Source of the DNA: Bradyrhizobium icense
GTDB taxonomy: Bacteria > Pseudomonadota > Alphaproteobacteria > Rhizobiales > Xanthobacteraceae
Assembly (NCBI RefSeq): GCF_001693385.1
Contig: NZ_CP016428.1
Location: 6,138,001-6,202,000, forward strand
Direction: 5' to 3'
Length of the DNA: 64,000 nt
Position numbers and translations under genes: made by a program. The notes under the pieces were generated by a model. It made no database searches, had not been told where the DNA came from, and worked only from the letters and a program-made list of their open reading frames with translations. Shown piece by piece: positions 1-64,000 of the stretch (positions within the stretch are counted from its first letter, which is position 1; each line of letters opens with the position of its first letter).

Positions 1-278
1 AGACGGGTGATGCTGGACATGGCTGGCGTCCTCAAGAAACCGGTGGTCAAGGGAATCGCGGCGGTACCGTCTGCTTCCCGCACGGCGGGATCACGGTGAA
101 GAAGTGCCGGGCCAATTTGGGACGAGCCGTTTCGTTGCGAACGAAGGGCTCCTGCGGCGGCGTAGCCACAGAGCGGCACCCATGACCATCAAGCTTTCAT
201 ACGATGGTTAACCAGCGTCTAAAGCGGCACGGTCGAAGAATTGGTAGTATTACGGAATCCCGGCGCGCTGCGTCGGCA
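1..278. other. Window edge, no gene assigned
   Basis: Frames 1 and 3 of the plus strand are open from the edge, to stops at about 97-99 and 183-185 respectively. Neither short translation resembles a family I recognise. They could be the tail of a gene starting outside the window or chance open frames in GC-rich DNA. No convincing terminator or promoter was seen before the AraC-type gene ends at 279. Confidence 0.3.
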
Positions 279-1286
279 TCATGACGGCTCGCTCGTCTGC
301 TTGCGGGCTGCCGACAGCGTCTGCTGCGGCGTTTCGCCAAACAGTTCGCGATATAGCGCGGTGAACTCGCCCATGTGCCAGAAGCCGTTCACCAGCGCGA
401 CCGCCTTCACCGACTGCACCGAGGTGCCCCGCACCAGTTGTTGTCGCACGTTCCACAGTCGCCGCAACCGCATGTAACGATGCATGCTCATGCCGCGAAT
501 GGCAACCACGGCGTTATGCAGCGTCCGTACCGAGACCCCGAGTTGCCGCGCCACGTCGGCGCTGTACAGCGCCTTGCCGGCGCTTTCGGCAATGAACTCG
601 TCGAGCTTCCGAACCAGCGCCAGATAGTGGCTCAGGCTCAGGCGCTTGGCTTCTGGTGTGGGCGATGCCGCAGCCATCGCCAGATCGACCGCCTGCAGGA
701 TCGATTCTTCGACGTGCTCGATCACGTTCGGCTGTGCGAAGGTATCGGGCGAATGCGATGCGAGCGTCAGGGCGTCGCGAACCGTCGCCCGCAGCGACTC
801 GCATTTGTCCGGCAGCGTCACTATCAATTGAGCGCTATCGGCATCGCCCGGCCAGCCGCGATCGTCGATCGAAGCGAAATTCACAAGCGTCACCAGATTT
901 GCGTGCTGCTCCACGATCTCGCACGTCGCGGTACCCTTGACCAGGAGCAATGCCGGCGCGCGGCCTTCGACACCGTTGATGAGCAACGAAGCCGCATCGT
1001 CCATCGTGAAGCCGACGATCGCGCCGGTCGTCGAATACTGCATCTGCAGAATTCGCGGGAACGTCCGCTGCAGATAAATCGTACAGGACTTGAGCTTCAA
1101 CGAGGCGAAAGCGGCGGCGAAGTCCTTAGCGTCAATCGGAATGCTTTTGGCATCGCCCAGTCCTTCGATGCTCCGGAAACGATCGACGTCCAGAGACCGG
1201 CAAACCTTTACGAACTCAGATTCAACTAGTTCATCAAGCAACGACACGCGGCGCACATCCGAGCCATCGGTAGCGATCCATGGCAA
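279..1286 (-). CDS. AraC family transcriptional regulator
   Basis: The product of about 335 residues has a C-terminal AraC/XylS double helix-turn-helix from about residue 225. Visible motifs are SADVARQLGVSVRTLHNAV (first HTH) and VALVNGFWHMGEFTALYRELFGE split around the second HTH, where FGETP matches the usual end of the domain. The N-terminal 200 residues look like the ligand-sensing part of the OruR/FeaR-like AraC group, but the effector cannot be read. The first possible start is TTG at 1286, preceded only by a weak AGAAG. A GTG at 1256 is an alternative, so the N-terminus is uncertain. The gene is transcribed away from its neighbours at the window edge, and nothing ties it to the chemotaxis genes next to it. 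Confidence 0.8.
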   Translation of the reverse strand: MPWIATDGSDVRRVSLLDELVESEFVKVCRSLDVDRFRSIEGLGDAKSIPIDAKDFAAAFASLKLKSCTIYLQRTFPRILQMQYSTTGAIVGFTMDDAASLLINGVEGRAPALLLVKGTATCEIVEQHANLVTLVNFASIDDRGWPGDADSAQLIVTLPDKCESLRATVRDALTLASHSPDTFAQPNVIEHVEESILQAVDLAMAAASPTPEAKRLSLSHYLALVRKLDEFIAESAGKALYSADVARQLGVSVRTLHNAVVAIRGMSMHRYMRLRRLWNVRQQLVRGTSVQSVKAVALVNGFWHMGEFTALYRELFGETPQQTLSAARKQTSEPS

Positions 1287-1571
1287 GATCTTCTGGCACC
1301 AGACCTTTTGACATCAAATCGTCACGATGCTTCTGCGTCTTACCACTTTTTCCCGATTGCGGAAGTTCGTTTGCCACATTTGGTGCCAGTTTCACTCTGG
1401 GCGATTGATCGGCACGGACCGCAATCGCAATTTTGCGATCTAGGGATGTCTCCTGTTCCCGGTGCAGCCGAAGAAACGCGGGCCTCCGCATCGCCGGCTT
1501 CCGATTCGGATCGCCGGCGATCGCGAAGCCGGCATCAGGAACCGGCTTCGGACCGAATAGTCGGTACGCGA
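1287..1571. other. Intergenic region between MCP-A and the araC-type gene
   Basis: This 285 bp space holds the promoter side of the AraC-type gene and the downstream side of the first chemoreceptor gene. A short GC hairpin lies at 1524-1550. No other gene is visible; the open frames crossing it are continuous with antisense frames of neighbouring genes. Confidence 0.4.
1524..1550 (-). terminator. GC hairpin downstream of MCP-A, possible terminator
   Basis: CGAAGCCGG pairs with CCGGCTTCG across a 9-base loop, 22 bp beyond the stop codon of the first MCP gene. There is no clear U-tract on the minus strand, so intrinsic termination is only possible. Confidence 0.35.
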
Positions 1572-3272
1572 TCAGGCCGCCCGCACCGAGTCGAGGAACC
1601 TGCCGACCTCGAGCTTGAGGCGATTGCTGTCGCCCGACAGCGATTGCGCCGCCGCAAGCACCTGCGAGGAGGCCGATCCGGTTTCGCTGGCGCCACGCTG
1701 CACGTCGGTGATGTTGGACGACACCTGGTGGGTGCCCATGGCCGCCTGCTGCACGTTGCGGGAGATTTCCTGCGTCGCGGCACCCTGCTCTTCCACGGCT
1801 GCCGCAATCGTCGACGAAATCTCCGACAGCTTTTCAATCGTACCGCTGATCGCCTGGATGGCGTTCACGGATTCCTGGGTGGCGGCCTGGATGCCGGTGA
1901 TCTGCTGCCCGATTTCGCCGGTGGCCTTTGCGGTCTGCTCGGCCAGCGCCTTTACCTCTGAGGCCACGACCGCAAAGCCGCGGCCGGCCTCGCCGGCGCG
2001 CGCCGCCTCGATGGTGGCGTTGAGCGCAAGCAGGTTGGTCTGGCCGGCGATGGTGTTGATCAGTTCGACGACGTCGCCGATGCGGGTGGCCGCCTTCGAC
2101 AATTCGCTGACGCGGTCATTGGTCGTGCGGGCCTGATCCACGGCGTCATTGGCCATCCGGGCGGATTCCTGCACCTGGCGGCTGATCTCGGTGACGGATG
2201 ACGCCATCTCTTCGGTGGCCGATGCCACCGACTGCACGTTGGTGGAAGCTTCTTCGGAGGCTGCCGCGACCGTGGTCGTGAGTTCCTGCGCGCGCTCCGC
2301 GGTCGAGGTGAGCGTGCCGGCCGAGACCTCGAGCTGGCTCGACGCCGCCGACACGGCCTCGACGATCTGGCCGACCGCGGCCTCGAAGTCGTCGGCCATC
2401 TTGTTCATGTCCACCTTGCGGCTTGTCACAGCGCGGGTCTCGGCCGCGCGTTGCTCGGCCTCCAGCGACTGGCGGGCGACGGCATTGCTCTTGAACACTT
2501 CGACGGCCTTGGCCATCTCGCCAACCTCGTCGCCGCGTCCGACGCCGGGCACCTCGACGGCAAGGTTGCCACTGGCGAGATCGTTCATAGCGGCGGTCAT
2601 GCGCTGCAAGGGCGCGGTGATGCTCCGCGCCACGAAGATCGAGACTGCAAGCATGAACAGCAGGATCACGCCGGCGACGATCAGCGAGCGTTGGGTTGAC
2701 ACCCAGGTCTGCGCGTTGAGGTCGTCGATGTAGACGCCGGTGCCGACGACCCAGTTCCACGGCGCGAAGCCGACCACATAGGACAATTTCGGCTGCGGCT
2801 TGTCGAAGCCGGGCTTGGGCCATTCATAGGGGACGAATCCCGAGCCGTTCTTCTTGACGGTGTTGACGAAGTCGACGAACAGCAGCTTGCCGTTCGGATC
2901 TTTGTAGGTCGAGAGATCGTTGCCGTTCATCTCGGGCCTGATCGGATGCATCACCATTTTCGGATGCATGTCGTTGATCCAGTAATAGTCATTATTGCCG
3001 TAGCGAAGCGCCGCGACGCGCGCCATCGCCCGCTTCTGGGCATCGGCTTCCGAAACGCCGCCCTTCTGCGCCGCGGCATGCTCGTCCTTGATGATGCCGA
3101 GCGCGACTTCGCCGAGGTGGCGCAGCTCGATCTGCTTCTGCTGATTGAGGCTCGAAGCCAGCTCGCGGGAATCGAGAAAGGCGATGCCGAGGAGCCCGGC
3201 AAAGCTCAGGCAGATGAGCGCATAGATCTTTCGGCCAACGGTCAGCCTGGCCCGGCCCATCATTCCAAACAT
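1572..3272 (-). CDS. Methyl-accepting chemotaxis protein A, single-Cache sensor
   Basis: This 566-residue transducer has a first membrane helix at about 13-33 and a periplasmic single-Cache (sCache_2-type) domain at about 35-190, with the signature [18 protein letters not shown] and a later [15 protein letters not shown] second membrane helix follows at about 195-215, then a HAMP linker and a cytoplasmic signalling domain. The hairpin tip reads [20 protein letters not shown], the CheA/CheW contact region. Periplasmic sCache domains of this type often bind small organic acids, but the ligand is not readable here. The ATG at 3272 is preceded by GGGAG. The signalling half is nearly identical in DNA to those of the two following MCP genes, and all three proteins end in SVRAA. 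Confidence 0.93.
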
Positions 3273-3432
3273 GCTTCATCTCCCACGCGACGACGGCGGT
3301 CGTCGGCCCCATTGCGCGGAATCGTATATGTCAGCGGCTTTCTACCCGTTAATTTTGCACTCAGTAGATATACGGGGGTTTCTGTTGACCGAGCCCCGCC
3401 GCCGGCACCTCTCGCTGCTTCCGAACGGCAAA

Positions 3433-3458
3433 GCCCGCCCCCGAGTTCAGGGGCGGGC
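3433..3458 (-). terminator. Intrinsic terminator of MCP-B
   Basis: A 9-bp perfect GC stem (GCCCGCCCC with GGGGCGGGC, 8-base loop) lies about 30 bp beyond the stop of the second MCP gene. It is followed on the minus strand by TTTGCC, so the U-tract is short. It separates the MCP-B and MCP-A units. Confidence 0.6.
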
Positions 3459-3486
3459 CTGTTTGGCCTGCGGGTCTGTCGGCTGT

Positions 3487-5517
3487 TTACGCCGCCCGAA
3501 CCGAATTCAGGAACTTGCCGACCTCGAGCTTGAGGCGGTTGGAGTCCGACGACAGCGACTGGGCCGAGGAGAGCACCTGCGTCGAGGCCGATCCGGTCTC
3601 GCCGGCCCCGCGCTGCACGTCGGTGATGTTGGCCGAGACCTGCTGGGTGCCGCGGGCCGCCTGTTGCACGTTGCGGGAGATTTCCTGGGTCGCGGCACCC
3701 TGTTCTTCCACCGCGGCCGCAATCGTCGATGAGATCTCCGACAGCTTCTCGATGGTCGAGCTGATCGCCTGGATCGCACCGACGGATTCCTCCGTCGCGG
3801 CCTGGATGCCGGTGATCTGCTGGCCGATTTCGCCGGTCGCCTTCGAGGTTTGTTCGGCGAGCGCCTTCACCTCGGATGCCACGACGGCGAAACCGCGGCC
3901 GGCGTCGCCGGCACGCGCCGCCTCGATGGTGGCGTTGAGCGCCAACAGATTGGTCTGTTCGGCGATGGTGTTGATGAGTTCGACCACCGCGCCGATGCGG
4001 GCGGCCGCCTTCGACAATTCGCTGACCCGGTCGTTGGTGGTGCGGGCCTGATCGACAGCCTCATTGGCCATTCGCGCCGATTCCTGAACCTGACGGCCGA
4101 TCTCGGTGATCGACGAGGCCATCTCCTCGGTGGAGGAAGCCACCGACTGCACATTGGTGGAGGCTTCCTCGGAAGCCGCAGCCACCATCGTGGTCAGCTC
4201 CTGGGCGCGTTCGGCGGTTGCGGTCAGCGTCCCGGCGGCGGCTTCGAGCTCGGTCGAAGCCGACGACACCGTGTCCACGATTTCGCCGACCGCACCTTCG
4301 AAATCGTCGGCGAGCTTGATCATTTCAGCCTTGCGCCGCTGCGCCGCGACTTGGTCCTGCTGGACCTTGGCCTCGGCTTCCTCGCGCGCCTTCTGTTCGG
4401 CGTTCTCGCGGATGACGGTCACCGTCTTGGCGAGGTCGCCGATTTCGTCGCCGCGGTCGGCGCCTGGAACCTCGACGTCGAGATTGCCGCCGGCCATCTC
4501 GCCCAGCGCACCGTTCAGCCGCGTCATCGGACGTGCGACCCCGAGGAAGGAGAATACCACCGAGGCGATCAGCGACGCGACGACGATGATCGCCATGATC
4601 AGGTTGATGCGGTTGGCGCGTTCGGTATCGGCCATGACGTCGTCCTTGGAGGTCCTGGCATCCTTTTGCGCGGCTTCGACGGTCGTTTCCATCAGATCGG
4701 CGACGTCTGCGGCGGCCTTGACGGTGCGGTTGGCGATGATGTCGTTCTTGACCTGCTCGGTCTTTACCGCTTCCTCGTTGGCGGCCAGGAAGCGCTTGAC
4801 GGTCGAGGAAAGGTTGCTGACCACGACCAGCAATTCCCGGTCATCGGCCTCGCCGCGCAGCTTGTTGAACACGTCCTTCAGCGAGGCTTCGGTCTTGGCC
4901 ATCTCCGTGACCAGCTTGGTATCGCCGGTAGCGCCGAGCTTCCAGGCAGCAGCCCGCAGCGCGTTCACCTTTCCATCGGCCTGAAACAGCAAACGCTCGA
5001 TCTCGAGGCGGTTGTCCAGCTTCGCCATGGCCGGCAACTTCAACTGGGCATCGACCGCCTTGGTCCATTCTTCCGAGATGACCGAGCGCTTGTCGATCTG
5101 CGCCAGCAGCGTGATCTGCGCCTTGGCGAGATCTTCCACAGCGGCGGTAAAGCCATCCATCAAAGCCTTGATCTTCTGCAGCCGTTCCCTGGCGTCAGGC
5201 TGCTGCGCCATCGCCAGCGCCGCCTCGAGCTCCTTCGCTGCGCTCGCCTTGTAGCGCTGCAAATCGGCAATGGCCTTTTCGACCTCGGCGGGCGCTCGGG
5301 CGAGCCTGACATTGCCGGCGGCAAGCTGAATCTTGCGCAGGTCGATATGGGCTGAGAGCGAGTTGTCGGCCACCTGCTGCGACCGGGCGGCACGCTCGCT
5401 GGCTTGCTCGATCCTCGATTCGGTGACCATCTGGTTGGCCACCATGCCAATCGCCAGCAGCACGCCGACCGCGCCGGCCAAGCCCAGTTTGTTTCCGATA
5501 CGGTTGAGCTTGATCAT
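3487..5517 (-). CDS. Methyl-accepting chemotaxis protein B, long helical sensor
   Basis: The product has about 676 residues when started at the ATG at 5517 ([10 protein letters not shown]), where the first membrane helix follows at once. Upstream in-frame codons encode an unlikely Arg-rich leader, so I reject the longer form. The periplasmic part is about 280 residues of predicted helix, longer than a four-helix bundle. It could be a bimodular HBM-like sensor. A second membrane helix ([20 protein letters not shown]), a HAMP domain and the MCP signalling domain with [20 protein letters not shown] follow. Ligand unknown. A 52-bp stretch at 3665-3716 is identical to MCP-C at 5941-5992, which indicates recent duplication or gene conversion. 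Confidence 0.9.
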
Positions 5518-5706
5518 GTCGACGACCCCAAATTCTTCTGAATCAGTTTTTTTCCGGATGCGGAATTTGCAACGCAAAGCAACCGGCAACCTTCGCGCGC
5601 GAATCCCGTAGGATGCCGCGCAGCGTAGCGGCGACCGGTTAATTTCCGCTTGCGTGAAATTACGGGTCCAGTCCGGTTGTGGAGCGTCCACCCTCGCGCG
5701 GTACGC

Positions 5707-5744
5707 GAAAGGGCCCGGCGCGCTTTCTGCGAGCCGGGCCCTTC
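5707..5744 (-). terminator. Intrinsic terminator of MCP-C
   Basis: GAAAGGGCCCGGC pairs with GCCGGGCCCTTCG, giving a 12-13 bp stem with a loop of about 13 bases, 19 bp beyond the MCP-C stop. On the minus strand the stem runs into CCTTTC rather than a long U-tract. Strong stem, moderate terminator call. Confidence 0.6.
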
Positions 5745-5762
5745 GTCCACGGTCGACGGTTG

Positions 5763-7454
5763 TCAGGCTGCCCGGACCGACTCCAGAAACTTGCCGACCT
5801 CGAGCCTGAGGCGCTGGCTATCGCCTGAGAGCGACTGCGCCGCCGACAGCACTTGCGAGGAGGCCGCACCGGTCTCGCTGGCGCCGCGCTGCACATCGGT
5901 GATGTTGGTGGAGACCTGATGGGTGCCGCGGGCGGCCTGCTGCACGTTGCGGGAGATTTCCTGGGTCGCGGCACCCTGTTCTTCCACCGCGGCTGCAATC
6001 GCCGAGGAGATCTCCGCCAGCCTTTCGATGGTGCTGCTGATTTCCTTGATCGCGTTCACGGACTCCTGGGTCGCGCTCTGGATCCCACTAATCTGCTGGC
6101 TGATCTCGCCGGTGGCCTTGGCCGTCTGCTCGGCCAGCGCCTTGACTTCGGACGCCACGACCGCAAAGCCGCGGCCGGCCTCGCCGGCGCGCGCCGCCTC
6201 GATGGTGGCGTTGAGCGCCAGCAGGTTGGTCTGGCCGGCGATGGTGTTGATGAGTTCGACCACGTCGCCAATCCGGCCCGCCGCCTTGGACAATTCGCTG
6301 ACTCGGTCGTTGGTGACGCGGGCCTGACCGACCGCATCGGTCGCCATCCGCGCCGATGCCTGCACCTGGCGGCCGATCTCGGTGACCGAGGAAGAAAGCT
6401 CTTCGGTCGCCGACGCCACCGACTGCACGTTGGCGGAGGCTTCGCCCGAAGCCGACGCCACGACCGAGGTCAGCGTCTGCGAGCGCTCGGCGGTCGCCGA
6501 CAGCGTGCCGGCCGACGCTTCGAGCTGCGTCGAAGCCGAGGATACCGTCTGCACGATCTCGCCGATCACGCTTTCGAAATTGCGGGTGATGCCGTCGACC
6601 CGCCGACCGCGCTCGATCTTGGCTTCGGCGTCGGCGGCCGCGGCCTCGTCGGCCGCTTTCTTGGCAATCAGCGCTTCCTTGAAGACCTGCAGGGTATCGG
6701 CCATCGCGCCGATTTCAGTCTTCTCGCCCTGATGCGGCACGTCGGCGCTCAGATCGCCCTGACCCAGCGCCTGCATCGGCGTGACGATGGAGGCAATGCC
6801 GCTCGAGACGTCGCGAACCAGATAGGCGCTGACGCCGACGCCGATCATGACGGCGGCGCCGAGGATCAAGGCAAGCATCATCAGAGCGGCCGTGTAGCTG
6901 TCGGCCGCTTGCTTTACCACCTTGTCGGCGCCTGCGTTGTTGAGGTCGATACTCTTCTTCAGAACGGCATCGGCCTGAAGCCCGATCTTGTTCACGGTTG
7001 TTGCATTCAGGTCGTTGGCTTCAGTGGGAATCTGGCCGACCGCATTGCGGGACAGCTCCATGACTTCCTGGGTGCCCCTGCGGTATTTGTCCCAGAGCTG
7101 CGCCCACTCATTAAGCAGCGTGCGCTCTTCGGCCGACGTAATCAGGGGCTCATAGGCTGCGCGGATCTTGTTGTTGGCCTCGATCACGGCAGCCAGCGTC
7201 TTTTCCGTCGCCAGTTTTTCTTCCAGAGTCTCAGACAGCATGTGCTCGCGGATCACGTTGCGATAGGTGATGACACTGGCGCGCAAGTCACCCAGCACGC
7301 GTACGCTCGGCATCCAGCTCGTCGCGATGTCCACCGTGTTGGCGTTGATAGCCCGCATGTTCCGGGCCGCAAGCAGCCCCATGCCCATCATGGCGGCGAG
7401 CAGGAAGGCGACCACGGCGATGATCTTGGTGCGGATGGAATACCTGGCGAGCAT
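5763..7454 (-). CDS. Methyl-accepting chemotaxis protein C, four-helix-bundle sensor
   Basis: From the ATG at 7454 ([18 protein letters not shown]) the protein has about 563 residues. A membrane helix at about 10-28 is followed by a periplasmic domain of about 150 residues with the features of 4HB_MCP_1 ([20 protein letters not shown]). A second membrane helix ([20 protein letters not shown]), a HAMP segment and the conserved signalling hairpin [20 protein letters not shown] follow. It ends in SVRAA like the two genes downstream. A longer in-frame extension to 7583 exists, but it places 43 low-complexity residues before the first membrane helix and is unlikely. The gene lies 179 bp after otnK on the same strand, so co-transcription with the sugar-acid genes is possible but not shown. 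Confidence 0.92.
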
Positions 7455-7633
7455 AAATCCGATCTCTTGGTCTTGGGCGCGCGGTGAGCACGCCGGATGG
7501 CGGCGGGAAGGTTGGAAGACGGAGGATGCCTTGCCGACATTAAACCCGATGCGCCCTGAGGTAGAGTTAACGCGCGTTGGCAAAAAACCGCCGCGGGCCG
7601 GGCCTCACAGGGAGATGCACGCCGACGAAGCGA

Positions 7634-8911
7634 TCAGCGCATCAGCTTCAGGGCGTCGGAGAAGAATTCCGTCCCACCGAAATTGCCAGATTTCAAGGCA
7701 AGCAGCATTTCGCCATTGTCGGCGCCGACGGACCGCAAAACCGGCACGCCTGCAGCGATTTCCTCGCCTACGAGGAATCCGGGAATGCGCAGGCGATCGA
7801 CGACGGCGCCTGAAGTTTCACCGCCGGCGACCACCAGCCGTCGCACGCCTGTGCGCACCAGGCCTTCGGCGATGTCGGCCATCGCCTGCTCGATGGCATG
7901 TCCGGCTGCATCGCGGCCATGCCGGGATTGCAGAGCTGCAACCTGGTCCGGCGTCGAGCTGCTGGCGATCAGGATGGGACCGTCGGTGATTCGGTCGCTT
8001 GCCCAGGCCAGCGCGCGGCGCGCCTCTGCCGGTCCCGCGACGATCTGCTCAGGATCGAGATGCAGCACGGCCATGGTCTTTTCGGCATTGGCGATCTGCG
8101 CCAACGTCGCCTGCGAGCAGCTCCCCGCAAGGCACGCGGCCGGTCCACCGACCGGCGCGCCGGACACCGCGCCCGCGGAAGCCGCTTTGACCTTGCCGGA
8201 GGCGACCAGCGCCCGGGCAAGGCCCAGGCCGATGCCGGATGCACCGACGGACAGGCGGTGATCAAGGGCGACGTTGCCGATGGTTTCGAGATCGCGGTCG
8301 AATACGGCGTCGATGATGGCCGCGCCGATACCCTTGCCTACCAGCTCCGCGAGACGTCCGCGAACCGCCTCCGCGCCGCGCGACAAGGTGGCGAGATCGA
8401 CCAGCCCGACCTGGGTCCGGCTCTGGCGCGCCAGCACCCGCACCAGGTTGGAATCGTGCATCGGGTTGAGCGGGTGGTCCTTCAAGGGGCTTTCGTTCAG
8501 CGGCACCGGGCCTACGAACAGATTGCCCTGATAGACGGTGCGGCCAGTCTCCGGAAACGCCGGCGTCACCAGCACGATGGCGTCGCCCGAATCGGCGCGC
8601 AGCGCGTCCATGACGGGACCGATATTGCCGGCGTCGGTGGAATCGAAGGTCGAGCAGATCTTGAACAGCACGTGGCCGGCGCCGCGGCCGCGCAGCCATT
8701 TTTCGGCGGCGCGCGAACGTTCGACCGCGACGCCAGCCTCGATCGAGCGGCTCTTGAGCGACACCACGACCGCATCGACCTCGGGCAGCGCCAGATCGTC
8801 CGATGGCACGCCGATGGTCTGCACCGTGCGCAGGCCCTGACGCGTCAGCGTGTTGGCGAGATCGGAGGCGCCGGTGTAGTCGTCGGCGATGCAGCCCAAA
8901 GACAGTTTCAC
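7634..8911 (-). CDS. otnK: 3-oxo-tetronate kinase OtnK
   Basis: This 425-residue protein matches the four-carbon acid sugar kinase family (DUF1537). The N-terminal motif CIADDYTGASDLANTL sits at about residues 7-22, and the C-terminal nucleotide-binding region has VAGGETSGAVV. The family phosphorylates 3-oxo-tetronate at O4 in threonate and erythronate catabolism. The GTG start at 8911 overlaps the otnI stop by 4 nt (GTGA), indicating translational coupling. It is the third gene of the ltnD-otnI-otnK unit. The product should feed OtnC, encoded on the opposite strand. Which stereoisomer is used cannot be decided from sequence. Confidence 0.9.
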   Translation of the reverse strand: MKLSLGCIADDYTGASDLANTLTRQGLRTVQTIGVPSDDLALPEVDAVVVSLKSRSIEAGVAVERSRAAEKWLRGRGAGHVLFKICSTFDSTDAGNIGPVMDALRADSGDAIVLVTPAFPETGRTVYQGNLFVGPVPLNESPLKDHPLNPMHDSNLVRVLARQSRTQVGLVDLATLSRGAEAVRGRLAELVGKGIGAAIIDAVFDRDLETIGNVALDHRLSVGASGIGLGLARALVASGKVKAASAGAVSGAPVGGPAACLAGSCSQATLAQIANAEKTMAVLHLDPEQIVAGPAEARRALAWASDRITDGPILIASSSTPDQVAALQSRHGRDAAGHAIEQAMADIAEGLVRTGVRRLVVAGGETSGAVVDRLRIPGFLVGEEIAAGVPVLRSVGADNGEMLLALKSGNFGGTEFFSDALKLMR

Positions 8912-9690
8912 GATTTTGCTCCGGCATAGGGCTTGAACCAGGCAAGTCCGTCGGTGGTCTTGCCGCGCGGGTTGTATTCGCAGCCGACGAAGCCGCCATA
9001 GCCGAGCCGGTCGAGCTCGGTGAACAGGAACGGATAGTTCAGCTCCTCGCCATCGGGCTCGTTACGCGAGGGAATGCTGGCGATCTGGACATGGCCTGTT
9101 ATCGGCATCATCTCGCGCAGCCGCATGGTGACGTCGCCATGGATGATCTGGCAGTGATAGATGTCGAACTGCAGTTTCAAATTTGGAATCTTCAGTTCGG
9201 CGATCAGGTCGCGTGCGAAGCCGAAATCGTTGAGGAAATAGCCGGGCACGTTGCGTGGATTGATCGGCTCGATCACGACGTCGAGGCCATGGGACGCGTA
9301 GAACTCGGCCGCCCATGCCACCGACTTGTAGAACTGTTCGACGGCTTTCGTGCTGTTGCGATCGGCGATACCCGCCATCAGATGCAGCCGCTCGACGCCG
9401 GTCGCCTTCGCATAAGGCAGCGCCGTCTCCAGGCTTCGCTTCAGATCGTCAAAGCGCTCCGGCAGCGCGGCAAAGCCTTTTTCGCCGGCGTCCCAATTGC
9501 CCGGCGGCAAATTGAATAGCGCCTGCGTCAAGCCGTTCCTCTTCAGCCGCTCGCCGACGGCTTCTGCCGGATGATCGTAGGGAAACAGGAATTCGACCGC
9601 GGTGAAGCCCGCTCTTGCCGCTGCGTCGAAGCGGTCGAGGAACGGCACGTCGGTGAACATCATGGAGAGATTGGCGGCAAAACGCGGCAT
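8908..9690 (-). CDS. otnI: 2-oxo-tetronate isomerase OtnI
   Basis: The 260-residue product belongs to the hydroxypyruvate isomerase-like TIM-barrel family. Visible features are the N-terminal VEFLFPYDHPAE, the central YASHGLDVVIEPINPRNVPG and the barrel strand LQFDIYHCQIIHGD, with acidic and histidine metal ligands. In its characterised context the enzyme interconverts 2-oxo- and 3-oxo-tetronate. That fits a gene between a tetronate dehydrogenase and OtnK. The ATG at 9690 has AGAGGA upstream. It lies 24 bp after ltnD and overlaps otnK by 4 nt. On sequence alone it could be a true hydroxypyruvate isomerase; the neighbours decide the call. Confidence 0.88.
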   Translation of the reverse strand: MPRFAANLSMMFTDVPFLDRFDAAARAGFTAVEFLFPYDHPAEAVGERLKRNGLTQALFNLPPGNWDAGEKGFAALPERFDDLKRSLETALPYAKATGVERLHLMAGIADRNSTKAVEQFYKSVAWAAEFYASHGLDVVIEPINPRNVPGYFLNDFGFARDLIAELKIPNLKLQFDIYHCQIIHGDVTMRLREMMPITGHVQIASIPSRNEPDGEELNYPFLFTELDRLGYGGFVGCEYNPRGKTTDGLAWFKPYAGAKS

Positions 9691-9714
9691 CGACGGTCCT
9701 CTCTGATCCTGCTG

Positions 9715-10629
9715 TTACTTCGGCTCGCCCGGCAGACGCGTGCCGGTGACTTTTGCATACATCCGCGCCACCGAGGCGTCGTCGTCGCGCCCCATGCCGG
9801 CGGCTGACGTCATCAGGAACATCTGCAATGCAGCGGCCGAAACCGGCACCGGGAACTTTTGCGAGCGAGCCATGTCCTGGATAATGCCGAGGTCCTTCAC
9901 GAAAATATCCACCGCGCTGCGCGGCGCATAATCGCCGTCCAGCACATGCGGCATGCGATTCTCGAACATCCAGGAGTTGCCGGCGGAGGCCGTGATCACC
10001 TCGTAGACTTTTCGGATGTCGAGGCCCTGCTTGGCGGCGAATGCGATCGCTTCGGAAGCCGCGGCGATGTGTACGCCCGCAAGCAACTGGTTGATCATCT
10101 TGAACGCGGCGCCCTGGCCGGCGTCATCGCCGAGTTCGTAAAGTTTTGCGGCCATCGCATCCAGTGCCGGCCGCGCCTTCGAAAACGCCGCCGGGCTACC
10201 GGACGCCAGGATAGTGAGTTCCCCCTGCGCCGCGCGCTGTGCGCCGCCGGAGATCGGCGCGTCCAGGTAGTGCCGGCCGGTTTCTTCCAACTGTTTGGCG
10301 AGCCGTCGCGCCACATCGGGATCCATGGTTGCGGAGGAAATGAAGACCGCGCCTTTCGCCAGCGTTTCCGCGACGCCGTCCTTGCCGAACAGAATGGTCT
10401 CGGTCTGGGCGGCGTTGACAACCACGCTGACGACGATGTCGGCCGATTTCGCGGCTTCCGCCGGCGTCGCCGCACCCTTGCCGCCCTCGGCGACGAACCG
10501 CTTGACCGAATCTGCCGAGACATCGCAGCCGGTGACCTCCAGCCCCGCGCGGCGCAGCGACATCGCCATGCCAAAACCCATCGAGCCCAGCCCGATGACG
10601 GCGACACGCGGTTTGGCGGTTTCTGGCAT
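9715..10629 (-). CDS. ltnD: L-threonate dehydrogenase LtnD (beta-hydroxyacid dehydrogenase family)
   Basis: Started at the ATG at 10629 (MPETAKPRVAVIGLGSMG), the protein has 304 residues. It has the N-terminal Rossmann motif GLGSMGFG, the substrate motif DAPISGGAQRAAQG, and the conserved catalytic lysine region KMINQLLAGVH. This is the beta-hydroxyacid dehydrogenase fold shared with tartronate semialdehyde reductase. Next to otnI, otnK and otnC the most probable reaction is NAD-dependent oxidation of L-threonate to 2-oxo-tetronate. A longer reading frame to 10728 exists but has no family support. It is the first gene of the minus-strand unit, and the 119 bp to otnC must carry divergent promoters. 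Confidence 0.87.
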   Translation of the reverse strand: MPETAKPRVAVIGLGSMGFGMAMSLRRAGLEVTGCDVSADSVKRFVAEGGKGAATPAEAAKSADIVVSVVVNAAQTETILFGKDGVAETLAKGAVFISSATMDPDVARRLAKQLEETGRHYLDAPISGGAQRAAQGELTILASGSPAAFSKARPALDAMAAKLYELGDDAGQGAAFKMINQLLAGVHIAAASEAIAFAAKQGLDIRKVYEVITASAGNSWMFENRMPHVLDGDYAPRSAVDIFVKDLGIIQDMARSQKFPVPVSAAALQMFLMTSAAGMGRDDDASVARMYAKVTGTRLPGEPK

Positions 10630-10748
10630 TGCGGCGATTCCCTCGATGGTTCTGTTCGGCGGCCATTTGGCCGGCGGCTTGGCGCCTTGCGTATCACGGC
10701 TTGGCCGCGCTGCCAAAGCGTGAGACAAGGCGGAAAAGAGGTCGGTCT
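10630..10748. promoter_or_regulatory. Divergent promoter region ltnD / otnC
   Basis: This 119-bp space separates two divergent parts of one pathway, so it should contain promoters and any shared operator. I see no strong dyad. AAAGAGG at the otnC side is its ribosome binding site. No pathway-specific regulator gene is adjacent. Confidence 0.5.
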
Positions 10749-11408
10749 ATGAGCGAAACAAGGATCCGCGAGGAAATCTGCCGCTTGGGCCGCTCGCTGT
10801 TCGAGCGCGGGCTGACGCCGGGCTCCTCCGGCAATATCAGCGTGAAACTCGACGACGGCGGCTGGCTGGTGACGCCGACCAATGCCTCGCTCGGCTTCCT
10901 CGATCCGGCCCGAATGTCGCGGCTCGGGCCCGACGGACGGCTGGTATCCGGCGATGCGCCCACCAAGGAAGTGCCGCTGCACACCGCCCTCTACCAGACC
11001 CGCAGCGCGGCGCGCGCCGTCGTGCATCTGCATTCGACCCACTCAGTGGCGTTGTCGATGCTGCCCGAGATCAACCCCCGCACCGCGCTGCCGCCGATGA
11101 CGGCCTACTACGTGATGAAATGCGGCCACACCGCGCTCGTGCCCTACTATCGCCCCGGTGATCCCGCCGTCGCCGACGCGATCAAAGGACTCGCCGGGAA
11201 GTACTCCTCCGTGCTGCTCGCCAATCACGGCCCGGTGGTGTCGGGCGATACGCTGGAGGCGGCGGTATTCGCGATGGAGGAATTGGAAGAGACGGCGAAG
11301 CTCTATCTGCTGCTGCGCGGGCTGAACCCGCGGTATCTGTCGCCGGCGCAGGTGGAGGATTTGACCAAGGTGTTTGGATTGGAGTTGCCCGAACATCACC
11401 ACGACTAA
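10749..11408 (+). CDS. otnC: 3-oxo-tetronate 4-phosphate decarboxylase OtnC (class II aldolase fold)
   Basis: The 219-residue protein from the ATG at 10749 (MSETRIREEICRLGRSLF) is a class II aldolase/adducin family member. Metal-site motifs are present: HLHSTHSVALSML supplies two histidines and LLANHGPVVSG a third, while PTKEVPLHTALY carries the acidic residue. The GSSGNIS phosphate-binding motif is near residue 25. OtnC enzymes decarboxylate 3-oxo-tetronate 4-phosphate to dihydroxyacetone phosphate. The call over fuculose-phosphate aldolase rests on ltnD, otnI and otnK across the divergent promoter. The ribosome binding site is AAAGAGG. A longer frame from 10629 is not supported. Confidence 0.88.
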   Translation: MSETRIREEICRLGRSLFERGLTPGSSGNISVKLDDGGWLVTPTNASLGFLDPARMSRLGPDGRLVSGDAPTKEVPLHTALYQTRSAARAVVHLHSTHSVALSMLPEINPRTALPPMTAYYVMKCGHTALVPYYRPGDPAVADAIKGLAGKYSSVLLANHGPVVSGDTLEAAVFAMEELEETAKLYLLLRGLNPRYLSPAQVEDLTKVFGLELPEHHHD

Positions 11409-11412
11409 TGGT

Positions 11413-11511
11413 GTCATACCCGCGAAGGCGGGTATCCAGTACGTCGCGGCTTATCGATTCAAGCTCCGACGCCTCGGAGTACTGGGTCGCCCGGTCAAGC
11501 CGGGCGATGAC
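11413..11511. repeat. Intergenic palindromic repeat with two hairpins
   Basis: The element starts GTCATACCCGCG and ends GGGCGATGAC. An inner hairpin ATACCCGCGAAGGCGGGTAT (about 11416-11434) and a second one CGCCCGGTCAAGCCGGGCG are linked by TCCAGTAC and GTACTGGG in inverse orientation. It lies between the convergent ends of otnC and livF and could act as a bidirectional terminator. I recall similar elements in Bradyrhizobium genomes. Confidence 0.65.
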
Positions 11512-11553
11512 GACCGATAGGGCGGCTCGCGCGTTGCCACTTCGAAGCTGCAG

Positions 11554-12258
11554 CTATAGCCCCAGATACGCCTTCCTTACATCCGGATTGACGCTGATCT
11601 CGGCAGCGCCTCCCTGCATCAGCACGCGGCCGGTTTGCAGGATGTAGGCGCGGTCGGCGATTTCGAGGCATTCGGACATGCGCTGCTCGACGATCAATAC
11701 CGTCATGCCGGCGTCGCGGATGCGTTTTACGGCCTGGAAGATTTCATCGACCAGCTTTGGCATGATGCCCTGCGACGGCTCATCCAACATGAGTAGCCGC
11801 GGACGGGTCATCAGCGCGCGGCCGATGGCGAGCATCTGCTGCTCGCCGCCGGAGAGCGTCTCGGCGCGCTGCTCGAGGCGCTCCGAGAGACGGGGAAACA
11901 GCTTGAAGACGAGGTCGAGCGGTGCCTCGCGATCGGACTGGCTACGAAAAAGATAACTGCCGAGCCGCAGATTGTCGCGCACCGACAACCGCGGAAACAG
12001 CCGGCGGTTTTCCGGCACGTAGGCGATGCCGCGCGAGGTGATGACATGCTGGGCCATGCCGTCGATGCGGGCGCCATCGAACGTCACGCTGCCGGAACGC
12101 GGGCGCTCGGCGCCGGCGATCGATTTCAGAAGCGTCGACTTGCCGGCCCCGTTGGCGCCGGCGACGCAGACGATCTCGCCCTTTGCGACCTCGATCGAGA
12201 CCGCCGAGATCGCGACCAGCCCCTGATAGGCGGTGGTGACTTCATGCACCGACAGCAT
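11554..12258 (-). CDS. livF: Branched-chain amino acid-type ABC transporter ATP-binding protein LivF
   Basis: The 234-residue ATPase has Walker A GANGAGKSTLLKS, signature LSGGEQQMLAIGRAL and Walker B LLMLDEPSQGI, in LivF-like order and length. It acts on the cytoplasmic face with LivG and energises the LivH/LivM permease pair. Its start at 12258 lies inside the livG end (17-nt overlap), so the two are co-translated. It is the last gene of the livH-M-G-F series. Liv-family importers also carry amides, urea or aromatic acids, so the substrate is not necessarily a branched-chain amino acid. Confidence 0.92.
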   Translation of the reverse strand: MLSVHEVTTAYQGLVAISAVSIEVAKGEIVCVAGANGAGKSTLLKSIAGAERPRSGSVTFDGARIDGMAQHVITSRGIAYVPENRRLFPRLSVRDNLRLGSYLFRSQSDREAPLDLVFKLFPRLSERLEQRAETLSGGEQQMLAIGRALMTRPRLLMLDEPSQGIMPKLVDEIFQAVKRIRDAGMTVLIVEQRMSECLEIADRAYILQTGRVLMQGGAAEISVNPDVRKAYLGL

Positions 12259-12973
12259 GACGGTCTCCCAGATAGGCGGTGATGACTTTCGGATCGCGGA
12301 CCACGTCGGCAGGCTTGCCCTCGACCAGCACCTTGCCGAGGTCGAGCACGATGGCGCGGTCGACCAGCGGCATCACGATTTCCATGACGTGCTCGACCAT
12401 CAGCACGGTAACGCCGGTGTCGCGCACCTTGCGAACCAGTTCGACGCCGGTCTTGGCCTCGACCGGAGTAAGCCCCGTGAGCACCTCATCGAGCAGCAGC
12501 AGTTTCGGCTCGGTCGCGAGCGCCCGCGCCACCTCGAGCCGGCGCTTTTCGGACGGGACGAGATCGCTGGCGAGCACGTTGGCACGCGGGCCAAGGCCAC
12601 AGAATTCCAGCACCTCATGCGCCCTGCGCCGTGCATCGCGCATCACGGTGGTACGGACCAGCGCGCCGACGATGACGTTGTCGATCACGGTCATGGTCTC
12701 GAAGCTTTTCACGACCTGAAAGGTGCGGCCGATGCCGCGCTGGCAGCGCTCCGCCGCCGGCAGCGCGGTGACATCCTCGCCGTCAAAGACGATTGAGCCC
12801 TGCGTCGGCGGCAGCACGCCCGCGATCAGGTTGAATAGCGTCGACTTGCCGGCGCCGTTCGGGCCGATCAGACCGACGATCTCGCCGCGTCCGACCGAAA
12901 TCGAAACGTCGCTGTTGGCGATCAGGCCGCCAAAACGCTGCCAGACGCCGCGGGTTTCCAGCAGAGGCGTCAT
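12242..12973 (-). CDS. livG: Liv-type ABC transporter ATP-binding protein LivG with altered signature motif
   Basis: The 243-residue ATPase begins at the ATG at 12973 (MTPLLETRGVWQRFGGL). Walker A is GPNGAGKSTLFNL and Walker B is LLLLDEVLTGL. The segment where LSGGQ is expected reads LVPSEKRRLEVARAL, so the canonical Ser-Gly-Gly is missing; from memory some Liv ATPases carry related degenerate forms. It overlaps livM by 4 nt and livF by 17 nt. Upstream in-frame codons to 13183 overlap livM and are a shadow. The protein should pair with LivF, whose signature is normal, giving an asymmetric ATPase dimer. Confidence 0.9.
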   Translation of the reverse strand: MTPLLETRGVWQRFGGLIANSDVSISVGRGEIVGLIGPNGAGKSTLFNLIAGVLPPTQGSIVFDGEDVTALPAAERCQRGIGRTFQVVKSFETMTVIDNVIVGALVRTTVMRDARRRAHEVLEFCGLGPRANVLASDLVPSEKRRLEVARALATEPKLLLLDEVLTGLTPVEAKTGVELVRKVRDTGVTVLMVEHVMEIVMPLVDRAIVLDLGKVLVEGKPADVVRDPKVITAYLGDRHAVGA

Positions 12974-13977
12974 CGGACAGCCTCCTTGCGCTTGGGCGCA
13001 GACAGTCCGGCGCGACCTTTGAACGTGAACAGGCCGATCAGCCCCTGCGGCCGCGCCAGCGAGATCGCAATGATCAGGCCGCCATAGACGATCAGGTCGA
13101 CACCGCGGCCGGAGCCACCGACATAGGACCGCGTCAATTCGGTGAGCGGGATCAGGATAACCGCGCCCAGCATCGGCCCCCACAGGGTGCCGATGCCGCC
13201 GAGCACAGCAGGCAGCGCCATCAGCAGCGAGAACTGAAAGCCCATCACGCTCTCGGGATCGATGAAGTAGACGAACTGCGCATAGAAGCTGCCGCCGATT
13301 GCGACCAGGAATGCCGATACCGCCGCCGCGCCCATCTTGGAATTGAACACGTCGACGCCAAGGCTTTCAGCCGCCTCCGGATTGTCCTTTACCGCGCGCC
13401 ACCAATAGCCCCATTTGGAATCCTCCAGCCACCAGGTGACGAACCAGGCAACGCAGGCCAGCGCCAGCGCGAAGTAAAAGTATGGCAGCTTGCTGCGTGG
13501 GAACTGGAATTTCAGCCAGCTATCGCCACGCGCCGGGATTTCGATGCCCATCGCAGCACCAGCCCAATCCCAGTTGTGGAAAAGCAGCAGCCCGATCTCA
13601 GCAATGACGATGGTGGCGATGACAAAGTAGTGTCCGCGCAGCCGGAAACAGGGATAGCCCAGCGCCATCGCAATCAGCGCGGAGATCACGCCGCCGCCGA
13701 GCATTCCGAACCATGGCAGCACGCCGAATTTGGTAAACAGCAGCGCGGTGGTATAGGCCCCGATGCCGAAGTAGAGCGCATGGCCGAGCGAGATCTGCCC
13801 GCAATAGCCGGAAAGAATGTTCCAGCTCTGCGACAACGCACCCCACATCAGCGTCAGCACCATGATGTTCTGTACGTAGACGTCCTTGACGAACAGCGGG
13901 ACGGTGGCCGCAATCGCGGCGAGAACAACGGCGACGATGAGGTCGCGGCGGCGGCGTTCTGCGAAAGCGGTATCCAT
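12970..13977 (-). CDS. livM: Liv-type ABC transporter permease LivM
   Basis: The 335-residue hydrophobic protein has about eight to ten predicted membrane helices, starting with LIVAVVLAAIAATVPLF. The LivM region SGYCGQISLGHALYFGIGAY is present. It ends in a hydrophilic tail that overlaps the livG start by 4 nt. I chose the ATG at 13977, which overlaps the livH stop (TGATG). A GTG one codon upstream (13980) is also possible. It forms the membrane channel together with LivH. Confidence 0.92.
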   Translation of the reverse strand: MDTAFAERRRRDLIVAVVLAAIAATVPLFVKDVYVQNIMVLTLMWGALSQSWNILSGYCGQISLGHALYFGIGAYTTALLFTKFGVLPWFGMLGGGVISALIAMALGYPCFRLRGHYFVIATIVIAEIGLLLFHNWDWAGAAMGIEIPARGDSWLKFQFPRSKLPYFYFALALACVAWFVTWWLEDSKWGYWWRAVKDNPEAAESLGVDVFNSKMGAAAVSAFLVAIGGSFYAQFVYFIDPESVMGFQFSLLMALPAVLGGIGTLWGPMLGAVILIPLTELTRSYVGGSGRGVDLIVYGGLIIAISLARPQGLIGLFTFKGRAGLSAPKRKEAVR

Positions 13978-14855
13978 CACATCGATCCGAACAGGCCGCG
14001 CGGCCGGACAAAAACCACAAGGAGATAGACGGCATAGATGCCGACGGCCTTGAGCGACGGCGGCAGCAACATGGCGGTCGTGGCCTCGACGAGGCCGACG
14101 ATGATGCCGCCGGCGAAGGCGCCGAACACGCTGCCAAAGCCGCCGAGCGCCACAGTCACGTAGGCAATCAGCGCGAACGAGGCGCCAACGTCAGGGTAGA
14201 TGTAGAAGAAGATCGCCATAATCGCGCCGGCGAGGCCGACAAGCGCCGCGCCGAGGCCCCAGCCCAGCGCGAACACCTTGTTCTTGTCGATGCCGACCAG
14301 CGCCACCGCGCCGGCATCCTCGCGGGTCGCTTCCAGCGCGCGGCCGAAATCAGTGCGGTTGATGAAGAGATAGAGCGCGCCGAAAGCGGCGATTGCCACC
14401 AGCGCGCCGACCAGTTGCGGCACGGGCAGATAGATTCCGGCCACCGAAACTGTTTTGCCGCCGAGCCAGGAATGCGTTACGCTACGATAGTCCGGCGTGA
14501 AGAAGTATTGGGCCAGGCCGCGCATGACGATGGCGAGGCCAAAGGTCGAGAAGATCTGCACCATGCCGGCATTGGCTTTCGCACGCACGGCAAAGCGCAC
14601 AATTAAGAGATAGACGACGGCCCCGAACACGAACAGGGCGGCGGCGACCAGCGGGGCCGATAGCAAGGGGTCGATCGCAAAGAACACGAACAGGAAGAAC
14701 GTCGCGTACATCGCGATCATCAGGAATTCGCCGTGCGCGAAGTTCACGACGTCCATCAGGCCGAAGATCAGCGCGAGGCCGACGGCGATGAGGCCGTAAA
14801 GCAGTCCCATGAGGAGCCCGCTCGCCAGGCTTTGGATGATGGTTTCGGCGGTCAC
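13977..14855 (-). CDS. livH: Liv-type ABC transporter permease LivH
   Basis: I start this 292-residue permease at the GTG at 14855 (MTAETIIQSLASGLLMG) because AAGGGAGG lies 6-10 bases upstream and the length equals typical LivH. The longer frame to 15014 would begin within a repeat element. The conserved region GLALIFGLMDVVNFAHGEF, characteristic of LivH, is at about residues 25-45, followed by further membrane helices. It partners LivM. The 200-bp space to the substrate-binding gene upstream contains a large inverted repeat that may damp read-through from livK. Confidence 0.92.
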   Translation of the reverse strand: MTAETIIQSLASGLLMGLLYGLIAVGLALIFGLMDVVNFAHGEFLMIAMYATFFLFVFFAIDPLLSAPLVAAALFVFGAVVYLLIVRFAVRAKANAGMVQIFSTFGLAIVMRGLAQYFFTPDYRSVTHSWLGGKTVSVAGIYLPVPQLVGALVAIAAFGALYLFINRTDFGRALEATREDAGAVALVGIDKNKVFALGWGLGAALVGLAGAIMAIFFYIYPDVGASFALIAYVTVALGGFGSVFGAFAGGIIVGLVEATTAMLLPPSLKAVGIYAVYLLVVFVRPRGLFGSM

Positions 14856-14873
14856 CGGGACGCCTCCCTTGCT

Positions 14874-15029
14874 CGTCGTCCCTGCCTGGTGCGCAATCGC
14901 GCACAGATGCAGGGACCATAACCACCGGAGTCGCATTTGGGGGAAGGACGTGAGGCCACGGTGAAACTGATGCTCCTCGGCGTATGGGTCCCTGCTCCGT
15001 GCGCAACCGCGCACTAGGCAGGGACGACG
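14874..15029. repeat. Family A inverted-repeat element between livK and livH
   Basis: Two arms of about 47 bp face each other. The left arm (14874-14920) starts CGTCGTCCCTGCC and ends GGGACCATA. The right arm (14983-15029) starts TATGGGTCCCTGC and ends GGCAGGGACGACG. Each arm also folds on itself through CCCTGC/GCAGGG and TGCGCA-type pairs. The centre is about 62 bp. It shares its ends with the elements at 20506-20637 and 41767-41898. It resembles a non-autonomous MITE-like element and lies inside a transport operon. Confidence 0.75.
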
Positions 15030-15058
15030 CTGCGTTTGTGATGTCTCTCCAGAAGGTG

Positions 15059-16309
15059 TCAGCCCTGCTTCATCGGCCAGACGGCTTCGGCGATGGCGGC
15101 CTGCGGCGGGAAGATGGTGACGAACTTGCCGCCGATATATTGCAGCAGCACCGGGTCGGCGTCGTTGTTCTGGCCCATCTCGTCGAACTTGACGCGCTTC
15201 CAGGGCATGATGGTCTGCTCGCCCGGGATGTCGGTGGCGACCAGCGCCTCGCGGATCTTTTCGCCGTCGGTCGACTTGGCGCGGTTGATGGCGTCGGCCA
15301 TCACCAGCAGGCCCATGAACTGGCGCGAGGTGAGGTCGTTAAAATCCTTGCCCGACTTCTCCTTGAACATGGCGTTGACCTTGCCGACCATCGGCCGCTT
15401 GGCGGCGAGATCGAGCGAGAAGCTGCCGCGCGAGATCACGCCTTCGAGCTTGTCGCCGACCGCGTCATACAGCGCCTTTTCGGAGAAGCCGGCGTTCTGC
15501 GCGACGATCGCGTTCGGCTTGTAGCCGAGTTCGGCCATGGTCTTGACCAGCAAGATGCCGTCGGTGGTGTAGCTCGAGGGCATCAGCACGTCGGCATTCG
15601 CCGTCTTGAGCTGCTGCACTTCCGCCGACAGCGACGGCGAGTTGGAGCGGTACTTGATATCGGAGATGACCTTGTAGCCGCGATCGGAGGCCAGCTTGAG
15701 CTGGGTGTTGGCGGAGTCGGTGCCGAAGATGGTGTCCTCGTGGAACAGCGACAGCGTGTCGATCTTGGTACCCTTCTTCTTCATCGCATCGAAGAAGTTG
15801 AACATCGCGGCCGAGAACATCTCGTCGTGTGGCGCGGCGCGGAAATAAAACTTGAGGCCACGCTTGTGCAGGCTCGGCGAGGAATTGTCTGCCGAAATGA
15901 ACGGAACCTGGTAGCGCTCGCAGATCTGGCTGACGGTGACCGCGACCGAACTCTGATAGGTGCCGATGACGGCGCAAACCTTTTCCTGGGTGATCAGGCG
16001 CTCGGTTTCGGCGCGACCCTTCTGCGGATCGGCCTGGTGGTCGGCGAAGACGAGGCGGATCTTGGCACCACCGAGGCCGGGCAGCCCCTCGCCCTTCGCC
16101 AGCGGCAGATCGAAATCGTGGTTCTTGTTGATGATGTCGAGCGCGGTCTCGAACGACTTCTGCGCGTCGACGCCCATCTGCGCGCTGGCGCCGGAGAACG
16201 GATAAATCACGCCGATCACGACTTCGGACGTTTGTGCGCGGGCAGCGACGGGTCCGAGCGCTGCGGCAGCAGTGGCTCCAAGCAACACATTTCGGCGCGT
16301 GATGTTCAT
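15059..16309 (-). CDS. Liv-type ABC transporter periplasmic substrate-binding protein
   Basis: The 416-residue protein begins with a twin-arginine-like export signal (TRRNVLLGATAAAALG, cleavage after ARA). A type I periplasmic binding fold of the Peripla_BP_6 group follows, with VIGVIYPFSGASAQMG and later CAVIGTYQSSVAVTVSQ and VPFISADNSSPSLH. It delivers the substrate to LivHMGF, and the ligand may be an amide, amino acid or carboxylate. The ATG at 16309 is preceded by AGAGGATATCGCC. The gene follows the DUF1445 hydro-lyase by 82 bp on the same strand and precedes livH. Co-transcription with the hydro-lyase suggests that the imported compound is its substrate or a relative. Confidence 0.9.
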   Translation of the reverse strand: MNITRRNVLLGATAAAALGPVAARAQTSEVVIGVIYPFSGASAQMGVDAQKSFETALDIINKNHDFDLPLAKGEGLPGLGGAKIRLVFADHQADPQKGRAETERLITQEKVCAVIGTYQSSVAVTVSQICERYQVPFISADNSSPSLHKRGLKFYFRAAPHDEMFSAAMFNFFDAMKKKGTKIDTLSLFHEDTIFGTDSANTQLKLASDRGYKVISDIKYRSNSPSLSAEVQQLKTANADVLMPSSYTTDGILLVKTMAELGYKPNAIVAQNAGFSEKALYDAVGDKLEGVISRGSFSLDLAAKRPMVGKVNAMFKEKSGKDFNDLTSRQFMGLLVMADAINRAKSTDGEKIREALVATDIPGEQTIMPWKRVKFDEMGQNNDADPVLLQYIGGKFVTIFPPQAAIAEAVWPMKQG

Positions 16310-16392
16310 GGCGATATCCTCTGTTGGATCGGCAACTATCGATGAAACGGTTGACGGTTACGGTAAAGCCTCAATGCACGGCACGGCCTGCA

Positions 16393-17244
16393 TCAAAGCA
16401 CGGCAAGCTGTTTGTTCATGAGATCGGTCACCAGCATCAATCCGGGCGCGTGCGTGATCGCGAATGGCAGCTTCGCCGCCTGGATCACCGATTGCGGCGT
16501 GACACCGCACGCCCAGAACACCGGAATCTCGTCGGCCTCGACCGGCACCGGATCGCCGTAGTCGGGCTTATCGATGTCGGCGATGCCGATCGCGTGCGGA
16601 TGACCGAGATGCACGGGCGCGCCGTGCACCGCCGGAAAGCGCGTGGTGATCTGCACCGCGCGGATCGCATCCGCCGGCTTGAACGGCCGCATCGACACGA
16701 CCATGGGGCCTGCGAACGGGCCCGCCGGGCTGCACGCGATATTGGTGCGGTACATCGGCACGCGAACCTTGCGCTCGATGTGGCGGATCGACAGGCCCTC
16801 CGCCAGCAGCGCCTCCTCGAACGAGAACGAACATCCGATGACGAAGGCAACGAGATCATCGCGCCAGTGCGCCATGATGTCAGTCGGCTCTTCCACGACT
16901 TCGCCGTCGCGCCAGACGCGGTAGCGCGGCAGGTCGGTGCGGATATCGAGATCGATGCCGAGGGCCGGGATGCGCGGGTCGCCGACATCGGAAATGCCGA
17001 TGATCGGGCACGGCTTGGGATTGAGCTGGCAGAACCGGTGAAACGCGCTCGCGAGCTTTTCCGGCAGGATCGCAAGATTGCCCTGGACGAAGCCGTTGGC
17101 GACGCCGGCGGTCGACGAGGCCATGCCGTTGCGGCAGGCATGGCGGGCCGCCACGCTCGGCGATAAATCGGCCGTATCCTGACCGGGCCGTTCCGTCCTC
17201 GCCAAGCTGGTCATCGTTGTCCCCGCTTCCATTCTTGTCGACAT
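16393..17244 (-). CDS. DUF1445 / UPF0317 family hydro-lyase (D-glutamate cyclase-like)
   Basis: The 283-residue protein has the features of the YcsI/DUF1445 family, including [18 protein letters not shown], the [15 protein letters not shown] region, [36 protein letters not shown] and the C-terminal [10 protein letters not shown]. Family members are annotated as putative hydro-lyases, and mammalian relatives act as D-glutamate cyclase. The cytoplasmic substrate here is unknown. It is first in the minus-strand unit leading into the substrate-binding protein and livHMGF, and faces a LysR regulator across 90 bp. The start could be 17244 (GGGAG upstream) or 17214. Confidence 0.85.
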
Positions 17245-17295
17245 CTACTCCCGCATATGGCTATGATAATGTCTAATCGTCTTTTCTAATCAAAT

Positions 17296-17316
17296 TCGAT
17301 AAACCTAAATTATCGA
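17296..17316. promoter_or_regulatory. Perfect dyad with LysR T-N11-A pattern
   Basis: TCGATAA and TTATCGA form a perfect 7-bp inverted repeat around a 7-base spacer, and the sequence contains T-N11-A, the classical LysR recognition core. It lies 18 bp before the lysR ATG (17335) and 51 bp from the hydro-lyase start (17244). This fits autorepression of the regulator and control of the divergent hydro-lyase/transport unit. The dyad is seen directly; binding is inferred. Confidence 0.65.
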
Positions 17317-17334
17317 CCTGCGGGCAGAGGATGC

Positions 17335-18252
17335 ATGACTGATTTCAAGGCAATTGAGACTTTCATGTGGGTGGTGACGCTCGGCAGCTTTCGCGGCGCG
17401 GCCCAGAAGCTCAACACAACCCAGCCCGCGATCTCGCAGCGCATCGCCCAGCTCGAACGCGAAGTCGGCGTGAAACTTCTGCAGCGCGATCGCCGCATGG
17501 TGTTGCCGACGCCGAGCGGACGGCAATTGATGGTCTATGCCGAAAAACTGATCGGGCTGCGCTCGGAAATGCTCGCCGTCGTCGGCGATCGCTCGGCAAT
17601 GCGCGGCGTGCTGCGGCTCGGCGTCGCCGAAACCATCGTGCACACCTGGCTGCCGCAACTGATCAAGAGCGTCAACCATGCCTATCCCAACCTCTCGCTC
17701 GAGATCGAGGTCGACATCACCTCGAATTTGCGCAACCGGCTGTTGGCGCAGGAGATCGAACTCGCCTTCGTGCTCGGACCGCTGACGGCGCCGATGGTCA
17801 ACAACCGGGCACTGTGCGATTACCCGGTGTGCTTCACGGCCAGCCCCTCGCTTGGCCTCGGCAAGCAAGAGCTGACGCTGCACGATCTGGCGAAGTTCCC
17901 CATCATCACGTTTTCGCGCCGTACCCAGCCCTATGAAATCGTGCGCTCGCTGTTCAATCGCCCCGACCTGCCGCCGATACGCCTGCATGCCAGCGCCTCG
18001 CTCGCAACCGTCATCCACATGGCAATCGAAGGTCTCGGTATCGCCCTGATACCGACCGCGATCGTCGAGGATGATATGGCGAACGGGCGGCTGCAATTGC
18101 TGTCGACCAATCTGCGGTTGGCGCCGTTGACTTTTTCGGCAAGCTGGCTCGCCTCCCCCGACACGGTCGCGGTGGAGCGCGTGGTCGAACTTGCGGCCAG
18201 CCTGGCGCGAGGAGGCGTCATTGTTGACGCGCCGCCTCAGGCGCGTCATTGA
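17335..18252 (+). CDS. LysR family transcriptional regulator
   Basis: The 305-residue protein has an N-terminal winged HTH (FRGAAQKLNTTQPAISQRIA, about residues 22-41) and a LysR substrate-binding domain from about residue 90. The ATG at 17335 has AGAGG four bases upstream. It faces the hydro-lyase gene across a 90-bp space with a clear LysR-type dyad, and reads toward the amidohydrolase and hydroxyacid dehydrogenase genes. It is probably the local activator of both arms. The co-inducer is unknown, presumably the imported substrate or a product of its degradation. Confidence 0.93.
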   Translation: MTDFKAIETFMWVVTLGSFRGAAQKLNTTQPAISQRIAQLEREVGVKLLQRDRRMVLPTPSGRQLMVYAEKLIGLRSEMLAVVGDRSAMRGVLRLGVAETIVHTWLPQLIKSVNHAYPNLSLEIEVDITSNLRNRLLAQEIELAFVLGPLTAPMVNNRALCDYPVCFTASPSLGLGKQELTLHDLAKFPIITFSRRTQPYEIVRSLFNRPDLPPIRLHASASLATVIHMAIEGLGIALIPTAIVEDDMANGRLQLLSTNLRLAPLTFSASWLASPDTVAVERVVELAASLARGGVIVDAPPQARH

Positions 18253-18308
18253 AAATGACCGAACAAGAATGAACAAGCGCCTGCCCACCTGACCTCCCGG
18301 AACAGTGC

Positions 18309-19559
18309 ATGACCAAGATCGGCTCCAATCTGCAAATCGATTCCGCCCGGCTATGGGGCACCATTCACGAAACTGCCAAATTCGGCGCCACGCCCAAAGG
18401 CGGCGTGCGGCGGCTGACGCTCGGGCCTGAAGACAAGCAGGTGCGCGACTGGTTCCGGAACGCTTGCGAGGCCGCCGGGCTCGAAGTGCATGTCGATGCG
18501 CTGGGCTCGATGTTCGGCCTGCGCAAGGGCCGCGACATGTCGAAGGCTCCGGTCGGCCTCGGTTCGCACCTCGACACGCAGCCGACCGGCGGCAAATATG
18601 ACGGCGTGCTCGGCACGCTGGCTGCGCTGGAAGTGGTGCGTACGCTCAACGATGCCGGGATCGAAACCGAGACGCCGATCTGCATCTGCAATTGGACCAA
18701 CGAGGAAGGTTCTCGGTTCGCGCCGGCAATGATGGCTTCCGCGGCTTACGTCGGCGATTTCACCACCGATGACATCTTGTCGCGCAAGGACGCCGAAGGC
18801 GTCACAGTGGCGCAGGCGCTGGACAGCATCGGCTATCGCGGTGACGCGCCGGTGGGTCGCCAGAAATTCTCTGGCTTCGTCGAGCTGCACATCGAACAGG
18901 GGCCGATTCTGGAAGCCGAAAACAAGACCATCGGCGTGGTCGATTCCGGTCAGGGCGTTCTGTGGTACGACGGGAAGATCATCGGCTTCGAAAGCCATGC
19001 CGGTTCGACGCCAATGCCGCTGCGCCGCGACGCGCTGGCGACGCTGTCGGAGATCGTGCTGGCGATGGAGAGCATCGCCAAGAAGCATGGGCCGAAAGCG
19101 GTCGGAACCGTCGGCGAAGCCGTGATCGCCAATCCCTCGCGCAACGTCATTCCCGGCGAGATCGCCTTCACGGTGGATTGCCGCAGTGCGGATGCTGCCA
19201 TCATGGACGCGCTGGATAGGGATTTGCGCGCGGCGATTGCCGAGATCGCGGTACGGCGCAAGGTCGAGGTGCAATTCGATCTGATCTGGCGCAAGCCGCC
19301 GACGCATTTCGATGCAAGACTTGTGGATGCGGTGGAGAACGCCGCCAAGATGCTCGGCTATTCGCACCGCCGCATCACCTCCGGTGCCGGCCACGATGCC
19401 TGCAACCTCAACACCGTGATGCCGGCGGCGATGGTGTTCGTGCCCTGCAAGGACGGCATCAGCCACAACGAGCTGGAGGACGCCACGCAAGCCGATTGCG
19501 CGGCGGGCGCCAACGTGCTGATGCATACCGTGCTGGCGCTGGCCGGCGTCGCGTCCTGA
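18309..19559 (+). CDS. M20-family amidohydrolase (N-carbamoyl-L-amino acid hydrolase / allantoate amidohydrolase type)
   Basis: The 416-residue enzyme shows the binuclear metal site of the hydantoinase/carbamoylase branch of M20. The residues are GLGSHLDTQPTGGKYDGVLG (His and bridging Asp), NEEGSRF (Glu), VELHIEQGP (His) and the C-terminal SGAGHDACNL (His). Such enzymes hydrolyse N-carbamoyl amino acids or ureido compounds, releasing CO2 and ammonia. Substrate choice is not visible. It starts 56 bp after lysR, and 24 bp separate it from the dehydrogenase. Together with the amide-type Liv transporter, the context suggests breakdown of a ureido- or amide-bearing acid. Confidence 0.88.
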   Translation: MTKIGSNLQIDSARLWGTIHETAKFGATPKGGVRRLTLGPEDKQVRDWFRNACEAAGLEVHVDALGSMFGLRKGRDMSKAPVGLGSHLDTQPTGGKYDGVLGTLAALEVVRTLNDAGIETETPICICNWTNEEGSRFAPAMMASAAYVGDFTTDDILSRKDAEGVTVAQALDSIGYRGDAPVGRQKFSGFVELHIEQGPILEAENKTIGVVDSGQGVLWYDGKIIGFESHAGSTPMPLRRDALATLSEIVLAMESIAKKHGPKAVGTVGEAVIANPSRNVIPGEIAFTVDCRSADAAIMDALDRDLRAAIAEIAVRRKVEVQFDLIWRKPPTHFDARLVDAVENAAKMLGYSHRRITSGAGHDACNLNTVMPAAMVFVPCKDGISHNELEDATQADCAAGANVLMHTVLALAGVAS

Positions 19560-19583
19560 CAATCAAGAAACGAGGGGGAAGCT

Positions 19584-20495
19584 GTGCGCGGAGTTTTTGT
19601 CGACGCCAACGAATCGCTGGCCGTGATCTTCGAACGGCTGCACCAGCCCGGCGATCCTGAAGTGCGGATACACCGGGATCCCGACATCACCTCTGATCAA
19701 TATCCCAAGATACTCGACGGCGCCGAGATCGCGATCGTCGATCACACCGCGCTTCCGACCGATATCGCAAAAAGGTGCACCGGGCTGAAGCACGTGGTGT
19801 TTCTCGGCACCGGCGCGCGCAGCTACATGAACCCGGAAGAGCTGGCCGAGCTCGGGATCCAGGTGCACCTGATCAAGGGCTATGGCGACACGGCGGTCGC
19901 AGAATGCGCTGTTGCGCTGATGTGGGAAGGCGCGCGTGGCCTTGCCAAGATGGACCGCGGCATCCGCGCCGGCAACTGGCTGCGCGACGACGGCATGCAG
20001 CTCACGGGCAAGACGCTCGGCCTGATCGGTTTCGGCGGCATCGCCGCGGAAGTGGCGCGGATCGCGATCGGCTCCGGCATGCGCGTCATCGCCTGGAACC
20101 GGTCGCCGAAAAAATATCCGAAGGTCGAGTTCGTCGATCTCGACGAACTCTTGACCGAGAGTGACGTGGTTTCAATCCATCTCCTGTTAAACGACGAGAC
20201 ACGCGGCCTGATCTCGCGCGCCTGCATCGAGGCGATGAAGCCCGGCGTCATCCTCGTCAATACCGCGCGCGGCGCGATCGTCGACGAAGAGGCGATGATC
20301 GACGCGCTGAAATCGGGCCAGATTCGCCATGCCGGCCTCGACGTCTTCAACATCGAGCCGCTGCCGGCGGATCACCCGCTGACCAAGCTCGACAACGTGA
20401 CGCTGTCGGCGCATTCGGCGTTCCGCACGCCGGAAGCGAGCGAGAATTTGCTGCGCGCGGCGTGGGAGCATTGCCGAAGGATTGCGAAGGGGTGA
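19584..20495 (+). CDS. D-isomer-specific 2-hydroxyacid dehydrogenase
   Basis: The 303-residue protein starts at a GTG (19584) with GAGGGGGAA upstream. It has the NAD-binding motif LGLIGFGGIAAEVARIA (about residues 144-160), the conserved Arg in NTARGAIVDEEAMIDAL, the Glu of the active-site loop near IEPLPADHPL, and the catalytic His in LSAHSAFRTPEAS. It should reduce or oxidise a 2-oxo/2-hydroxy acid pair. It lies 24 bp after the amidohydrolase, so the two are likely one transcript. The substrate is unknown; a 2-oxo acid released after deamination in this pathway is plausible. Confidence 0.9.
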   Translation: MRGVFVDANESLAVIFERLHQPGDPEVRIHRDPDITSDQYPKILDGAEIAIVDHTALPTDIAKRCTGLKHVVFLGTGARSYMNPEELAELGIQVHLIKGYGDTAVAECAVALMWEGARGLAKMDRGIRAGNWLRDDGMQLTGKTLGLIGFGGIAAEVARIAIGSGMRVIAWNRSPKKYPKVEFVDLDELLTESDVVSIHLLLNDETRGLISRACIEAMKPGVILVNTARGAIVDEEAMIDALKSGQIRHAGLDVFNIEPLPADHPLTKLDNVTLSAHSAFRTPEASENLLRAAWEHCRRIAKG

Positions 20496-20505
20496 CGCGA
20501 ACCTC

Positions 20506-20637
20506 CGTCGTCCCGGCCAAGCGAAGCGCGAGCCGGGACCCATAACCACCGATGATTATGTTGCGACTGGCTGGAGCCACAGCCGAAGCAAACAATGAAC
20601 GCCTGTGGTTATGGGTCCCTGCGTTCGCAGGGACGAC
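20506..20637. repeat. Family A inverted-repeat element
   Basis: The left end reads CGTCGTCCCGGCC with GGCCGGG-type self-pairing and runs into GGGACCCATAACCACC. The right end reads GGTTATGGGTCCCTGC and closes with GCAGGGACGAC. The two arms are inverted copies around a core of about 60 bp. It lies between convergent genes (the dehydrogenase and the tartrate-dehydrogenase-like gene) and matches the elements at 14874 and 41767 in its ends. Confidence 0.75.
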
Positions 20638-20650
20638 AATAACCAAAAAC

Positions 20651-21730
20651 TCAATCCACCATCTCCGCGACCGCCTTGCCGCACGCGGTCGTGTCGGCAT
20701 TACCACCAAGATCCCGCGTCCGCAGCGTGCGTTCGCCCAGCGTGCGCTCGATGGCGCCGACAATCGCGGCCGCGGCCTGCTTCTCGCCGAGATGCTCCAG
20801 CATCATCGCGCCGGACCAGATCATGCCGATCGGGTTGGCGATGCCTTGGCCAGCGATATCCGGCGCCGAGCCATGCACCGGCTCGAACACCGATGGGAAG
20901 TTGCCTTCCGGATTGATGTTGCCCGACGGCGCGATGCCGATGGTGCCGGTGCAGGCCGGTCCCAAATCAGAGAGGATATCTCCGAACAAATTCGAGCCGA
21001 CGACGACATCGAACCAGTCCGGGTGCAGCACGAAGTTCGCGGTCAGGATGTCGATGTGATACTTGTCCCACTTCACGCCAGGGTACTTCTTCGCCATCGC
21101 CTCCACGCGCTCATCCCAATAGGGCATCGTGATCGAGATGCCATTGGATTTGGTCGCCGAGGTCAGGTGCTTTTTCGGCCGCGACTGCGCCAGATCGAAC
21201 GCGAACTTGAGGATGCGGTCCACGCCGGTGCGCGTCATCACCGTCTGCTGGGTGACGAATTCGCGATCGGTATCCGGGAACATGCGCCCGCCGACCGAGG
21301 AATATTCGCCCTCGGTGTTTTCACGCACCACCCAGAAATCGATATCGCCGGGCTTGCGGTTGGCGAGCGGCGACGGCACGCCGGGCATCAGCCGCACCGG
21401 GCGCAGGTTGACGTATTGATCGAACTCGCGGCGGAACTTGATCAGCGAGCCCCACAGGGAAATGTGATCGGGAATCTTAGCGGGCCAGCCGACTGCGCCG
21501 AAATAGATCGCATCGTGCTTGCCGATTTTCGCCTTCCAGTCCTCCGGCATCATCTCGCCGTGCTTTTCGTAATAGTCCCAGGACGCGAAATCGAAATGGT
21601 CGAAATGCACGGAAACGCCGTGCTTTTTCGCCGCCGCCTCCAGCACGCGCAGCCCCTCCGGGATCACTTCCTTGCCGATGCCGTCACCGGGAATGACCGC
21701 GATCCGATACTGCTTTTTGGCGCTGCTCAT
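20651..21730 (-). CDS. ttuC: Tartrate dehydrogenase / D-malate dehydrogenase-like (TtuC type)
   Basis: The 359-residue protein belongs to the isopropylmalate/isocitrate dehydrogenase family. The signature NLFGDILSDLGPACTGTIG (metal-binding Asp residues) is at about residue 225-245, and FWVVRENTEGEYSSVGGRM and the start AVIPGDGIGKEVIPEG are present. The lack of leucine-pathway neighbours and the TtuC-like DFASWDYYEKHGEMMP suggest tartrate or D-malate as substrate, with NAD and Mn. The start at 21730 is ATG. It is transcribed alone and divergently from the SDR across 173 bp. Confidence 0.85.
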   Translation of the reverse strand: MSSAKKQYRIAVIPGDGIGKEVIPEGLRVLEAAAKKHGVSVHFDHFDFASWDYYEKHGEMMPEDWKAKIGKHDAIYFGAVGWPAKIPDHISLWGSLIKFRREFDQYVNLRPVRLMPGVPSPLANRKPGDIDFWVVRENTEGEYSSVGGRMFPDTDREFVTQQTVMTRTGVDRILKFAFDLAQSRPKKHLTSATKSNGISITMPYWDERVEAMAKKYPGVKWDKYHIDILTANFVLHPDWFDVVVGSNLFGDILSDLGPACTGTIGIAPSGNINPEGNFPSVFEPVHGSAPDIAGQGIANPIGMIWSGAMMLEHLGEKQAAAAIVGAIERTLGERTLRTRDLGGNADTTACGKAVAEMVD

Positions 21731-21903
21731 CGAGAGTTTCCTTGTTGTCCTGCCGGCCGCTAATGCCGGTTATTTGATCGGCTTGCAATGGACCAAACCT
21801 GCCGCTTGCGCAACGCTGCACTGCAATGTTGACCGTCACGGTGCCCGCCGCTTACCAATTTCGCTGACCGTCTTCCACCCTCCTCTCACCACACGAGAAT
21901 CCC

Positions 21904-22680
21904 ATGGACCTGCATCTCCGCGGCAAGCGTGTCCTGATCACCGGCGCCTCCAAGGGCATCGGCGCGGCCGCGGCCGAAGCCTTTGCCGAGGAGGGCTGCG
22001 ACGTCATGCTGGCCGCCCGCAGCGGCGAGCAGTTGAAAGCGCTGACAGAGCGGCTGCGCTCGGCGCACCAGATCGGCGCGACCGCCCATGTCGTCGACCT
22101 GCGCAATGGCGAGGACATCGCAAGACTTGCCAAAGAAGCCGCCGACATCGACATCCTCGTCAACAATGCCGGCGACATCCCCGGCGGCTCGATCGACAAG
22201 ATCGACGAGGCGACCTGGCGCCACGCCTGGGAGCTGAAGGTGTTCGGCTACATCAATCTCACCCGCGCGATCTATGCGCAGATGAAGGCGCGTGGCGGCG
22301 GCGTCATTGTCAACGACATCGGCGCCGCCGGCGAAAAATTCGATGCCAACTACATCTGCGGCAGTGCCGGCAACGCCGCGCTGATGGCATTCACCCGCGC
22401 GCTCGGGGGCAAAAGCCTTGCCGACAATATCCGCGTCGTTGGCATCAACCCCGGCCCGGTCGGCACCGACCGCCACGTCACGCTCCTGAAGACGCGGGCC
22501 AAGAACCAGTTCGGCGATGAAAGCCGTTACAAGGAATTCCAGAAGAACATGCCGCTCCGCCGCCCGGCGCATGCGCGCGAGATCGGCGATCTCATGGCGT
22601 TTCTGGCGTCTGATAGGTCGGGGTATACGTCGGGGGTGATCTTTACGGTGGATGGCGGATATACGGCGGGGTGGGGTTAG
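21904..22680 (+). CDS. SDR-fold protein lacking the catalytic lysine
   Basis: The 258-residue protein has the classical SDR fold, with the cofactor motif TGASKGIG at about residues 14-21, NNAG at about 90 and a C-terminal FTVDGGYTAGW. The active-site segment reads NDIGAAGEKFDANYICGSAG. The tyrosine is kept, but the position four residues later, lysine in the YxxxK motif, is serine, and the usual catalytic serine is also absent. Either it uses another mechanism or it has lost oxidoreductase activity. It is divergent from ttuC and 121 bp upstream of the amidase on the same strand. Function unknown. Confidence 0.85.
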   Translation: MDLHLRGKRVLITGASKGIGAAAAEAFAEEGCDVMLAARSGEQLKALTERLRSAHQIGATAHVVDLRNGEDIARLAKEAADIDILVNNAGDIPGGSIDKIDEATWRHAWELKVFGYINLTRAIYAQMKARGGGVIVNDIGAAGEKFDANYICGSAGNAALMAFTRALGGKSLADNIRVVGINPGPVGTDRHVTLLKTRAKNQFGDESRYKEFQKNMPLRRPAHAREIGDLMAFLASDRSGYTSGVIFTVDGGYTAGWG

Positions 22681-22801
22681 GTCGCGCTGCACCGTCATGC
22701 ATTATCTTCGGTCGGCCACTACTTCCATGCGTTTCCACTTTGCCGAAAAATGTTCTACAGCACGATCAGCGATCGAGAAAACCGAAGCAGGAGTATTCGA
22801 A

Positions 22802-24223
22802 GTGGCTGATCAGGGGCTGGTGCGTGAGACGGCGATTGCTGTTGTCGGCAAATTGAAAGCGGGCGAAGTCACGCCGCTCGATCTGCTCGACGTGCTGGAA
22901 AAGCGCATCGCCGAAGTCGACGGCAAGGTCAACGCGTTGCCGACGCTGTGCTTCGATCGCGCCCGCAAGCACGCCACCGCTCTGATGAAGAAGCCGGTAG
23001 CGGAGCGCGGCCTGCTCGCGGGACTTCCGATCCCGATCAAGGACCTCACCAATGTCGCCGGCGTGCTGACCACGCAGGGGTCGCCGATCTACAAGGACAC
23101 GATCCCGGCAAAGTCGGACATCCTGGTCGAACATCTCGAGAGCAATGGCGGGGTGATCTACGCCAAGTCCAACACGCCGGAGTTCGGCGCCGGCGCCAAC
23201 ACCTTCAACGAAGTATTCGGCCCGACGCGCAATCCGTGGGACACCTCGCGCTCCGCCGCCGGCTCCTCGGGCGGCGCAGCGGTCGCGCTCGCCACCGGCA
23301 CGGCCTGGCTGGCGCATGGCTCGGACATGGGCGGCAGCTTGCGCAACCCCGCGAGCTTCTGCGGCATCGTCGGATTGCGGCCGAGCATCGGCCGCGTCGC
23401 GCATACGGTCGCCGCGGCGGTCGACCGCAATCTCGGCGTCCAAGGTCCGATGGCACGCAACGTCGAAGACGTCGCGCTGCTGCTCGATGCCATGAGCGGC
23501 GAGCACCCCGCCGATCCGCTGTCGCTGCCGGTGCTGCCGAATTCGTTTCTCGCAGCCGCCCGTTCCGGCAACAAGCCGAAGCGCATCGCCTATTCGCCCG
23601 ATCTCGGCATCACACCGGTCGACCCTGAAGTCGCAACCGTCACCCGCAAGGCGGCGCAGCGTTTTGCGGAAGCGGGCGCCATCGTGGAGGAAGCCCATCC
23701 CGATCTGCGCGAGGCCCATGAATGCTTCCACGTGCTGCGCGCCTTCGATTTCGCGCTCTCGAAGGCGGCGCTGCTGCGCACGAAACGCGACCTGCTCAAA
23801 CCCGAAGTGATCTGGAACATCGAGGAAGGCCTCAAGCTGACGGTCGAGCAGCTCGAGCGCGCCGAGGCGCAGCGCGTCGCGATGACCGCGCGCACGCTGG
23901 AATTTTTCGACAAGTACGATCTGTTGCTTTGCCCCGCCACGATCGTTCCGCCCTTCCCGGTCGAGAACCGTTACGTCGCCGAATGCGCCGGCAAGAAGTT
24001 CGACAATTACGTCGAATGGCTCGGCATCGTCTACGCGATCACGCTGGTGTGCTGTCCGGCGCTGTCGTTGCCGTGCGGCTTCACGGCCTCGGGCCTTCCG
24101 GTCGGACTGCAGGTGGTCGCGCCGCCGCGCGGCGAGGCGCAATTGCTCGCCGGAGCCAAGGTGCTGGAGGATATTCTCGGCGTTCGCGGCACGACGCCGA
24201 TCGATCCGAGGGCGCCGAAGTAG
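22802..24223 (+). CDS. Amidase (amidase signature family)
   Basis: The 473-residue enzyme starts at a GTG at 22802 with AGGAG eight bases upstream; a longer frame upstream is unsupported. It has the Ser-cisSer-Lys triad motifs: IPIKDLTNVAG (Lys, about residue 79), GSDMGGSLRNPASFCG (cis-Ser) and RSAAGSSGGAAVALATG (the glycine-serine rich signature). It hydrolyses a carboxamide to acid and ammonia in the cytoplasm. GatA is unlikely because no gatB or gatC is adjacent. The neighbouring genes do not define the substrate. Confidence 0.9.
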   Translation: MADQGLVRETAIAVVGKLKAGEVTPLDLLDVLEKRIAEVDGKVNALPTLCFDRARKHATALMKKPVAERGLLAGLPIPIKDLTNVAGVLTTQGSPIYKDTIPAKSDILVEHLESNGGVIYAKSNTPEFGAGANTFNEVFGPTRNPWDTSRSAAGSSGGAAVALATGTAWLAHGSDMGGSLRNPASFCGIVGLRPSIGRVAHTVAAAVDRNLGVQGPMARNVEDVALLLDAMSGEHPADPLSLPVLPNSFLAAARSGNKPKRIAYSPDLGITPVDPEVATVTRKAAQRFAEAGAIVEEAHPDLREAHECFHVLRAFDFALSKAALLRTKRDLLKPEVIWNIEEGLKLTVEQLERAEAQRVAMTARTLEFFDKYDLLLCPATIVPPFPVENRYVAECAGKKFDNYVEWLGIVYAITLVCCPALSLPCGFTASGLPVGLQVVAPPRGEAQLLAGAKVLEDILGVRGTTPIDPRAPK

Positions 24224-24256
24224 ACTAGACGTGCTTGCCGATGAGAGGCCCTTCAC

Positions 24257-24922
24257 ATGACCCATGAGAATGAGCCGCCGCCCGAGAGCAAGCTGACGCG
24301 CAGCAAGGAACGCTGGGCGAGAGAAGGCAAGTTCCTCACTGGGAAGACCTCGCGGCCTGAAGACCAACGGCTGCCGCCAGGGCAGCATCTGACCAGGGAT
24401 TGGCCGACACTCGATCTGGGACTGACACCCAATATTTCCCGCGAACGCTGGCGGCTTGACGTCTACGGCGCAGTCGAAAAGCCGATCTTCTGGGATTTTG
24501 CGCAGTTCACGGCCCAGCCGCAGAGCAAGTTCATATCCGACATTCACTGCGTCACGACCTGGTCGCGCTACGACAATCAATGGGAGGGCCTGGCAACGCG
24601 TGACCTCCTGGACACCTGCCGGCCGCGCGAGGAAGCGCGATTCGTGGTGCTGCATTCCCATGACGGCTACACCACCAACCTAGCGCTGGAAGATTTCGCC
24701 GCCGAGGACGCCCTGCTCGCCCATAGCTGGTCGGGTGCCCCGCTGGAGCAGGAGCATGGCGGCCCGGTGCGGCTGGTGGTGCCGCATCTCTATTTCTGGA
24801 AGAGCGCGAAATGGCTGCAGAGCATTGAGTTTCTGGCAGAGGATGCGCCGGGCTATTGGGAAGTACGCGGCTATCACAACCGCGGCGATCCGTGGGCCGA
24901 GCAGCGCTATTCAGGCGATTGA
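24257..24922 (+). CDS. Sulfite oxidase-like molybdopterin-binding protein
   Basis: The 221-residue protein is a short single-domain member of the sulfite oxidase/YedY (Oxidored_molyb) fold. The Mo-coordinating cysteine is in DIHCVTTWSRYDNQWEG (Cys98), and GGPVRLVVPHLYFWKSAKW matches the conserved end of the domain. There is no signal peptide, so it is probably cytoplasmic, and no dimerisation domain. The substrate is unknown. It starts 33 bp after the amidase and ends 24 bp before the hydrolase-OsmC fusion, so these three genes are likely one operon. Confidence 0.87.
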   Translation: MTHENEPPPESKLTRSKERWAREGKFLTGKTSRPEDQRLPPGQHLTRDWPTLDLGLTPNISRERWRLDVYGAVEKPIFWDFAQFTAQPQSKFISDIHCVTTWSRYDNQWEGLATRDLLDTCRPREEARFVVLHSHDGYTTNLALEDFAAEDALLAHSWSGAPLEQEHGGPVRLVVPHLYFWKSAKWLQSIEFLAEDAPGYWEVRGYHNRGDPWAEQRYSGD

Positions 24923-24946
24923 AGCCAAGTCCGAGGGAGAACAGCC

Positions 24947-26173
24947 GTGCCGAACGAACGCTTTCAATTCACTGGCGAAGGCGGCCATCAGCTTGCCGCT
25001 GCCCTCGATATCCCGGATGGCCCGGTGCAGGCCTACGCGCTGTTTGCGCATTGCTTCACCTGCGGCAAGGATGTGCTGGCGGCGAAGCGCATTGCGACCG
25101 CGCTCACCGCAAAAGGCATCGCGGTGTTGCGGTTTGATTTTACGGGGCTCGGCTCCAGCGAGGGAGAATTTGCCAACTCGACCTTCTCATCGAACGTTGC
25201 CGATCTGGTCCACGCCGCCGACCACTTGCGCGAAACTCACGGGGCGCCCGCGATCCTGATCGGCCATAGTCTCGGCGGGGCGGCGATCCTTGCCGCGGCC
25301 GGGCAGATCCCGGAGGCAAAGGCGGTCGTCACCATCGCCGCCCCCTCCGATCCCGTGCACGTCACGCATCTCTTCAGGGATCGCCTCGAAGACATCCGCA
25401 CGCACGGCACGGTGGAGGTTCAGCTCGCCGGGCGGCCGTTTCACATCAAGCGCGAATTTCTCGACGACATCGCCGAACAAAGCCTGGCTGCGCATATCGC
25501 AAACCTTCACAAGGCGCTGCTGATCATGCATTCGCCGACGGACGACACGGTCGGCATCGACAACGCCACCAGGATTTTTGTTGCAGCCAAACATCCCAAG
25601 AGTTTTATGTCGTTGTCGGGCTCTGATCATCTGCTCAGCGAGAAGCGCGACGGCGCCTATGTCGCCGGCGTCATCGCCGCCTGGGCCGAGCGCTATATCG
25701 AGCCCGCCGCCGCGCAGCCTGTTCCTGCTGCGAGCGAAGCGCCACGCAACGTCGTGGTGCGCGAAACCCGCAGCAGCAAGTTTCAGCAGATCGTCACCGC
25801 CGGTCCCCATGAGATGGTGGCGGATGAGCCTGTTGCCCTCGGCGGCCAGGATAGCGGACCCGGGCCATATGACTTCTTGCTCGCCGGCCTTGGCGCCTGC
25901 ACGTCCATGACGATGCGGATGTATGCCGACCGCAAATCGCTGCCCATGGACCGCGTCACCGTGACGCTGAAGCACAGCAAGATTCACGCAAAGGATTGCG
26001 AGGAATGCGAAACGCGGGAAGGCATGCTGGATCAGATCGACAGGGTGATCGCCATCGAGGGCAGCGCACTCGACGCCGATCAACGCGCGCGTCTGATGGA
26101 GATCGCCGACAAGTGCCCGGTGCACCGGACGCTGACGTCGAAGATACGGATCGTGACGAAGACGGCGGATTGA
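24947..26173 (+). CDS. Alpha/beta hydrolase-OsmC fusion protein
   Basis: The 408-residue protein joins two domains. Residues about 1-255 are an alpha/beta hydrolase with nucleophile motif IGHSLGG (Ser108), Asp near SPTDDTVG (about 199-200) and His in GSDHLLSEK (His228). Residues about 268-408 are an OsmC/Ohr-like domain with LGACTSMTM (Cys318) and DKCPVHRTL (Cys390), the redox cysteine pair. Such fusions are known in bacteria. OsmC domains reduce organic peroxides. The hydrolase might release acyl or ester substrates, such as lipid peroxides, but that is inference. The GTG start has GAGGGAGA upstream. Confidence 0.9.
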   Translation: MPNERFQFTGEGGHQLAAALDIPDGPVQAYALFAHCFTCGKDVLAAKRIATALTAKGIAVLRFDFTGLGSSEGEFANSTFSSNVADLVHAADHLRETHGAPAILIGHSLGGAAILAAAGQIPEAKAVVTIAAPSDPVHVTHLFRDRLEDIRTHGTVEVQLAGRPFHIKREFLDDIAEQSLAAHIANLHKALLIMHSPTDDTVGIDNATRIFVAAKHPKSFMSLSGSDHLLSEKRDGAYVAGVIAAWAERYIEPAAAQPVPAASEAPRNVVVRETRSSKFQQIVTAGPHEMVADEPVALGGQDSGPGPYDFLLAGLGACTSMTMRMYADRKSLPMDRVTVTLKHSKIHAKDCEECETREGMLDQIDRVIAIEGSALDADQRARLMEIADKCPVHRTLTSKIRIVTKTAD

Positions 26174-26181
26174 CGAAGTAA

Positions 26182-26209
26182 CCTCTCCCCGCGAAGAGCG
26201 GGGAGAGGG
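26182..26209. terminator. Bidirectional hairpin between convergent genes
   Basis: CCTCTCCCCGC pairs perfectly with GCGGGGAGAGG (11 bp) around GAAGA, filling the 42 bp between the stop codons of the OsmC fusion and the YeeE-type gene. It is also a common intergenic repeat type in this kind of genome (a degenerate copy is at 35305-35346). It lacks a long U-tract. Confidence 0.6.
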
Positions 26210-26215
26210 AGAAGA

Positions 26216-27307
26216 TCAAGCCGCCGCCAGCGGCCGAACCCGCAGCGCGCCGCGCAGGCCGGCGGCGGTGCCGACGAGGATGCCTGCGAAGGCGATCAAT
26301 GACGCCAGCGCCAGCGTGGAAAATCCTGTCAGGCCCTGCCCAATCGAGCAGCCGAACGCCATGACGCCGCCGATGCCCATCAGCGCGGCGCCACTGCCGG
26401 AGCGCAGCATGTGGCGCGGCGACTGATAGCCTTCGAGCTGAAAGCGTCCGGTTAACAGCGCCGTCACGAGGCTGCCGGCGAACACGCCAAACACGGTGAC
26501 GATGCCGAAATTGAGCGTCGAGCCCGTCGACAGCATGACGTATTGAAGGGCGTCCGCGATCGGCGCGATGAAGGTGAGCGAGGTCACCGGCGTGGGATTG
26601 AAATCGTCGGCGCCGAGATAGCCGGTGGCAAACCAACCGGCTGCCACCAAGAGGCCGATGACGAGCCCCGCGGCGATCTGGCCCGGCGACCGCCGGAACG
26701 CCGGATGCGCAAAGGCAAAAATGATCAGCGCGGCGGAGATGACCGAGGCGGCCAGCATGCGCGCGGCTGTTGCACTCAAGCCCGTGCCGGCGAGCAACGC
26801 AGGCACCGAGTTCGCCGCCGCCGTGGTCTGTGACGCCCCGACCATTGCGATGCGTGACGGGGCGATCAGGCCTTTCAACGTCATCTGCGCAAAGATGGCC
26901 AGCACGACCACCACCACGAAGGAACGGAGATTGCCGCGGCCGAGCAGTACCAGCGCGCGCGAGCCGCAGCCGTTCGAAAGCACCATGCCGTAGCCGAACA
27001 ACAGCCCGCCGAAGAACATCACCGGCGCGGAGAATGACGGCTGCAGATAGATCGACTTGCCGATATCGACGAGGCCGCCTGCCGCCAGCAACTGAGTCAT
27101 GGCCACCGCGACGCCGATCGCCAGCGCGTAGGTGCGCACCAGCCGGCCATCGCCTTCAGCCCAAAAACCCCTGAGGCTGCTGAGCAGGCAAAACCCGCTC
27201 AACAATCCAACCGATCCGTAGACGAGACCGATCAATAATCCGCTGATGACGACGATATTGGCACTGTCCAGCACTGATGTTTTCCCGTCCCGGCGCGGCC
27301 GATCCAT
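26216..27307 (-). CDS. YeeE/YedE family sulfur-compound transporter (TsuA-like)
   Basis: The 363-residue integral membrane protein has about nine or ten hydrophobic helices and the conserved cysteine motifs of the YeeE/YedE family: SGFCLLSSLRG near the N-terminus, SNGCGSRALVLLGRGN in the middle and FGCSIGQGLTG near the C-terminus. TsuA of this family imports thiosulfate, handing it between cysteines. The gene is convergent with the sulfite-oxidase-like and OsmC genes, so a shared role in sulfur or redox metabolism is possible. The start may be 27307 or the GTG at 27274, which lies closer to the first helix. Confidence 0.88.
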   Translation of the reverse strand: MDRPRRDGKTSVLDSANIVVISGLLIGLVYGSVGLLSGFCLLSSLRGFWAEGDGRLVRTYALAIGVAVAMTQLLAAGGLVDIGKSIYLQPSFSAPVMFFGGLLFGYGMVLSNGCGSRALVLLGRGNLRSFVVVVVLAIFAQMTLKGLIAPSRIAMVGASQTTAAANSVPALLAGTGLSATAARMLAASVISAALIIFAFAHPAFRRSPGQIAAGLVIGLLVAAGWFATGYLGADDFNPTPVTSLTFIAPIADALQYVMLSTGSTLNFGIVTVFGVFAGSLVTALLTGRFQLEGYQSPRHMLRSGSGAALMGIGGVMAFGCSIGQGLTGFSTLALASLIAFAGILVGTAAGLRGALRVRPLAAA

Positions 27308-27510
27308 CCGTTGCCGCTCAAATAGGAAGCAATTTCAGCGGTTGCTAATATGTTGGAAATCTGCGCGCGTCCACGCCTGGACGATGCGGAGAATGAATCG
27401 ACCATCATGCTCGGCGACGGCGGAATAAAATCATTGCGCACAGGCGGCGGACGGCAGGTTTGTTCCCTATGAAAAAATGGAAAAATCCTGCGCTTCCGGC
27501 GAATGCTTTT

Positions 27511-28530
27511 TCAAGGCCGCAGGATCACCCGATCGCGCGACGAGCCGGCGACCGCGATGAAGGCAGCGCGGGCCTGCTCCAGCGGATAGATCGCGGCCGG
27601 CTTGATCGGGAACGGCTTGAGATGGCCGCTGGCGAAGCCGGGGCCGAGCTCCCGGAGCACCGCACCGGTCGCAATCGACGACAGGCCGAGCGTGTCGATG
27701 CCGACATAGGTGTGCTGGCCGCGATAGAATTCCAAAATATTGAACTGCACGATGCGGTCGACGGCGGCGATCAGGATCTGCCGCCCGCGCAAGCCAAGCG
27801 ATTTGTGCGCAGCGTCGAAATAGGGATCACCGACGGTGTTGAACACGATGTCGGCGCCCTTGCCGCTGGTGAGTTCGCGCACGCGTGCCGCGACATCGAT
27901 GGCGGAAGCGTCGATGACTTCGACAGAAGAATTGGCGTGACCTTCGTAGGGTTCGCTCTTGCGCACAACGCCGACCACCCGCGCGCCGTGCCAGCTCGCG
28001 ATCTGCACCGCCGCCTGCCCCACCTTGCCGTTGACGCCCATGACCAGCACGGTCTCGGCGGCCTTGGGAATGCCGGCGCGGCGCAGACCTTCCATCGCGG
28101 TGACGAAGGGTACACCGATGCCGGCGGCCTCTTCCCATGAAATGCTTTTGGGTTTCTCCACGACGGCGTCGGCTTCGACCACGAGATGCGTGGCATGGGT
28201 GCCATCGCGGCGAATACCGAGATCGCCGGAGGAGCCGAACACCTCGCGCCCGATCCAACCTTGGGGACCATCGATGACAACGCCTGCATAGTCGCGGCCG
28301 GGCGTGCGCGGAAAGACCGCATAGGACATCAGCCCGGTCGCGGCCTTAACGTCCGATGGATTGACGGCGGCGGCTTTGATTTCGATCAGCAACTCGTTGC
28401 CGAAACGCGACAACGAGCGCGTCTCGATCACGGGCGCAAGTGAGGCGGCATCGGCCGCTTTTGCCGGCAGGCGGACGCAGCGGGCCTGCACCGTGGCAGG
28501 TCCAACATCGGAATTTTCGGCAACTAACAT
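27511..28530 (-). CDS. Zinc-free MDR oxidoreductase (quinone oxidoreductase-like)
   Basis: From the ATG at 28530 the protein has 339 residues of the medium-chain dehydrogenase/reductase superfamily. It has the GroES-like N-terminal domain (LLIEIKAAAVNPSDVKAATG) and the NAD(P) motif VMGVNGKVGQAAVQIA. The catalytic and structural zinc cysteines are missing, so it belongs with quinone oxidoreductases or enoyl reductases rather than zinc alcohol dehydrogenases. It begins 31 bp after paaK on the same strand and may be the last gene of the paa transcript. A role in phenylacetate catabolism is not established. Confidence 0.85.
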   Translation of the reverse strand: MLVAENSDVGPATVQARCVRLPAKAADAASLAPVIETRSLSRFGNELLIEIKAAAVNPSDVKAATGLMSYAVFPRTPGRDYAGVVIDGPQGWIGREVFGSSGDLGIRRDGTHATHLVVEADAVVEKPKSISWEEAAGIGVPFVTAMEGLRRAGIPKAAETVLVMGVNGKVGQAAVQIASWHGARVVGVVRKSEPYEGHANSSVEVIDASAIDVAARVRELTSGKGADIVFNTVGDPYFDAAHKSLGLRGRQILIAAVDRIVQFNILEFYRGQHTYVGIDTLGLSSIATGAVLRELGPGFASGHLKPFPIKPAAIYPLEQARAAFIAVAGSSRDRVILRP

Positions 28531-28561
28531 TAGAGATTCCCGCTCGGCTTCTGAGCAGGAG

Positions 28562-29893
28562 TTACCCTTTCGGCCGCTTGTCGTAAACACGTTTCGCCTT
28601 GCCGAGCGAACGTTCGAGCGTGTCGGGCGCCACGGCCTTGATGCGCGCGGTGATGCCGATGGTGTTCTTGATGAAGAGCGCGACCTTTTCGGCATCCACC
28701 TGCAAGCCATTGCCGTCCCAGCTTTCGGGGCGGGCTTCGGCGAGCACGGTCATCTTGTCCATCCGCCCTTCGCGCGTCAGTTCGATGATGAAATGGCCGC
28801 CGCACCAGTCGGTGGCGAGCAGCGCTTCCTCGATCTGGGTCGGGAACACGTTGACGCCGCGCAGGATGATCATGTCGTCGGAGCGGCCCGTGACCTTCTC
28901 CATGCGCCGCATGCCGGGCCGCGCGGTGCCCGGCAACAGCCGCGTCAGGTCGCGGGTGCGGTAGCGGATGATCGGGAAGCCTTGCTTGGTCAGCGAGGTA
29001 AACACAAGTTCGCCCTTCTCGCCGTCCGGCAATACCGCACCAGTCTCGGGGTCGATCACCTCGGGATAGAAATGATCCTCCCAGATGTGCAGGCCGTCCT
29101 TGGTCTCCAGGCATTCCTGCGCCACCCCGGGGCCGATCACTTCCGACAGCCCGTAAATGTCGGTCGCGTCCATGTCGAAGGCCTGTTCGATCTCGGCGCG
29201 CATCGCGTTGGTCCAGGGTTCGGCGCCGAAGATGCCGAACTTCAACGACGATTTGCGCGGGTCGAGACCTTGCCGCTTGAACTCGTCGAGAATGGCCAGC
29301 ATGTAGCTCGGCGTCACCGTGATGATATCGGGCTTGAAATCGTTGATCAGTTGCACCTGACGCTCAGTCATGCCGCCGGAGACCGGCACCACCGTGCAGC
29401 CGAGCTTTTCGGCACCGTAATGCACGCCCAGCCCGCCGGTGAACAGGCCATAGCCATAGGCGTTGTGAATGATCATTCCGCTGCGGCCACCCGCGGCGCG
29501 GATCGATCGCGCCATCGCCTCCGACCAGATGTCGATATCGCCTTGCGTGTAGCCGACCACGATCGGCTTGCCCGTTGTGCCCGAGGACGCGTGGACGCGG
29601 ACCAGCTTTTCGCGGGGCACGGCGAACATGTTGAAGGGATAATTGTCGCGGAGATCGGTCTTCGCCGTGAACGGGAACTTGGCGAGATCGGAAAGCTGCT
29701 TGAAATCGGAGGGATGCACACCGGTCGCATCGAACGCTTTGCGGTAATGCGCGACATTATCGTAGGCATGCTGGAGCGACCAGGCGAGACGTTTGGTTTG
29801 CAACGCCATGATCTCGTCGCGCGAGGCCCGCTCAGCCTCATCCAATTCAGCGCTGTAACCGCTTCCGCTGGATTTCAATCTTGCCATGGCCAT
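28562..29893 (-). CDS. paaK: Phenylacetate-CoA ligase PaaK
   Basis: The 443-residue enzyme from the ATG at 29893 (AAGAGGAA upstream) is an adenylate-forming ligase. The PaaK motif SSGTTGKPIVVGYTQGDID is at about residues 100-118, IYGLSEVIGPGVAQE follows, and the conserved GRSDDMIILRGVNVFP sits before the C-terminal lid. It activates phenylacetate to phenylacetyl-CoA with ATP, the entry step of the pathway. It follows paaI by 25 bp. Confidence 0.95.
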   Translation of the reverse strand: MAMARLKSSGSGYSAELDEAERASRDEIMALQTKRLAWSLQHAYDNVAHYRKAFDATGVHPSDFKQLSDLAKFPFTAKTDLRDNYPFNMFAVPREKLVRVHASSGTTGKPIVVGYTQGDIDIWSEAMARSIRAAGGRSGMIIHNAYGYGLFTGGLGVHYGAEKLGCTVVPVSGGMTERQVQLINDFKPDIITVTPSYMLAILDEFKRQGLDPRKSSLKFGIFGAEPWTNAMRAEIEQAFDMDATDIYGLSEVIGPGVAQECLETKDGLHIWEDHFYPEVIDPETGAVLPDGEKGELVFTSLTKQGFPIIRYRTRDLTRLLPGTARPGMRRMEKVTGRSDDMIILRGVNVFPTQIEEALLATDWCGGHFIIELTREGRMDKMTVLAEARPESWDGNGLQVDAEKVALFIKNTIGITARIKAVAPDTLERSLGKAKRVYDKRPKG

Positions 29894-29918
29894 GGCGCGT
29901 TCCTCTTGCTCTGGATTC

Positions 29919-30371
29919 CTACTTTGCATCGCTATTCGCGGCCGGCAGCCAAGTGCCGGCGATCGTACGCGAGTGACCGCGGAACTCCGCAATCACGACA
30001 TCGCCCGCGGTGACGCGGACGTCATAAATCCCGGAGCGGCCGTTGCGCGAAATTTCGCGTGCGGTCGCCACCAGCACGTCGCCGAGCTTGCCGGGGCGAA
30101 TGAAGGCGATGTCGCATTGCGCGGCGACCGCGCGCTCATTGCGGGAATTACAGGCAAAGGCGAAGGTGGAATCGGCGAGGAGAAAAATGAAGCCGCCATG
30201 GGCGATGCGCTGGCCGTTGACCATGTGCGGCTCGACCGTCATCGTCAGCGTCGCCTGCCCCGGCTTGACCTCGACAATTTTCATGCCGAGGCCCTTGCTG
30301 GCATCGTCTTCCTTCCACATCGCCTCCGCACAGGCGCAGGCGATCTCGTCGGGCGAAAGCGCGACGTTCAT
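29919..30371 (-). CDS. paaI: Hydroxyphenylacetyl-CoA thioesterase PaaI
   Basis: The 150-residue hot-dog fold protein has the PaaI motif NGQRIAHGGFIFLLADSTFA with the conserved acidic residue in the long helix. It removes CoA from ring-1,2-epoxide breakdown products or hydroxyphenylacetyl-CoA, protecting the cell from dead-end CoA esters. It lies 174 bp after paaE, a space that contains a short palindrome, and may have its own promoter. Family length matches. Confidence 0.93.
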   Translation of the reverse strand: MNVALSPDEIACACAEAMWKEDDASKGLGMKIVEVKPGQATLTMTVEPHMVNGQRIAHGGFIFLLADSTFAFACNSRNERAVAAQCDIAFIRPGKLGDVLVATAREISRNGRSGIYDVRVTAGDVVIAEFRGHSRTIAGTWLPAANSDAK

Positions 30372-30522
30372 AACGGTGTGCCCGCTCTGCGAGACGGTTT
30401 CAAGACGTTCTCTCCCTTGTGTGCGCGGGCCTGTTATCAGGCCTCTTTGCGTAGTGTCTTAGTGTTGAGTCGAAGCACACGAGGTGTCAACGAGCCCGCA
30501 TCTCTTAGCTTCAACCACCTCT

Positions 30523-30538
30523 GTCATTCCGGAATGAC
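30523..30538. repeat. 16-bp perfect palindrome between paaE and paaI
   Basis: GTCATTCCGGAATGAC is perfectly self-complementary, 7 bp from the paaE stop codon. It could be an end of a repeat, a transcript-stabilising hairpin or an operator for paaI. No U-tract follows. Confidence 0.45.
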
Positions 30539-30545
30539 GACTTCA

Positions 30546-31625
30546 CTAAACGTGGTCGTAATCCACCACGACCTTATCTGAACACGGCCGCGCCTGACAG
30601 GTCAGGATAAATCCCGCCTTCAGTTCCCACGGCTCCAGCGAATAGTTGACTTCCATTTGCGCCTCGCCCTCGACCAGCTTGGCGCGGCAGGTCGAGCACA
30701 TGCCGCCCTTGCAGGCGAACGGCAGATCCATACCGGCGCGCAACGCGGCGTCGAGAATGGCCTCTCCTTCAGCAACCGGCACCTCACGGCGCTTGCCGTC
30801 GATGATCAGCGAGGCCATCGCCTTCGGCGGCGCAGACGGTTCGATCACCTTCTTCGCGCGCGGCTTGCCGCCGAATTCCGAGACGAAGCGCTCGACGTGA
30901 ATGCGATCCTCAGGGATGCCGATGTCGCGGCAGGTCGCCTCGATGTCCTCGCTCATGCCGGCGGGACCGCAGATGAAGACGTGATCGACGTGTGCGGCCG
31001 GCACCAGCGAGCGCAACAGCACGCGCACTTTCGCGCCATCGAGCCGGCCGTGCAGGATCGGGATGTCCTGCTCCTCACCCGAGATGACGTGGAATAGCGA
31101 CAACCGCTGCATGAAGCGGTCTTTCAATTCCTCGAGCTCTTCGAGGAACAGCATGTTTGATGTCGTGCGGTTGCCGTAAAACAGGAAGAAGCGGCTATTC
31201 GGCTCGCGCGCCAGCACGCCTTTGACGATCGACAGGATCGGCGTAATGCCGCTTCCTGCGGCAAATCCGACATAGACCCTCGCCTCATCCGGCGCAGGGG
31301 CGACGCCGAAACGGCCGGTTGGCGTCATCACGTCGAGTTCGTCGCCGGCTTTCAATTCGTCCGCTGCCCAGTTCGAAAACGCGCCGCCGTCGACCTTCTT
31401 CACCGCGATGCGCAACTCGCCGTCGTCAGGCCCCGAGCAGATCGAATAGGAGCGGCGCACTTCCTCGCCGTCCATCGTGGTACGCAAAGTGAGGTATTGT
31501 CCCGGCGCAAAGCTGTAGTCGCCTTCCAGCTCCTTCGGAATGGTGAAGGTCATGGACACGGCGTCGGCGGCCTCCCAGCGGAGGTCGTTGACGGCAAGGC
31601 GATGGAAACGCGGCGCTACAGACAT
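30546..31625 (-). CDS. paaE: 1,2-phenylacetyl-CoA epoxidase reductase subunit PaaE
   Basis: The 359-residue reductase has FAD/NADPH-binding domains at the N-terminus (YSFAPGQYLTLR, RRSYSICSGP, GFAAGSGITPILSI). The C-terminal plant-type [2Fe-2S] domain has CKGGMCSTCRAKL and a final Cys in FILTCQ. It passes electrons from NADPH to the PaaAC di-iron oxygenase. I start it at the ATG at 31625, two bases after the paaD stop; a GTG at 31637 would overlap paaD. Confidence 0.95.
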   Translation of the reverse strand: MSVAPRFHRLAVNDLRWEAADAVSMTFTIPKELEGDYSFAPGQYLTLRTTMDGEEVRRSYSICSGPDDGELRIAVKKVDGGAFSNWAADELKAGDELDVMTPTGRFGVAPAPDEARVYVGFAAGSGITPILSIVKGVLAREPNSRFFLFYGNRTTSNMLFLEELEELKDRFMQRLSLFHVISGEEQDIPILHGRLDGAKVRVLLRSLVPAAHVDHVFICGPAGMSEDIEATCRDIGIPEDRIHVERFVSEFGGKPRAKKVIEPSAPPKAMASLIIDGKRREVPVAEGEAILDAALRAGMDLPFACKGGMCSTCRAKLVEGEAQMEVNYSLEPWELKAGFILTCQARPCSDKVVVDYDHV

Positions 31626-31627
31626 GA

Positions 31628-32131
31628 TCAATGACACTTGAAATAATCAAAGGGTTCGCGGCAGGCCTTGCAACGCCATAGCGCCTTGCAGGAGGTCGAA
31701 CCGAACTCGGACAGCAGCTCGGTGTTTTGCGAGCCGCATTGCGGGCACGCCACCTGCTGTTCACCGAACAGCGCGCGGCGCGAGCCTGAGGCCTGCGGTG
31801 GGGCGATGCCATATTCCCGGAGCTTGTTGCGGCCATCCTCGCTCATCCAGTCCGTGGTCCAGGCCGGCGACAGCACGGTGCGGACCGTCGGGCGCGGCAT
31901 TCCCGCGCGTTCCAGCGCCAGCTCGATCTCGAGCGCGATCATGTTCATCGCCGGACAGCCGGAATAAGTGGGCGTAATCGCGACCTCGACGCGGCCGTCG
32001 TGGACCTCGACCTCGCGCAGCACGCCGAGATCGGCAATGGTCAGCACCGGTATTTCGGGATCGACCACCCGTGACGCGGCGTCCCAGGCGCGCTGGCGCA
32101 GGTCGGCATCGCTGAGGATGGCGGCTACCAT
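31628..32131 (-). CDS. paaD: 1,2-phenylacetyl-CoA epoxidase subunit PaaD
   Basis: The 167-residue protein has an N-terminal MIP18/DUF59-type domain (VVDPEIPVLTIADLGVLREV, PTYSGCPAMNMIALEIE). The C-terminal zinc-ribbon-like segment has CPQCGSQNTELL and CKACREPFDYFKC. In the Paa system PaaD is thought to help assemble the iron centres of the epoxidase. It overlaps paaC by 7 nt and is followed directly by paaE. Confidence 0.95.
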   Translation of the reverse strand: MVAAILSDADLRQRAWDAASRVVDPEIPVLTIADLGVLREVEVHDGRVEVAITPTYSGCPAMNMIALEIELALERAGMPRPTVRTVLSPAWTTDWMSEDGRNKLREYGIAPPQASGSRRALFGEQQVACPQCGSQNTELLSEFGSTSCKALWRCKACREPFDYFKCH

Positions 32132-32901
32132 GTCGCCCCCGGAAGGGTTCGCTGCATCGATTGCAGTTCGCTGAGGAGATGGCCGAGATGTTCGCTGTGC
32201 CGGCCGCTGCGGCCACCCTGCTGCATCCAGTTATTATCGGGCAAAACAAGCGTCGCTTCGCGGACGACATCCGATACCGTCTTCAGCCATTGCGGACGCA
32301 AGGTGGCAGGGTTGATCGCAATGCCGGCATCGATCAGGCCGCGCTCGCTGTCGTCGACCTCAAACATCTCGCCGGTGAACGCCCAGAGCTCGTCGATCGC
32401 CGCTTGCGTGCGGCGGTGGCTTTCCTCGGTGCCATCGCCGAGACGGACGATCCATTCCGAGGAATGCCGGACGTGATAGGCGCTTTCCTTTTCCGACTTC
32501 GCCGCGATCGCCGCCAGCGTCGCGTCGGTGGAACGCATCATCGCGCGCCAATAGAGATCGGCGAACGTCGCGTAGAAGAACTGCCGCACCATGGTGCGCG
32601 CGAAATCGCCGTTCGGCTGTTCCAGCAGCAGGAGATTGCGGTACTGCCTGACATCGCGGAGATAAGCGAACTTGTCCTCGTCGTTGCCCTTGCCCTCGAC
32701 CTTCGCGGCGTAGGTATAGAGCTCGCGCGCCTGGCCGAGCAGATCGAGTCCCATATTGGCGAGCGCCATGTCCTCTTCCAGCATCGGCGCATGGCCGCAC
32801 CATTCCGAGAGCCGATGGCCCAGGATCAACGCATCATCGGCGCGGCGCAGGGTGTAGAGCACCAGCGGCGTTTCGGAGACCTGGATGTTGGCGACGGTCA
32901 T
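32125..32901 (-). CDS. paaC: 1,2-phenylacetyl-CoA epoxidase structural subunit PaaC
   Basis: Started at the ATG at 32901 (AGGTGA upstream), the protein has 258 residues; a TTG two codons upstream is possible. It is ferritin-like, with LGHRLSEWCGHAPMLEEDMA and LDLLGQARELYTYAAKVEG. PaaC forms the structural partner of the catalytic PaaA. A family B repeat of about 80 bp separates it from paaB, which is unusual inside this compact operon. Confidence 0.95.
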   Translation of the reverse strand: MTVANIQVSETPLVLYTLRRADDALILGHRLSEWCGHAPMLEEDMALANMGLDLLGQARELYTYAAKVEGKGNDEDKFAYLRDVRQYRNLLLLEQPNGDFARTMVRQFFYATFADLYWRAMMRSTDATLAAIAAKSEKESAYHVRHSSEWIVRLGDGTEESHRRTQAAIDELWAFTGEMFEVDDSERGLIDAGIAINPATLRPQWLKTVSDVVREATLVLPDNNWMQQGGRSGRHSEHLGHLLSELQSMQRTLPGATW

Positions 32902-32924
32902 TTTCAATCACCTAGTTGCTCAGT

Positions 32925-33007
32925 CGTCATTGCGAGGATCGATCGACGGAGCAATCCACACTTACGTTGCAGGCTCGATGGATTGCTTCGCTGCGCTCGC
33001 GATGACG
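32925..33007. repeat. Family B palindromic repeat inside the paa operon
   Basis: The ends CGTCATTGCGAG and CTCGCGATGACG are inverted. Inside, GCAATCCA and TGGATTGC are also inverted, with TTCGCTGCG next to the right copy. The same layout recurs at 45938-46024. It fills almost the whole space between paaB and paaC. Confidence 0.7.
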
Positions 33008-33014
33008 GAAAGAC

Positions 33015-33302
33015 CTACATATGCCCGACTTCTTCGGGCACGTCGTAAAACGTCGGGTGCCGGTAGATCTTGGATTCCGCCGGCTCGAACATCATGCCTT
33101 TCTCGGACGGATCGGACGCGGTGATGGCGCTCGACGGCACCACCCAGATCGAGAGGCCCTCGCCGCGACGGGTGTAGATGTCGCGCGCGGCCTGCAGCGC
33201 CAGCGTCGCGTCGGTCGCATGCAGCGAACCGACATGCTTGTGTGCGAGGCCATTGCGGCTGCGAATAAAAACTTCCCAGAGCGGAGTGTTCGGCGTTGCC
33301 AT
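33015..33302 (-). CDS. paaB: 1,2-phenylacetyl-CoA epoxidase subunit PaaB
   Basis: The 95-residue protein begins at the ATG at 33302 (MATPNTPLWEVFIRSRNGLA). It matches the small PaaB family, with the pattern LWEVFIR, KHVGSLHATD and a middle ALQAARDIYTRRGEG. PaaB bridges the PaaAC heterodimers and is needed for electron transfer from PaaE. It lies 13 bp after paaA. Confidence 0.96.
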   Translation of the reverse strand: MATPNTPLWEVFIRSRNGLAHKHVGSLHATDATLALQAARDIYTRRGEGLSIWVVPSSAITASDPSEKGMMFEPAESKIYRHPTFYDVPEEVGHM

Positions 33303-33315
33303 TGCGTGTGTCTCC

Positions 33316-34308
33316 CTACTCGGCCGCCTGCAGCGCAGACCGCTGCCGGCGCTTCCCGGCATAGGCCATCGCCGCTTCGCGTACCCAGGCGCCATCCTCA
33401 TGCGCCTTGCGCCGCGCCGCCAGACGGTCGCGGTTGCAGGGCCCGTTGCCTGAAAGCACCTGCTTGAACTCTTCCCAGTCGATCGCGCTGTATTCCCAAT
33501 TGCCGTTGGCGTTCTGCTTCATCCCGGGATCGGGAATCGTCAGCCCGAGGAACTGCGCCTGCGGCACGGTGGCATCGACGAATTTCTGCCGCAGCTCGTC
33601 ATTGGAGAAGCGCTTGATCTTCCACTTGGTCGAGGTGTCGCTGTGCTGGCTGACCTGATCGGGCGGGCCGAACATCATCAGCACCGGCCACCACCAGCGG
33701 TTCAACGCGTCCTGCGCCATCGCCTTCTGTTCGTCGGTGCCGCGGCACAGCGTCAGCATGATTTCAAAACCCTGGCGCTGGTGGAAAGACTCCTCCTTGC
33801 AGACGCGGATCATCGCGCGCGCGTAAGGACCATAGGAGCAGCGGCACAGCGGGATCTGGTTCATGATCGCTGCACCATCGACCAGCCAGCCGATGGTGCC
33901 GATATCGGCCCAGGTCAGTGTCGGATAATTGAAGATCGAGGAGTATTTTGCTTTCCCCGCCAGCATCGCGTCGACCAACTCTTCGCGCGAAGAGCCGAGC
34001 GTCTCGGCGGCGGCGTAGAGATAAAGCCCGTGGCCGCATTCGTCCTGCACTTTGGCCAGCAGCGCCGCCTTGCGGCGCAGCGACGGCGCGCGAGTGATCC
34101 AGTTGCCCTCGGGCAGCATGCCGACGATTTCGGAATGCGCGTGCTGGGAAATCTGCCGCGTCAGCGTCTTGCGGTAGGCGGCCGGCATCCAATCGTTGGG
34201 CTCGATGCGATCATCGGCGTCGATGCGCGCCTGAAACTGCGCAGCCCGCGCGGCGTCCTCGATGTGGCGGTCGTCGCCATCGGACGTATTGAGCGCCTGC
34301 GTGTACAT
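33316..34308 (-). CDS. paaA: 1,2-phenylacetyl-CoA epoxidase catalytic subunit PaaA
   Basis: The 330-residue di-iron monooxygenase subunit starts at the ATG at 34308 with GGGAGG upstream. Ligand motifs include [17 protein letters not shown] (Glu and His) and [16 protein letters not shown] [14 protein letters not shown]. It converts phenylacetyl-CoA to the ring-1,2-epoxide. It is the first structural gene after paaX and is preceded by an AT-rich promoter with a spaced direct repeat. Confidence 0.96.
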
Positions 34309-34341
34309 GGCGGACCTCCCGGAATTTGTTGGGAGGAAATA

Positions 34342-34382
34342 TATAACACAAATTATGATATGCAATATATTTCTGTAACATA
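34342..34382 (-). promoter_or_regulatory. Candidate operator for paaA: spaced direct repeats in AT-rich DNA
   Basis: Read on the coding strand, TATGTTACA (34382-34374) and TGTGTTATA (34350-34342) form a direct repeat with 7 of 9 bases equal and starts 32 bp apart, about three helical turns. They lie in a strikingly AT-rich stretch between the paaX stop and the paaA ribosome binding site. PaaX binding here is inferred from position only. Confidence 0.45.
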
Positions 34383-34383
34383 T

Positions 34384-35253
34384 TTACGGCCCGTCAAACC
34401 GCTTCGAAAGTTCCCCGCCGGGCTTTGGCAGGGGTCCGTTTTCGTTGGTCGCATGGCGGTCAAGCCATTGTTCGGACGCGGGAAGTACTGCCCGGTAGAT
34501 CTCGCCGCACAACGCTCGAGCCGCCCTGCCCGGCCAGTCCGCCGGCAATAACGCGGTCGGCAGCAACGGGTCGCGCAGCACGACGCGGCGGTAATGGTGG
34601 ATCAGGAGGATCCGCGCGGTGAAGGCGTCGGTCTCGGTCAGCCGCTCGCCGCGGCCGAGCCAGCCGTGCAGCGGCTCGAAGGTCTTCATGAACTTCTGAT
34701 AGGCGTCGGCGGTGCGATCGAGCGGCCAGCTTTCGCTGAGCAGACGCCGCCCGCTATCGTCTTCCGCCGACACTTCGAGACGAATGGCGCCGGAGGCTTC
34801 CGCCGGCACCGGCACGCCCGACGGCGCGACCCAGACACCCGGCAGCGGACTGCCGAAGCCAGCATTCTTCAACGCCTCGCGCGCGGTGTCGCGATCTCCA
34901 CCATTGCCGATCAGCAGCAGCTCAAATCGCCCGGTCCAGTCCGAGGCCGGCGGGCCATAGATGTGTTTCGTCGCGATATCAAACGTTTGCCGCCCGCTCT
35001 GCACGAGGCGATAGAAGCTGTTGCGACCGATTCTATTGCGCTCGAACCAGCCGTCGGCCGTCAGCCGCGACATCGCGGTGCGCACCACGCCGGCGTCGAT
35101 GTCGAGCTCCTCGAAAAATTCTAGCAGCGTGCCGAGCCAGACCGAGCCGCCGCGCGGCACGATGGCATCACCGAATACGGTGATGACGATCGAGCCAGTG
35201 CGCGACGGTTCGCGTTTCAACTGCTGGATAATGCGGGCAAGCGGCGGCGGCAT
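34384..35253 (-). CDS. paaX: Phenylacetate-responsive repressor PaaX
   Basis: The 289-residue protein is a PaaX family regulator. It has an N-terminal winged helix (about residues 20-75, with GVVRTAMSRLTADGWFERNRIGR split over the recognition helix) and the PaaX central and C-terminal domains (PLPGVWVAPSG, LIHHYRRVVLRDPLLP). It represses paa genes and is released by phenylacetyl-CoA. It lies directly upstream of paaA on the same strand, so it may also be expressed with the operon it controls. Confidence 0.94.
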   Translation of the reverse strand: MPPPLARIIQQLKREPSRTGSIVITVFGDAIVPRGGSVWLGTLLEFFEELDIDAGVVRTAMSRLTADGWFERNRIGRNSFYRLVQSGRQTFDIATKHIYGPPASDWTGRFELLLIGNGGDRDTAREALKNAGFGSPLPGVWVAPSGVPVPAEASGAIRLEVSAEDDSGRRLLSESWPLDRTADAYQKFMKTFEPLHGWLGRGERLTETDAFTARILLIHHYRRVVLRDPLLPTALLPADWPGRAARALCGEIYRAVLPASEQWLDRHATNENGPLPKPGGELSKRFDGP

Positions 35254-35304
35254 GCGTCAACGCATAGCGCGTTTTGCGGGAGAACGACAATGTCGGTGGT
35301 TTTT

Positions 35305-35346
35305 CCCTCTCCCCGTTCTTCACGAGGAGAGGGTTAGGGTGAGGGG
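35305..35346. repeat. Degenerate CTCTCCCC hairpin repeat
   Basis: CCCTCTCCCCG is followed by CGAGGAGAGGG and then GTTAGGGTGAGGGG, a layout that I recall as a frequent intergenic repeat in rhizobial genomes. It lies between paaX and the upstream hydrolase gene and may end the hydrolase transcript. Confidence 0.5.
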
Positions 35347-35408
35347 CTGATTCCGCAAATTCGCTGGCGCTGAGTGCGCGGAGAGCTGTCGGAGTTCGCG
35401 GCGCCGCT

Positions 35409-36179
35409 TCAGCGATGCGGATCCGGATACACCAGGCTGCGCCAGCCGCTTCGATCGAACGGTGCCCATTCGCCTTCCGGCTGCGCCAGGCGATCGGCCA
35501 CTGCGTACACGACCGCCGGGTGGTGGCCCATGCCGCAATGGCTGCTCTCGACCTCGATGCTTTCGGAGGTTGCCGATGCCTTCTCCACGCAGCCCTGCCA
35601 GGCGCAGATGCCGTCGGTGCGGCTGAAGATTGCCGTGGTCGGCGCCGGCGGCGTACCTAAGAGCGACCCGCCGAAACGCGGATCCTCTTCGTCGGCGCGG
35701 CGGCCGCTCGCCATTTCGTAGACGCGCCAGGCGTTGGTCGCCTTCGGTCCCGACGCAAACGGGCTGCCGAGCGTGATCACCGAGCGCACGCGCTCCGGCA
35801 TCATCTTGGCTAGCTGGCGCGCGTAGAGACCGCCGAGGCTCCAGCCGACCAGCGAGACCTTGCGGCTGTGCGTGTCGTTCAACTCCTGCACCAGATCGAC
35901 CATGGCGTTCTGCACGCCGTGGCGCAGGCCGAGGTTGCGCCCCTGACGCCAGCCGCTGACGGCATAGCCGCGTGTACGCAGGAAGCTGCGCAGCGGCCGC
36001 GTCGAGGTGTCGGATGCAACAAGGCCGGGCAACACCAATACGGGATGCCCGTCGCCGCGTGGCGCCAGACTCAGCAATGGCAGTGCCCCAAGAAACGCGC
36101 CGAGTTCGTGAATGGCACGCCCCTCCAGAAGCATCAGGGTTCTGGAGGGTGGGGCAAGCGTCTGCGCAGCAACGGACAT
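35409..36179 (-). CDS. Alpha/beta hydrolase, lipase-like (paralogue 1)
   Basis: The 256-residue protein has the PGL/lipase-like segment HPVLVLPGLVASD and the nucleophile elbow VGWSLGGLYARQLA (Ser at about 113). An acidic segment (SRTDGICAWQ) and a late His follow, completing a plausible triad. It is clearly paralogous to the hydrolase at 48745-49551, sharing APRGDGHPVL, KVSLVGWSLGG, RVRSVITLGSPF and AVADRLAQ. No signal peptide is evident. Substrate unknown; an acyl ester is likely. The ATG has AGAGGAGA upstream. Confidence 0.85.
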   Translation of the reverse strand: MSVAAQTLAPPSRTLMLLEGRAIHELGAFLGALPLLSLAPRGDGHPVLVLPGLVASDTSTRPLRSFLRTRGYAVSGWRQGRNLGLRHGVQNAMVDLVQELNDTHSRKVSLVGWSLGGLYARQLAKMMPERVRSVITLGSPFASGPKATNAWRVYEMASGRRADEEDPRFGGSLLGTPPAPTTAIFSRTDGICAWQGCVEKASATSESIEVESSHCGMGHHPAVVYAVADRLAQPEGEWAPFDRSGWRSLVYPDPHR

Positions 36180-36365
36180 CAGATCTCCTCTCGGGCTCGG
36201 CCCCTTACGTCGCGGCAGCCGGCCACCGGTTCAGTTAGACGCCAACGCGGTAGAATCGTTCGGCACTGCAATATAGTTCCATAAAAAGCTAGGGAACCGG
36301 CTTTGCCCTTGCAAGCGGTACAGGTCACACCTTGGATAACTAAAAGCGTTGACGTGATGAATTGG

Positions 36366-37652
36366 TCACAGCAGACGCAGCAGGTATTCGAGGGTGTACA
36401 GCGCCAGCCCTGCAAGCCCGCCGATCAGCGAACCGTTGAAACGGATGTATTGCAGGTCGCGGCCGATGTTGATTTCGATCAGCGAGATCAGTTGCCCCAT
36501 GTCCCACGACTTGACCTGGTCGGAGATGAAGGTCGAGACGCCGCTCTTCTGTTCGGCGATGACCGTTCGCAGCACGGCCACGAGGCCCTGGTTGATCTCG
36601 GTGCGCAGTTCGGCGTCGCCGGCCAGCGCCTCGCCCGCTTTCACGAACATGCGCACCAGATATTGCTCCAACACCTGCGTCTCGCCCGAGGCGCTGCGCT
36701 CGAAGAAAGAGCGCGTGTTCTCCCATATGTGACGCGCGAGCCCCGCCACTTCAGGACGCGCCAGCAAATCGCGCTTCAGTCCTTGGATGCGTTCGGCGTA
36801 GCTCGGATCGGTACCGAGGCGGTCGACGAAGGAGAGCACCATGCGATCGAACTCGCCGCGGAACGGATGCGCGGGATCGTTGCGGACTTCCTCGAAGAAG
36901 GCGGTGGCGGAAGCCACGATCTTGTTCACCAGGAACTTGTCGGCGCGATAGAGTTTTAAAAGCGTCGGCAATTCGGCGCGGATCTTTTCGCGGATCATCG
37001 CCATGGTTTCGGCCTGCGTCATCGTCTGATGCACCGCGCGCAGGATGTCATCGAGCAGGCCCGAATGCCGTCCCTCCTTGACGAAAGCGCGCAGCGTTCC
37101 GGCGGCAAGCGGCGCCAGATCGATCGCCATCAGTTGCGCCGTGATACGGCGGCTGACGAACGTCATCAGGCCGGAGGTCTCCGTCGCTGCCACCGCTTCC
37201 GGCAACAGCCGCAGCGCAAAGCGCGCGAGATCCTCGCTGCGCTTCTTGTCGCGCAGCCAGTCGGCGATGAATGCGCCGAAATCGATCTGCCGCAGCTTGG
37301 CCTCGACGGGGGCCGCTTCCAGGAAATGCTTCTCGATGAATTCGCCGAGCTTGTCGGCGATGCGGTGCTGGTTGCTCTGGATGATTGCCGTGTGCGGGAT
37401 CGGCAGTCCCAAGGGCCGCTTGAACAGCGCCACCACGGCATACCAGTCGGCGAGGCCGCCAATGGTGGCAGCCTCTGCAAAGGCCGCGATGAAGCCGAAC
37501 GCCGGATGCAGCGGCAGCAGTGCCCTTGCTGCGAGAAAGGTCGCGAATGTCGCCGCCAGCACCGACGTTGCCAGCAACTTCACGCGCCGCAACTCGGCGG
37601 CGCGGATGGCATCGCCCGGGCTGTCGATGATGAAGGTGGCGGGAAGGGTCAT
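36366..37652 (-). CDS. DUF445 family membrane-associated protein
   Basis: The 428-residue protein has the DUF445 pattern, with an N-terminal membrane helix (TSVLAATFATFLAARALL), the segment EAATIGGLADWYAVVALF, and then IPHTAIIQSNQHRIADKLGE. A long helical middle and a hydrophobic C-terminus (GSLIGGLAGLALYTLEYLL) follow. The function of the family is unknown. It is 186 bp upstream of the hydrolase on the same strand. The ribosome binding site at 37652 is weak. Confidence 0.88.
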   Translation of the reverse strand: MTLPATFIIDSPGDAIRAAELRRVKLLATSVLAATFATFLAARALLPLHPAFGFIAAFAEAATIGGLADWYAVVALFKRPLGLPIPHTAIIQSNQHRIADKLGEFIEKHFLEAAPVEAKLRQIDFGAFIADWLRDKKRSEDLARFALRLLPEAVAATETSGLMTFVSRRITAQLMAIDLAPLAAGTLRAFVKEGRHSGLLDDILRAVHQTMTQAETMAMIREKIRAELPTLLKLYRADKFLVNKIVASATAFFEEVRNDPAHPFRGEFDRMVLSFVDRLGTDPSYAERIQGLKRDLLARPEVAGLARHIWENTRSFFERSASGETQVLEQYLVRMFVKAGEALAGDAELRTEINQGLVAVLRTVIAEQKSGVSTFISDQVKSWDMGQLISLIEINIGRDLQYIRFNGSLIGGLAGLALYTLEYLLRLL

Positions 37653-37698
37653 GACGGCTTTCGAGTGGTGAGTGCGAACTTTAGCGCTTCACGCCTGA

Positions 37699-37832
37699 CG
37701 TGTCCCGGACGCGGTGCGGCGCGCCCTTCGCGCTGCTCCGCAGAGCCGGGACCCACGCGATCCGTGGATAGGCCCCGGCTCTGCAGCGCATCACGCCGCA
37801 CGGGCGGCGCGCTGCGCAGCGTCCGGGGCACG
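37699..37832. repeat. GC-rich inverted repeat element
   Basis: CGTGTCCCGGACGC at the left pairs with GCGTCCGGGGCACG at the right. Inside, GCAGAGCCGGGACC and GGCCCCGGCTCTGC also pair, as do parts of GGTGCGGCGCGC and GCGGCGCGC. It sits between the phasin terminator and the DUF445 start, so it must be crossed by the DUF445 promoter or lie upstream of it. It is a third repeat type in the window. Confidence 0.65.
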
Positions 37833-37848
37833 CAAGCGCCTGACAAGA

Positions 37849-37879
37849 CAAAAAGAAGGCCCGCTTTAAGCGGGCCTTC
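37849..37879 (-). terminator. Intrinsic terminator of the phasin gene
   Basis: GAAGGCCCGCTTAAAGCGGGCCTTC forms an 11-bp stem with a tiny loop and is followed on the minus strand by TTTTTGT. It lies 40 bp beyond the phasin stop. It is the clearest Rho-independent terminator in the window. Confidence 0.88.
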
Positions 37880-37919
37880 GAAACAGGAGTTGTCAGCGTA
37901 TCGCGATCAGGCCGTCTTC

Positions 37920-38396
37920 TCAGGCGGTCTTAGAGTAGACCTTGGCAAAGTTGTCCTGTGCGGTCTTGGCGCTGTCGGCGACGAGCTTGCCGAGATAGTC
38001 GGTGGTGGCCTTCGCCCGCGAGACGAACACTTCGCCGCGCGCACGGACCAGGTCCGACTGGATCTGGGCGGCTTCGCTCAGCGACTTGGCCGAAGCGAGC
38101 TTGTCGATGCCGGCGAAGAACGCTTCCGCGTCCTGGTAAAGCGCCTGCTGGATGTTGCGGCTGATCTTGGCGGCCTCGGTGACCGAACCGGCAACGGCGG
38201 TCTCGATCGCAGCGGTCGCCTTCTCCGAACCGGCATAAAGGTCGGCGGCGCGCTCCTTGGCGGTCTCGGTCTGCTTCTTCACGAACTCACGGGCGGCCTC
38301 CGGAACTTCCAGGTTCTGGAGCTTGGTGAACGCCTCGGTGACGGGCGCGAAGGCATCCTTGACGGTGTTCAGCACGGAATTGGTTTCGGTGGTCAT
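37920..38396 (-). CDS. Phasin (Phasin_2 family), PHA granule protein
   Basis: The 158-residue protein is almost entirely amphipathic helix, with the phasin pattern FTKLQNLEVPEAAREFVKK, AADLYAGSEKATAAIE and NIQQALYQDAEAFFAGIDKLA. Such proteins coat polyhydroxyalkanoate granules. It is a single-gene unit with GGAGAG upstream of the ATG, a strong terminator, and palindromes in its promoter region. The PHA-synthase-like pair lies 0.8 kb away on the same strand, which supports the granule role. Confidence 0.9.
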   Translation of the reverse strand: MTTETNSVLNTVKDAFAPVTEAFTKLQNLEVPEAAREFVKKQTETAKERAADLYAGSEKATAAIETAVAGSVTEAAKISRNIQQALYQDAEAFFAGIDKLASAKSLSEAAQIQSDLVRARGEVFVSRAKATTDYLGKLVADSAKTAQDNFAKVYSKTA

Positions 38397-38479
38397 TGCA
38401 GTCTCTCCATCCTCACGGTTTGAGCTATGGGCTCACCCCGTCCGGATTGGCCCGGGGCACAAGCGTTGTGCCATAGTTA

Positions 38480-38505
38480 ATGGTGCGGCGCAACATCAAT
38501 GTTGC
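38480..38505. promoter_or_regulatory. Candidate PhaR-type operator upstream of the phasin gene
   Basis: The stretch contains TGCGGCGCA (TGC-N3-GCA) followed by the dyad GCAACATCAATGTTGC. PhaR repressors of alphaproteobacteria recognise CTGC-N3-4-GCAG-like sites upstream of phasin genes, and the core matches only in part. It lies about 85-110 bp upstream of the phasin ATG. Inference from position and motif. Confidence 0.4.
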
Positions 38506-38512
38506 ACCGCGA

Positions 38513-38530
38513 TATCACGAATTCGTGATA
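38513..38530. promoter_or_regulatory. 18-bp perfect palindrome upstream of the phasin gene
   Basis: TATCACGAATTCGTGATA is perfectly self-complementary, 117 bp upstream of the phasin ATG and 103 bp downstream of the GNAT stop. An operator for a dimeric regulator is more likely than a terminator because the stem is AT-rich at its ends and has no U-tract. The protein that binds is unknown. Confidence 0.5.
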
Positions 38531-38632
38531 GGCTTAATGGATGAGCGGTTCGCCCAGAGAACCGGCAAAGTTCCAGTTTAGGAGCCGGCCCATCTACTTT
38601 GCATGGGGTTGTTTTCGCGATTTTGTGTCTGG

Positions 38633-39226
38633 CTAGTGCTGGACCGCCCCGGGCAGGCCATAGGCCTCAAGCTGTGCCCGAACCTGCGCCACATTGTGCC
38701 CGAGTACGACGATGTCGTGCTTCTTTCCGTCGACGTCCCGGACATGGTCGCGCAGCAGCGCCTCGGCCCTGAAACCAATGCTCTCGAACAACGCGATCGC
38801 CGCCTGCTGGTCCACGGTCATCTGCACCGACAGCTTTTCCAGCCCGGCGCCCAAGGCCAAGGCGAAGGTCTCCTGCGACAACGCCCGGCCGACCCCCTGC
38901 CCGCGGACATCAAGCGACACCACCATGCGGATCTCGCCGACATGGGGCGACCAGGAATGCGGGTCGCGCACCAGCGTGCCGCAGCCGACCACCGAACCGC
39001 CCCTCACTGCCAGCAGGCTGACGATCTGGCCGCGCTCGATCTCGTTGACCCAGGCCGAGAGCACTTTGGGCTGGCTGATGTTGCGCGGCAGGAACAGCAG
39101 ATCATGGGTCGGGAGGTTTTGCGCAAATGCCAGCACCGCGGCTTCGTCCGCCCGCCCCATCATGCGGAATTCGATGTCGCCGGCATCGGTCTTGACGTGG
39201 CGCGGATAGGAACGTGTCTCGCTCAT
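38633..39226 (-). CDS. GNAT family N-acetyltransferase
   Basis: The 197-residue protein has a GNAT core: EIRMVVSLDVRGQGVGRALS carries the acetyl-CoA pyrophosphate loop (RGQGVG), and the end of the fold shows AIALFESIGFRAEALLRDHV. The acceptor is unknown. Its ATG overlaps the PhaC stop by 4 nt (ATGA), so it is translated together with the PHA-synthase-like pair. That link suggests acetylation of a granule protein or of the synthase, but this is conjecture. Confidence 0.88.
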   Translation of the reverse strand: MSETRSYPRHVKTDAGDIEFRMMGRADEAAVLAFAQNLPTHDLLFLPRNISQPKVLSAWVNEIERGQIVSLLAVRGGSVVGCGTLVRDPHSWSPHVGEIRMVVSLDVRGQGVGRALSQETFALALGAGLEKLSVQMTVDQQAAIALFESIGFRAEALLRDHVRDVDGKKHDIVVLGHNVAQVRAQLEAYGLPGAVQH

Positions 39227-40305
39227 GTTGATCTCTTACCTAGCCAGGAATCCAGTTTCGGCCACAGCCGCTTGATCGCGTTGGCACCGGCGACGAGGCT
39301 GACGTGACCGCCCTTCAGCATCACCTCTTCCTTGTCTGATGAGCCGACCTTGGCGATCAGGTGCTTGGCCGCGTCATAGGGCACGATGTGATCGTGCTCG
39401 GCGACCGCATGCAGGATCGGCACCGTGATCCTGGAAATATCCGCCGCGCGGCCGCCGACCGACATGGTGTCGTTGTAAAGCTTGTTGTCCCACATCAGGT
39501 TCTTGGTGATGTCGCGGAAGTACTCGCCAGCCAGCGGCAGCGTATCGGTCGCCCAGCGGTCGAACATCCGGTACGACTTCACGAACTCGTCGTTCCAGAT
39601 GTTTTCCCATAATTGCACCTGGCTGACGGTGCGCGAGGCCGGCCGCAGCATTTCGAACGAGGACAGGATCATTTCGGGCGGCACATTGCCGACACTATCG
39701 ACGAGGCGATCGACGTCGAAATAGCGGCGATCGGAAAAGTTCTGGAACAGCTTCATCTCGCGAAAATCGATCGGCGTGGTGAAGCAGATCAAATTCTTCA
39801 TCGGCCCGTCGTTGAAGATCGAGCCGTACAGGAGCGATAGCACGCCGCCGAAGCAGTAGCCGATCACGGTAACGTCCTGCTCGCCGGAATCCTGCTGTAC
39901 GCGGCGAACGCAATCGGGGATGAAGTCGAGGACGTAGTCCTCCATCCGCAACGATTTTTCTTCCGGCTTGGGCGCGGTCCAGTCCAGCATGTAGACGTCG
40001 TAGCCGCGCTTCAACAGAAACTCGATGAAGCTCTGACCCGGCACCATGTCGAGGATGTAGCCGCGGTTGGTGGTGGCCATCACGATCAGGATCGGCACGC
40101 GGTAGATTTCATCCGCGATCGGCCGGTAGTGATAGAGGTTCATGGTGCCGCGGACGGCCAGAATGTCCTTTGGCGTCGAGCCGAGCGACGGGCCGGAGGT
40201 AGAAAAATATTCGACGCCCTTGATGCTGCGCTGGATCGCGCGCTGCACCTCGGACTGGACCCGCTCCGAAATGGAAGCGAAATCAAGACCCGCGGGCGCG
40301 TTCAT
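39223..40305 (-). CDS. phaC: Class III-type PHA synthase catalytic subunit (PhaC-like)
   Basis: The 360-residue protein matches the short class III/IV PhaC subunit in length and motifs. The lipase-like box is GYCFGG with Cys151, Asp305 lies in VAEHDHIVPY and His334 in KGGHVSLVAG. These correspond to Cys149/Asp302/His331 of the Allochromatium vinosum enzyme. The family polymerises hydroxyacyl-CoA to polyhydroxyalkanoate at granules. It starts at an ATG with GGAGAGGAGAA upstream and overlaps the PhaE-like gene and the GNAT gene by 4 nt each. Class I PhaC of about 600 residues is the usual rhizobial form, so this is an additional synthase. Confidence 0.9.
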   Translation of the reverse strand: MNAPAGLDFASISERVQSEVQRAIQRSIKGVEYFSTSGPSLGSTPKDILAVRGTMNLYHYRPIADEIYRVPILIVMATTNRGYILDMVPGQSFIEFLLKRGYDVYMLDWTAPKPEEKSLRMEDYVLDFIPDCVRRVQQDSGEQDVTVIGYCFGGVLSLLYGSIFNDGPMKNLICFTTPIDFREMKLFQNFSDRRYFDVDRLVDSVGNVPPEMILSSFEMLRPASRTVSQVQLWENIWNDEFVKSYRMFDRWATDTLPLAGEYFRDITKNLMWDNKLYNDTMSVGGRAADISRITVPILHAVAEHDHIVPYDAAKHLIAKVGSSDKEEVMLKGGHVSLVAGANAIKRLWPKLDSWLGKRST

Positions 40306-40682
40306 TTCTCCTCTCCCTCCGACGGCGGACGCTTCGTGCGTGGCGGCCGCGGCGTGCCGTAGCCGCTCTCCAGCGACAGCGAATTATGATGCACCTGATG
40401 CAACAGCGCCTTGATCTCGTTGAGCTGGCCCTCGATCGCCTGCAGCCGCTCGGCCATGCCGACGAGCTGCGCCCGGCTCGGCAGGTTCATTGCCAGCAGG
40501 TACTTCTCCATCAGTTCGCCGAGCTGCTTCTGCGCGCCTGCGCTGACGCCGCCTACTTGATTCATCATTTTTGAGAATTCGGGCGATGCCATCGCCTGGT
40601 TGGCGAAGGAGTTGAACCCCTTTTCCATCTCCCCAAGCATGGTCTGCCAGATCACGGCAGGATCGTTGCCTTTGTCGGCCAT
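40302..40682 (-). CDS. Short PhaE/PhaR-like PHA synthase subunit
   Basis: From the ATG at 40682 (GAGAGGG upstream) the protein has 126 residues. Residues 61-70 read YLLAMNLPSR, followed by a predicted coiled coil (MAERLQAIEGQLNEIKALL), which is the conserved C-terminal pattern of PhaE. PhaE is about 350 residues and PhaR of Bacillus about 200, so this is a minimal form. The C-terminus is a basic Pro-rich tail (PRPPRTKRPP). The 4-nt overlap with phaC supports an obligate partner role in activating the synthase. Confidence 0.82.
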   Translation of the reverse strand: MADKGNDPAVIWQTMLGEMEKGFNSFANQAMASPEFSKMMNQVGGVSAGAQKQLGELMEKYLLAMNLPSRAQLVGMAERLQAIEGQLNEIKALLHQVHHNSLSLESGYGTPRPPRTKRPPSEGEEK

Positions 40683-40844
40683 CAGCGCGCCCTCTCCCGA
40701 AAGACTACGAGCGCTTGCCACGCTTCGCTTGTGTTTGGCCCATACCACACGGCGGGCCGGTCAACCATTGCGACGTCTTCTGCGGTGCGGGAAACCGTGC
40801 CATAGTTACTGATGCCAGATATCACTTGAGGGAAGACATACACG

Positions 40845-41759
40845 ATGCTTGCCCATCAGCCGCCCCAGATCGCCCGCGCCAACGGCATCGACATTTGCTA
40901 CGAGATTTTTGGCGATCCGGCCGCGGAACCGATGCTCTTGATCATGGGGCTCGGCGCCCAGATGATCCATTGGGACGACGATTTCTGCCGCCAGCTCGCC
41001 GCGCGCGGTTTTCGCGTCATCCGTTTCGACAACCGCGACATCGGCAAGTCCTCGCACCTTTCCGGCGGCAAGCGGCTGACACCGTTCGAACTGTTAAAGC
41101 TGCGGTTCCTGAAGATCCCGGTGGCTGCACCCTACAAACTGATCGACATGGCCAAGGATACCGTCGGCCTGATGGATGTGCTCGGCATCAAATCGGCACA
41201 TCTGGTCGGTGCCTCGATGGGCGGCATGATCGCCCAGGAAGTCGCGCTGTCGTTTCCGCAGCGGGTGCGTTCACTGACCTCGATCATGTCGACCACTGGT
41301 AACCCCAAGCTACCGCCACCGACGCGGGAGGCGAGCGCCGTGCTAATGGCGCCGCCGCCGACCACGAAGGAAGAATATTTCGACCGGTTCGCCAAGACCT
41401 GGAAAGTGCTGCGCGTCGGCTCGTTCCCGGAAGACGAGGCGCTCGACCCTGCCCGCGCCGCCCGCACCTATGAACGCGGCCTCAATCCGAACGGCGTCGG
41501 CCGGCAGTTGCGGGCGGTGCTCGCCTCCGGCAGCCGCAAGGAACGGCTGCATCACCTGAAGATTCCGACGCTGGTCATCCACGGCACCGTCGATCCGCTG
41601 GTGCGCCCCGAAGGCGGCAAGGACACCGCAGCGTCAATCCCCGGCGCAAAGCTGCTGATGATCGAAGGCATGGGCCACGCGCTGCCGATCCCGATGTGGC
41701 CCCAGATCATCGGCGCGATCGCCGGGCACGCGCAGGGTGCCGCGGCAAAGGCGGCGTGA
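40845..41759 (+). CDS. Alpha/beta hydrolase
   Basis: The 304-residue protein has the oxyanion region LLIMGLGAQMIHWDDDF, the elbow GASMGGMIAQEVA (Ser at about 125), the acid in HGTVDPLVRPEGG and His in EGMGHALPIPMW. It belongs to the group of esterases that includes hydrolases annotated near aromatic and polyester degradation. It is divergent from the PHA-synthase pair across 162 bp. A PHA depolymerase or oligomer hydrolase role is possible from context only. Confidence 0.88.
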   Translation: MLAHQPPQIARANGIDICYEIFGDPAAEPMLLIMGLGAQMIHWDDDFCRQLAARGFRVIRFDNRDIGKSSHLSGGKRLTPFELLKLRFLKIPVAAPYKLIDMAKDTVGLMDVLGIKSAHLVGASMGGMIAQEVALSFPQRVRSLTSIMSTTGNPKLPPPTREASAVLMAPPPTTKEEYFDRFAKTWKVLRVGSFPEDEALDPARAARTYERGLNPNGVGRQLRAVLASGSRKERLHHLKIPTLVIHGTVDPLVRPEGGKDTAASIPGAKLLMIEGMGHALPIPMWPQIIGAIAGHAQGAAAKAA

Positions 41760-41766
41760 TCTATCT

Positions 41767-41898
41767 CGTCGTTCCTGCGAAATCAGGAACCCTTAACCAC
41801 CGGCGTGCGTAGTGTTGAGCGCTGTGACTCCAGCCCAGTCGCGGCATCAGCATTTGTAGTTATGGGTCCCTGCGTTCGCATGCGTTCGCAGGGACGAC
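41767..41898. repeat. Family A inverted-repeat element
   Basis: The left end CGTCGTTCCTGCG leads to CAGGAACCCTTAACCACCGG. The right end GTAGTTATGGGTCCCTGCG closes with GCAGGGACGAC and holds a tandem duplication of TGCGTTCGCA. The arms are inverted copies around a core of about 55 bp. It lies between convergent genes and is the third full copy of the family. Confidence 0.75.
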
Positions 41899-41920
41899 AG
41901 TGGAGATAGAGTCGAGCCAG

Positions 41921-42595
41921 TCAACTCTTCGTTGCGATCCAGATCACGTGACGCACGCCGCGGCCTTTGCCGGTGGCGCGGATGTTGACTTCATTGACGT
42001 CGAAGCCCGCGCCGCGAAGGCGTTTTGCGAACGCGGGATTCGGCCCCGAAGACCATACGGCAAGGGCGCCGCCCGGTCGCAGCGCGGCGTGCGTCGCATG
42101 CAGGCCAGCAGCGTTGTAGAGCGCATCATTGCCCTCACGAGTAAGCCCTTCCGGTCCATTGTCGACATCGAGCAGAATGGCGTCGAACTTCGAACGCTGC
42201 GACCGGATGATCTCGGTGACATCCGTCTCTCGAATGCTCACGCGCGAATCGTCCAGGCTGTCGCCAAAAAGTTCTGCCATCGGGCCTCGGGCCCAACTGA
42301 TCACCGCCGGCACCAGCTCCGCCACCACGATCTGCGCTTCATTGCCGAGCGCGGCGAGCGCCGCACGCAGCGTAAAGCCCATGCCCAATCCGCCGATCAG
42401 CACATGCGGTTTTGCGACCTTTTCGATCTTCTTCGCAGCGAGCGTCGCGAGCGCCGCTTCCGAGCCGGACAGGCGGCTGTTCATCAGTTCGTTGCTGCCG
42501 AGCTTGATCGAGAACTCCTTGCCGCGGCGCATCAGGCGGAGTTCGCTGCCGGTGCCAGGAATGCGGGCGGTGTCGAGCTTTTCCCAGGGAATCAT
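41921..42595 (-). CDS. Spermidine synthase-like methyltransferase-fold protein
   Basis: The 224-residue protein from the ATG at 42595 has a Rossmann-type SAM-binding region: VLIGGLGMGFTLRAALAAL carries the glycine-rich loop and IVVAELVPAVISWARG the acidic strand end. FDAILLDVDNGPEGLTREGN and LRPGGALAVWSSGP follow. It resembles the spermidine synthase/methyltransferase group, but the substrate is unknown. It is last in the P450-containing series, 72 bp after the P450 gene, with a small hairpin between. The ribosome binding site is weak. Confidence 0.82.
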   Translation of the reverse strand: MIPWEKLDTARIPGTGSELRLMRRGKEFSIKLGSNELMNSRLSGSEAALATLAAKKIEKVAKPHVLIGGLGMGFTLRAALAALGNEAQIVVAELVPAVISWARGPMAELFGDSLDDSRVSIRETDVTEIIRSQRSKFDAILLDVDNGPEGLTREGNDALYNAAGLHATHAALRPGGALAVWSSGPNPAFAKRLRGAGFDVNEVNIRATGKGRGVRHVIWIATKS

Positions 42596-42625
42596 GCGGA
42601 GGGTTGTAGCATGCGCTCTCAATAG

Positions 42626-42666
42626 CCGTCGTCTCTGCGTTCGCATTGCGTTCGCAGTGACGACGG
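42626..42666. repeat. Solo hairpin related to family A ends
   Basis: CCGTCGTCTCTGCG pairs with CGCAGTGACGACGG around TTCGCATTGCGTT. It looks like a lone family A arm. It lies between the P450 stop and the methyltransferase-like gene and may serve as a terminator or attenuator. Confidence 0.6.
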
Positions 42667-42667
42667 T

Positions 42668-45600
42668 TTATCCGCCAGCCCAAACGTCCAGCACGTAGCG
42701 GTTCTTCGTGCCGAGATCGTCGATCCAGTGCAGGCCGGCTTCGGCGTCGGCACCCGACTTTTCGCGATAGATTGCGACCAGTGCGGCCTTGACGTCGGGC
42801 TCCATCTTGCCGCCGTCGCCGCAGACATATACGATCGCGCCCTGCTCGATCAGGCTCCAGACGCGGTCCTTTTGCGCCGTCACCTGGTGCTGCACATAGG
42901 TCTTCGGTCCCTCGGCACGCGAGAACGCGGTGTGCAGCGCGGCGATGCCGTCGTTGGCGAAGGCCTTCAATTCATCCGCATAAAGGAAATCCTGCTCGGG
43001 ATGACGGCAGCCGAAGAACAGCATTGCAGGTCCCAGCTTGGCGCCCTGCGCCTTGCGGTGCGCGCGCTCCTGCAGAAAGCCGCGGAACGGCGCCAGCCCC
43101 GTGCCGGGACCGATCATGATCACGGGTTGGGCCGCATCATCCGGTAGCCGGAAGCCGGCCTTGGTCTCGCGAATGGTTGCATGCACGGTATCGCCGACCC
43201 GGCGTCCGGCGAGATAGTTCGAGCATACGCCTTTGTAGACGCCGCGTCCTGAGCTTGCCGGCGCCTCCACCACGCCGACGGTGACGCTGCAGCGTGCCGG
43301 ATCGGAAGAAGGCGACGACGAGATCGAATAGTACCGCGGCGCCAGCAGCGACAGCATTTCCAGGTAGGCATGGAACGGCAGTTCGCAGGCCGGATGCTCT
43401 TCCAAGAGGTCGAACACCGATTTGCGTTTGGCCAGGACGTCCGAGCGATAGAGCTCCGTAGACGCGCCGTCGTCGCCGACATAGGCGAGCAGTTTTGGCT
43501 TGGTAACGGGACAGCGCGTGTGCTCCGACATGATCTGGATCTGCTTGCGGGTCGCGATCTGCTGCAACTCGACGAACTCGGTCAATAACCGCCCGACCGA
43601 GACGGCATCGCCGACCGGCAATTGCGCGCGGCGGCCTTCCGCGACATGAAGTCTGATCTGGTCGGCCGGCAAGAAGCCGAAACGGCGCGCGACGGAATCG
43701 ACCAGCGCTGGATCGTTGCGCGGCACCACACTGAGATGGTCACCGACGCGATAAGCGATGCCGGGCGGCAATTCCACCTCGATGTGGCGGGTCGAGCGGT
43801 CGGAACGACTGGCGCCGGTCTTGTTCTGCAGTTCCGAATTGACCAGCACCTTCATCGGCGCGACGCCGCCTTGCGCCACGATGGTGTGCACGGCCGATGG
43901 CGCCACCGGCTCGATCGAATAAAGCGGCGCGTCGTCGGCGCTGCGGGCGAACCCGGAATCGACGCCCAGTTCCTTCATCGCCGCGGGTGCTGCCGCCGCG
44001 AACCATTTTTCGAACTGGCCGTCGAGATCGCTGCGGGCATCGCCCTCGCCGCGGGCGTAGAGGCTGCGCGCCCCATGTACCGCCAACCCCTCGTCGATCA
44101 GGCGCGGCACGGATTGATAGGTCGCGGCCCAGTCGCTGTTGCCGCAGCCGAACACGGCGTAGCGCACCTTGGCGAACGCATCCTTGGGCAGGCCGCTGTC
44201 CAGCCATTTGACGAACTGCGTGGCGTTATCGGGGGCGGCGCCATTATAGGAGGCGCAAAAGATCATCAGCGCGCCCTGCTCCGGCAGCTTGCCGACATAA
44301 TCATCGAGTGCGCCGAGTTTTGTGGCGAAGCCGTTGACCTCGGCAAGATCAGCCACCCGCGTCGCCAGCTCTTCCGCGGTGCCGAGGTTTGAACCATAGA
44401 GCACCAATAGCGGCGTGTTGTGGCCCGGACGGGTCCGCGCCTGCGGCGCCGCCGCGCTCGAGGCCGCGGCCGCGACAGCGGTACGGCCGGCGAAGACGCC
44501 ACGGTCCTTGTCACCGCGCGGCCGCACCTTGATCTTGAAACCGTCCGGCTTGACCGTCAGCGTTTCCTTCAAGTGCATCTGGTAGCGATGCACATCGACC
44601 AGCTTGAAGCGCTGCAGGATCATGCCGATCGCCAGTGCCGCCTCGTGCATCGCAAAGCCACGGCCGATGCAGGCACGCTGGCCGTTGCCGAACGGCTTCC
44701 AGGCGTTTATCGGTCGCTTGGCCTCGGCCTCACGGCTGAAATTCTCGGGATCGAACACGTCCGGGTTCGGACCCCAGACGCTGGGGTCGCGGTGCAGCGC
44801 CATCACCAGCACGGTGATGAACGTATTCTTCTTCAGCTTGTACTTACCCCCGCCGATGGCCTCGTCCTGAAGCGGCGTAATGCCGTAGGCGGGTGCCGGC
44901 GGCCACAGCCGCAGCGCTTCCTTCAAGATCTGCGTGATATAGGTGAGCTGCGTGACCTGCTGATAAGTCGGCCTGGCGTTGATATCGGGTCCGAGCACCC
45001 GGTCGACTTCCTCATAGGCCTTCTTCAGCACCTCGGGATGCTTCAGCAGCGCGTAGATGGTGCACGAGAGCAGTCCGCTGGTGGTCTCGTGGCCCGCAAT
45101 CAGAAAGGTATTGATCTGGTAGCGGATGTTGATGTCGTCGAGCTGCTCGCCGGTTGAGCGGTCGATGCCGGTCATCATGGCGCCCAGCATATCCTTCTTG
45201 GCCTCAGTGGCTTCCGCACTACCGCGGCGCTCCGCGATGATCTCGTCGACCATCTTGTTCATGAACACGACATCCTGCGCCAGCGTCTTGCGCCGCTTCT
45301 GCATCCAGAGATTTTCCAGCGGCAGGCCGCGGGTCATCATGATGGTCTCTAGCGAGCGCACCAGCGATTCCACGAACGGATGGTAGTCGCGGCGGTAGAA
45401 TGAGTTGAAGCGGTAATCGAAGCCGCACAGCCCGATTGTATCGAGCGTCAGCGCCGTCATGTCGTGCACGACGTCGATTTCCTCGTCGGCGTTGAGCCGC
45501 TCCCATTTCTTCACGAGCTGCTCGGCGATGTCTACCATGCTCGGGTGATAGGACTGCATCGCGCGGTTGCCGAACGGTTGCAGCAGGATGTTGTGCGCCT

Positions 45601-45907
45601 TGCTCCAGTTCGGCTCTGTCGTGTCGGCGGTGAACAGCCCGTCGCCGCCGACCGCGCGGACGCGGCGCAGCGAGCCGCGCACCGTCTTGTCGAAACGCTT
45701 CTCGTCGGACAGTTCGTCGATCAGATCGTGGCCGGCGACGATGACGATCGGCGCGCCCATCATGTCGAGCCAGAAGATCGGCCCGAGCTCCTTGGAGAGC
45801 TTGACCAGATGCTGCACCGGCGCGTTGGGATCCAGCGACAGCATGTTGCCGACGACGGGCTTCTTCGGCGGATGCGGGATCGGACTGAGTTTGTTGCTGG
45901 ACGCCAT
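42668..45907 (-). CDS. Self-sufficient cytochrome P450/NADPH reductase, CYP102 (P450 BM3) type
   Basis: The 1079-residue fusion has a P450 domain (1 to about 455) with the I-helix motif AGHETTS (271-277), the ExxR motif at 330-333 and the heme site FGNGQRACIG (Cys413). The CPR part follows with an FMN domain (LLVLYGSNLGTAEELA), the FAD motif RYYSISSSP and the NADPH region GPGTGLAPFRGFLQ. It hydroxylates hydrophobic substrates using NADPH without separate partners. Compared with BM3, the segment holding Arg47 and Tyr51 reads GAPIVIVAGH, so the fatty acid carboxylate anchor is missing. BM3 Phe87 is kept (DGLFTAD). It sits downstream of an epoxide hydrolase and a WS/DGAT gene. Confidence 0.95.
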   Translation of the reverse strand: MASSNKLSPIPHPPKKPVVGNMLSLDPNAPVQHLVKLSKELGPIFWLDMMGAPIVIVAGHDLIDELSDEKRFDKTVRGSLRRVRAVGGDGLFTADTTEPNWSKAHNILLQPFGNRAMQSYHPSMVDIAEQLVKKWERLNADEEIDVVHDMTALTLDTIGLCGFDYRFNSFYRRDYHPFVESLVRSLETIMMTRGLPLENLWMQKRRKTLAQDVVFMNKMVDEIIAERRGSAEATEAKKDMLGAMMTGIDRSTGEQLDDINIRYQINTFLIAGHETTSGLLSCTIYALLKHPEVLKKAYEEVDRVLGPDINARPTYQQVTQLTYITQILKEALRLWPPAPAYGITPLQDEAIGGGKYKLKKNTFITVLVMALHRDPSVWGPNPDVFDPENFSREAEAKRPINAWKPFGNGQRACIGRGFAMHEAALAIGMILQRFKLVDVHRYQMHLKETLTVKPDGFKIKVRPRGDKDRGVFAGRTAVAAAASSAAAPQARTRPGHNTPLLVLYGSNLGTAEELATRVADLAEVNGFATKLGALDDYVGKLPEQGALMIFCASYNGAAPDNATQFVKWLDSGLPKDAFAKVRYAVFGCGNSDWAATYQSVPRLIDEGLAVHGARSLYARGEGDARSDLDGQFEKWFAAAAPAAMKELGVDSGFARSADDAPLYSIEPVAPSAVHTIVAQGGVAPMKVLVNSELQNKTGASRSDRSTRHIEVELPPGIAYRVGDHLSVVPRNDPALVDSVARRFGFLPADQIRLHVAEGRRAQLPVGDAVSVGRLLTEFVELQQIATRKQIQIMSEHTRCPVTKPKLLAYVGDDGASTELYRSDVLAKRKSVFDLLEEHPACELPFHAYLEMLSLLAPRYYSISSSPSSDPARCSVTVGVVEAPASSGRGVYKGVCSNYLAGRRVGDTVHATIRETKAGFRLPDDAAQPVIMIGPGTGLAPFRGFLQERAHRKAQGAKLGPAMLFFGCRHPEQDFLYADELKAFANDGIAALHTAFSRAEGPKTYVQHQVTAQKDRVWSLIEQGAIVYVCGDGGKMEPDVKAALVAIYREKSGADAEAGLHWIDDLGTKNRYVLDVWAGG

Positions 45908-45937
45908 TGTCGAAATGTCTCCCCTGCCCTGTCTCAA

Positions 45938-46024
45938 CCGTCATCACGAGCGAAGCGAAGCAATCCATCGCTCGGCGAAAAGAAAGAATGGATTGCTTCG
46001 TCGCTGCGCTCCTCGCAATGACGG
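45938..46024. repeat. Family B palindromic repeat
   Basis: The ends CCGTCATCACGAG and CTCGCAATGACGG are inverted. Inside, GAAGCAATCCAT and ATGGATTGCTTC are inverted copies. It has the same plan as 32925-33007. It fills most of the 131 bp between the epoxide hydrolase and the P450 gene on the same strand. Confidence 0.7.
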
Positions 46025-46038
46025 CTTGTTATGCGGAC

Positions 46039-47034
46039 CTACCCAAATCTTTTCCTGCGCCACTCGATCAGCTTGCTACTGACCTCGTCCGGCTTTTCCT
46101 GCTGCGTCCAATGGCCGCTGTCGCGCACGAGATATTTTTCGAGATCGGGAACCAGCCGCTCCATGCCCTCGGTGGCCGACGGCGGCAGCACCGCGTCGTT
46201 CTCGGCCATGATCATCAGCGACGGCACACGCACGGTATGGTCAAGCCCTTCCGAGCGCTGCCAGTTACGGGAAAAATTGCGGTACCAGTTGATGCCGCCG
46301 GTGAAGCCAGTCTTGGCGAAGGTGTCGACGAATACCTGCTTTTCCTCCGGCGACAGGATCGGCGTGCGCGGATCGTGCTTGGCATCGTAATTCGCGATCA
46401 TCTGTGGAAACGCCAGATTGAGTCGCGCCGATGCGCCGACGCCGGCAATCGGCTGCTCCTCCGGCGTACCCGCGGGCCGCGCCACCGGCTTGCGCATGAA
46501 GGCGTCGAAGGTCTGCTCGACCCGGCTGCCGAAAATCCTGTCAGGTTCGCGGCCAGGATCCTGGAACTGCACAATGTACATTTTGTCGCCGAAGCGCTGC
46601 CGAAACAGCTCGATCGGATCCGCCGGCATGCGATCCCAATGCGGGGTGTTGACGCCGATGACGCCGGCGACGCGATCAAGGTGGCGCAGCGGCATCTGCC
46701 AGACGACGAAGCCGCCCCAGTCGTGGCCGACGAAGATCGCCTTGTCGATCTGCAGATGATCGAGCAGCCCGACGAGATCGCCGGTCAGGTGTTCCATATC
46801 GTAATCCTCGACCGGCTCGGGCCGATCGGTCGCGCCGTAGCCGCGCTGATCCGGCGCAATCACCCGGATGCCGGCTTCGCTCAGGGCCTTGATCTGGTGA
46901 CGCCAGGAAAACGCAAGCTCCGGCCAGCCATGGCAGAGAATGACCGGCGGCTTGTCGGACTTCGGCCCCGCCTCGTAGTAACCCATGCGAATACCGTTCA
47001 CGTCGGCGAACTGCAGCGGTGGCATCTCAATCAT
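46039..47034 (-). CDS. Epoxide hydrolase-like alpha/beta hydrolase
   Basis: The 331-residue protein has the motif CHGWPELAFSWRHQ (HGxP oxyanion motif) and the nucleophile segment FVGHDWGGFVVWQ, where Asp rather than Ser is the nucleophile, as in soluble epoxide hydrolases and haloalkane dehalogenases. The HGWP motif and a cap-domain Tyr region (GGINWYRNFSRNW) favour epoxide hydrolase, as does the late DSGHWTQQEKP histidine. It would convert epoxides to diols. It lies 9 bp after the WS/DGAT gene, so the two are co-transcribed, and 131 bp before the P450. Confidence 0.9.
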   Translation of the reverse strand: MIEMPPLQFADVNGIRMGYYEAGPKSDKPPVILCHGWPELAFSWRHQIKALSEAGIRVIAPDQRGYGATDRPEPVEDYDMEHLTGDLVGLLDHLQIDKAIFVGHDWGGFVVWQMPLRHLDRVAGVIGVNTPHWDRMPADPIELFRQRFGDKMYIVQFQDPGREPDRIFGSRVEQTFDAFMRKPVARPAGTPEEQPIAGVGASARLNLAFPQMIANYDAKHDPRTPILSPEEKQVFVDTFAKTGFTGGINWYRNFSRNWQRSEGLDHTVRVPSLMIMAENDAVLPPSATEGMERLVPDLEKYLVRDSGHWTQQEKPDEVSSKLIEWRRKRFG

Positions 47035-47043
47035 GGCAGGCCC

Positions 47044-48588
47044 CTATTCAGCAGCGCTGGTCATGCTCGGCGGCGGCGCGAACGCCGCCTCCAGCGCTTC
47101 AAACTCGACCGGAAGCATGTCGCAGAGAACCTGGACGTGCGGAATGATGTTGGCGCCGGCAATGAAGCCGAAATCGAGCTGGTCGCGGTAGCTCTGCACG
47201 GTGATGTTGAGCGCGATGCCGTGCGTCGAGATCGACACCGGGAAGATGTGCAGCAACTCGGCACCGGCCGCATACAGCGTCTGCCGCGGCCCGGGCACGT
47301 TCGATACGGTGATGTTGGCTGCCGGCGGCAGCACGTCGGAGAGGTTGGAGCGGCTGTAGAGCAACGCAAGGATCTGGGTCACGATCGGCGCGCCCAGCAT
47401 CGAGAGGTTGGAGACTTGCGGCATCAGTGCACGCAGCGGATGCGACATCTCCTTCGACTTGGTGGATTGCGCGATGATGGTTTCCAGCCGTGTCTTGGGA
47501 TCGTCGACATCGGTGGCGATCGCGCAGATCATGCCGAACACCTGGTTATTGGCATCGGCATTGCCCTCCTCGCGCAGCGAGATCGGAACCGCGGCGGTCA
47601 GGGACTTGTTGGGCAGCGCCCCCTGGCTGATCAGATAGCGGCGCACCACGCCCGATGACAGTGCCAGCACGACGTCGTTGAGCTTGCCGCCGGACGCCTT
47701 CGCTACCGCCTTGGCGCGCGACAGCGAGATCGAGGTGCCGGCGAAGCTGCGTTCCGAGGAGATCGTCTTGTTGAGGATGGTCGGCGGCGAGGCCATGCTG
47801 GCCAGGCTGTCGCGCGACTTCGGATCCGAAACCTTGCCGACCACGTCGGACACGCTCTTGAGCATGGTCGGAATGCTGCTGGCGAACTTCACCGCGCTCT
47901 CGATCTGGAACATGGCGTTGTCGAACAGGATCGAACCGAGATCGCTTTTTCCCGAGCGCGGCAGTTCGAGACTCTTTGGCGCCGCCTTCGGGTCGAATGG
48001 CTGGGTCCAGAGCTGCTGGTAGGAATCGATCAGGTTGGCGGCGATGTCGCGCGGCTCCGGCGCGACCTTGCGCGCCGTCGGCGGATCGACCTGACGCGGC
48101 ACCGGCGTGATGTCATAGATCATGCTGGTGAGCGCGGCGCCGGCGCCGCCGTCGATGCAGGCATGGTGCATCTTGGAATAAAGCCCGATCTCGTTGTCCT
48201 TCATGCCTTCGAAGACATAGAACTCCCAGAGCGGGCGGGCGCGGTTGAGCAGCTTCGCATGCATCCAGCCGACGATGCGCTCCAGCGTCGTGCGGTCGCG
48301 CGGCTCCGGCAGGCTGGCGCGGAAGATGTGGCGGTCGATGTCGAACTGGTCGTCCTCGACCCAGGAGGGATGATCGATGTCGAGCGGCGCCTTCTCCAGG
48401 CGGGCTTTCAGAATCGGCGCGACGTGCAGCCGCGAAGCGATCATCGCCTTGAACTCTTCGAAGAAGTCGCCCTCGTAGCCTTCGGGCAGGCGGAAGATCG
48501 CCATGCTGCCGACATGCATCGGCATTTCCGGGGTTTCCAGATACAGAAACGACGCATCCAGCGAAGACAGCTTCTTGGCGTCCGCCAT
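47044..48588 (-). CDS. Wax ester synthase / diacylglycerol acyltransferase (WS/DGAT)
   Basis: The 514-residue protein has the WS/DGAT catalytic motif HHACIDG (residues 141-147) and the family pattern DASFLYLETPEMPMHVG at the N-terminus. The C-terminal domain includes ITVSNVPGPRQTLYAAGA. It esterifies acyl-CoA to long alcohols or diacylglycerol, giving neutral lipid inclusions. The start has GGGAGGAG five bases upstream. It is followed by the epoxide hydrolase and preceded by the second lipase-like gene. A full-length WS/DGAT is uncommon in rhizobia known for PHA storage; it may produce wax esters or other acyl esters. Confidence 0.93.
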   Translation of the reverse strand: MADAKKLSSLDASFLYLETPEMPMHVGSMAIFRLPEGYEGDFFEEFKAMIASRLHVAPILKARLEKAPLDIDHPSWVEDDQFDIDRHIFRASLPEPRDRTTLERIVGWMHAKLLNRARPLWEFYVFEGMKDNEIGLYSKMHHACIDGGAGAALTSMIYDITPVPRQVDPPTARKVAPEPRDIAANLIDSYQQLWTQPFDPKAAPKSLELPRSGKSDLGSILFDNAMFQIESAVKFASSIPTMLKSVSDVVGKVSDPKSRDSLASMASPPTILNKTISSERSFAGTSISLSRAKAVAKASGGKLNDVVLALSSGVVRRYLISQGALPNKSLTAAVPISLREEGNADANNQVFGMICAIATDVDDPKTRLETIIAQSTKSKEMSHPLRALMPQVSNLSMLGAPIVTQILALLYSRSNLSDVLPPAANITVSNVPGPRQTLYAAGAELLHIFPVSISTHGIALNITVQSYRDQLDFGFIAGANIIPHVQVLCDMLPVEFEALEAAFAPPPSMTSAAE

Positions 48589-48605
48589 ATTCTCCTCCCG
48601 CAGTA

Positions 48606-48630
48606 GAAAAACGCGGCGCCTTGGCGGCGC
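48606..48630 (-). terminator. Short hairpin with U-tract between hydrolase 2 and WS/DGAT
   Basis: On the minus strand GCGCC-GCCAA-GGCGC runs into CGCGTTTTTC, which gives a 5-bp stem plus five U. It lies upstream of the WS/DGAT ribosome binding site and could attenuate read-through from the hydrolase gene. Confidence 0.35.
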
Positions 48631-48744
48631 TTCTGGCGTCTGGAATGTCTTTGTTATTGGAGCATATCCGAAAGCCGACAGCCATCCCGCATCAATTGCA
48701 GGGCGGGATCTTTCGCGATCATGCCCTTAGCTCAGGGCGTGGAT

Positions 48745-49551
48745 TCAGGATTGTGCATTTTCGGGGGGCCCATAGGCAATGGCAAATGGTCCTGATCGGT
48801 CAAAATGCTTAAATTCGCCCTCTGCCTGCGCCAGGCGGTCGGCTACTGCCCACAATGCTGCGGGGTTGACGCCGAGCCCGATGTGGCTGGCAAGGTGCAC
48901 CTCGATGTTTTCGGCGGTTGCGGAGGGGCGCAACAGGCTGGTGTGCCAGTTCACAATGCCGTCGGTCCGGGAATAGATCGATGTCGCCGGCACCGGCAGG
49001 TCGCCGGCAATGGCCAAGCGGATCTCCGGATTGTCGTCGACGGTTTCCCCCGACAGCACCTCATAAAGCCGCGTGGCGTTGGTCGCCCGGATATCGCTGG
49101 TAAACGGGCTGCCGAGCGTGATCACCGAGCGCACCATGTCCGGCATCTGCAGTGCGAGATCGCGCGCATAGACGCCGCCGAGACTCCAGCCGACCAGGCT
49201 GACCTTGCGGCCGGTCGATTCATGGATGCGCCGCAGCAGGTCGCGCAACGCAGCCCGCTTGGAAGCGACGCCGCCGAAGTTGCGGCCCATGCTCCAAGCA
49301 TAGGTGTCGTAGCCAAGCTCTTTCAGATAGCGCCGCATCGGCGCCATCGATAGATCGCTGGCGAGAAAGCCCGGCAGCGCCAGCACCGGATGCCCGTCGC
49401 CCCTCGGCGCACGCATCAAGAGCGGCGACAGCAAGAGGCTCGAATTCAGTTCGAACAGCGCCCGCGTCTCGGCCAGCATCAGAAACAGGCTTGGCGGCCG
49501 AAGCCGCTGCTCTTCTGTTGCCGCGCCGCCTTCCGCGATGGCCACTCTCAC
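48745..49551 (-). CDS. Alpha/beta hydrolase, lipase-like (paralogue 2)
   Basis: Started at the GTG at 49551, which overlaps the stop of the DUF6489-type gene (GTGA), the protein has 268 residues. Motifs are HPVLALPGFLASD, VGWSLGGVYARDLA (nucleophile Ser), YSRTDGIVNWH (acid) and HIGLGVNPAALW (His). It is a clear paralogue of the gene at 35409-36179. No signal peptide. The neighbouring WS/DGAT suggests an acyl ester substrate, such as mobilisation of neutral lipid. A longer frame to 49776 overlaps the DUF6489-type gene and is a shadow. Confidence 0.85.
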   Translation of the reverse strand: MRVAIAEGGAATEEQRLRPPSLFLMLAETRALFELNSSLLLSPLLMRAPRGDGHPVLALPGFLASDLSMAPMRRYLKELGYDTYAWSMGRNFGGVASKRAALRDLLRRIHESTGRKVSLVGWSLGGVYARDLALQMPDMVRSVITLGSPFTSDIRATNATRLYEVLSGETVDDNPEIRLAIAGDLPVPATSIYSRTDGIVNWHTSLLRPSATAENIEVHLASHIGLGVNPAALWAVADRLAQAEGEFKHFDRSGPFAIAYGPPENAQS

Positions 49552-49799
49552 TTGTCCTTCTTGGTCATGCCGCCGAGCCCGGCCATGGTCACGAACATAT
49601 CCTGGAATCGCTCGGCGATCTTGGGATCGAACGTGAACCAACTCTGGATCAGCGATTCCGGCGAGACTTTTTCGATGTTGGCCATCACCTGCTGCTGCAT
49701 CTTGTCCATCACGGCGGTCTGCATCGGCGAGACGTCGGGCAGTCCGAAGAACTGCCTGGCCTCCAGCGGCGTGCAATCGATTTCGACGTTAACTTTCAT
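49548..49799 (-). CDS. Small DUF6489-type protein
   Basis: The 83-residue protein starts with MKVNVEIDCTPLEARQFFGL, followed by PDVSPMQTAVMDKMQQQV and a helical middle, and ends in a short basic tail. I recognise the pattern from small alphaproteobacterial proteins of the DUF6489 type, of unknown function. The ATG has AAGGAG upstream, an almost ideal ribosome binding site. It overlaps the hydrolase gene by 4 nt, so the two probably work together; it may be a granule- or partner-binding protein like a small phasin, but nothing in the sequence proves this. Confidence 0.8.
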   Translation of the reverse strand: MKVNVEIDCTPLEARQFFGLPDVSPMQTAVMDKMQQQVMANIEKVSPESLIQSWFTFDPKIAERFQDMFVTMAGLGGMTKKDK

Positions 49800-49900
49800 G
49801 ACCGCTCCTTATCGCGCTGCCCTTGCTGCAGTATCGACACGACGGACCGAGTCATGCAAGGACCAGAGCCGGTCCCCGGTCCCTTCAATTCCCGATATGG

Positions 49901-51154
49901 TCAACCAAAGCGTTCGATGGCAAACGGCCTGACATCGGCAAACGGGGTCTCGCCGGTCATCATTTCGGCCAGCAGGCGGCCGGTCGCCGGTCCAAGCGTC
50001 AGGCCGTGGTGCTGGTGGCCGAAATCGAACCACAGCCCGCCATGGCGGGGAGCCTTGCCGATGACCGGCAGCATATCCGGCAGACAGGGCCGTGCGCCCA
50101 TCCAGGGCTTGGTATCGACCGGTTCGCCCAGCGGGAACAGCCCGTGCGCCCGCGGCAACGCCCGCTCGACCTGGATCGGCGTTGGTTGTGCATCGCGGTG
50201 GGCAAACTCGGCGCCGGTCGTGAGCCGAATGCCGCGGTTCATCGGCGCCAGGAGATAGCCGAGATCGGTGTCCAGCACGGGATGATGCAAGACCGCATTG
50301 CCGCGCGGCTTGAGGTGCAGATGATAGCCGCGCTTGACCTGAAGCGGGATCGAATAGCCGAGCGGCGCGAGGATCTGGTCGGACCACGGCCCCATCGCTA
50401 CCACCACGTCGCGCGCCGTAATGGTGCCTTCCAGCGTGGCCACCCGCCAGCGTCCGCTCGCTTGTTCGAGCGTTCGGGCATCGCCGACCAGATAGCGCCC
50501 ACCCTTGCGGCCGAACAGCGTTGCATAGGCCTTGGTCAGCCCACCGGGATCGGGCACGAATCCCGGCGCGGGAAAATGGATCGCGCCGCTGAAATCGCCG
50601 GTCAGATGCGGCTCGCGCGCGATGATCGCAGGCCGATCCAGCACCTCGCCGGCGACGCCGTGCTGGCGTGCGCGCTCGAGATCCCGCACCGCATTCGCAA
50701 GCGTCGCCTCGGAGCGAAACAGCTTGATCCAGCCGGTCCGCCGCAACAGCTCCGGCACATTGGCTTCCGCAATCAGCGCCTCATGCTCGATCAGGCTGCG
50801 CTGGATCAGCGGCAATTCGGCCATTGCGCTGTGCAGCGCACGTTCCGGTGAAGAGGCGAGGAAATATCGGGTCAGCCACGGCAGGAAGGCCGGCAAATCC
50901 CTGAAATGGTAACGCACCTGCGGTGCGCGGAGAAACGCGTAGCGCAGGATCTGGCCCACGTCCCGCGGAAACATATAGGGAAAGACCGAAGCGCATTCGA
51001 TCAGCCCGCCATTGCCGTAACTGGTTTCCTCGCCGGCTGTGTCGTGGCGGTCGATCAGAACCACGTTGCGACGGCGTTTCTGCAGATGCAAAGCGGCGCT
51101 GACGCCGACCATGCCCGCACCCAGGACGAGAACGTCGGCCTTCAGTTCCGCCAT
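49901..51154 (-). CDS. D-amino acid dehydrogenase-like FAD oxidoreductase (DadA type)
   Basis: The 417-residue flavoprotein starts with the FAD motif DVLVLGAGMVGVSAALHLQ and the following VVLIDRHDTAGEETSYGNG, typical of DadA. FAD-domain repeats (GATVVVAMGPWSDQ-like VVVAMGPWSDQILAPLGY) and the C-terminal GHQHHGLTLGPATG are present. It oxidises D-amino acids to 2-oxo acids, passing electrons to the membrane chain. It is divergent from the peptide transporter operon across 189 bp, which suggests a role in the use of D-amino acids released from peptides. Confidence 0.88.
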   Translation of the reverse strand: MAELKADVLVLGAGMVGVSAALHLQKRRRNVVLIDRHDTAGEETSYGNGGLIECASVFPYMFPRDVGQILRYAFLRAPQVRYHFRDLPAFLPWLTRYFLASSPERALHSAMAELPLIQRSLIEHEALIAEANVPELLRRTGWIKLFRSEATLANAVRDLERARQHGVAGEVLDRPAIIAREPHLTGDFSGAIHFPAPGFVPDPGGLTKAYATLFGRKGGRYLVGDARTLEQASGRWRVATLEGTITARDVVVAMGPWSDQILAPLGYSIPLQVKRGYHLHLKPRGNAVLHHPVLDTDLGYLLAPMNRGIRLTTGAEFAHRDAQPTPIQVERALPRAHGLFPLGEPVDTKPWMGARPCLPDMLPVIGKAPRHGGLWFDFGHQHHGLTLGPATGRLLAEMMTGETPFADVRPFAIERFG

Positions 51155-51343
51155 CCGGCACTCCGAAAGTTCAATGTAGCGTGCTTGCGCATGCGTCTTA
51201 AGGTGAGACTAGTCATTGCCGCACCGCCGCGCAAACCGGCACGCAGTGCGGGATAATGAAGCTTGCGCGGTGGCTGGACTCTGGCAACATGGCTCGGCAA
51301 TATCCGGCGGAAATTGCTGATCAAAAGCGGGGAAATCGAACAA

Positions 51344-52939
51344 ATGTCGGTACGTCAGACTTTGCTTGCAGCGGCCACGGCCTCCATCCTTGCCGTGGCA
51401 ATGGCGCCGGCATCGGCCCAGACCCTGCGCTATGCCAATCAGGGCGACCTCAAGTCGCTCGACCCGTACACGCTGAACGAGAGCACCACCCACGCCCATC
51501 TCGCTCACATCTTTGAAGGTCTCACCGCCCGCGACAAAGACCTGAAGATCATCCCCGCTCTGGCGGAGAAATGGGAGACGCCGGAGCCGACCCGCTGGCG
51601 GTTCCATTTGCGCAAGGGCGTGAAATTCCAGAACGGCGACCCCTTCACGGCCGACGACGTCGTTTTCTCGGCGGAACGTGTTCAAAAGAAGGGCTCGAAC
51701 CTGCAGACCCGCATTCCCAGCGGTACCAAGGTCGTCAAGGTCGACGACTACACGGTGGACTTCGTCCTGACCTCGCCCAATCCCATTCTCAATTCGCAAT
51801 GGGATACTTGGTACATCATGAGCAAGAAGTGGGCCGAGGCCAACAACGCCGTCGAGCCCACGCCGGCGGCAGCAACGACACCGAGCTTTGCCTCGCTCAA
51901 CGCCAACGGCACTGGCCCCTTCTCGGTCGAAAGCCACCAGCCGGGTGTCAAGACCGTGTTCAAGGCCAACCCGAACTGGTGGCGCAAGCCCGAACACAAT
52001 CTCAAGGAAATCATCTTCACGCCGATCGGCTCGGATGCCACGCGCGTTGCCGCGCTGCTGTCCGGCGAAGTCGACGTCATCGAGCCGGTTCCAATCCAGG
52101 ATATTACGCGGGTGGATTCCAGCCCGAACGCTCAGGTGCTGAAGGGACCGGAGCTCCGCACCATCTTCCTCGGCATGGATCAAGTGCGCGACGAACTGCT
52201 CTACTCCAACGTCAAGGGCAAGAACCCGTTCAAGAACAACAAGGTGCGCGAGGCCTTCTTCAAGGCCGTCGATATCGAGCTGATCAAGACCCGCGTCATG
52301 CGCGGCCTTTCGACGCCTTCGCCGCTGATGATCGCGCCGCAATTGTTCAAGCTGTCCGGCGACTTCACACGTCCGAAATTCGATCCCGACGGCGCCAAGA
52401 AGCTCCTGACCGAAGCCGGCTATCCCGACGGGTTCGAAGTCACGATGGACTGTCCCAACGACCGCTATGTCAACGACGCCGCGATCTGTCAGGCCGTCGT
52501 CGGCATGCTGGCCCGCATCGGCGTCAAAGTGACGCTCCTGGCCCAGCCCAAGGCGCAGTATTTCGCCAAGGTGCTGAAGCCCGGCGGCTACCAGACTTCG
52601 TTCTATCTGCTCGGCTGGACGCCCGGCACGCTCGACTCCCACAACGTTCTGCATGACATCATGGGCTGTCGCGACGATCCGAAGTCCAACCGCGGCGAGG
52701 CCAATCTCGGCGGCTACTGCAACAAGAAGGTCGACGAACTGGCCGAGAAGGTCTTGCAGGAATCGGACACGAACAAGCGAGACCTCCTGATCAAGGACGC
52801 GTTCCAACTCGCACAGAAAGATTTCGGCTACATCCCGCTGCACCAGCAGGCGCTGGCCTGGGGCGTTTCGAAGAAAGTGAAACTGAGCCAGCGCGCCGAC
52901 AATCAGGTCATGCTCTACTGGGCAACCAAACAGGATTAG
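51344..52939 (+). CDS. Peptide-type ABC transporter substrate-binding protein
   Basis: The 531-residue protein from the ATG at 51344 has a Sec signal peptide (MSVRQTLLAAATASILAV, cleavage after ASA). The SBP_bac_5 features are LRYANQGDLKSLDPYTLNES, the lipocalin-like pattern WRFHLRKGVKFQNGDPFTAD, and a C-terminal KKVDELAEKVLQES. It binds peptides or other small molecules in the periplasm for the following permeases. The gene is separated from the permeases by a hairpin with a U-tract. An upstream frame from 51263 is a poor signal peptide extension. Confidence 0.92.
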   Translation: MSVRQTLLAAATASILAVAMAPASAQTLRYANQGDLKSLDPYTLNESTTHAHLAHIFEGLTARDKDLKIIPALAEKWETPEPTRWRFHLRKGVKFQNGDPFTADDVVFSAERVQKKGSNLQTRIPSGTKVVKVDDYTVDFVLTSPNPILNSQWDTWYIMSKKWAEANNAVEPTPAAATTPSFASLNANGTGPFSVESHQPGVKTVFKANPNWWRKPEHNLKEIIFTPIGSDATRVAALLSGEVDVIEPVPIQDITRVDSSPNAQVLKGPELRTIFLGMDQVRDELLYSNVKGKNPFKNNKVREAFFKAVDIELIKTRVMRGLSTPSPLMIAPQLFKLSGDFTRPKFDPDGAKKLLTEAGYPDGFEVTMDCPNDRYVNDAAICQAVVGMLARIGVKVTLLAQPKAQYFAKVLKPGGYQTSFYLLGWTPGTLDSHNVLHDIMGCRDDPKSNRGEANLGGYCNKKVDELAEKVLQESDTNKRDLLIKDAFQLAQKDFGYIPLHQQALAWGVSKKVKLSQRADNQVMLYWATKQD

Positions 52940-52952
52940 TCGGGCTCGACAC

Positions 52953-52989
52953 AGTCCCGGTGGCTTGACGGCTTCCGGGACTTTTCGTT
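52953..52989 (+). terminator. Attenuator-like terminator after the substrate-binding gene
   Basis: AGTCCCGG pairs with CCGGGACT (8 bp, 14-base loop) and is followed by TTTCGTT. It lies in the 101 bp between the binding protein and the first permease. Partial termination here is a common way to give more binding protein than permease. Confidence 0.7.
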
Positions 52990-53040
52990 ACAGGCGACAG
53001 CGACGCCCGCCGCCGCATCAGAGAGCAGTGAAAGGAATAC

Positions 53041-54021
53041 ATGCTCGCTTTCACTCTTCGCCGCGCTATCCAGGCCATCGGCGTCATGATCGCGGTCGGC
53101 GTCATCGCGTTCTCGATGTTCCGTTTCGCCGGCGATCCCGTCAACCAGATCGTCTCATTGGACACGCCGGCCGCCGAGCGCGAGGCGGTGCGCAAGTCGC
53201 TTGGCCTCGACGATCCCGTGCCGGTGCAGTTCGCCCGCTACTTCGCCAATGCCGCGCAGTTCAAGTTCGGGGTCTCCTATCAGTTCCGTCAGCCGGTTTC
53301 GAACCTGTTGATGGAACGAATGCCGGCGACGCTGGAGCTTGCCGCCTGCGCCACCGTTCTTGCCATGGTGTTCGGCATCCTGATGGGGGTCTATTCGGCG
53401 CTGCGGCGCGATACGATTCTGACAAAATTCTTCCAGGCGGTATCGCTGATCGGAATCTCGCTGCCCACGTTCCTGATCGGCATTCTCCTGATCTATCTGT
53501 TTTCGGTGACGCTGGGCTGGCTGCCTTCATTCGGCCGCGGCGACGTGGTGCGGATCGGGTGGTGGACCACCGGCCTGCTCACGCTTTCCGGCCTCAAGGC
53601 GCTGATCATGCCATCGATTACGCTGGGCCTGTTCCAGATGACCTTGATCATGCGGCTGGTGCGCGCTGAAATGCTCGAAGTGCTGCGCACCGATTACATC
53701 CGCTTCGCCCGCGCCCGCGGCCTGACCACGCGCGCGATCCATTTCGGCCACGCGCTGAAGAACACGCTGGTTCCCGTCATCACGGTCGCCGGGCTGCAGT
53801 TTGGCTCAGTTATTGCATTTGCCATCATCACCGAAACCGTCTTCCAATGGCCGGGCATGGGTTTGTTGTTCGTGCAAGCCGTGCAAAATGTCGACATCCC
53901 GATCATGGCCGCCTACCTGCTGATGGTCTCGCTGATCTTCGTCACTATCAATCTGGTGGTTGATATCCTCTACACCGTCGTCGATCCGCGCCTGCGCTCG
54001 ACCATCCGCCGTCCGGCATAA
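53041..54021 (+). CDS. dppB: Peptide ABC transporter permease, DppB type
   Basis: The 326-residue permease has an N-terminal DppB/OppB pattern (TLRRAIQAIGVMIAVGVIAF) and about six membrane helices. The binding-protein-dependent transport signature EMLEVLRTDYIRFARARGL is at about residues 208-226. It forms the channel with the DppC-type protein. The ATG is preceded by AAAGGAATAC. The Dpp name describes the family; the actual substrate is not known. Confidence 0.93.
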   Translation: MLAFTLRRAIQAIGVMIAVGVIAFSMFRFAGDPVNQIVSLDTPAAEREAVRKSLGLDDPVPVQFARYFANAAQFKFGVSYQFRQPVSNLLMERMPATLELAACATVLAMVFGILMGVYSALRRDTILTKFFQAVSLIGISLPTFLIGILLIYLFSVTLGWLPSFGRGDVVRIGWWTTGLLTLSGLKALIMPSITLGLFQMTLIMRLVRAEMLEVLRTDYIRFARARGLTTRAIHFGHALKNTLVPVITVAGLQFGSVIAFAIITETVFQWPGMGLLFVQAVQNVDIPIMAAYLLMVSLIFVTINLVVDILYTVVDPRLRSTIRRPA

Positions 54022-54033
54022 GCGAGCGATCCG

Positions 54034-55005
54034 ATGTCCGACGCCGTAGTCCAGCACCGAGTTGAGCCGAAAGCGCTAGCGACGCGTTCGGGAGCTAACT
54101 GGCTGAAGCGCGCGCTCGACAGCGACATCTTCTACTCGTTCCGCCGCTCCCGGATGACGATGGTAGCGGCGGCCGTAACCGTTCTGTTCTTTCTGCTGGC
54201 GATCTTTGCATCGCAACTCGCCGTGCAGAACCCGTTCGATCCGGCGCAACTGCAGTTAATGAATTCGCGCATCTCGCCGCTGTGGACGGCCGAGGGTCAA
54301 AGCCCGTTCCTGCTCGGCACCGACGAACAGGGCCGCGACGTGTTTTCAGCCATCCTCTACGGCCTGCGGATTTCGCTCGTGGTCGGCGTGCTCGGCGTCA
54401 TCTTGGCCGGCACGCTTGGCATCACGCTTGGCCTCATCGCGGGCTATGTCGGCGGCGCGGTCGACGGGCTGATCATGCGCATCGCCGACGTGCAGCTTAC
54501 CTTCCCCGCTATCCTGATCGCGCTGCTCGTCAACGGCGTCGCCAAATCGTTGTTCAACAACCGGCTCGACGCCGTGAGTACGCTGGCAGTCCTGGTGGTT
54601 GCGATCGGCCTGAGTTTTTGGGTGCAATATGCCCGCACCGTGCGCGGCTCGGTCATGGTCGAGAAGAACAAGGACTATGTCGCGGCCGCTCAACTGATCG
54701 GCCTTCCTGCGCCCAAGATCATGCTGCGGCACGTGCTGCCGAACACCATGGGCCCGATTCTCGTGATCGCCACCATCAACCTCGCGCTCGCCATCATCAC
54801 CGAGGCAACGCTGTCCTTCCTGGGCGCCGGCATGCCCGACACCATGCCCTCGCTCGGCACGCTGATCCGGATCGGCAACAACTATCTGTTCGCCGGCGAA
54901 TGGTGGATCGTCGCCTTTCCCGGCATCGCGCTGGCGGGGCTGATCCTTTCCATCAACCTGCTCGGCGACTGGCTGCGCGACGCGCTCAATCCAAAACTCC
55001 GATGA
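54034..55005 (+). CDS. dppC: Peptide ABC transporter permease, DppC type
   Basis: The 323-residue permease has a cytoplasmic N-terminus followed by a membrane helix (MTMVAAAVTVLFFLLAIFA), the periplasmic motif FLLGTDEQGRDVFSAILYG and the EAA-like loop KNKDYVAAAQLIGLPAPKIM. It partners DppB. The next gene starts inside its stop (ATGA overlap). Confidence 0.93.
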   Translation: MSDAVVQHRVEPKALATRSGANWLKRALDSDIFYSFRRSRMTMVAAAVTVLFFLLAIFASQLAVQNPFDPAQLQLMNSRISPLWTAEGQSPFLLGTDEQGRDVFSAILYGLRISLVVGVLGVILAGTLGITLGLIAGYVGGAVDGLIMRIADVQLTFPAILIALLVNGVAKSLFNNRLDAVSTLAVLVVAIGLSFWVQYARTVRGSVMVEKNKDYVAAAQLIGLPAPKIMLRHVLPNTMGPILVIATINLALAIITEATLSFLGAGMPDTMPSLGTLIRIGNNYLFAGEWWIVAFPGIALAGLILSINLLGDWLRDALNPKLR

Positions 55006-56000
55006 CCGTTCCCGTCCTCTCCGTGCGTAACCTCGAGGTGGAATTCCTCACCCGGCGCGAGACGCTGCGCGCCATCAATGGCGTGTCCTTCGATATCGCC
55101 AAGGGCGAAGTGCTCGGCGTGGTCGGCGAGTCCGGTGCCGGAAAGTCGGTCACGGGACTAGCCGTGATCGGACTGATCGATCCTCCTGGCCGGATTTCAG
55201 GCGGCGAGATCTATCTGTCGGGAACGCGCATCGATCATCTGCCGCCGGAAGAAATCCGCCGTATCCGGGGCAAACGGATCGGGATGATCTTCCAGGATCC
55301 GCTGACCAGCCTCAATCCGCTCTACCGGATCGGCGACCAGATCGTCGAAACGATCCGGACTCATATGAACTTGTCGGAAACCGCAGCGCGCAAGCGCGCC
55401 ATCGATCTCTTGGCCGAGGTCGGCATCCCCGCGCCGGACAAACGCATCGACGCCTATCCGCATGAATTCTCCGGCGGCATGCGCCAGCGCGTCGTGATCG
55501 CGCTCGCAATTTGCGCCGAACCCGAACTGATCATCGCCGACGAGCCGACCACCGCGCTCGACGTCTCCGTGCAGGCGCAGATCATCTCGCTGATCAAGCG
55601 CCTCGGACGCGACCACGGCACCGCCGTCATGCTGGTCACCCACGACATGGGCGTGATCGCCGAAACGTCAGACCGGGTCGCGGTGATGTATTCGGGCCGT
55701 ATCGCCGAGATCGGCCCGGTGCAGGATGTCGTGCAGAATCCGTTGCACCCCTACGCCAAGGGCCTGATGGGCGCGATCCCGACGCTCGCCGGCGAAGACA
55801 AGCGCCTGGTGCAGATACCGGGCTCGATGCCGCGGCTGTCGGCGATCCCGCCGGGCTGCTCGTTCAATCCGCGCTGCGCCTTCGCATTCGACCGTTGCCG
55901 CGTCGATCGGCCGGAGCCGCTCAGGCACGGCTCGCACGCCGTGGCCTGCCATCTCTTCGACACCGCGCCCCATGAAAAGGCGAAGGAGACCGCGGCATGA
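55002..56000 (+). CDS. dppD: Peptide ABC transporter ATP-binding protein, DppD type
   Basis: The 332-residue ATPase begins at the ATG at 55002. Walker A is GESGAGKSVTG, the signature FSGGMRQRVVIALAI and Walker B LIIADEPTTALD. The C-terminal oligopeptide-transporter extension has PPGCSFNPRCAFAFDRC, the cysteine cluster seen in DppD/OppD. It works as a heterodimer with the next ATPase. A longer upstream frame from 54282 is a shadow inside dppC. Confidence 0.94.
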   Translation: MTVPVLSVRNLEVEFLTRRETLRAINGVSFDIAKGEVLGVVGESGAGKSVTGLAVIGLIDPPGRISGGEIYLSGTRIDHLPPEEIRRIRGKRIGMIFQDPLTSLNPLYRIGDQIVETIRTHMNLSETAARKRAIDLLAEVGIPAPDKRIDAYPHEFSGGMRQRVVIALAICAEPELIIADEPTTALDVSVQAQIISLIKRLGRDHGTAVMLVTHDMGVIAETSDRVAVMYSGRIAEIGPVQDVVQNPLHPYAKGLMGAIPTLAGEDKRLVQIPGSMPRLSAIPPGCSFNPRCAFAFDRCRVDRPEPLRHGSHAVACHLFDTAPHEKAKETAA

Positions 56001-56995
56001 GCCCGCCCTTTGTCGATGTGAGGAATTTGCGCCGCGCGTTCGACGTCTCGAAGCCGTGGCTCAACCGCGTGCTGGAAGGCGGCCGTCCGGAATTCCTGAA
56101 AGCCGTCGATGGCGTGACGTTCGACATCAGGAAGGGCGAGACTTTTGCTCTCGTCGGGGAATCCGGCTCGGGAAAGACCACCGTGGCGCGGATGGTCGTG
56201 GGACTGCTGCCGCCGAGTTCGGGCGAAGTCATCATCGACGGCGTGTCGATGACGAATGCCAGGCAAGCGCAGGCGCGGCAGCGATTGCGCCGCCGCATCC
56301 AGATGATTTTTCAGGATCCCTATGCAAGCCTCAATCCGCGCTTCCGGGTCGATGCCATCGTCTCCGAGCCGATCCGCGCCTTCGACCTGATCCAGGGCGA
56401 GCGCGACATACGCTTACGCGTCGGCGAATTGTTGAATCTCGTCGGCCTGCATCCCGACGACGGCCTGAAATATCCGCATGAGTTCTCCGGCGGCCAGCGC
56501 CAGCGCATAGCGATTGCGCGCGCGCTGGCGTCAGATGCCGAATTCATCGTCTGCGACGAGCCGACCTCGGCGCTCGATGTCTCCGTGCAGGCGCAGATCC
56601 TCAACCTGATGCGCGACCTGCAGGACAAGTTCGGCCTGACCTATCTCCTCATCAGCCATAACCTAGCCGTGGTCCGCCACATGGCGACCCGTATCGGCGT
56701 GATGTATCTCGGCCGCATCGTGGAGATTGCCGAGGGGCGCGAATTGTTCGCCAATCCGCGGATGCCCTACACCAAGATGCTGCTCGGCGCCGTTCCGGAT
56801 CTCGCGATGTCCGGCCGCCAGCGGATTCCCGTCAAGGGCGAAATCCCCAATCCGATCGATCCGCCGCCCGGCTGCGCCTTCAACCCGCGCTGTCCGCTAG
56901 CGTTCGATCTCTGCCGCCGGCAGGCGCCAGCCCTGATCGATGGGGTTGCCTGCCATGCTGTCAACCATCCGGCCGAGACTGCCGCCGCGGTATGA
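55997..56995 (+). CDS. dppF: Peptide ABC transporter ATP-binding protein, DppF type
   Basis: The 332-residue ATPase has Walker A GESGSGKTTVARM, signature FSGGQRQRIAIARAL and Walker B FIVCDEPTSALD. The C-terminal motif PPGCAFNPRCPLAFDLC matches the DppD type. It overlaps dppD by 4 nt (ATGA). It is the last transporter gene; the gamma-glutamyltransferase follows after 102 bp. Confidence 0.94.
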   Translation: MSPPFVDVRNLRRAFDVSKPWLNRVLEGGRPEFLKAVDGVTFDIRKGETFALVGESGSGKTTVARMVVGLLPPSSGEVIIDGVSMTNARQAQARQRLRRRIQMIFQDPYASLNPRFRVDAIVSEPIRAFDLIQGERDIRLRVGELLNLVGLHPDDGLKYPHEFSGGQRQRIAIARALASDAEFIVCDEPTSALDVSVQAQILNLMRDLQDKFGLTYLLISHNLAVVRHMATRIGVMYLGRIVEIAEGRELFANPRMPYTKMLLGAVPDLAMSGRQRIPVKGEIPNPIDPPPGCAFNPRCPLAFDLCRRQAPALIDGVACHAVNHPAETAAAV

Positions 56996-57097
56996 TCACG
57001 GGGATGGGAGCAATGCGTGGCATGCCGCCGGTTGGCGTTCAGCCTCGCCTGTGGTCAAGTGCAGGGCATCGCGATACCAGCACTGCATTGGACTCCC

Positions 57098-58903
57098 ATG
57101 AGCAACATCAATCCCGATCCCTTCACCACCCGGCCGGAAATCGAAGGCACCTTCGGCGTGGTCACCTCGACCCATTGGATCGCGACCGCCGTCGGCATGA
57201 GCATTCTGGAAAAAGGCGGCAACGCCTTCGATGCCGGCGTCGCCACCGCCTTCACGCTGCAGGTGGTGGAGCCGCATCTGAACGGTCCCGGCGGCGACGT
57301 GCCGATCATCGTGCACGACACCAAACGCGGCCGCGCCGAAGTGATCTGTGGCCAAGGGCCTGCACCGGCAAAAGCGACCATCGCGCATTACAAGAGCGAA
57401 GGGCTGGACATGGTGCCCGGCACCGGGCTCCTCGCCGCCTGCGTCCCCGGTACGTTCGAATCCTGGATGCTGCTCTTGCGCGACTACGGCACGATGCGGC
57501 TGCGCGACGTGTTGGAGCCGGCGATCGCTTACGCCCGCGACGGCTATCCGCTGGTCGAGCGTGCCTCCGCGACGATCCAGGTCGTCGAGCAGTTGTTCAG
57601 GAAGCACTGGACGACATCGGCCGCGGTCTACCTGCCGAACAACGAGGTGCCAAAACCGGGCACGCTGTTCACCAACAAGCAGCTTTCCGAAACCTACGCC
57701 CGCATCCTGAAGGAGGCTGAAGGCGCCGGCTCTGACCGCATCGCCCAGATCGAGCGCGCGCGAGAATCCTGGTCGCAGGGTTTCGTGGCGGAAGCGATCG
57801 ACAAATTCTGCCGCACCCAGGACGTGATGGACGTCAGCGGCTCGCCGCACCGCGGCGTGCTCTCCGCCGACGACATGGCGCGCTGGCAACCGACCGTCGA
57901 GGCGCCGCTTACTTACGACTATGGCCGCTACACCGTCTGCAAGCCCGGTGTCTGGAGCCAAGGCCCGGTCATGCTGCAGCAACTCGCCCTGTTGAAGGGG
58001 TTCGATCTCGACGGCCTCGATCCGGCCGGTCCCGAATTCATCCATCTGCAGATCGAATGTGCAAAACTCGCCTTCGCCGATCGCGAGAAATTTTACGGAG
58101 ATCCGAAATTCACCGACATCCCGATCGCGACGCTATTGTCGGATGCTTATAATGACGAACGCCGCAAACTGATCTCGGGGGAAAAGGCCTCGCTCGATTT
58201 CGTCCCGGGCTCGGTCGAAGGTTTCGGCTCGGTCGTAAAGCTGCGCCGCGCCGAAGGGCATCGCGACGCGGTCGGCGCCATGGGCGCGGGCGAGCCGACC
58301 GTCGGCCGGTTCGGCGAGGTGCGCGGCGACACCGTGCATTTCGACATCATCGACCAGGCCGGCAACATGGTCTCGGCGACGCCGTCCGGCGGCTGGCTGC
58401 AATCCTCGCCGGTCATTCCCGAACTCGGCTTCTGCCTCGGCAGCCGCGCGCAGATGTTCTGGCTGGAAGAAGATCACCCGGCAGCACTTGCGCCTGGCAA
58501 GCGGCCGCGCACCACGCTCTCGCCCACCATGGCGCTGCGCGACGGCGAACCCTACATGGCCTGGGGCTCGCCCGGCGGCGACCAGCAGGACCAATGGACC
58601 ACGCAATTCTTCCTGCGCCATGTTCACGCCAAGCTGAACCTGCAGGAAGCGATCGACGCGCCGGCGTGGCACTCCGAACATTTCCCGATCTCGTTCTGGC
58701 CGCGCACCGCGCGCCCTGGCGTGCTCGTGGTCGAGAACCGTGTACCCAAGGCAACGATCGATACCCTGAAGAGCCGCGGCCATGTCGTCGAGATCGGTCC
58801 CGAGTGGTCGGAAGGCCGCCTCACCGCGGCCTCGAGGGTGGGCCGCCGCCGCCGCGCCGCTGCCAATCCGAGGGGCATGCAGGGCTATGCGGCGGGGCGA
58901 TGA
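57098..58903 (+). CDS. ggt: Gamma-glutamyltransferase family protein
   Basis: The 601-residue protein is an Ntn-hydrolase of the gamma-glutamyltransferase family. The nucleophile is Thr412 in GDTVHFDIIDQAGNM, at the start of the small subunit after self-cleavage. The region PSGGWLQSSPVIPELGFCLG and the GSPGGDQQDQWTTQFF segment are typical of the family. There is no signal peptide at MSNINPDPF, so it appears cytoplasmic, unlike the periplasmic enterobacterial enzyme. Next to the peptide importer it could remove gamma-glutamyl groups or hydrolyse an imported amide. The ribosome binding site is weak. Confidence 0.92.
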   Translation: MSNINPDPFTTRPEIEGTFGVVTSTHWIATAVGMSILEKGGNAFDAGVATAFTLQVVEPHLNGPGGDVPIIVHDTKRGRAEVICGQGPAPAKATIAHYKSEGLDMVPGTGLLAACVPGTFESWMLLLRDYGTMRLRDVLEPAIAYARDGYPLVERASATIQVVEQLFRKHWTTSAAVYLPNNEVPKPGTLFTNKQLSETYARILKEAEGAGSDRIAQIERARESWSQGFVAEAIDKFCRTQDVMDVSGSPHRGVLSADDMARWQPTVEAPLTYDYGRYTVCKPGVWSQGPVMLQQLALLKGFDLDGLDPAGPEFIHLQIECAKLAFADREKFYGDPKFTDIPIATLLSDAYNDERRKLISGEKASLDFVPGSVEGFGSVVKLRRAEGHRDAVGAMGAGEPTVGRFGEVRGDTVHFDIIDQAGNMVSATPSGGWLQSSPVIPELGFCLGSRAQMFWLEEDHPAALAPGKRPRTTLSPTMALRDGEPYMAWGSPGGDQQDQWTTQFFLRHVHAKLNLQEAIDAPAWHSEHFPISFWPRTARPGVLVVENRVPKATIDTLKSRGHVVEIGPEWSEGRLTAASRVGRRRRAAANPRGMQGYAAGR

Positions 58904-58922
58904 TTTGCAGAGATGATTTGAG

Positions 58923-59633
58923 ATGACCTGGTCGATCATTGCCCGCGATGCCTCAACCGGCCAGATCGGCATCGCGGTCGCGACCCGATTTTTCGCGGTT
59001 GGCGCGCGCGTGCCGCATATCGCGCCCGGCATCGGCGGCATCGCGACGCAGGCGCTGGTCAATCCCTATTACGGCATTGACGGTGTGAAGCTGTTGCGCG
59101 AAGGCCGCAGCCCGCGCGAAATGGTGGACATTCTGCTCGTTGCCGACGATGGACGCGAGGCCCGCCAACTTCATGTCATGGATATCAAGGGCCGCATCGC
59201 CGCGCATACCGGCCGCGAATGCATCGACTGGTGCGGGCATATCCAGGGGGACGGCTTTTCCCTTGCCGGCAACATGCTGGCAGGCGCCGCCGTGCTCGAT
59301 GACACAGCGAAAGCCTTTGCCGCCAATGCCAGCCTGTCCTTTGCGCAGCGGCTGATCGTAGCGATGAAGGCCGGCGAAGCCGCCGGCGGCGACAAGCGCG
59401 GCAAGCAATCTGCGGCGCTGTTGATCCACGGCGAAGAAGAATGGTCCGATCTCGACCTACGTGTCGATGACCATACCGATCCGTTGGCCGAACTTGAACG
59501 TCTCGAACAGGTGAGCCGCGAGCGCTGGGTGCATTTCCGCCCCTTCCTGCCGACGCGCAAAAATCCGGCGGGGATCACGGACCGCGCGATCATCGACGCC
59601 AGTGTCGCGGCCGCCACAACGGGCAAGACATGA
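58923..59633 (+). CDS. DUF1028 family protein (Ntn-hydrolase-like)
   Basis: The 236-residue protein begins with TWSIIARDASTGQIGIAVATRF, the conserved N-terminal pattern of DUF1028. It also has GIGGIATQALVNPYYGIDG and GDKRGKQSAALLI, which match the rest of the domain. The domain is related to N-terminal nucleophile hydrolases, and its function is unknown. Genes of this family often occur beside gamma-glutamyltransferase and peptide transport genes, as here, 19 bp after ggt. Confidence 0.9.
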   Translation: MTWSIIARDASTGQIGIAVATRFFAVGARVPHIAPGIGGIATQALVNPYYGIDGVKLLREGRSPREMVDILLVADDGREARQLHVMDIKGRIAAHTGRECIDWCGHIQGDGFSLAGNMLAGAAVLDDTAKAFAANASLSFAQRLIVAMKAGEAAGGDKRGKQSAALLIHGEEEWSDLDLRVDDHTDPLAELERLEQVSRERWVHFRPFLPTRKNPAGITDRAIIDASVAAATTGKT

Positions 59634-59683
59634 CGGCGAGCCCGCGATCGTGACCCTCATGGTGAGGAGGCGCGCAGCGCCGG

Positions 59684-60427
59684 CTAAATCACGATCTCCC
59701 GCATCACCCTTCGGCAATCCATCTCATATTCGAGGTCAATCACCGGCGGCCGTGCAAAATGCCAGGTCAAACCCGAACGCGCGGCGCCGCGGCGAACCAG
59801 CGCGTGGGCAAAGACGTGGTGGAAATCGTGGATGGTGTAGGTCTGCACATCCGTCGCGTCTTTCCAGCCGAACCCTAACTCGGCCATGCGCCGCTCCATG
59901 ACGTCGGCGACGTAACGGACCTTCTCCGCAATGCCCTCGGGACTGACGTCGCGGTAACGGACCGTACGTTCGGCATAGCTCGCATTGCCCTCCTGCGACT
60001 CGCCGCTGCCCGCGATCACGAAGCTTGGCGCCGCGCCCTTGCTCGGCCGCGTAAACGAGAAGGCGTAGAACGATGGTTCAGCCGGCGGATCGATCTCCGG
60101 GCAGACATTGCTGCGCGCCACCGGATTGGTCGAGCCGTCATAGACGCCCCATTCGCTGAGCGTCTTGACATAGTGCAGGTTGAAATTGCGGAACCCCTCG
60201 TCGGTGAATGCCGCCGGCGAGCGCAATTCGCAGGCGCAGAATGACGTCAGCGACCTGCCCGCCGCCTCAATGTATTTTGCGATCTGCGCAAAGCCTTCGG
60301 CCAGCGGCAGCCATTTGTCGAAGCGCACCCGCTCGATCTCAAATCCGGGATTGGCTGCGACACCGCCCGAATACTGGAACACGGCGGGAATGAAGCGGTA
60401 GTTGCCGGCGGGAAAGTCGCTCGTCAT
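59684..60427 (-). CDS. RidA/YjgF-like family protein, possible enamine or aminomuconate-type deaminase
   Basis: The 247-residue protein has a C-terminal RidA-like half (ERTVRYRDVSPEGIAEKVRY, DVQTYTIHDFHHVFAHAL) and an N-terminal related half (RFIPAVFQYSGGVAANPG). Its length is about twice that of RidA, so it may be a fused pair of the fold. Some relatives are annotated as deaminases of amino-muconates, but I cannot fix the function. The ATG has AGGGAG upstream. The gene is convergent with the DUF1028 gene and transcribed singly. Deamination of products from the nearby D-amino acid dehydrogenase would fit, but is inference. Confidence 0.6.
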   Translation of the reverse strand: MTSDFPAGNYRFIPAVFQYSGGVAANPGFEIERVRFDKWLPLAEGFAQIAKYIEAAGRSLTSFCACELRSPAAFTDEGFRNFNLHYVKTLSEWGVYDGSTNPVARSNVCPEIDPPAEPSFYAFSFTRPSKGAAPSFVIAGSGESQEGNASYAERTVRYRDVSPEGIAEKVRYVADVMERRMAELGFGWKDATDVQTYTIHDFHHVFAHALVRRGAARSGLTWHFARPPVIDLEYEMDCRRVMREIVI

Positions 60428-60491
60428 GTTGGCTCCCTGCTTTTTCTATCTTTTAGCATGGAGACACACCGGCGTCGCATCTCCCGGCATG

Positions 60492-60529
60492 AAAAAAGCG
60501 GCGGCAACGATTTCCCGCTGCCGCCGCTT
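60492..60529 (-). terminator. Intrinsic terminator of the RND operon
   Basis: AAGCGGCGGCA pairs with TGCCGCCGCTT around a 12-base loop and is followed on the minus strand by TTTT. It lies about 23 bp beyond the RND stop and ends the efflux operon. Confidence 0.82.
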
Positions 60530-60551
60530 GCTATTCTGCGGTTACAGAGGC

Positions 60552-63500
60552 TCAGGTCGGCTTGAGCGTCGACCTACCAAGATCGAAATCCGCGATCTCC
60601 TTGGTCCGCTTGGAATCGGCCTTGGCCTGGTGATCGGTGGCCAACCAGACATAGACCGCCGGCAGCACGAACAGCGTAAACAACGTGCCGATCGACATGC
60701 CGGCTACGACCACGAGACCGATCGAGAACCGGCTGGCAGCGCCCGCGCCCGTGGCGGTCAGCAACGGGATCAGACCGGTAACCATCGCCGCCGTCGTCAT
60801 CAGGATCGGCCGCAGCCGGATGCGGGCAGCCATTTCGATCGCCGAACGCTTGTCGAGGCCTTCCTTGAGCTGCAGCTCGTTGGCGAACTCCACCATCAGG
60901 ATGCCGTGCTTGGTGATCAGACCGACCAGCGTCAGCAGCCCGACCTGGGTGTAGATGTTGATCGTCGCCACCCCAAAGAACAGCGGGATCAGCGCACCGA
61001 CGATCGCCATGGGAACGCTGATCATGATCACCAGCGGATCGCGCAGGCTTTCGAACTGCGCCGCCAGCACCAGGAAGATGATGATCAGCGCGAAGCCGAA
61101 GGTGATCGCGAGCTGGTTGCCTTCCTGCACATATTGCCGGGAGTCGGCCAGATAGTCGTGGCCAAAACCAGCAGGCATCTTCTTCGCTTCGCCTTCCAGG
61201 AAGTCCACCGCCTGCCCAACCGTTACGCCCGGCATCGGCACCGCCGAGAAGGTCGCTGAATTGAGCTGGTTGTAATGCGTCAGTGCATTCGGATCGGTGG
61301 CGGTTTCGATCGAAACGATGGTCGACAGCGGCACTAGCTGCCCAGTGTTGGTCGGGACGTAATAGCCGCCAAGCGCGTCCGGCGACAACCGCTTGTCACG
61401 CGGCACCTGCGGGATCACCTGATACGAGCGTCCCTCCAGGTTGAAGCGGTTGACGTAATTGCCGCCCAACAGCGTCTGCAAGGTAGCGCCGACCTGCGAC
61501 ATGTTGATGCCGAGGTCGCTCGCCTTGGAACGGTCGATCGAGACGCGAACCACCGGCTGATTGAATTCGAGGTCGCTGTCGGAGACGATGAACAGACCGC
61601 TCTGGCGCGCCGCGTCCTTCAGCTTCGCCATCTGCTCATAGACAGCCTGGAAGCCGGCGGTCGAATTGATCACCATCTGTATCGGCAGGCCGCCGGGCCC
61701 GCCCGGCAACGGCGGCAGGTTGAACGCAAACGCCTGAACGCCTTCGATCTTGCTGATCTCCGCCTGCACCAGCGGCTTTAGCGCGATCGAGGAACGCTCA
61801 CGCTCGTCCCACGGCTTGAGCAGCATGCCGGCGATGCCGCCCTGCGGCCCATTGATGCCGTTCAGGACGAAACGCAGGTCGGTTTCCGGAAAACTGGCAA
61901 AGGCCTTGTCGAGCTTGTCGCCATAGAAGTCGATGTAATCGATGTTGGCGTATTTCGGCGCCTTGGTCACGGAGAACACGATGCCCTGGTCCTCTTCGGG
62001 CGCGAGCTCCTTGGAGGTGTTCATGTAGAGGAAACCGACCAGACCCAGCATCGTCAGCGCGAACAAGCCGGTGATCGGGCGATAGTCGAGCGAGCGATCG
62101 AGCTGGCGACCGTACCAGCGTGTCATTGAGCCGAACACCCTGTTGACCAGCCTTGAGAACCGCCCCTCGTCGGCGCTCTTTAGGAGGACCGAGCACATCA
62201 TCGGCGACAGCGTCAACGCGATCACGCCCGACACGATCACCGAGCCCGCCAGCGTGAAGGCGAATTCGCGGAATAGCGAACCGGTCAGGCCGCCGAGGAA
62301 GCCGATCGGCGCGTACACGGCGGCAAGCGTAATCGTCATGGAGATCACGGGCCCGACGATTTCGCGCGCGCCTTGCAGTGACGCCTGGACGGGCGTTTTT
62401 CCTTCCTCCAGATGGCGATGGATGTTCTCCACCACCACGATGGCGTCGTCGACCACAAGACCGATCGCCAGCACCATCGCCAGCAGCGTCAGCAAGTTAA
62501 AGCTGAAGCCCATGATCAGCATCAGGCTGCAGACGCCGATCAGCGACAGCGGAATCGTGACCACCGGGATGATGACGGAGCGGAACGAAGCCAGGAACAG
62601 GAAGATCACGATGACGACGATCAGCACCGCTTCGATCAGCGTGTTCTTGACCTCGTCGATCGACGACTGAATGAACTTGGTCGAATCGTAGGCCACCTTC
62701 ATTTTCATCGACGGTGGCAGGTTGCGCTCGATCTCCGGCATCAACGCACGCACGCCCGTGACCAGTGTCAGCGGGTTGCCTTGCGGCGTCGCCTGTACGC
62801 CGATGAAGATTGCGCGTTCGCCGCTGAAGGCGACGCTCGCGTCCGAGCTCTGGGCGGCAAGTTCGACGGTTGCGATGTCCTCGATCCGCACGAAACCGCC
62901 GTCCTTGGACTTGACGATCATCTTCTTGAACTGTTCCAGATTCCGCAGGTCAGTGTTGGTCTGGACGTTCGAGACGATGAAGTAGCCCTTCGACTGACCG
63001 GCCGCGGCCTGGAAGTTGTTGGCCGCTATTGCCTGCGAGACGTCGGTCGGCGACACGCCACGGCCCGCCATGCGCACCGGATCGAGCCACAGGCGCATCG
63101 CGAAGGTCTGGCCGCCAAGAATATCGGCGGATGCGACGCCGTCGACCGTCGACAGCAGCGGCTGCACGACGCGCGTCAGATAGTCTGAGATTGCCGAGCC
63201 CGAGAGTTCGTCGCTGGAGAAGCCGAGATACATCACGGCCGTGGTCTGGCCGGTCGTCTTGGTCACGACCGGATCGTTCGATTCCTTCGGGATCAAATAT
63301 TTGACCGAGTTCACCTTCGCGAGAACTTCGGTCAGCGCCTGGTTCGGGTCGAAATTCAGCTTGATGTAGACCTGAATCGTGCTGGTGCCCTGCACCGACG
63401 ACGAAGTGATGTAGTCGACGCCCTCGGCGGAAGCGACCGCCTGCTCGATCGGCGTGGTGATGAAACCTTGAATCAGGTTCGCCGACGCACCCGGATATGA

Positions 63501-63647
63501 GGTGATGATGTTGACCACCGTGTTCGACAGCTTCGGATATTGCCGGATCGGCAATACGCTGGCGGCCCGCAGACCGATCAGGAGGATCAGCAGGCTGACG
63601 ACGACCGACAGGACCGGACGCTTGATGAAGATATCGGTGAAGGCCAT
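60552..63647 (-). CDS. RND multidrug efflux permease (HAE1 family)
   Basis: The 1031-residue inner membrane pump has the HAE1 layout: an N-terminal helix (IFIKRPVLSVVVSLLILLIG), a large periplasmic porter loop, and the TM4 proton-relay Asp pair in GLVVDDAIVVVENIHRHLEEG. A duplicated second half (LVGLITKHGILMVEFANELQ) follows. It exports drugs or other hydrophobic compounds with a periplasmic adaptor and an outer-membrane channel. The adaptor is the partial gene upstream; no TolC-like gene is visible. The ATG is preceded by GGGATG. Confidence 0.95.
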   Translation of the reverse strand: MAFTDIFIKRPVLSVVVSLLILLIGLRAASVLPIRQYPKLSNTVVNIITSYPGASANLIQGFITTPIEQAVASAEGVDYITSSSVQGTSTIQVYIKLNFDPNQALTEVLAKVNSVKYLIPKESNDPVVTKTTGQTTAVMYLGFSSDELSGSAISDYLTRVVQPLLSTVDGVASADILGGQTFAMRLWLDPVRMAGRGVSPTDVSQAIAANNFQAAAGQSKGYFIVSNVQTNTDLRNLEQFKKMIVKSKDGGFVRIEDIATVELAAQSSDASVAFSGERAIFIGVQATPQGNPLTLVTGVRALMPEIERNLPPSMKMKVAYDSTKFIQSSIDEVKNTLIEAVLIVVIVIFLFLASFRSVIIPVVTIPLSLIGVCSLMLIMGFSFNLLTLLAMVLAIGLVVDDAIVVVENIHRHLEEGKTPVQASLQGAREIVGPVISMTITLAAVYAPIGFLGGLTGSLFREFAFTLAGSVIVSGVIALTLSPMMCSVLLKSADEGRFSRLVNRVFGSMTRWYGRQLDRSLDYRPITGLFALTMLGLVGFLYMNTSKELAPEEDQGIVFSVTKAPKYANIDYIDFYGDKLDKAFASFPETDLRFVLNGINGPQGGIAGMLLKPWDERERSSIALKPLVQAEISKIEGVQAFAFNLPPLPGGPGGLPIQMVINSTAGFQAVYEQMAKLKDAARQSGLFIVSDSDLEFNQPVVRVSIDRSKASDLGINMSQVGATLQTLLGGNYVNRFNLEGRSYQVIPQVPRDKRLSPDALGGYYVPTNTGQLVPLSTIVSIETATDPNALTHYNQLNSATFSAVPMPGVTVGQAVDFLEGEAKKMPAGFGHDYLADSRQYVQEGNQLAITFGFALIIIFLVLAAQFESLRDPLVIMISVPMAIVGALIPLFFGVATINIYTQVGLLTLVGLITKHGILMVEFANELQLKEGLDKRSAIEMAARIRLRPILMTTAAMVTGLIPLLTATGAGAASRFSIGLVVVAGMSIGTLFTLFVLPAVYVWLATDHQAKADSKRTKEIADFDLGRSTLKPT

Positions 63648-63748
63648 CGCAAATCATCCCGCTGGGTTCAGCATTTCCGGGCGCGGCCGAGCCATCAGAC
63701 CCGCCGCCCATCTTTCGCCGCGGCTCCTCAAGGAAGCCGCATCATGTA

Positions 63749-64000
63749 TCAGTAGCGCGGCGGCTTCGCCGGAATCGCCGGCACCGGATCGTTCGAAATC
63801 GTCACGGCAGCTCCGGACTGCAGCTTGAGCTGTCCCACCGCCACGACGCGGTCGCCCTCCTTCAGGCCCTTCAGGACTTCGGCGCGGCCCTCAAGGCGCT
63901 TTCCGGTCTGCACGAAGGTGCGCGTCGCTATCAGGCTGGTCTTGCCGTCCTCCTCCTTCTTTTCACTGAGGAGGTAGACCGAGTCGCCATAGAGCGTGTA
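63749..64000 (-). CDS. RND efflux periplasmic adaptor, C-terminal part only (cut by window edge)
   Basis: The last 83 residues of an open frame reach the window edge. They read as the C-terminal beta-barrel and membrane-proximal part of an HlyD/MFP adaptor, with LYGDSVYLLSEKKEEDGKT, EGRAEVLKGLKEGDRVVAVG and QLKLQSGAAVTISN, ending in a Pro-rich tail. It lies 101 bp upstream of the RND gene on the same strand, so the two form one efflux operon. The start and the rest of the gene lie beyond 64000. Confidence 0.85.
   Translation of the reverse strand, partial: YTLYGDSVYLLSEKKEEDGKTSLIATRTFVQTGKRLEGRAEVLKGLKEGDRVVAVGQLKLQSGAAVTISNDPVPAIPAKPPRY

Follow-up and report, generated by a model that had tools for sequence, protein, structure and literature searches.

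The described gene cluster nearest to the one reported here, in that it joins a monooxygenase with enzymes of the wax ester synthase/diacylglycerol acyltransferase (WS/DGAT) family, is, going by the accessible parts of the sources, the mymA operon of Mycobacterium tuberculosis, which also includes a lipase and an acyl-CoA synthetase and, to our knowledge, no epoxide hydrolase. It consists of seven genes, among them a monooxygenase and two WS/DGAT (tgs) genes (PMC13234193, PMC2698117). Its oxygenase, in an organism of another phylum, is a Baeyer-Villiger enzyme, whereas the oxygenase of our locus is a P450, and the block described here is therefore not of the mymA type. In the Pseudomonadota, the available text of one study describes WS/DGAT genes clustered with genes for lipase-like proteins, alpha/beta hydrolases, phasins or PHA (PMC10351704); its main text mentions neither P450 nor epoxide.

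The CYP102A enzymes (P450 BM3, CYP102A6) have the same fused P450, FMN, FAD and NAD domains as the P450 of our locus. P450 BM3 is among the most engineered enzymes, and we know of no settled natural role for it. According to excerpts of one source, CYP102A1 is able to epoxidise unsaturated fatty acids (PMC8936499). We found no paper on the activity of CYP102A6 in the open-access literature, nor anything there on wax esters of Bradyrhizobium. As for the epoxide hydrolase (EH), EphA of M. tuberculosis and the C-terminal domain of the mammalian soluble enzyme share with ours the HGxP motif, the Asp nucleophile, two cap Tyr, the Asp and the His; unlike both of them, ours adjoins a CYP102 gene.

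The first-pass annotation of the locus knew of no described pathway that unites a self-sufficient P450, an EH and a WS/DGAT in one operon. The literature agrees: titles and abstracts of open-access papers yielded no operon of wax ester synthase, EH and P450, and no cluster of a CYP102 with a wax ester synthase was found in the open-access literature, a scope outside which most subscription papers lie. The claim has to be qualified by mymA, which, in the accessible text, joins a different monooxygenase with WS/DGATs.

Gene content of the locus

The window, that is, the whole stretch of 64,000 nucleotides of Bradyrhizobium icense analysed here, comes from a genome of 8.32 Mb in a single contig. 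Open reading frames and profile matches place six genes on its minus strand between positions 41921 and 49799, just as had been annotated. The outermost gene (49548..49799) encodes a DUF6489 protein of 83 aa (PF20099, 53.5 bits, cut-off 23.6). Weighed as a phasin or as a known fold, this protein gave a helical AlphaFold2 model of low confidence (mean pLDDT 56). PADLOC returned no defence match for it or for the methyltransferase-like gene, and no paper on DUF6489 was found in the open-access literature, most subscription papers being outside that scope.

The adjacent gene (48745..49551, minus strand) has a GTG start and had been labelled a lipase. It is an alpha/beta hydrolase with the motif GWSLGG, but its identity as a lipase is weak: family matches were weak, with Pfam scores below their cut-offs, against characterised lipases it gave weak and short matches, and its best match in the PDB reached 25.7 bits. 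We refer to it as lipase-like. The 4-nt overlap proposed between this gene and the DUF6489 gene holds if translation starts at GTG 49551 (GTGA, 49548-49551), and this start agrees, when compared by eye, with the N-terminus of a paralogue located at 35409-36179.

The WS/DGAT gene (47044..48588, minus strand) matches PF03007 and PF06974 and scores 412.5 bits with TIGR02946, above the cut-off of 309.95. Its HHxxxDG motif occupies residues 141-147, and both His, the Asp and the Gly are invariant across the 88 sequences aligned. The protein thus belongs to the family, and synthesis of wax esters or triacylglycerol is its predicted activity. Its closest named relatives are from Bradyrhizobium species (98% in B. 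murdochi). The EH gene (46039..47034, minus strand) follows after 9 bp, a spacing that had been correctly reported. Its best PDB sequence matches are EphA (5cw2, 231.7 bits) and mammalian soluble EH, and D105, Y153, Y251, D280, H308 and the His of HGxP were kept in all 94 aligned sequences. With its Asp nucleophile, Asp/His pair, two cap Tyr and HGxP, it has the residues of a true epoxide hydrolase of the soluble type, for which hydrolysis of fatty epoxides is predicted.

The P450 gene (42668..45907, minus strand, ATG at 45907) encodes a CYP102-type self-sufficient enzyme, recognised by its Pfam P450, flavodoxin (FMN), FAD and NAD domains: the heme Cys is present and the P450 is fused to an FMN/FAD/NADPH reductase. 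The last of the six genes (41921..42646, minus strand) encodes a spermidine-synthase/methyltransferase-like protein. Its position was correctly given, but the methyltransferase-like label rests on a spermidine-synthase match below threshold (PF01564, 20.9 bits, cut-off 22.9). The remaining gaps among the six genes measure 156 bp between the lipase-like gene and WS/DGAT, 131 bp between EH and P450, and 21 bp between P450 and the methyltransferase-like gene. A palindromic repeat is found inside the 131-bp gap. The genes of the block are presumably co-transcribed, and the 131- and 156-bp gaps leave room for further promoters.

Downstream of the block we found an alpha/beta hydrolase gene on the plus strand (40845..41759, Pfam match) and then, all on the minus strand, genes for a PhaE-like PHA synthase subunit (40302..40682; PF09712, 21.0 bits, below the cut-off of 25.7), a PhaC, or PHA synthase of class III type (39223..40305; TIGR01836, 316.7 bits, below the cut-off of 365.3), a GNAT acetyltransferase that overlaps phaC by 4 nt (38633..39226; PF00583, 50.6 bits), a phasin (37920..38396; PF09361, 47.4 bits, cut-off 24.9), a DUF445 protein (36366..37652; PF04286, 357 bits) and the second lipase-like protein (35409..36179), recognised by its sequence similarity to that of the block. 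The plus-strand hydrolase has a 40% relative in the gene run of locus L227, from another class; L227 is a lower-GC locus that includes a WS/DGAT.

Conservation of the block and its EH-P450 pair

The best 80 of 241 WS/DGAT loci formed our set of close relatives, of which the 65 with full flanks were counted; nearly all of them are from Bradyrhizobium and are not independent. WS/DGAT, EH and P450 genes were successive and on the same strand in 65 of 65, which indicates that the arrangement is more than chance. DUF6489 was equally present in all 65 loci, on the opposite side of the block in a Tardiphaga locus (L106), and the lipase-like gene was found in 62. The gaps ranged from 9 to 135 bp between WS/DGAT and EH (median 14), from 50 to 174 bp between the lipase-like gene and WS/DGAT (median 76.5) and from 34 to 221 bp between EH and P450 (median 141).

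DUF6489, the lipase-like gene, WS/DGAT, EH and the CYP102-type P450 are, then, a conserved block of five genes. The synteny expected for the annotated set was kept in relatives as far as the order of these five is concerned, but did not extend to the methyltransferase-like gene, which was present in 49 and absent from 16 of the 65 loci and is loosely attached to the block. These absences, together with the 131- and 156-bp gaps, speak against a single six-gene unit. A fixed six-gene operon was rejected on the same absences and because, among the distant loci fetched, L184 alone has the methyltransferase-like gene. Likewise, the upstream DAO gene (49901-51154), present in 36 of the 65 loci, was rejected as a member of the block.

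The tightest unit of the block is the EH-P450 pair. In an even draw of 149 genomes from the family, a P450 of the window's type (at least 75% identity) occurred in 28. EH was found in 27 of these 28; by coordinates, it is at no more than 248 bp from the P450 in 24, whereas in the other three an intervening gene puts the two about 2 kb apart. A WS/DGAT orthologue was found in 24 of the 28. The other 121 genomes had EH in five cases and a full-length WS/DGAT orthologue in none, with a 77% fragment in one. The pair outlasts the loss of the neighbouring WS/DGAT, being retained in three genomes (G151, G199 and G202), and keeps company across an acyl-CoA synthetase gene inserted between its members in three loci of two genera (L172 and L173, by Pfam AMP-binding matches, and L174, by similarity); it is on these two grounds that we regard it as the tightest unit.

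We compared the EH-linked P450s with P450 BM3 at residues R47, Y51, F87 and T268 of the BM3 numbering, which was placed on the window P450 by alignment offset. The heme Cys, the I-helix Thr (T268) and the Phe at F87 were kept in 87 of 87 EH-linked sequences. R47 and Y51 are the carboxylate clamp of BM3, which we treat as a feature of BM3 and not of the whole CYP102 family. At the position aligned to R47 we found Ala in 66 sequences, Ser in 17, Thr in two, Lys in one and Gln in one (A52 in the window); at that aligned to Y51, Ile in 68, Val in 17 and Phe in two (I56 in the window). The Arg and Tyr of the clamp, both absent from the window P450, thus occurred at these positions in none of the 87. 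With the clamp positions altered, binding of fatty acids in the manner of BM3 is not assured for the EH-linked P450s. The same result favours the view that P450 and EH use another lipid-like substrate (a hopanoid, a terpenoid, a hydrocarbon or a plant-derived oxylipin) and that the storage genes merely share their chromosomal zone, as does the presence of CYP102-like genes in unrelated contexts (L193, L194, L196, L207, L208 and L211). We consider this improbable, since acyl chains are pointed to both by the acyl-CoA synthetase inserted into the EH-P450 pair and by the repeated association with WS/DGAT. At the position aligned to A28 of BM3 the window P450 has a His, a residue also listed at position 28 of CYP102A6 of B. 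diazoefficiens in the available part of one source (PMC9281120). On this single position, the window P450 is a candidate orthologue of CYP102A6.

CYP102 genes beside WS/DGAT genes in other families

Draws of 385 genomes from the class and 398 from the phylum were searched with the window P450 (E of 1e-140 or better). Counting the draw from the family as well, the unselected samples contributed 16 further genomes with a CYP102, eight of which also have a WS/DGAT. The two genes lie within 6 kb of each other in five of the eight (G085, G088, G564, G786 and G920) and apart in three (G754, G757 and G937). We then expanded the sample to the families of three linked genomes, seeking WS/DGAT in 59 more genomes, and so over-sampled around linked seeds. 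Among the 75 CYP102 genomes tallied, a total that leans on family f92, 41 had the genes linked within 6 kb, 13 had both genes apart and 21 had no WS/DGAT that we could find. Thus, 41 of 54 genomes with both genes were linked, against 0.2 expected by chance. The numbers linked, apart and without WS/DGAT were, respectively, 30, 2 and 12 in f92 (the two apart having their P450 less than 2 kb from a contig end), 5, 8 and 1 in f38, 4, 1 and 1 in f214, 0, 2 and 1 in f24, and 2, 0 and 6 in f1. A CYP102 match was obtained in 51 genomes of f92; the tally omits 7 of these, in which the P450s are fragmentary, as well as the second P450s of G1354, G1355 and G1358.

The surroundings of these genes recall those of the window. 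Among the distant loci fetched, 26 of the 27 linked ones but 0 of the 21 unlinked ones have a homologue of the lipase-like pair, and for DUF445 the counts are 17 of 27 and 0 of 21 (both scored by eye; two of the unlinked loci are short or at a contig edge). Phasins (PF09361 or PF05597) occur in several linked loci, and GNAT homologues lie close to phaC in several. In f92, where 16 regions were fetched out of 33 loci, 9 of the 12 main-type loci fetched contain an acyl-CoA synthetase that is 65-70% like the L173 enzyme. In the main clade of this family the P450 and WS/DGAT genes lie on opposite strands and face each other, so that there they are neighbours and not an operon; the second P450 type of f92 occurs in 12 genomes that lack any WS/DGAT. 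None of the three plasmid-borne CYP102s examined, from 15 records found, has a WS/DGAT nearby. EH is restricted to one P450 clade, so that CYP102 and WS/DGAT can in general be associated without it.

In trees made by a quick method and carrying long-branch warnings, the f92 WS/DGATs group in a single clade while the adjacent P450s fall into two CYP102 clades; forcing the f92-linked P450s together was rejected (AU p 1.2e-12), the clades tested here and below having been picked after the trees were viewed. The P450 tree omits seven f92 sequences and includes 7 of the 76 P450s from the close relatives. A second conflict comes from G1150, a genome of another class and of family f214 (2.6 Mb, 99% complete). 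A single strand of its 196,814-bp contig carries, in this order, genes for a lipase-like protein, WS/DGAT, an alpha/beta hydrolase, a phasin, a TetR regulator, EH, P450 and an isochorismatase-like protein. EH and P450 are 70% like those of the window; the WS/DGAT is 63% like those of f214 and 41% like that of the window. Grouping the G1150 P450 with f214 was rejected (AU p 2.3e-4), as was grouping its WS/DGAT with the Nitrobacteraceae (AU p 1.1e-4). By these comparisons G1150 appears to combine a local type of WS/DGAT with a Bradyrhizobium-like EH-P450 pair; having EH, it is counted in the P450 clade of the window.

The conflict between P450 and WS/DGAT trees indicates that the association arose more than once. 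It might be objected that the neighbourhood is inherited synteny without functional coupling, given that most of the 65 loci come from a single genus, within which gene order of any kind may be maintained. An association built more than once, and linkage in 41 genomes where 0.2 would be expected, make this very improbable.

Storage lipid or detoxification

The suggestion that the region is a storage-lipid island is supported: the gene order is kept, the block adjoins the genes for PhaC, a PhaE-like subunit, a phasin, DUF445 and the other lipase-like protein, and in other families, too, CYP102s have genes for WS/DGAT, lipase-like proteins and phasins as neighbours. A role of the locus in lipid storage is therefore well supported. 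The reading we favour, with moderate confidence, sees in the block an oxidative branch of this storage locus. Judging from the families of the enzymes, the lipase-like proteins and WS/DGAT would release and re-esterify the acyl chains of neutral lipid. This lipid would be kept in inclusions; phasins and PHA enzymes are encoded nearby. The CYP102 P450 would oxidise an acyl chain that is long or unsaturated, with an epoxide as at least part of the product, and the soluble-type EH, whose catalytic residues are conserved, would open the epoxide to a vicinal diol. The oxidised chain would then be activated, a step for which the acyl-CoA synthetase that two genera encode inside the EH-P450 pair is the candidate, and either esterified again or degraded and remobilised. 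Counting against this reading are the 13 of 54 genomes with CYP102 and WS/DGAT apart, the 21 of 75 in which no WS/DGAT was found, the three plasmid cases, the unrelated contexts of other CYP102s and the altered clamp positions. A more specific version, in which Proteobacterial CYP102s place in-chain hydroxyls (with EH, diols) on acyl chains that WS/DGAT esterifies into estolide- or FAHFA-like lipids of phasin-coated inclusions, is doubtful.

The purpose of such a branch may be either an oxygenated storage lipid or the detoxification of fatty acids. Detoxification is the usual guess for the role of BM3. Here, P450 and EH would turn toxic unsaturated free fatty acids, released by the lipase or of external origin, into hydroxy and dihydroxy acids less active on membranes, with WS/DGAT and acyl-CoA synthetase sequestering the rest. 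The retention of EH and P450 where the WS/DGAT orthologue was lost is in line with this, and so is the TetR regulator that adjoins the pair in G1150. However, detoxification alone leaves unexplained why CYP102 genes were repeatedly placed beside WS/DGAT, phasin and lipase-like genes in families devoid of EH, and the changed clamp positions of the EH-linked P450s also tell against it. We regard it as a possible, though rather unlikely, explanation.

With the oxidative branch of a storage-lipid locus as the preferred reading, bacteria would have in the EH-P450 pair an equivalent of the mammalian route from epoxygenase to soluble EH. It is now clear which genes might be deleted in Bradyrhizobium, and which lipids sought there. 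More broadly, the fact that CYP102 genes have repeatedly and separately come to lie near genes for WS/DGAT, lipase-like proteins and phasins offers a concrete and testable answer to the question of the natural role of P450 BM3, and hints at a natural job for the CYP102 family in fat storage.

CYP102 types away from the block

In f92, a bacterial family beyond the clade of the window, where the main CYP102 type is a P450 gene beside WS/DGAT on the opposite strand, we found a second CYP102 type, matching the main type at about 46%. This second type is the sole CYP102 in 12 of the sampled genomes of the family, in which WS/DGAT was not found, and both types occur together in three others. Another CYP102 relative (49.7%) lies amid IS110 transposases on a plasmid of Bradyrhizobium sp. 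CB82 (locus L246), with no WS/DGAT nearby.

Epoxide hydrolase and P450 apart

The epoxide hydrolase orthologue occurs without CYP102 in five genomes (G103, G104, G108, G172 and G198; loci L179-L183). At locus L178 of genome G166 the epoxide hydrolase is lost; there the P450 frame reads as 1426 aa, and homologues of the lipase and DUF6489 genes are found nearby.

A palindromic repeat and the flanking genes

A palindromic repeat with arms resembling CGAAGCAATCCA is present at 45956-46000 and 32947-32990, the former copy taking up a large part of the gap between the epoxide hydrolase and P450 genes. Matches to the repeat within the window number four, against 0.47 expected.

Directly outside the storage island, 33316-35253 encodes a PaaX-like regulator together with a PaaA/PaaC-like protein of phenylacetate catabolism. 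Plus-strand genes at 51344-55005, assigned by eye to a peptide-type ABC transporter (one for its solute-binding protein, two for its permeases), are conserved, adjoining the block in most relatives too.
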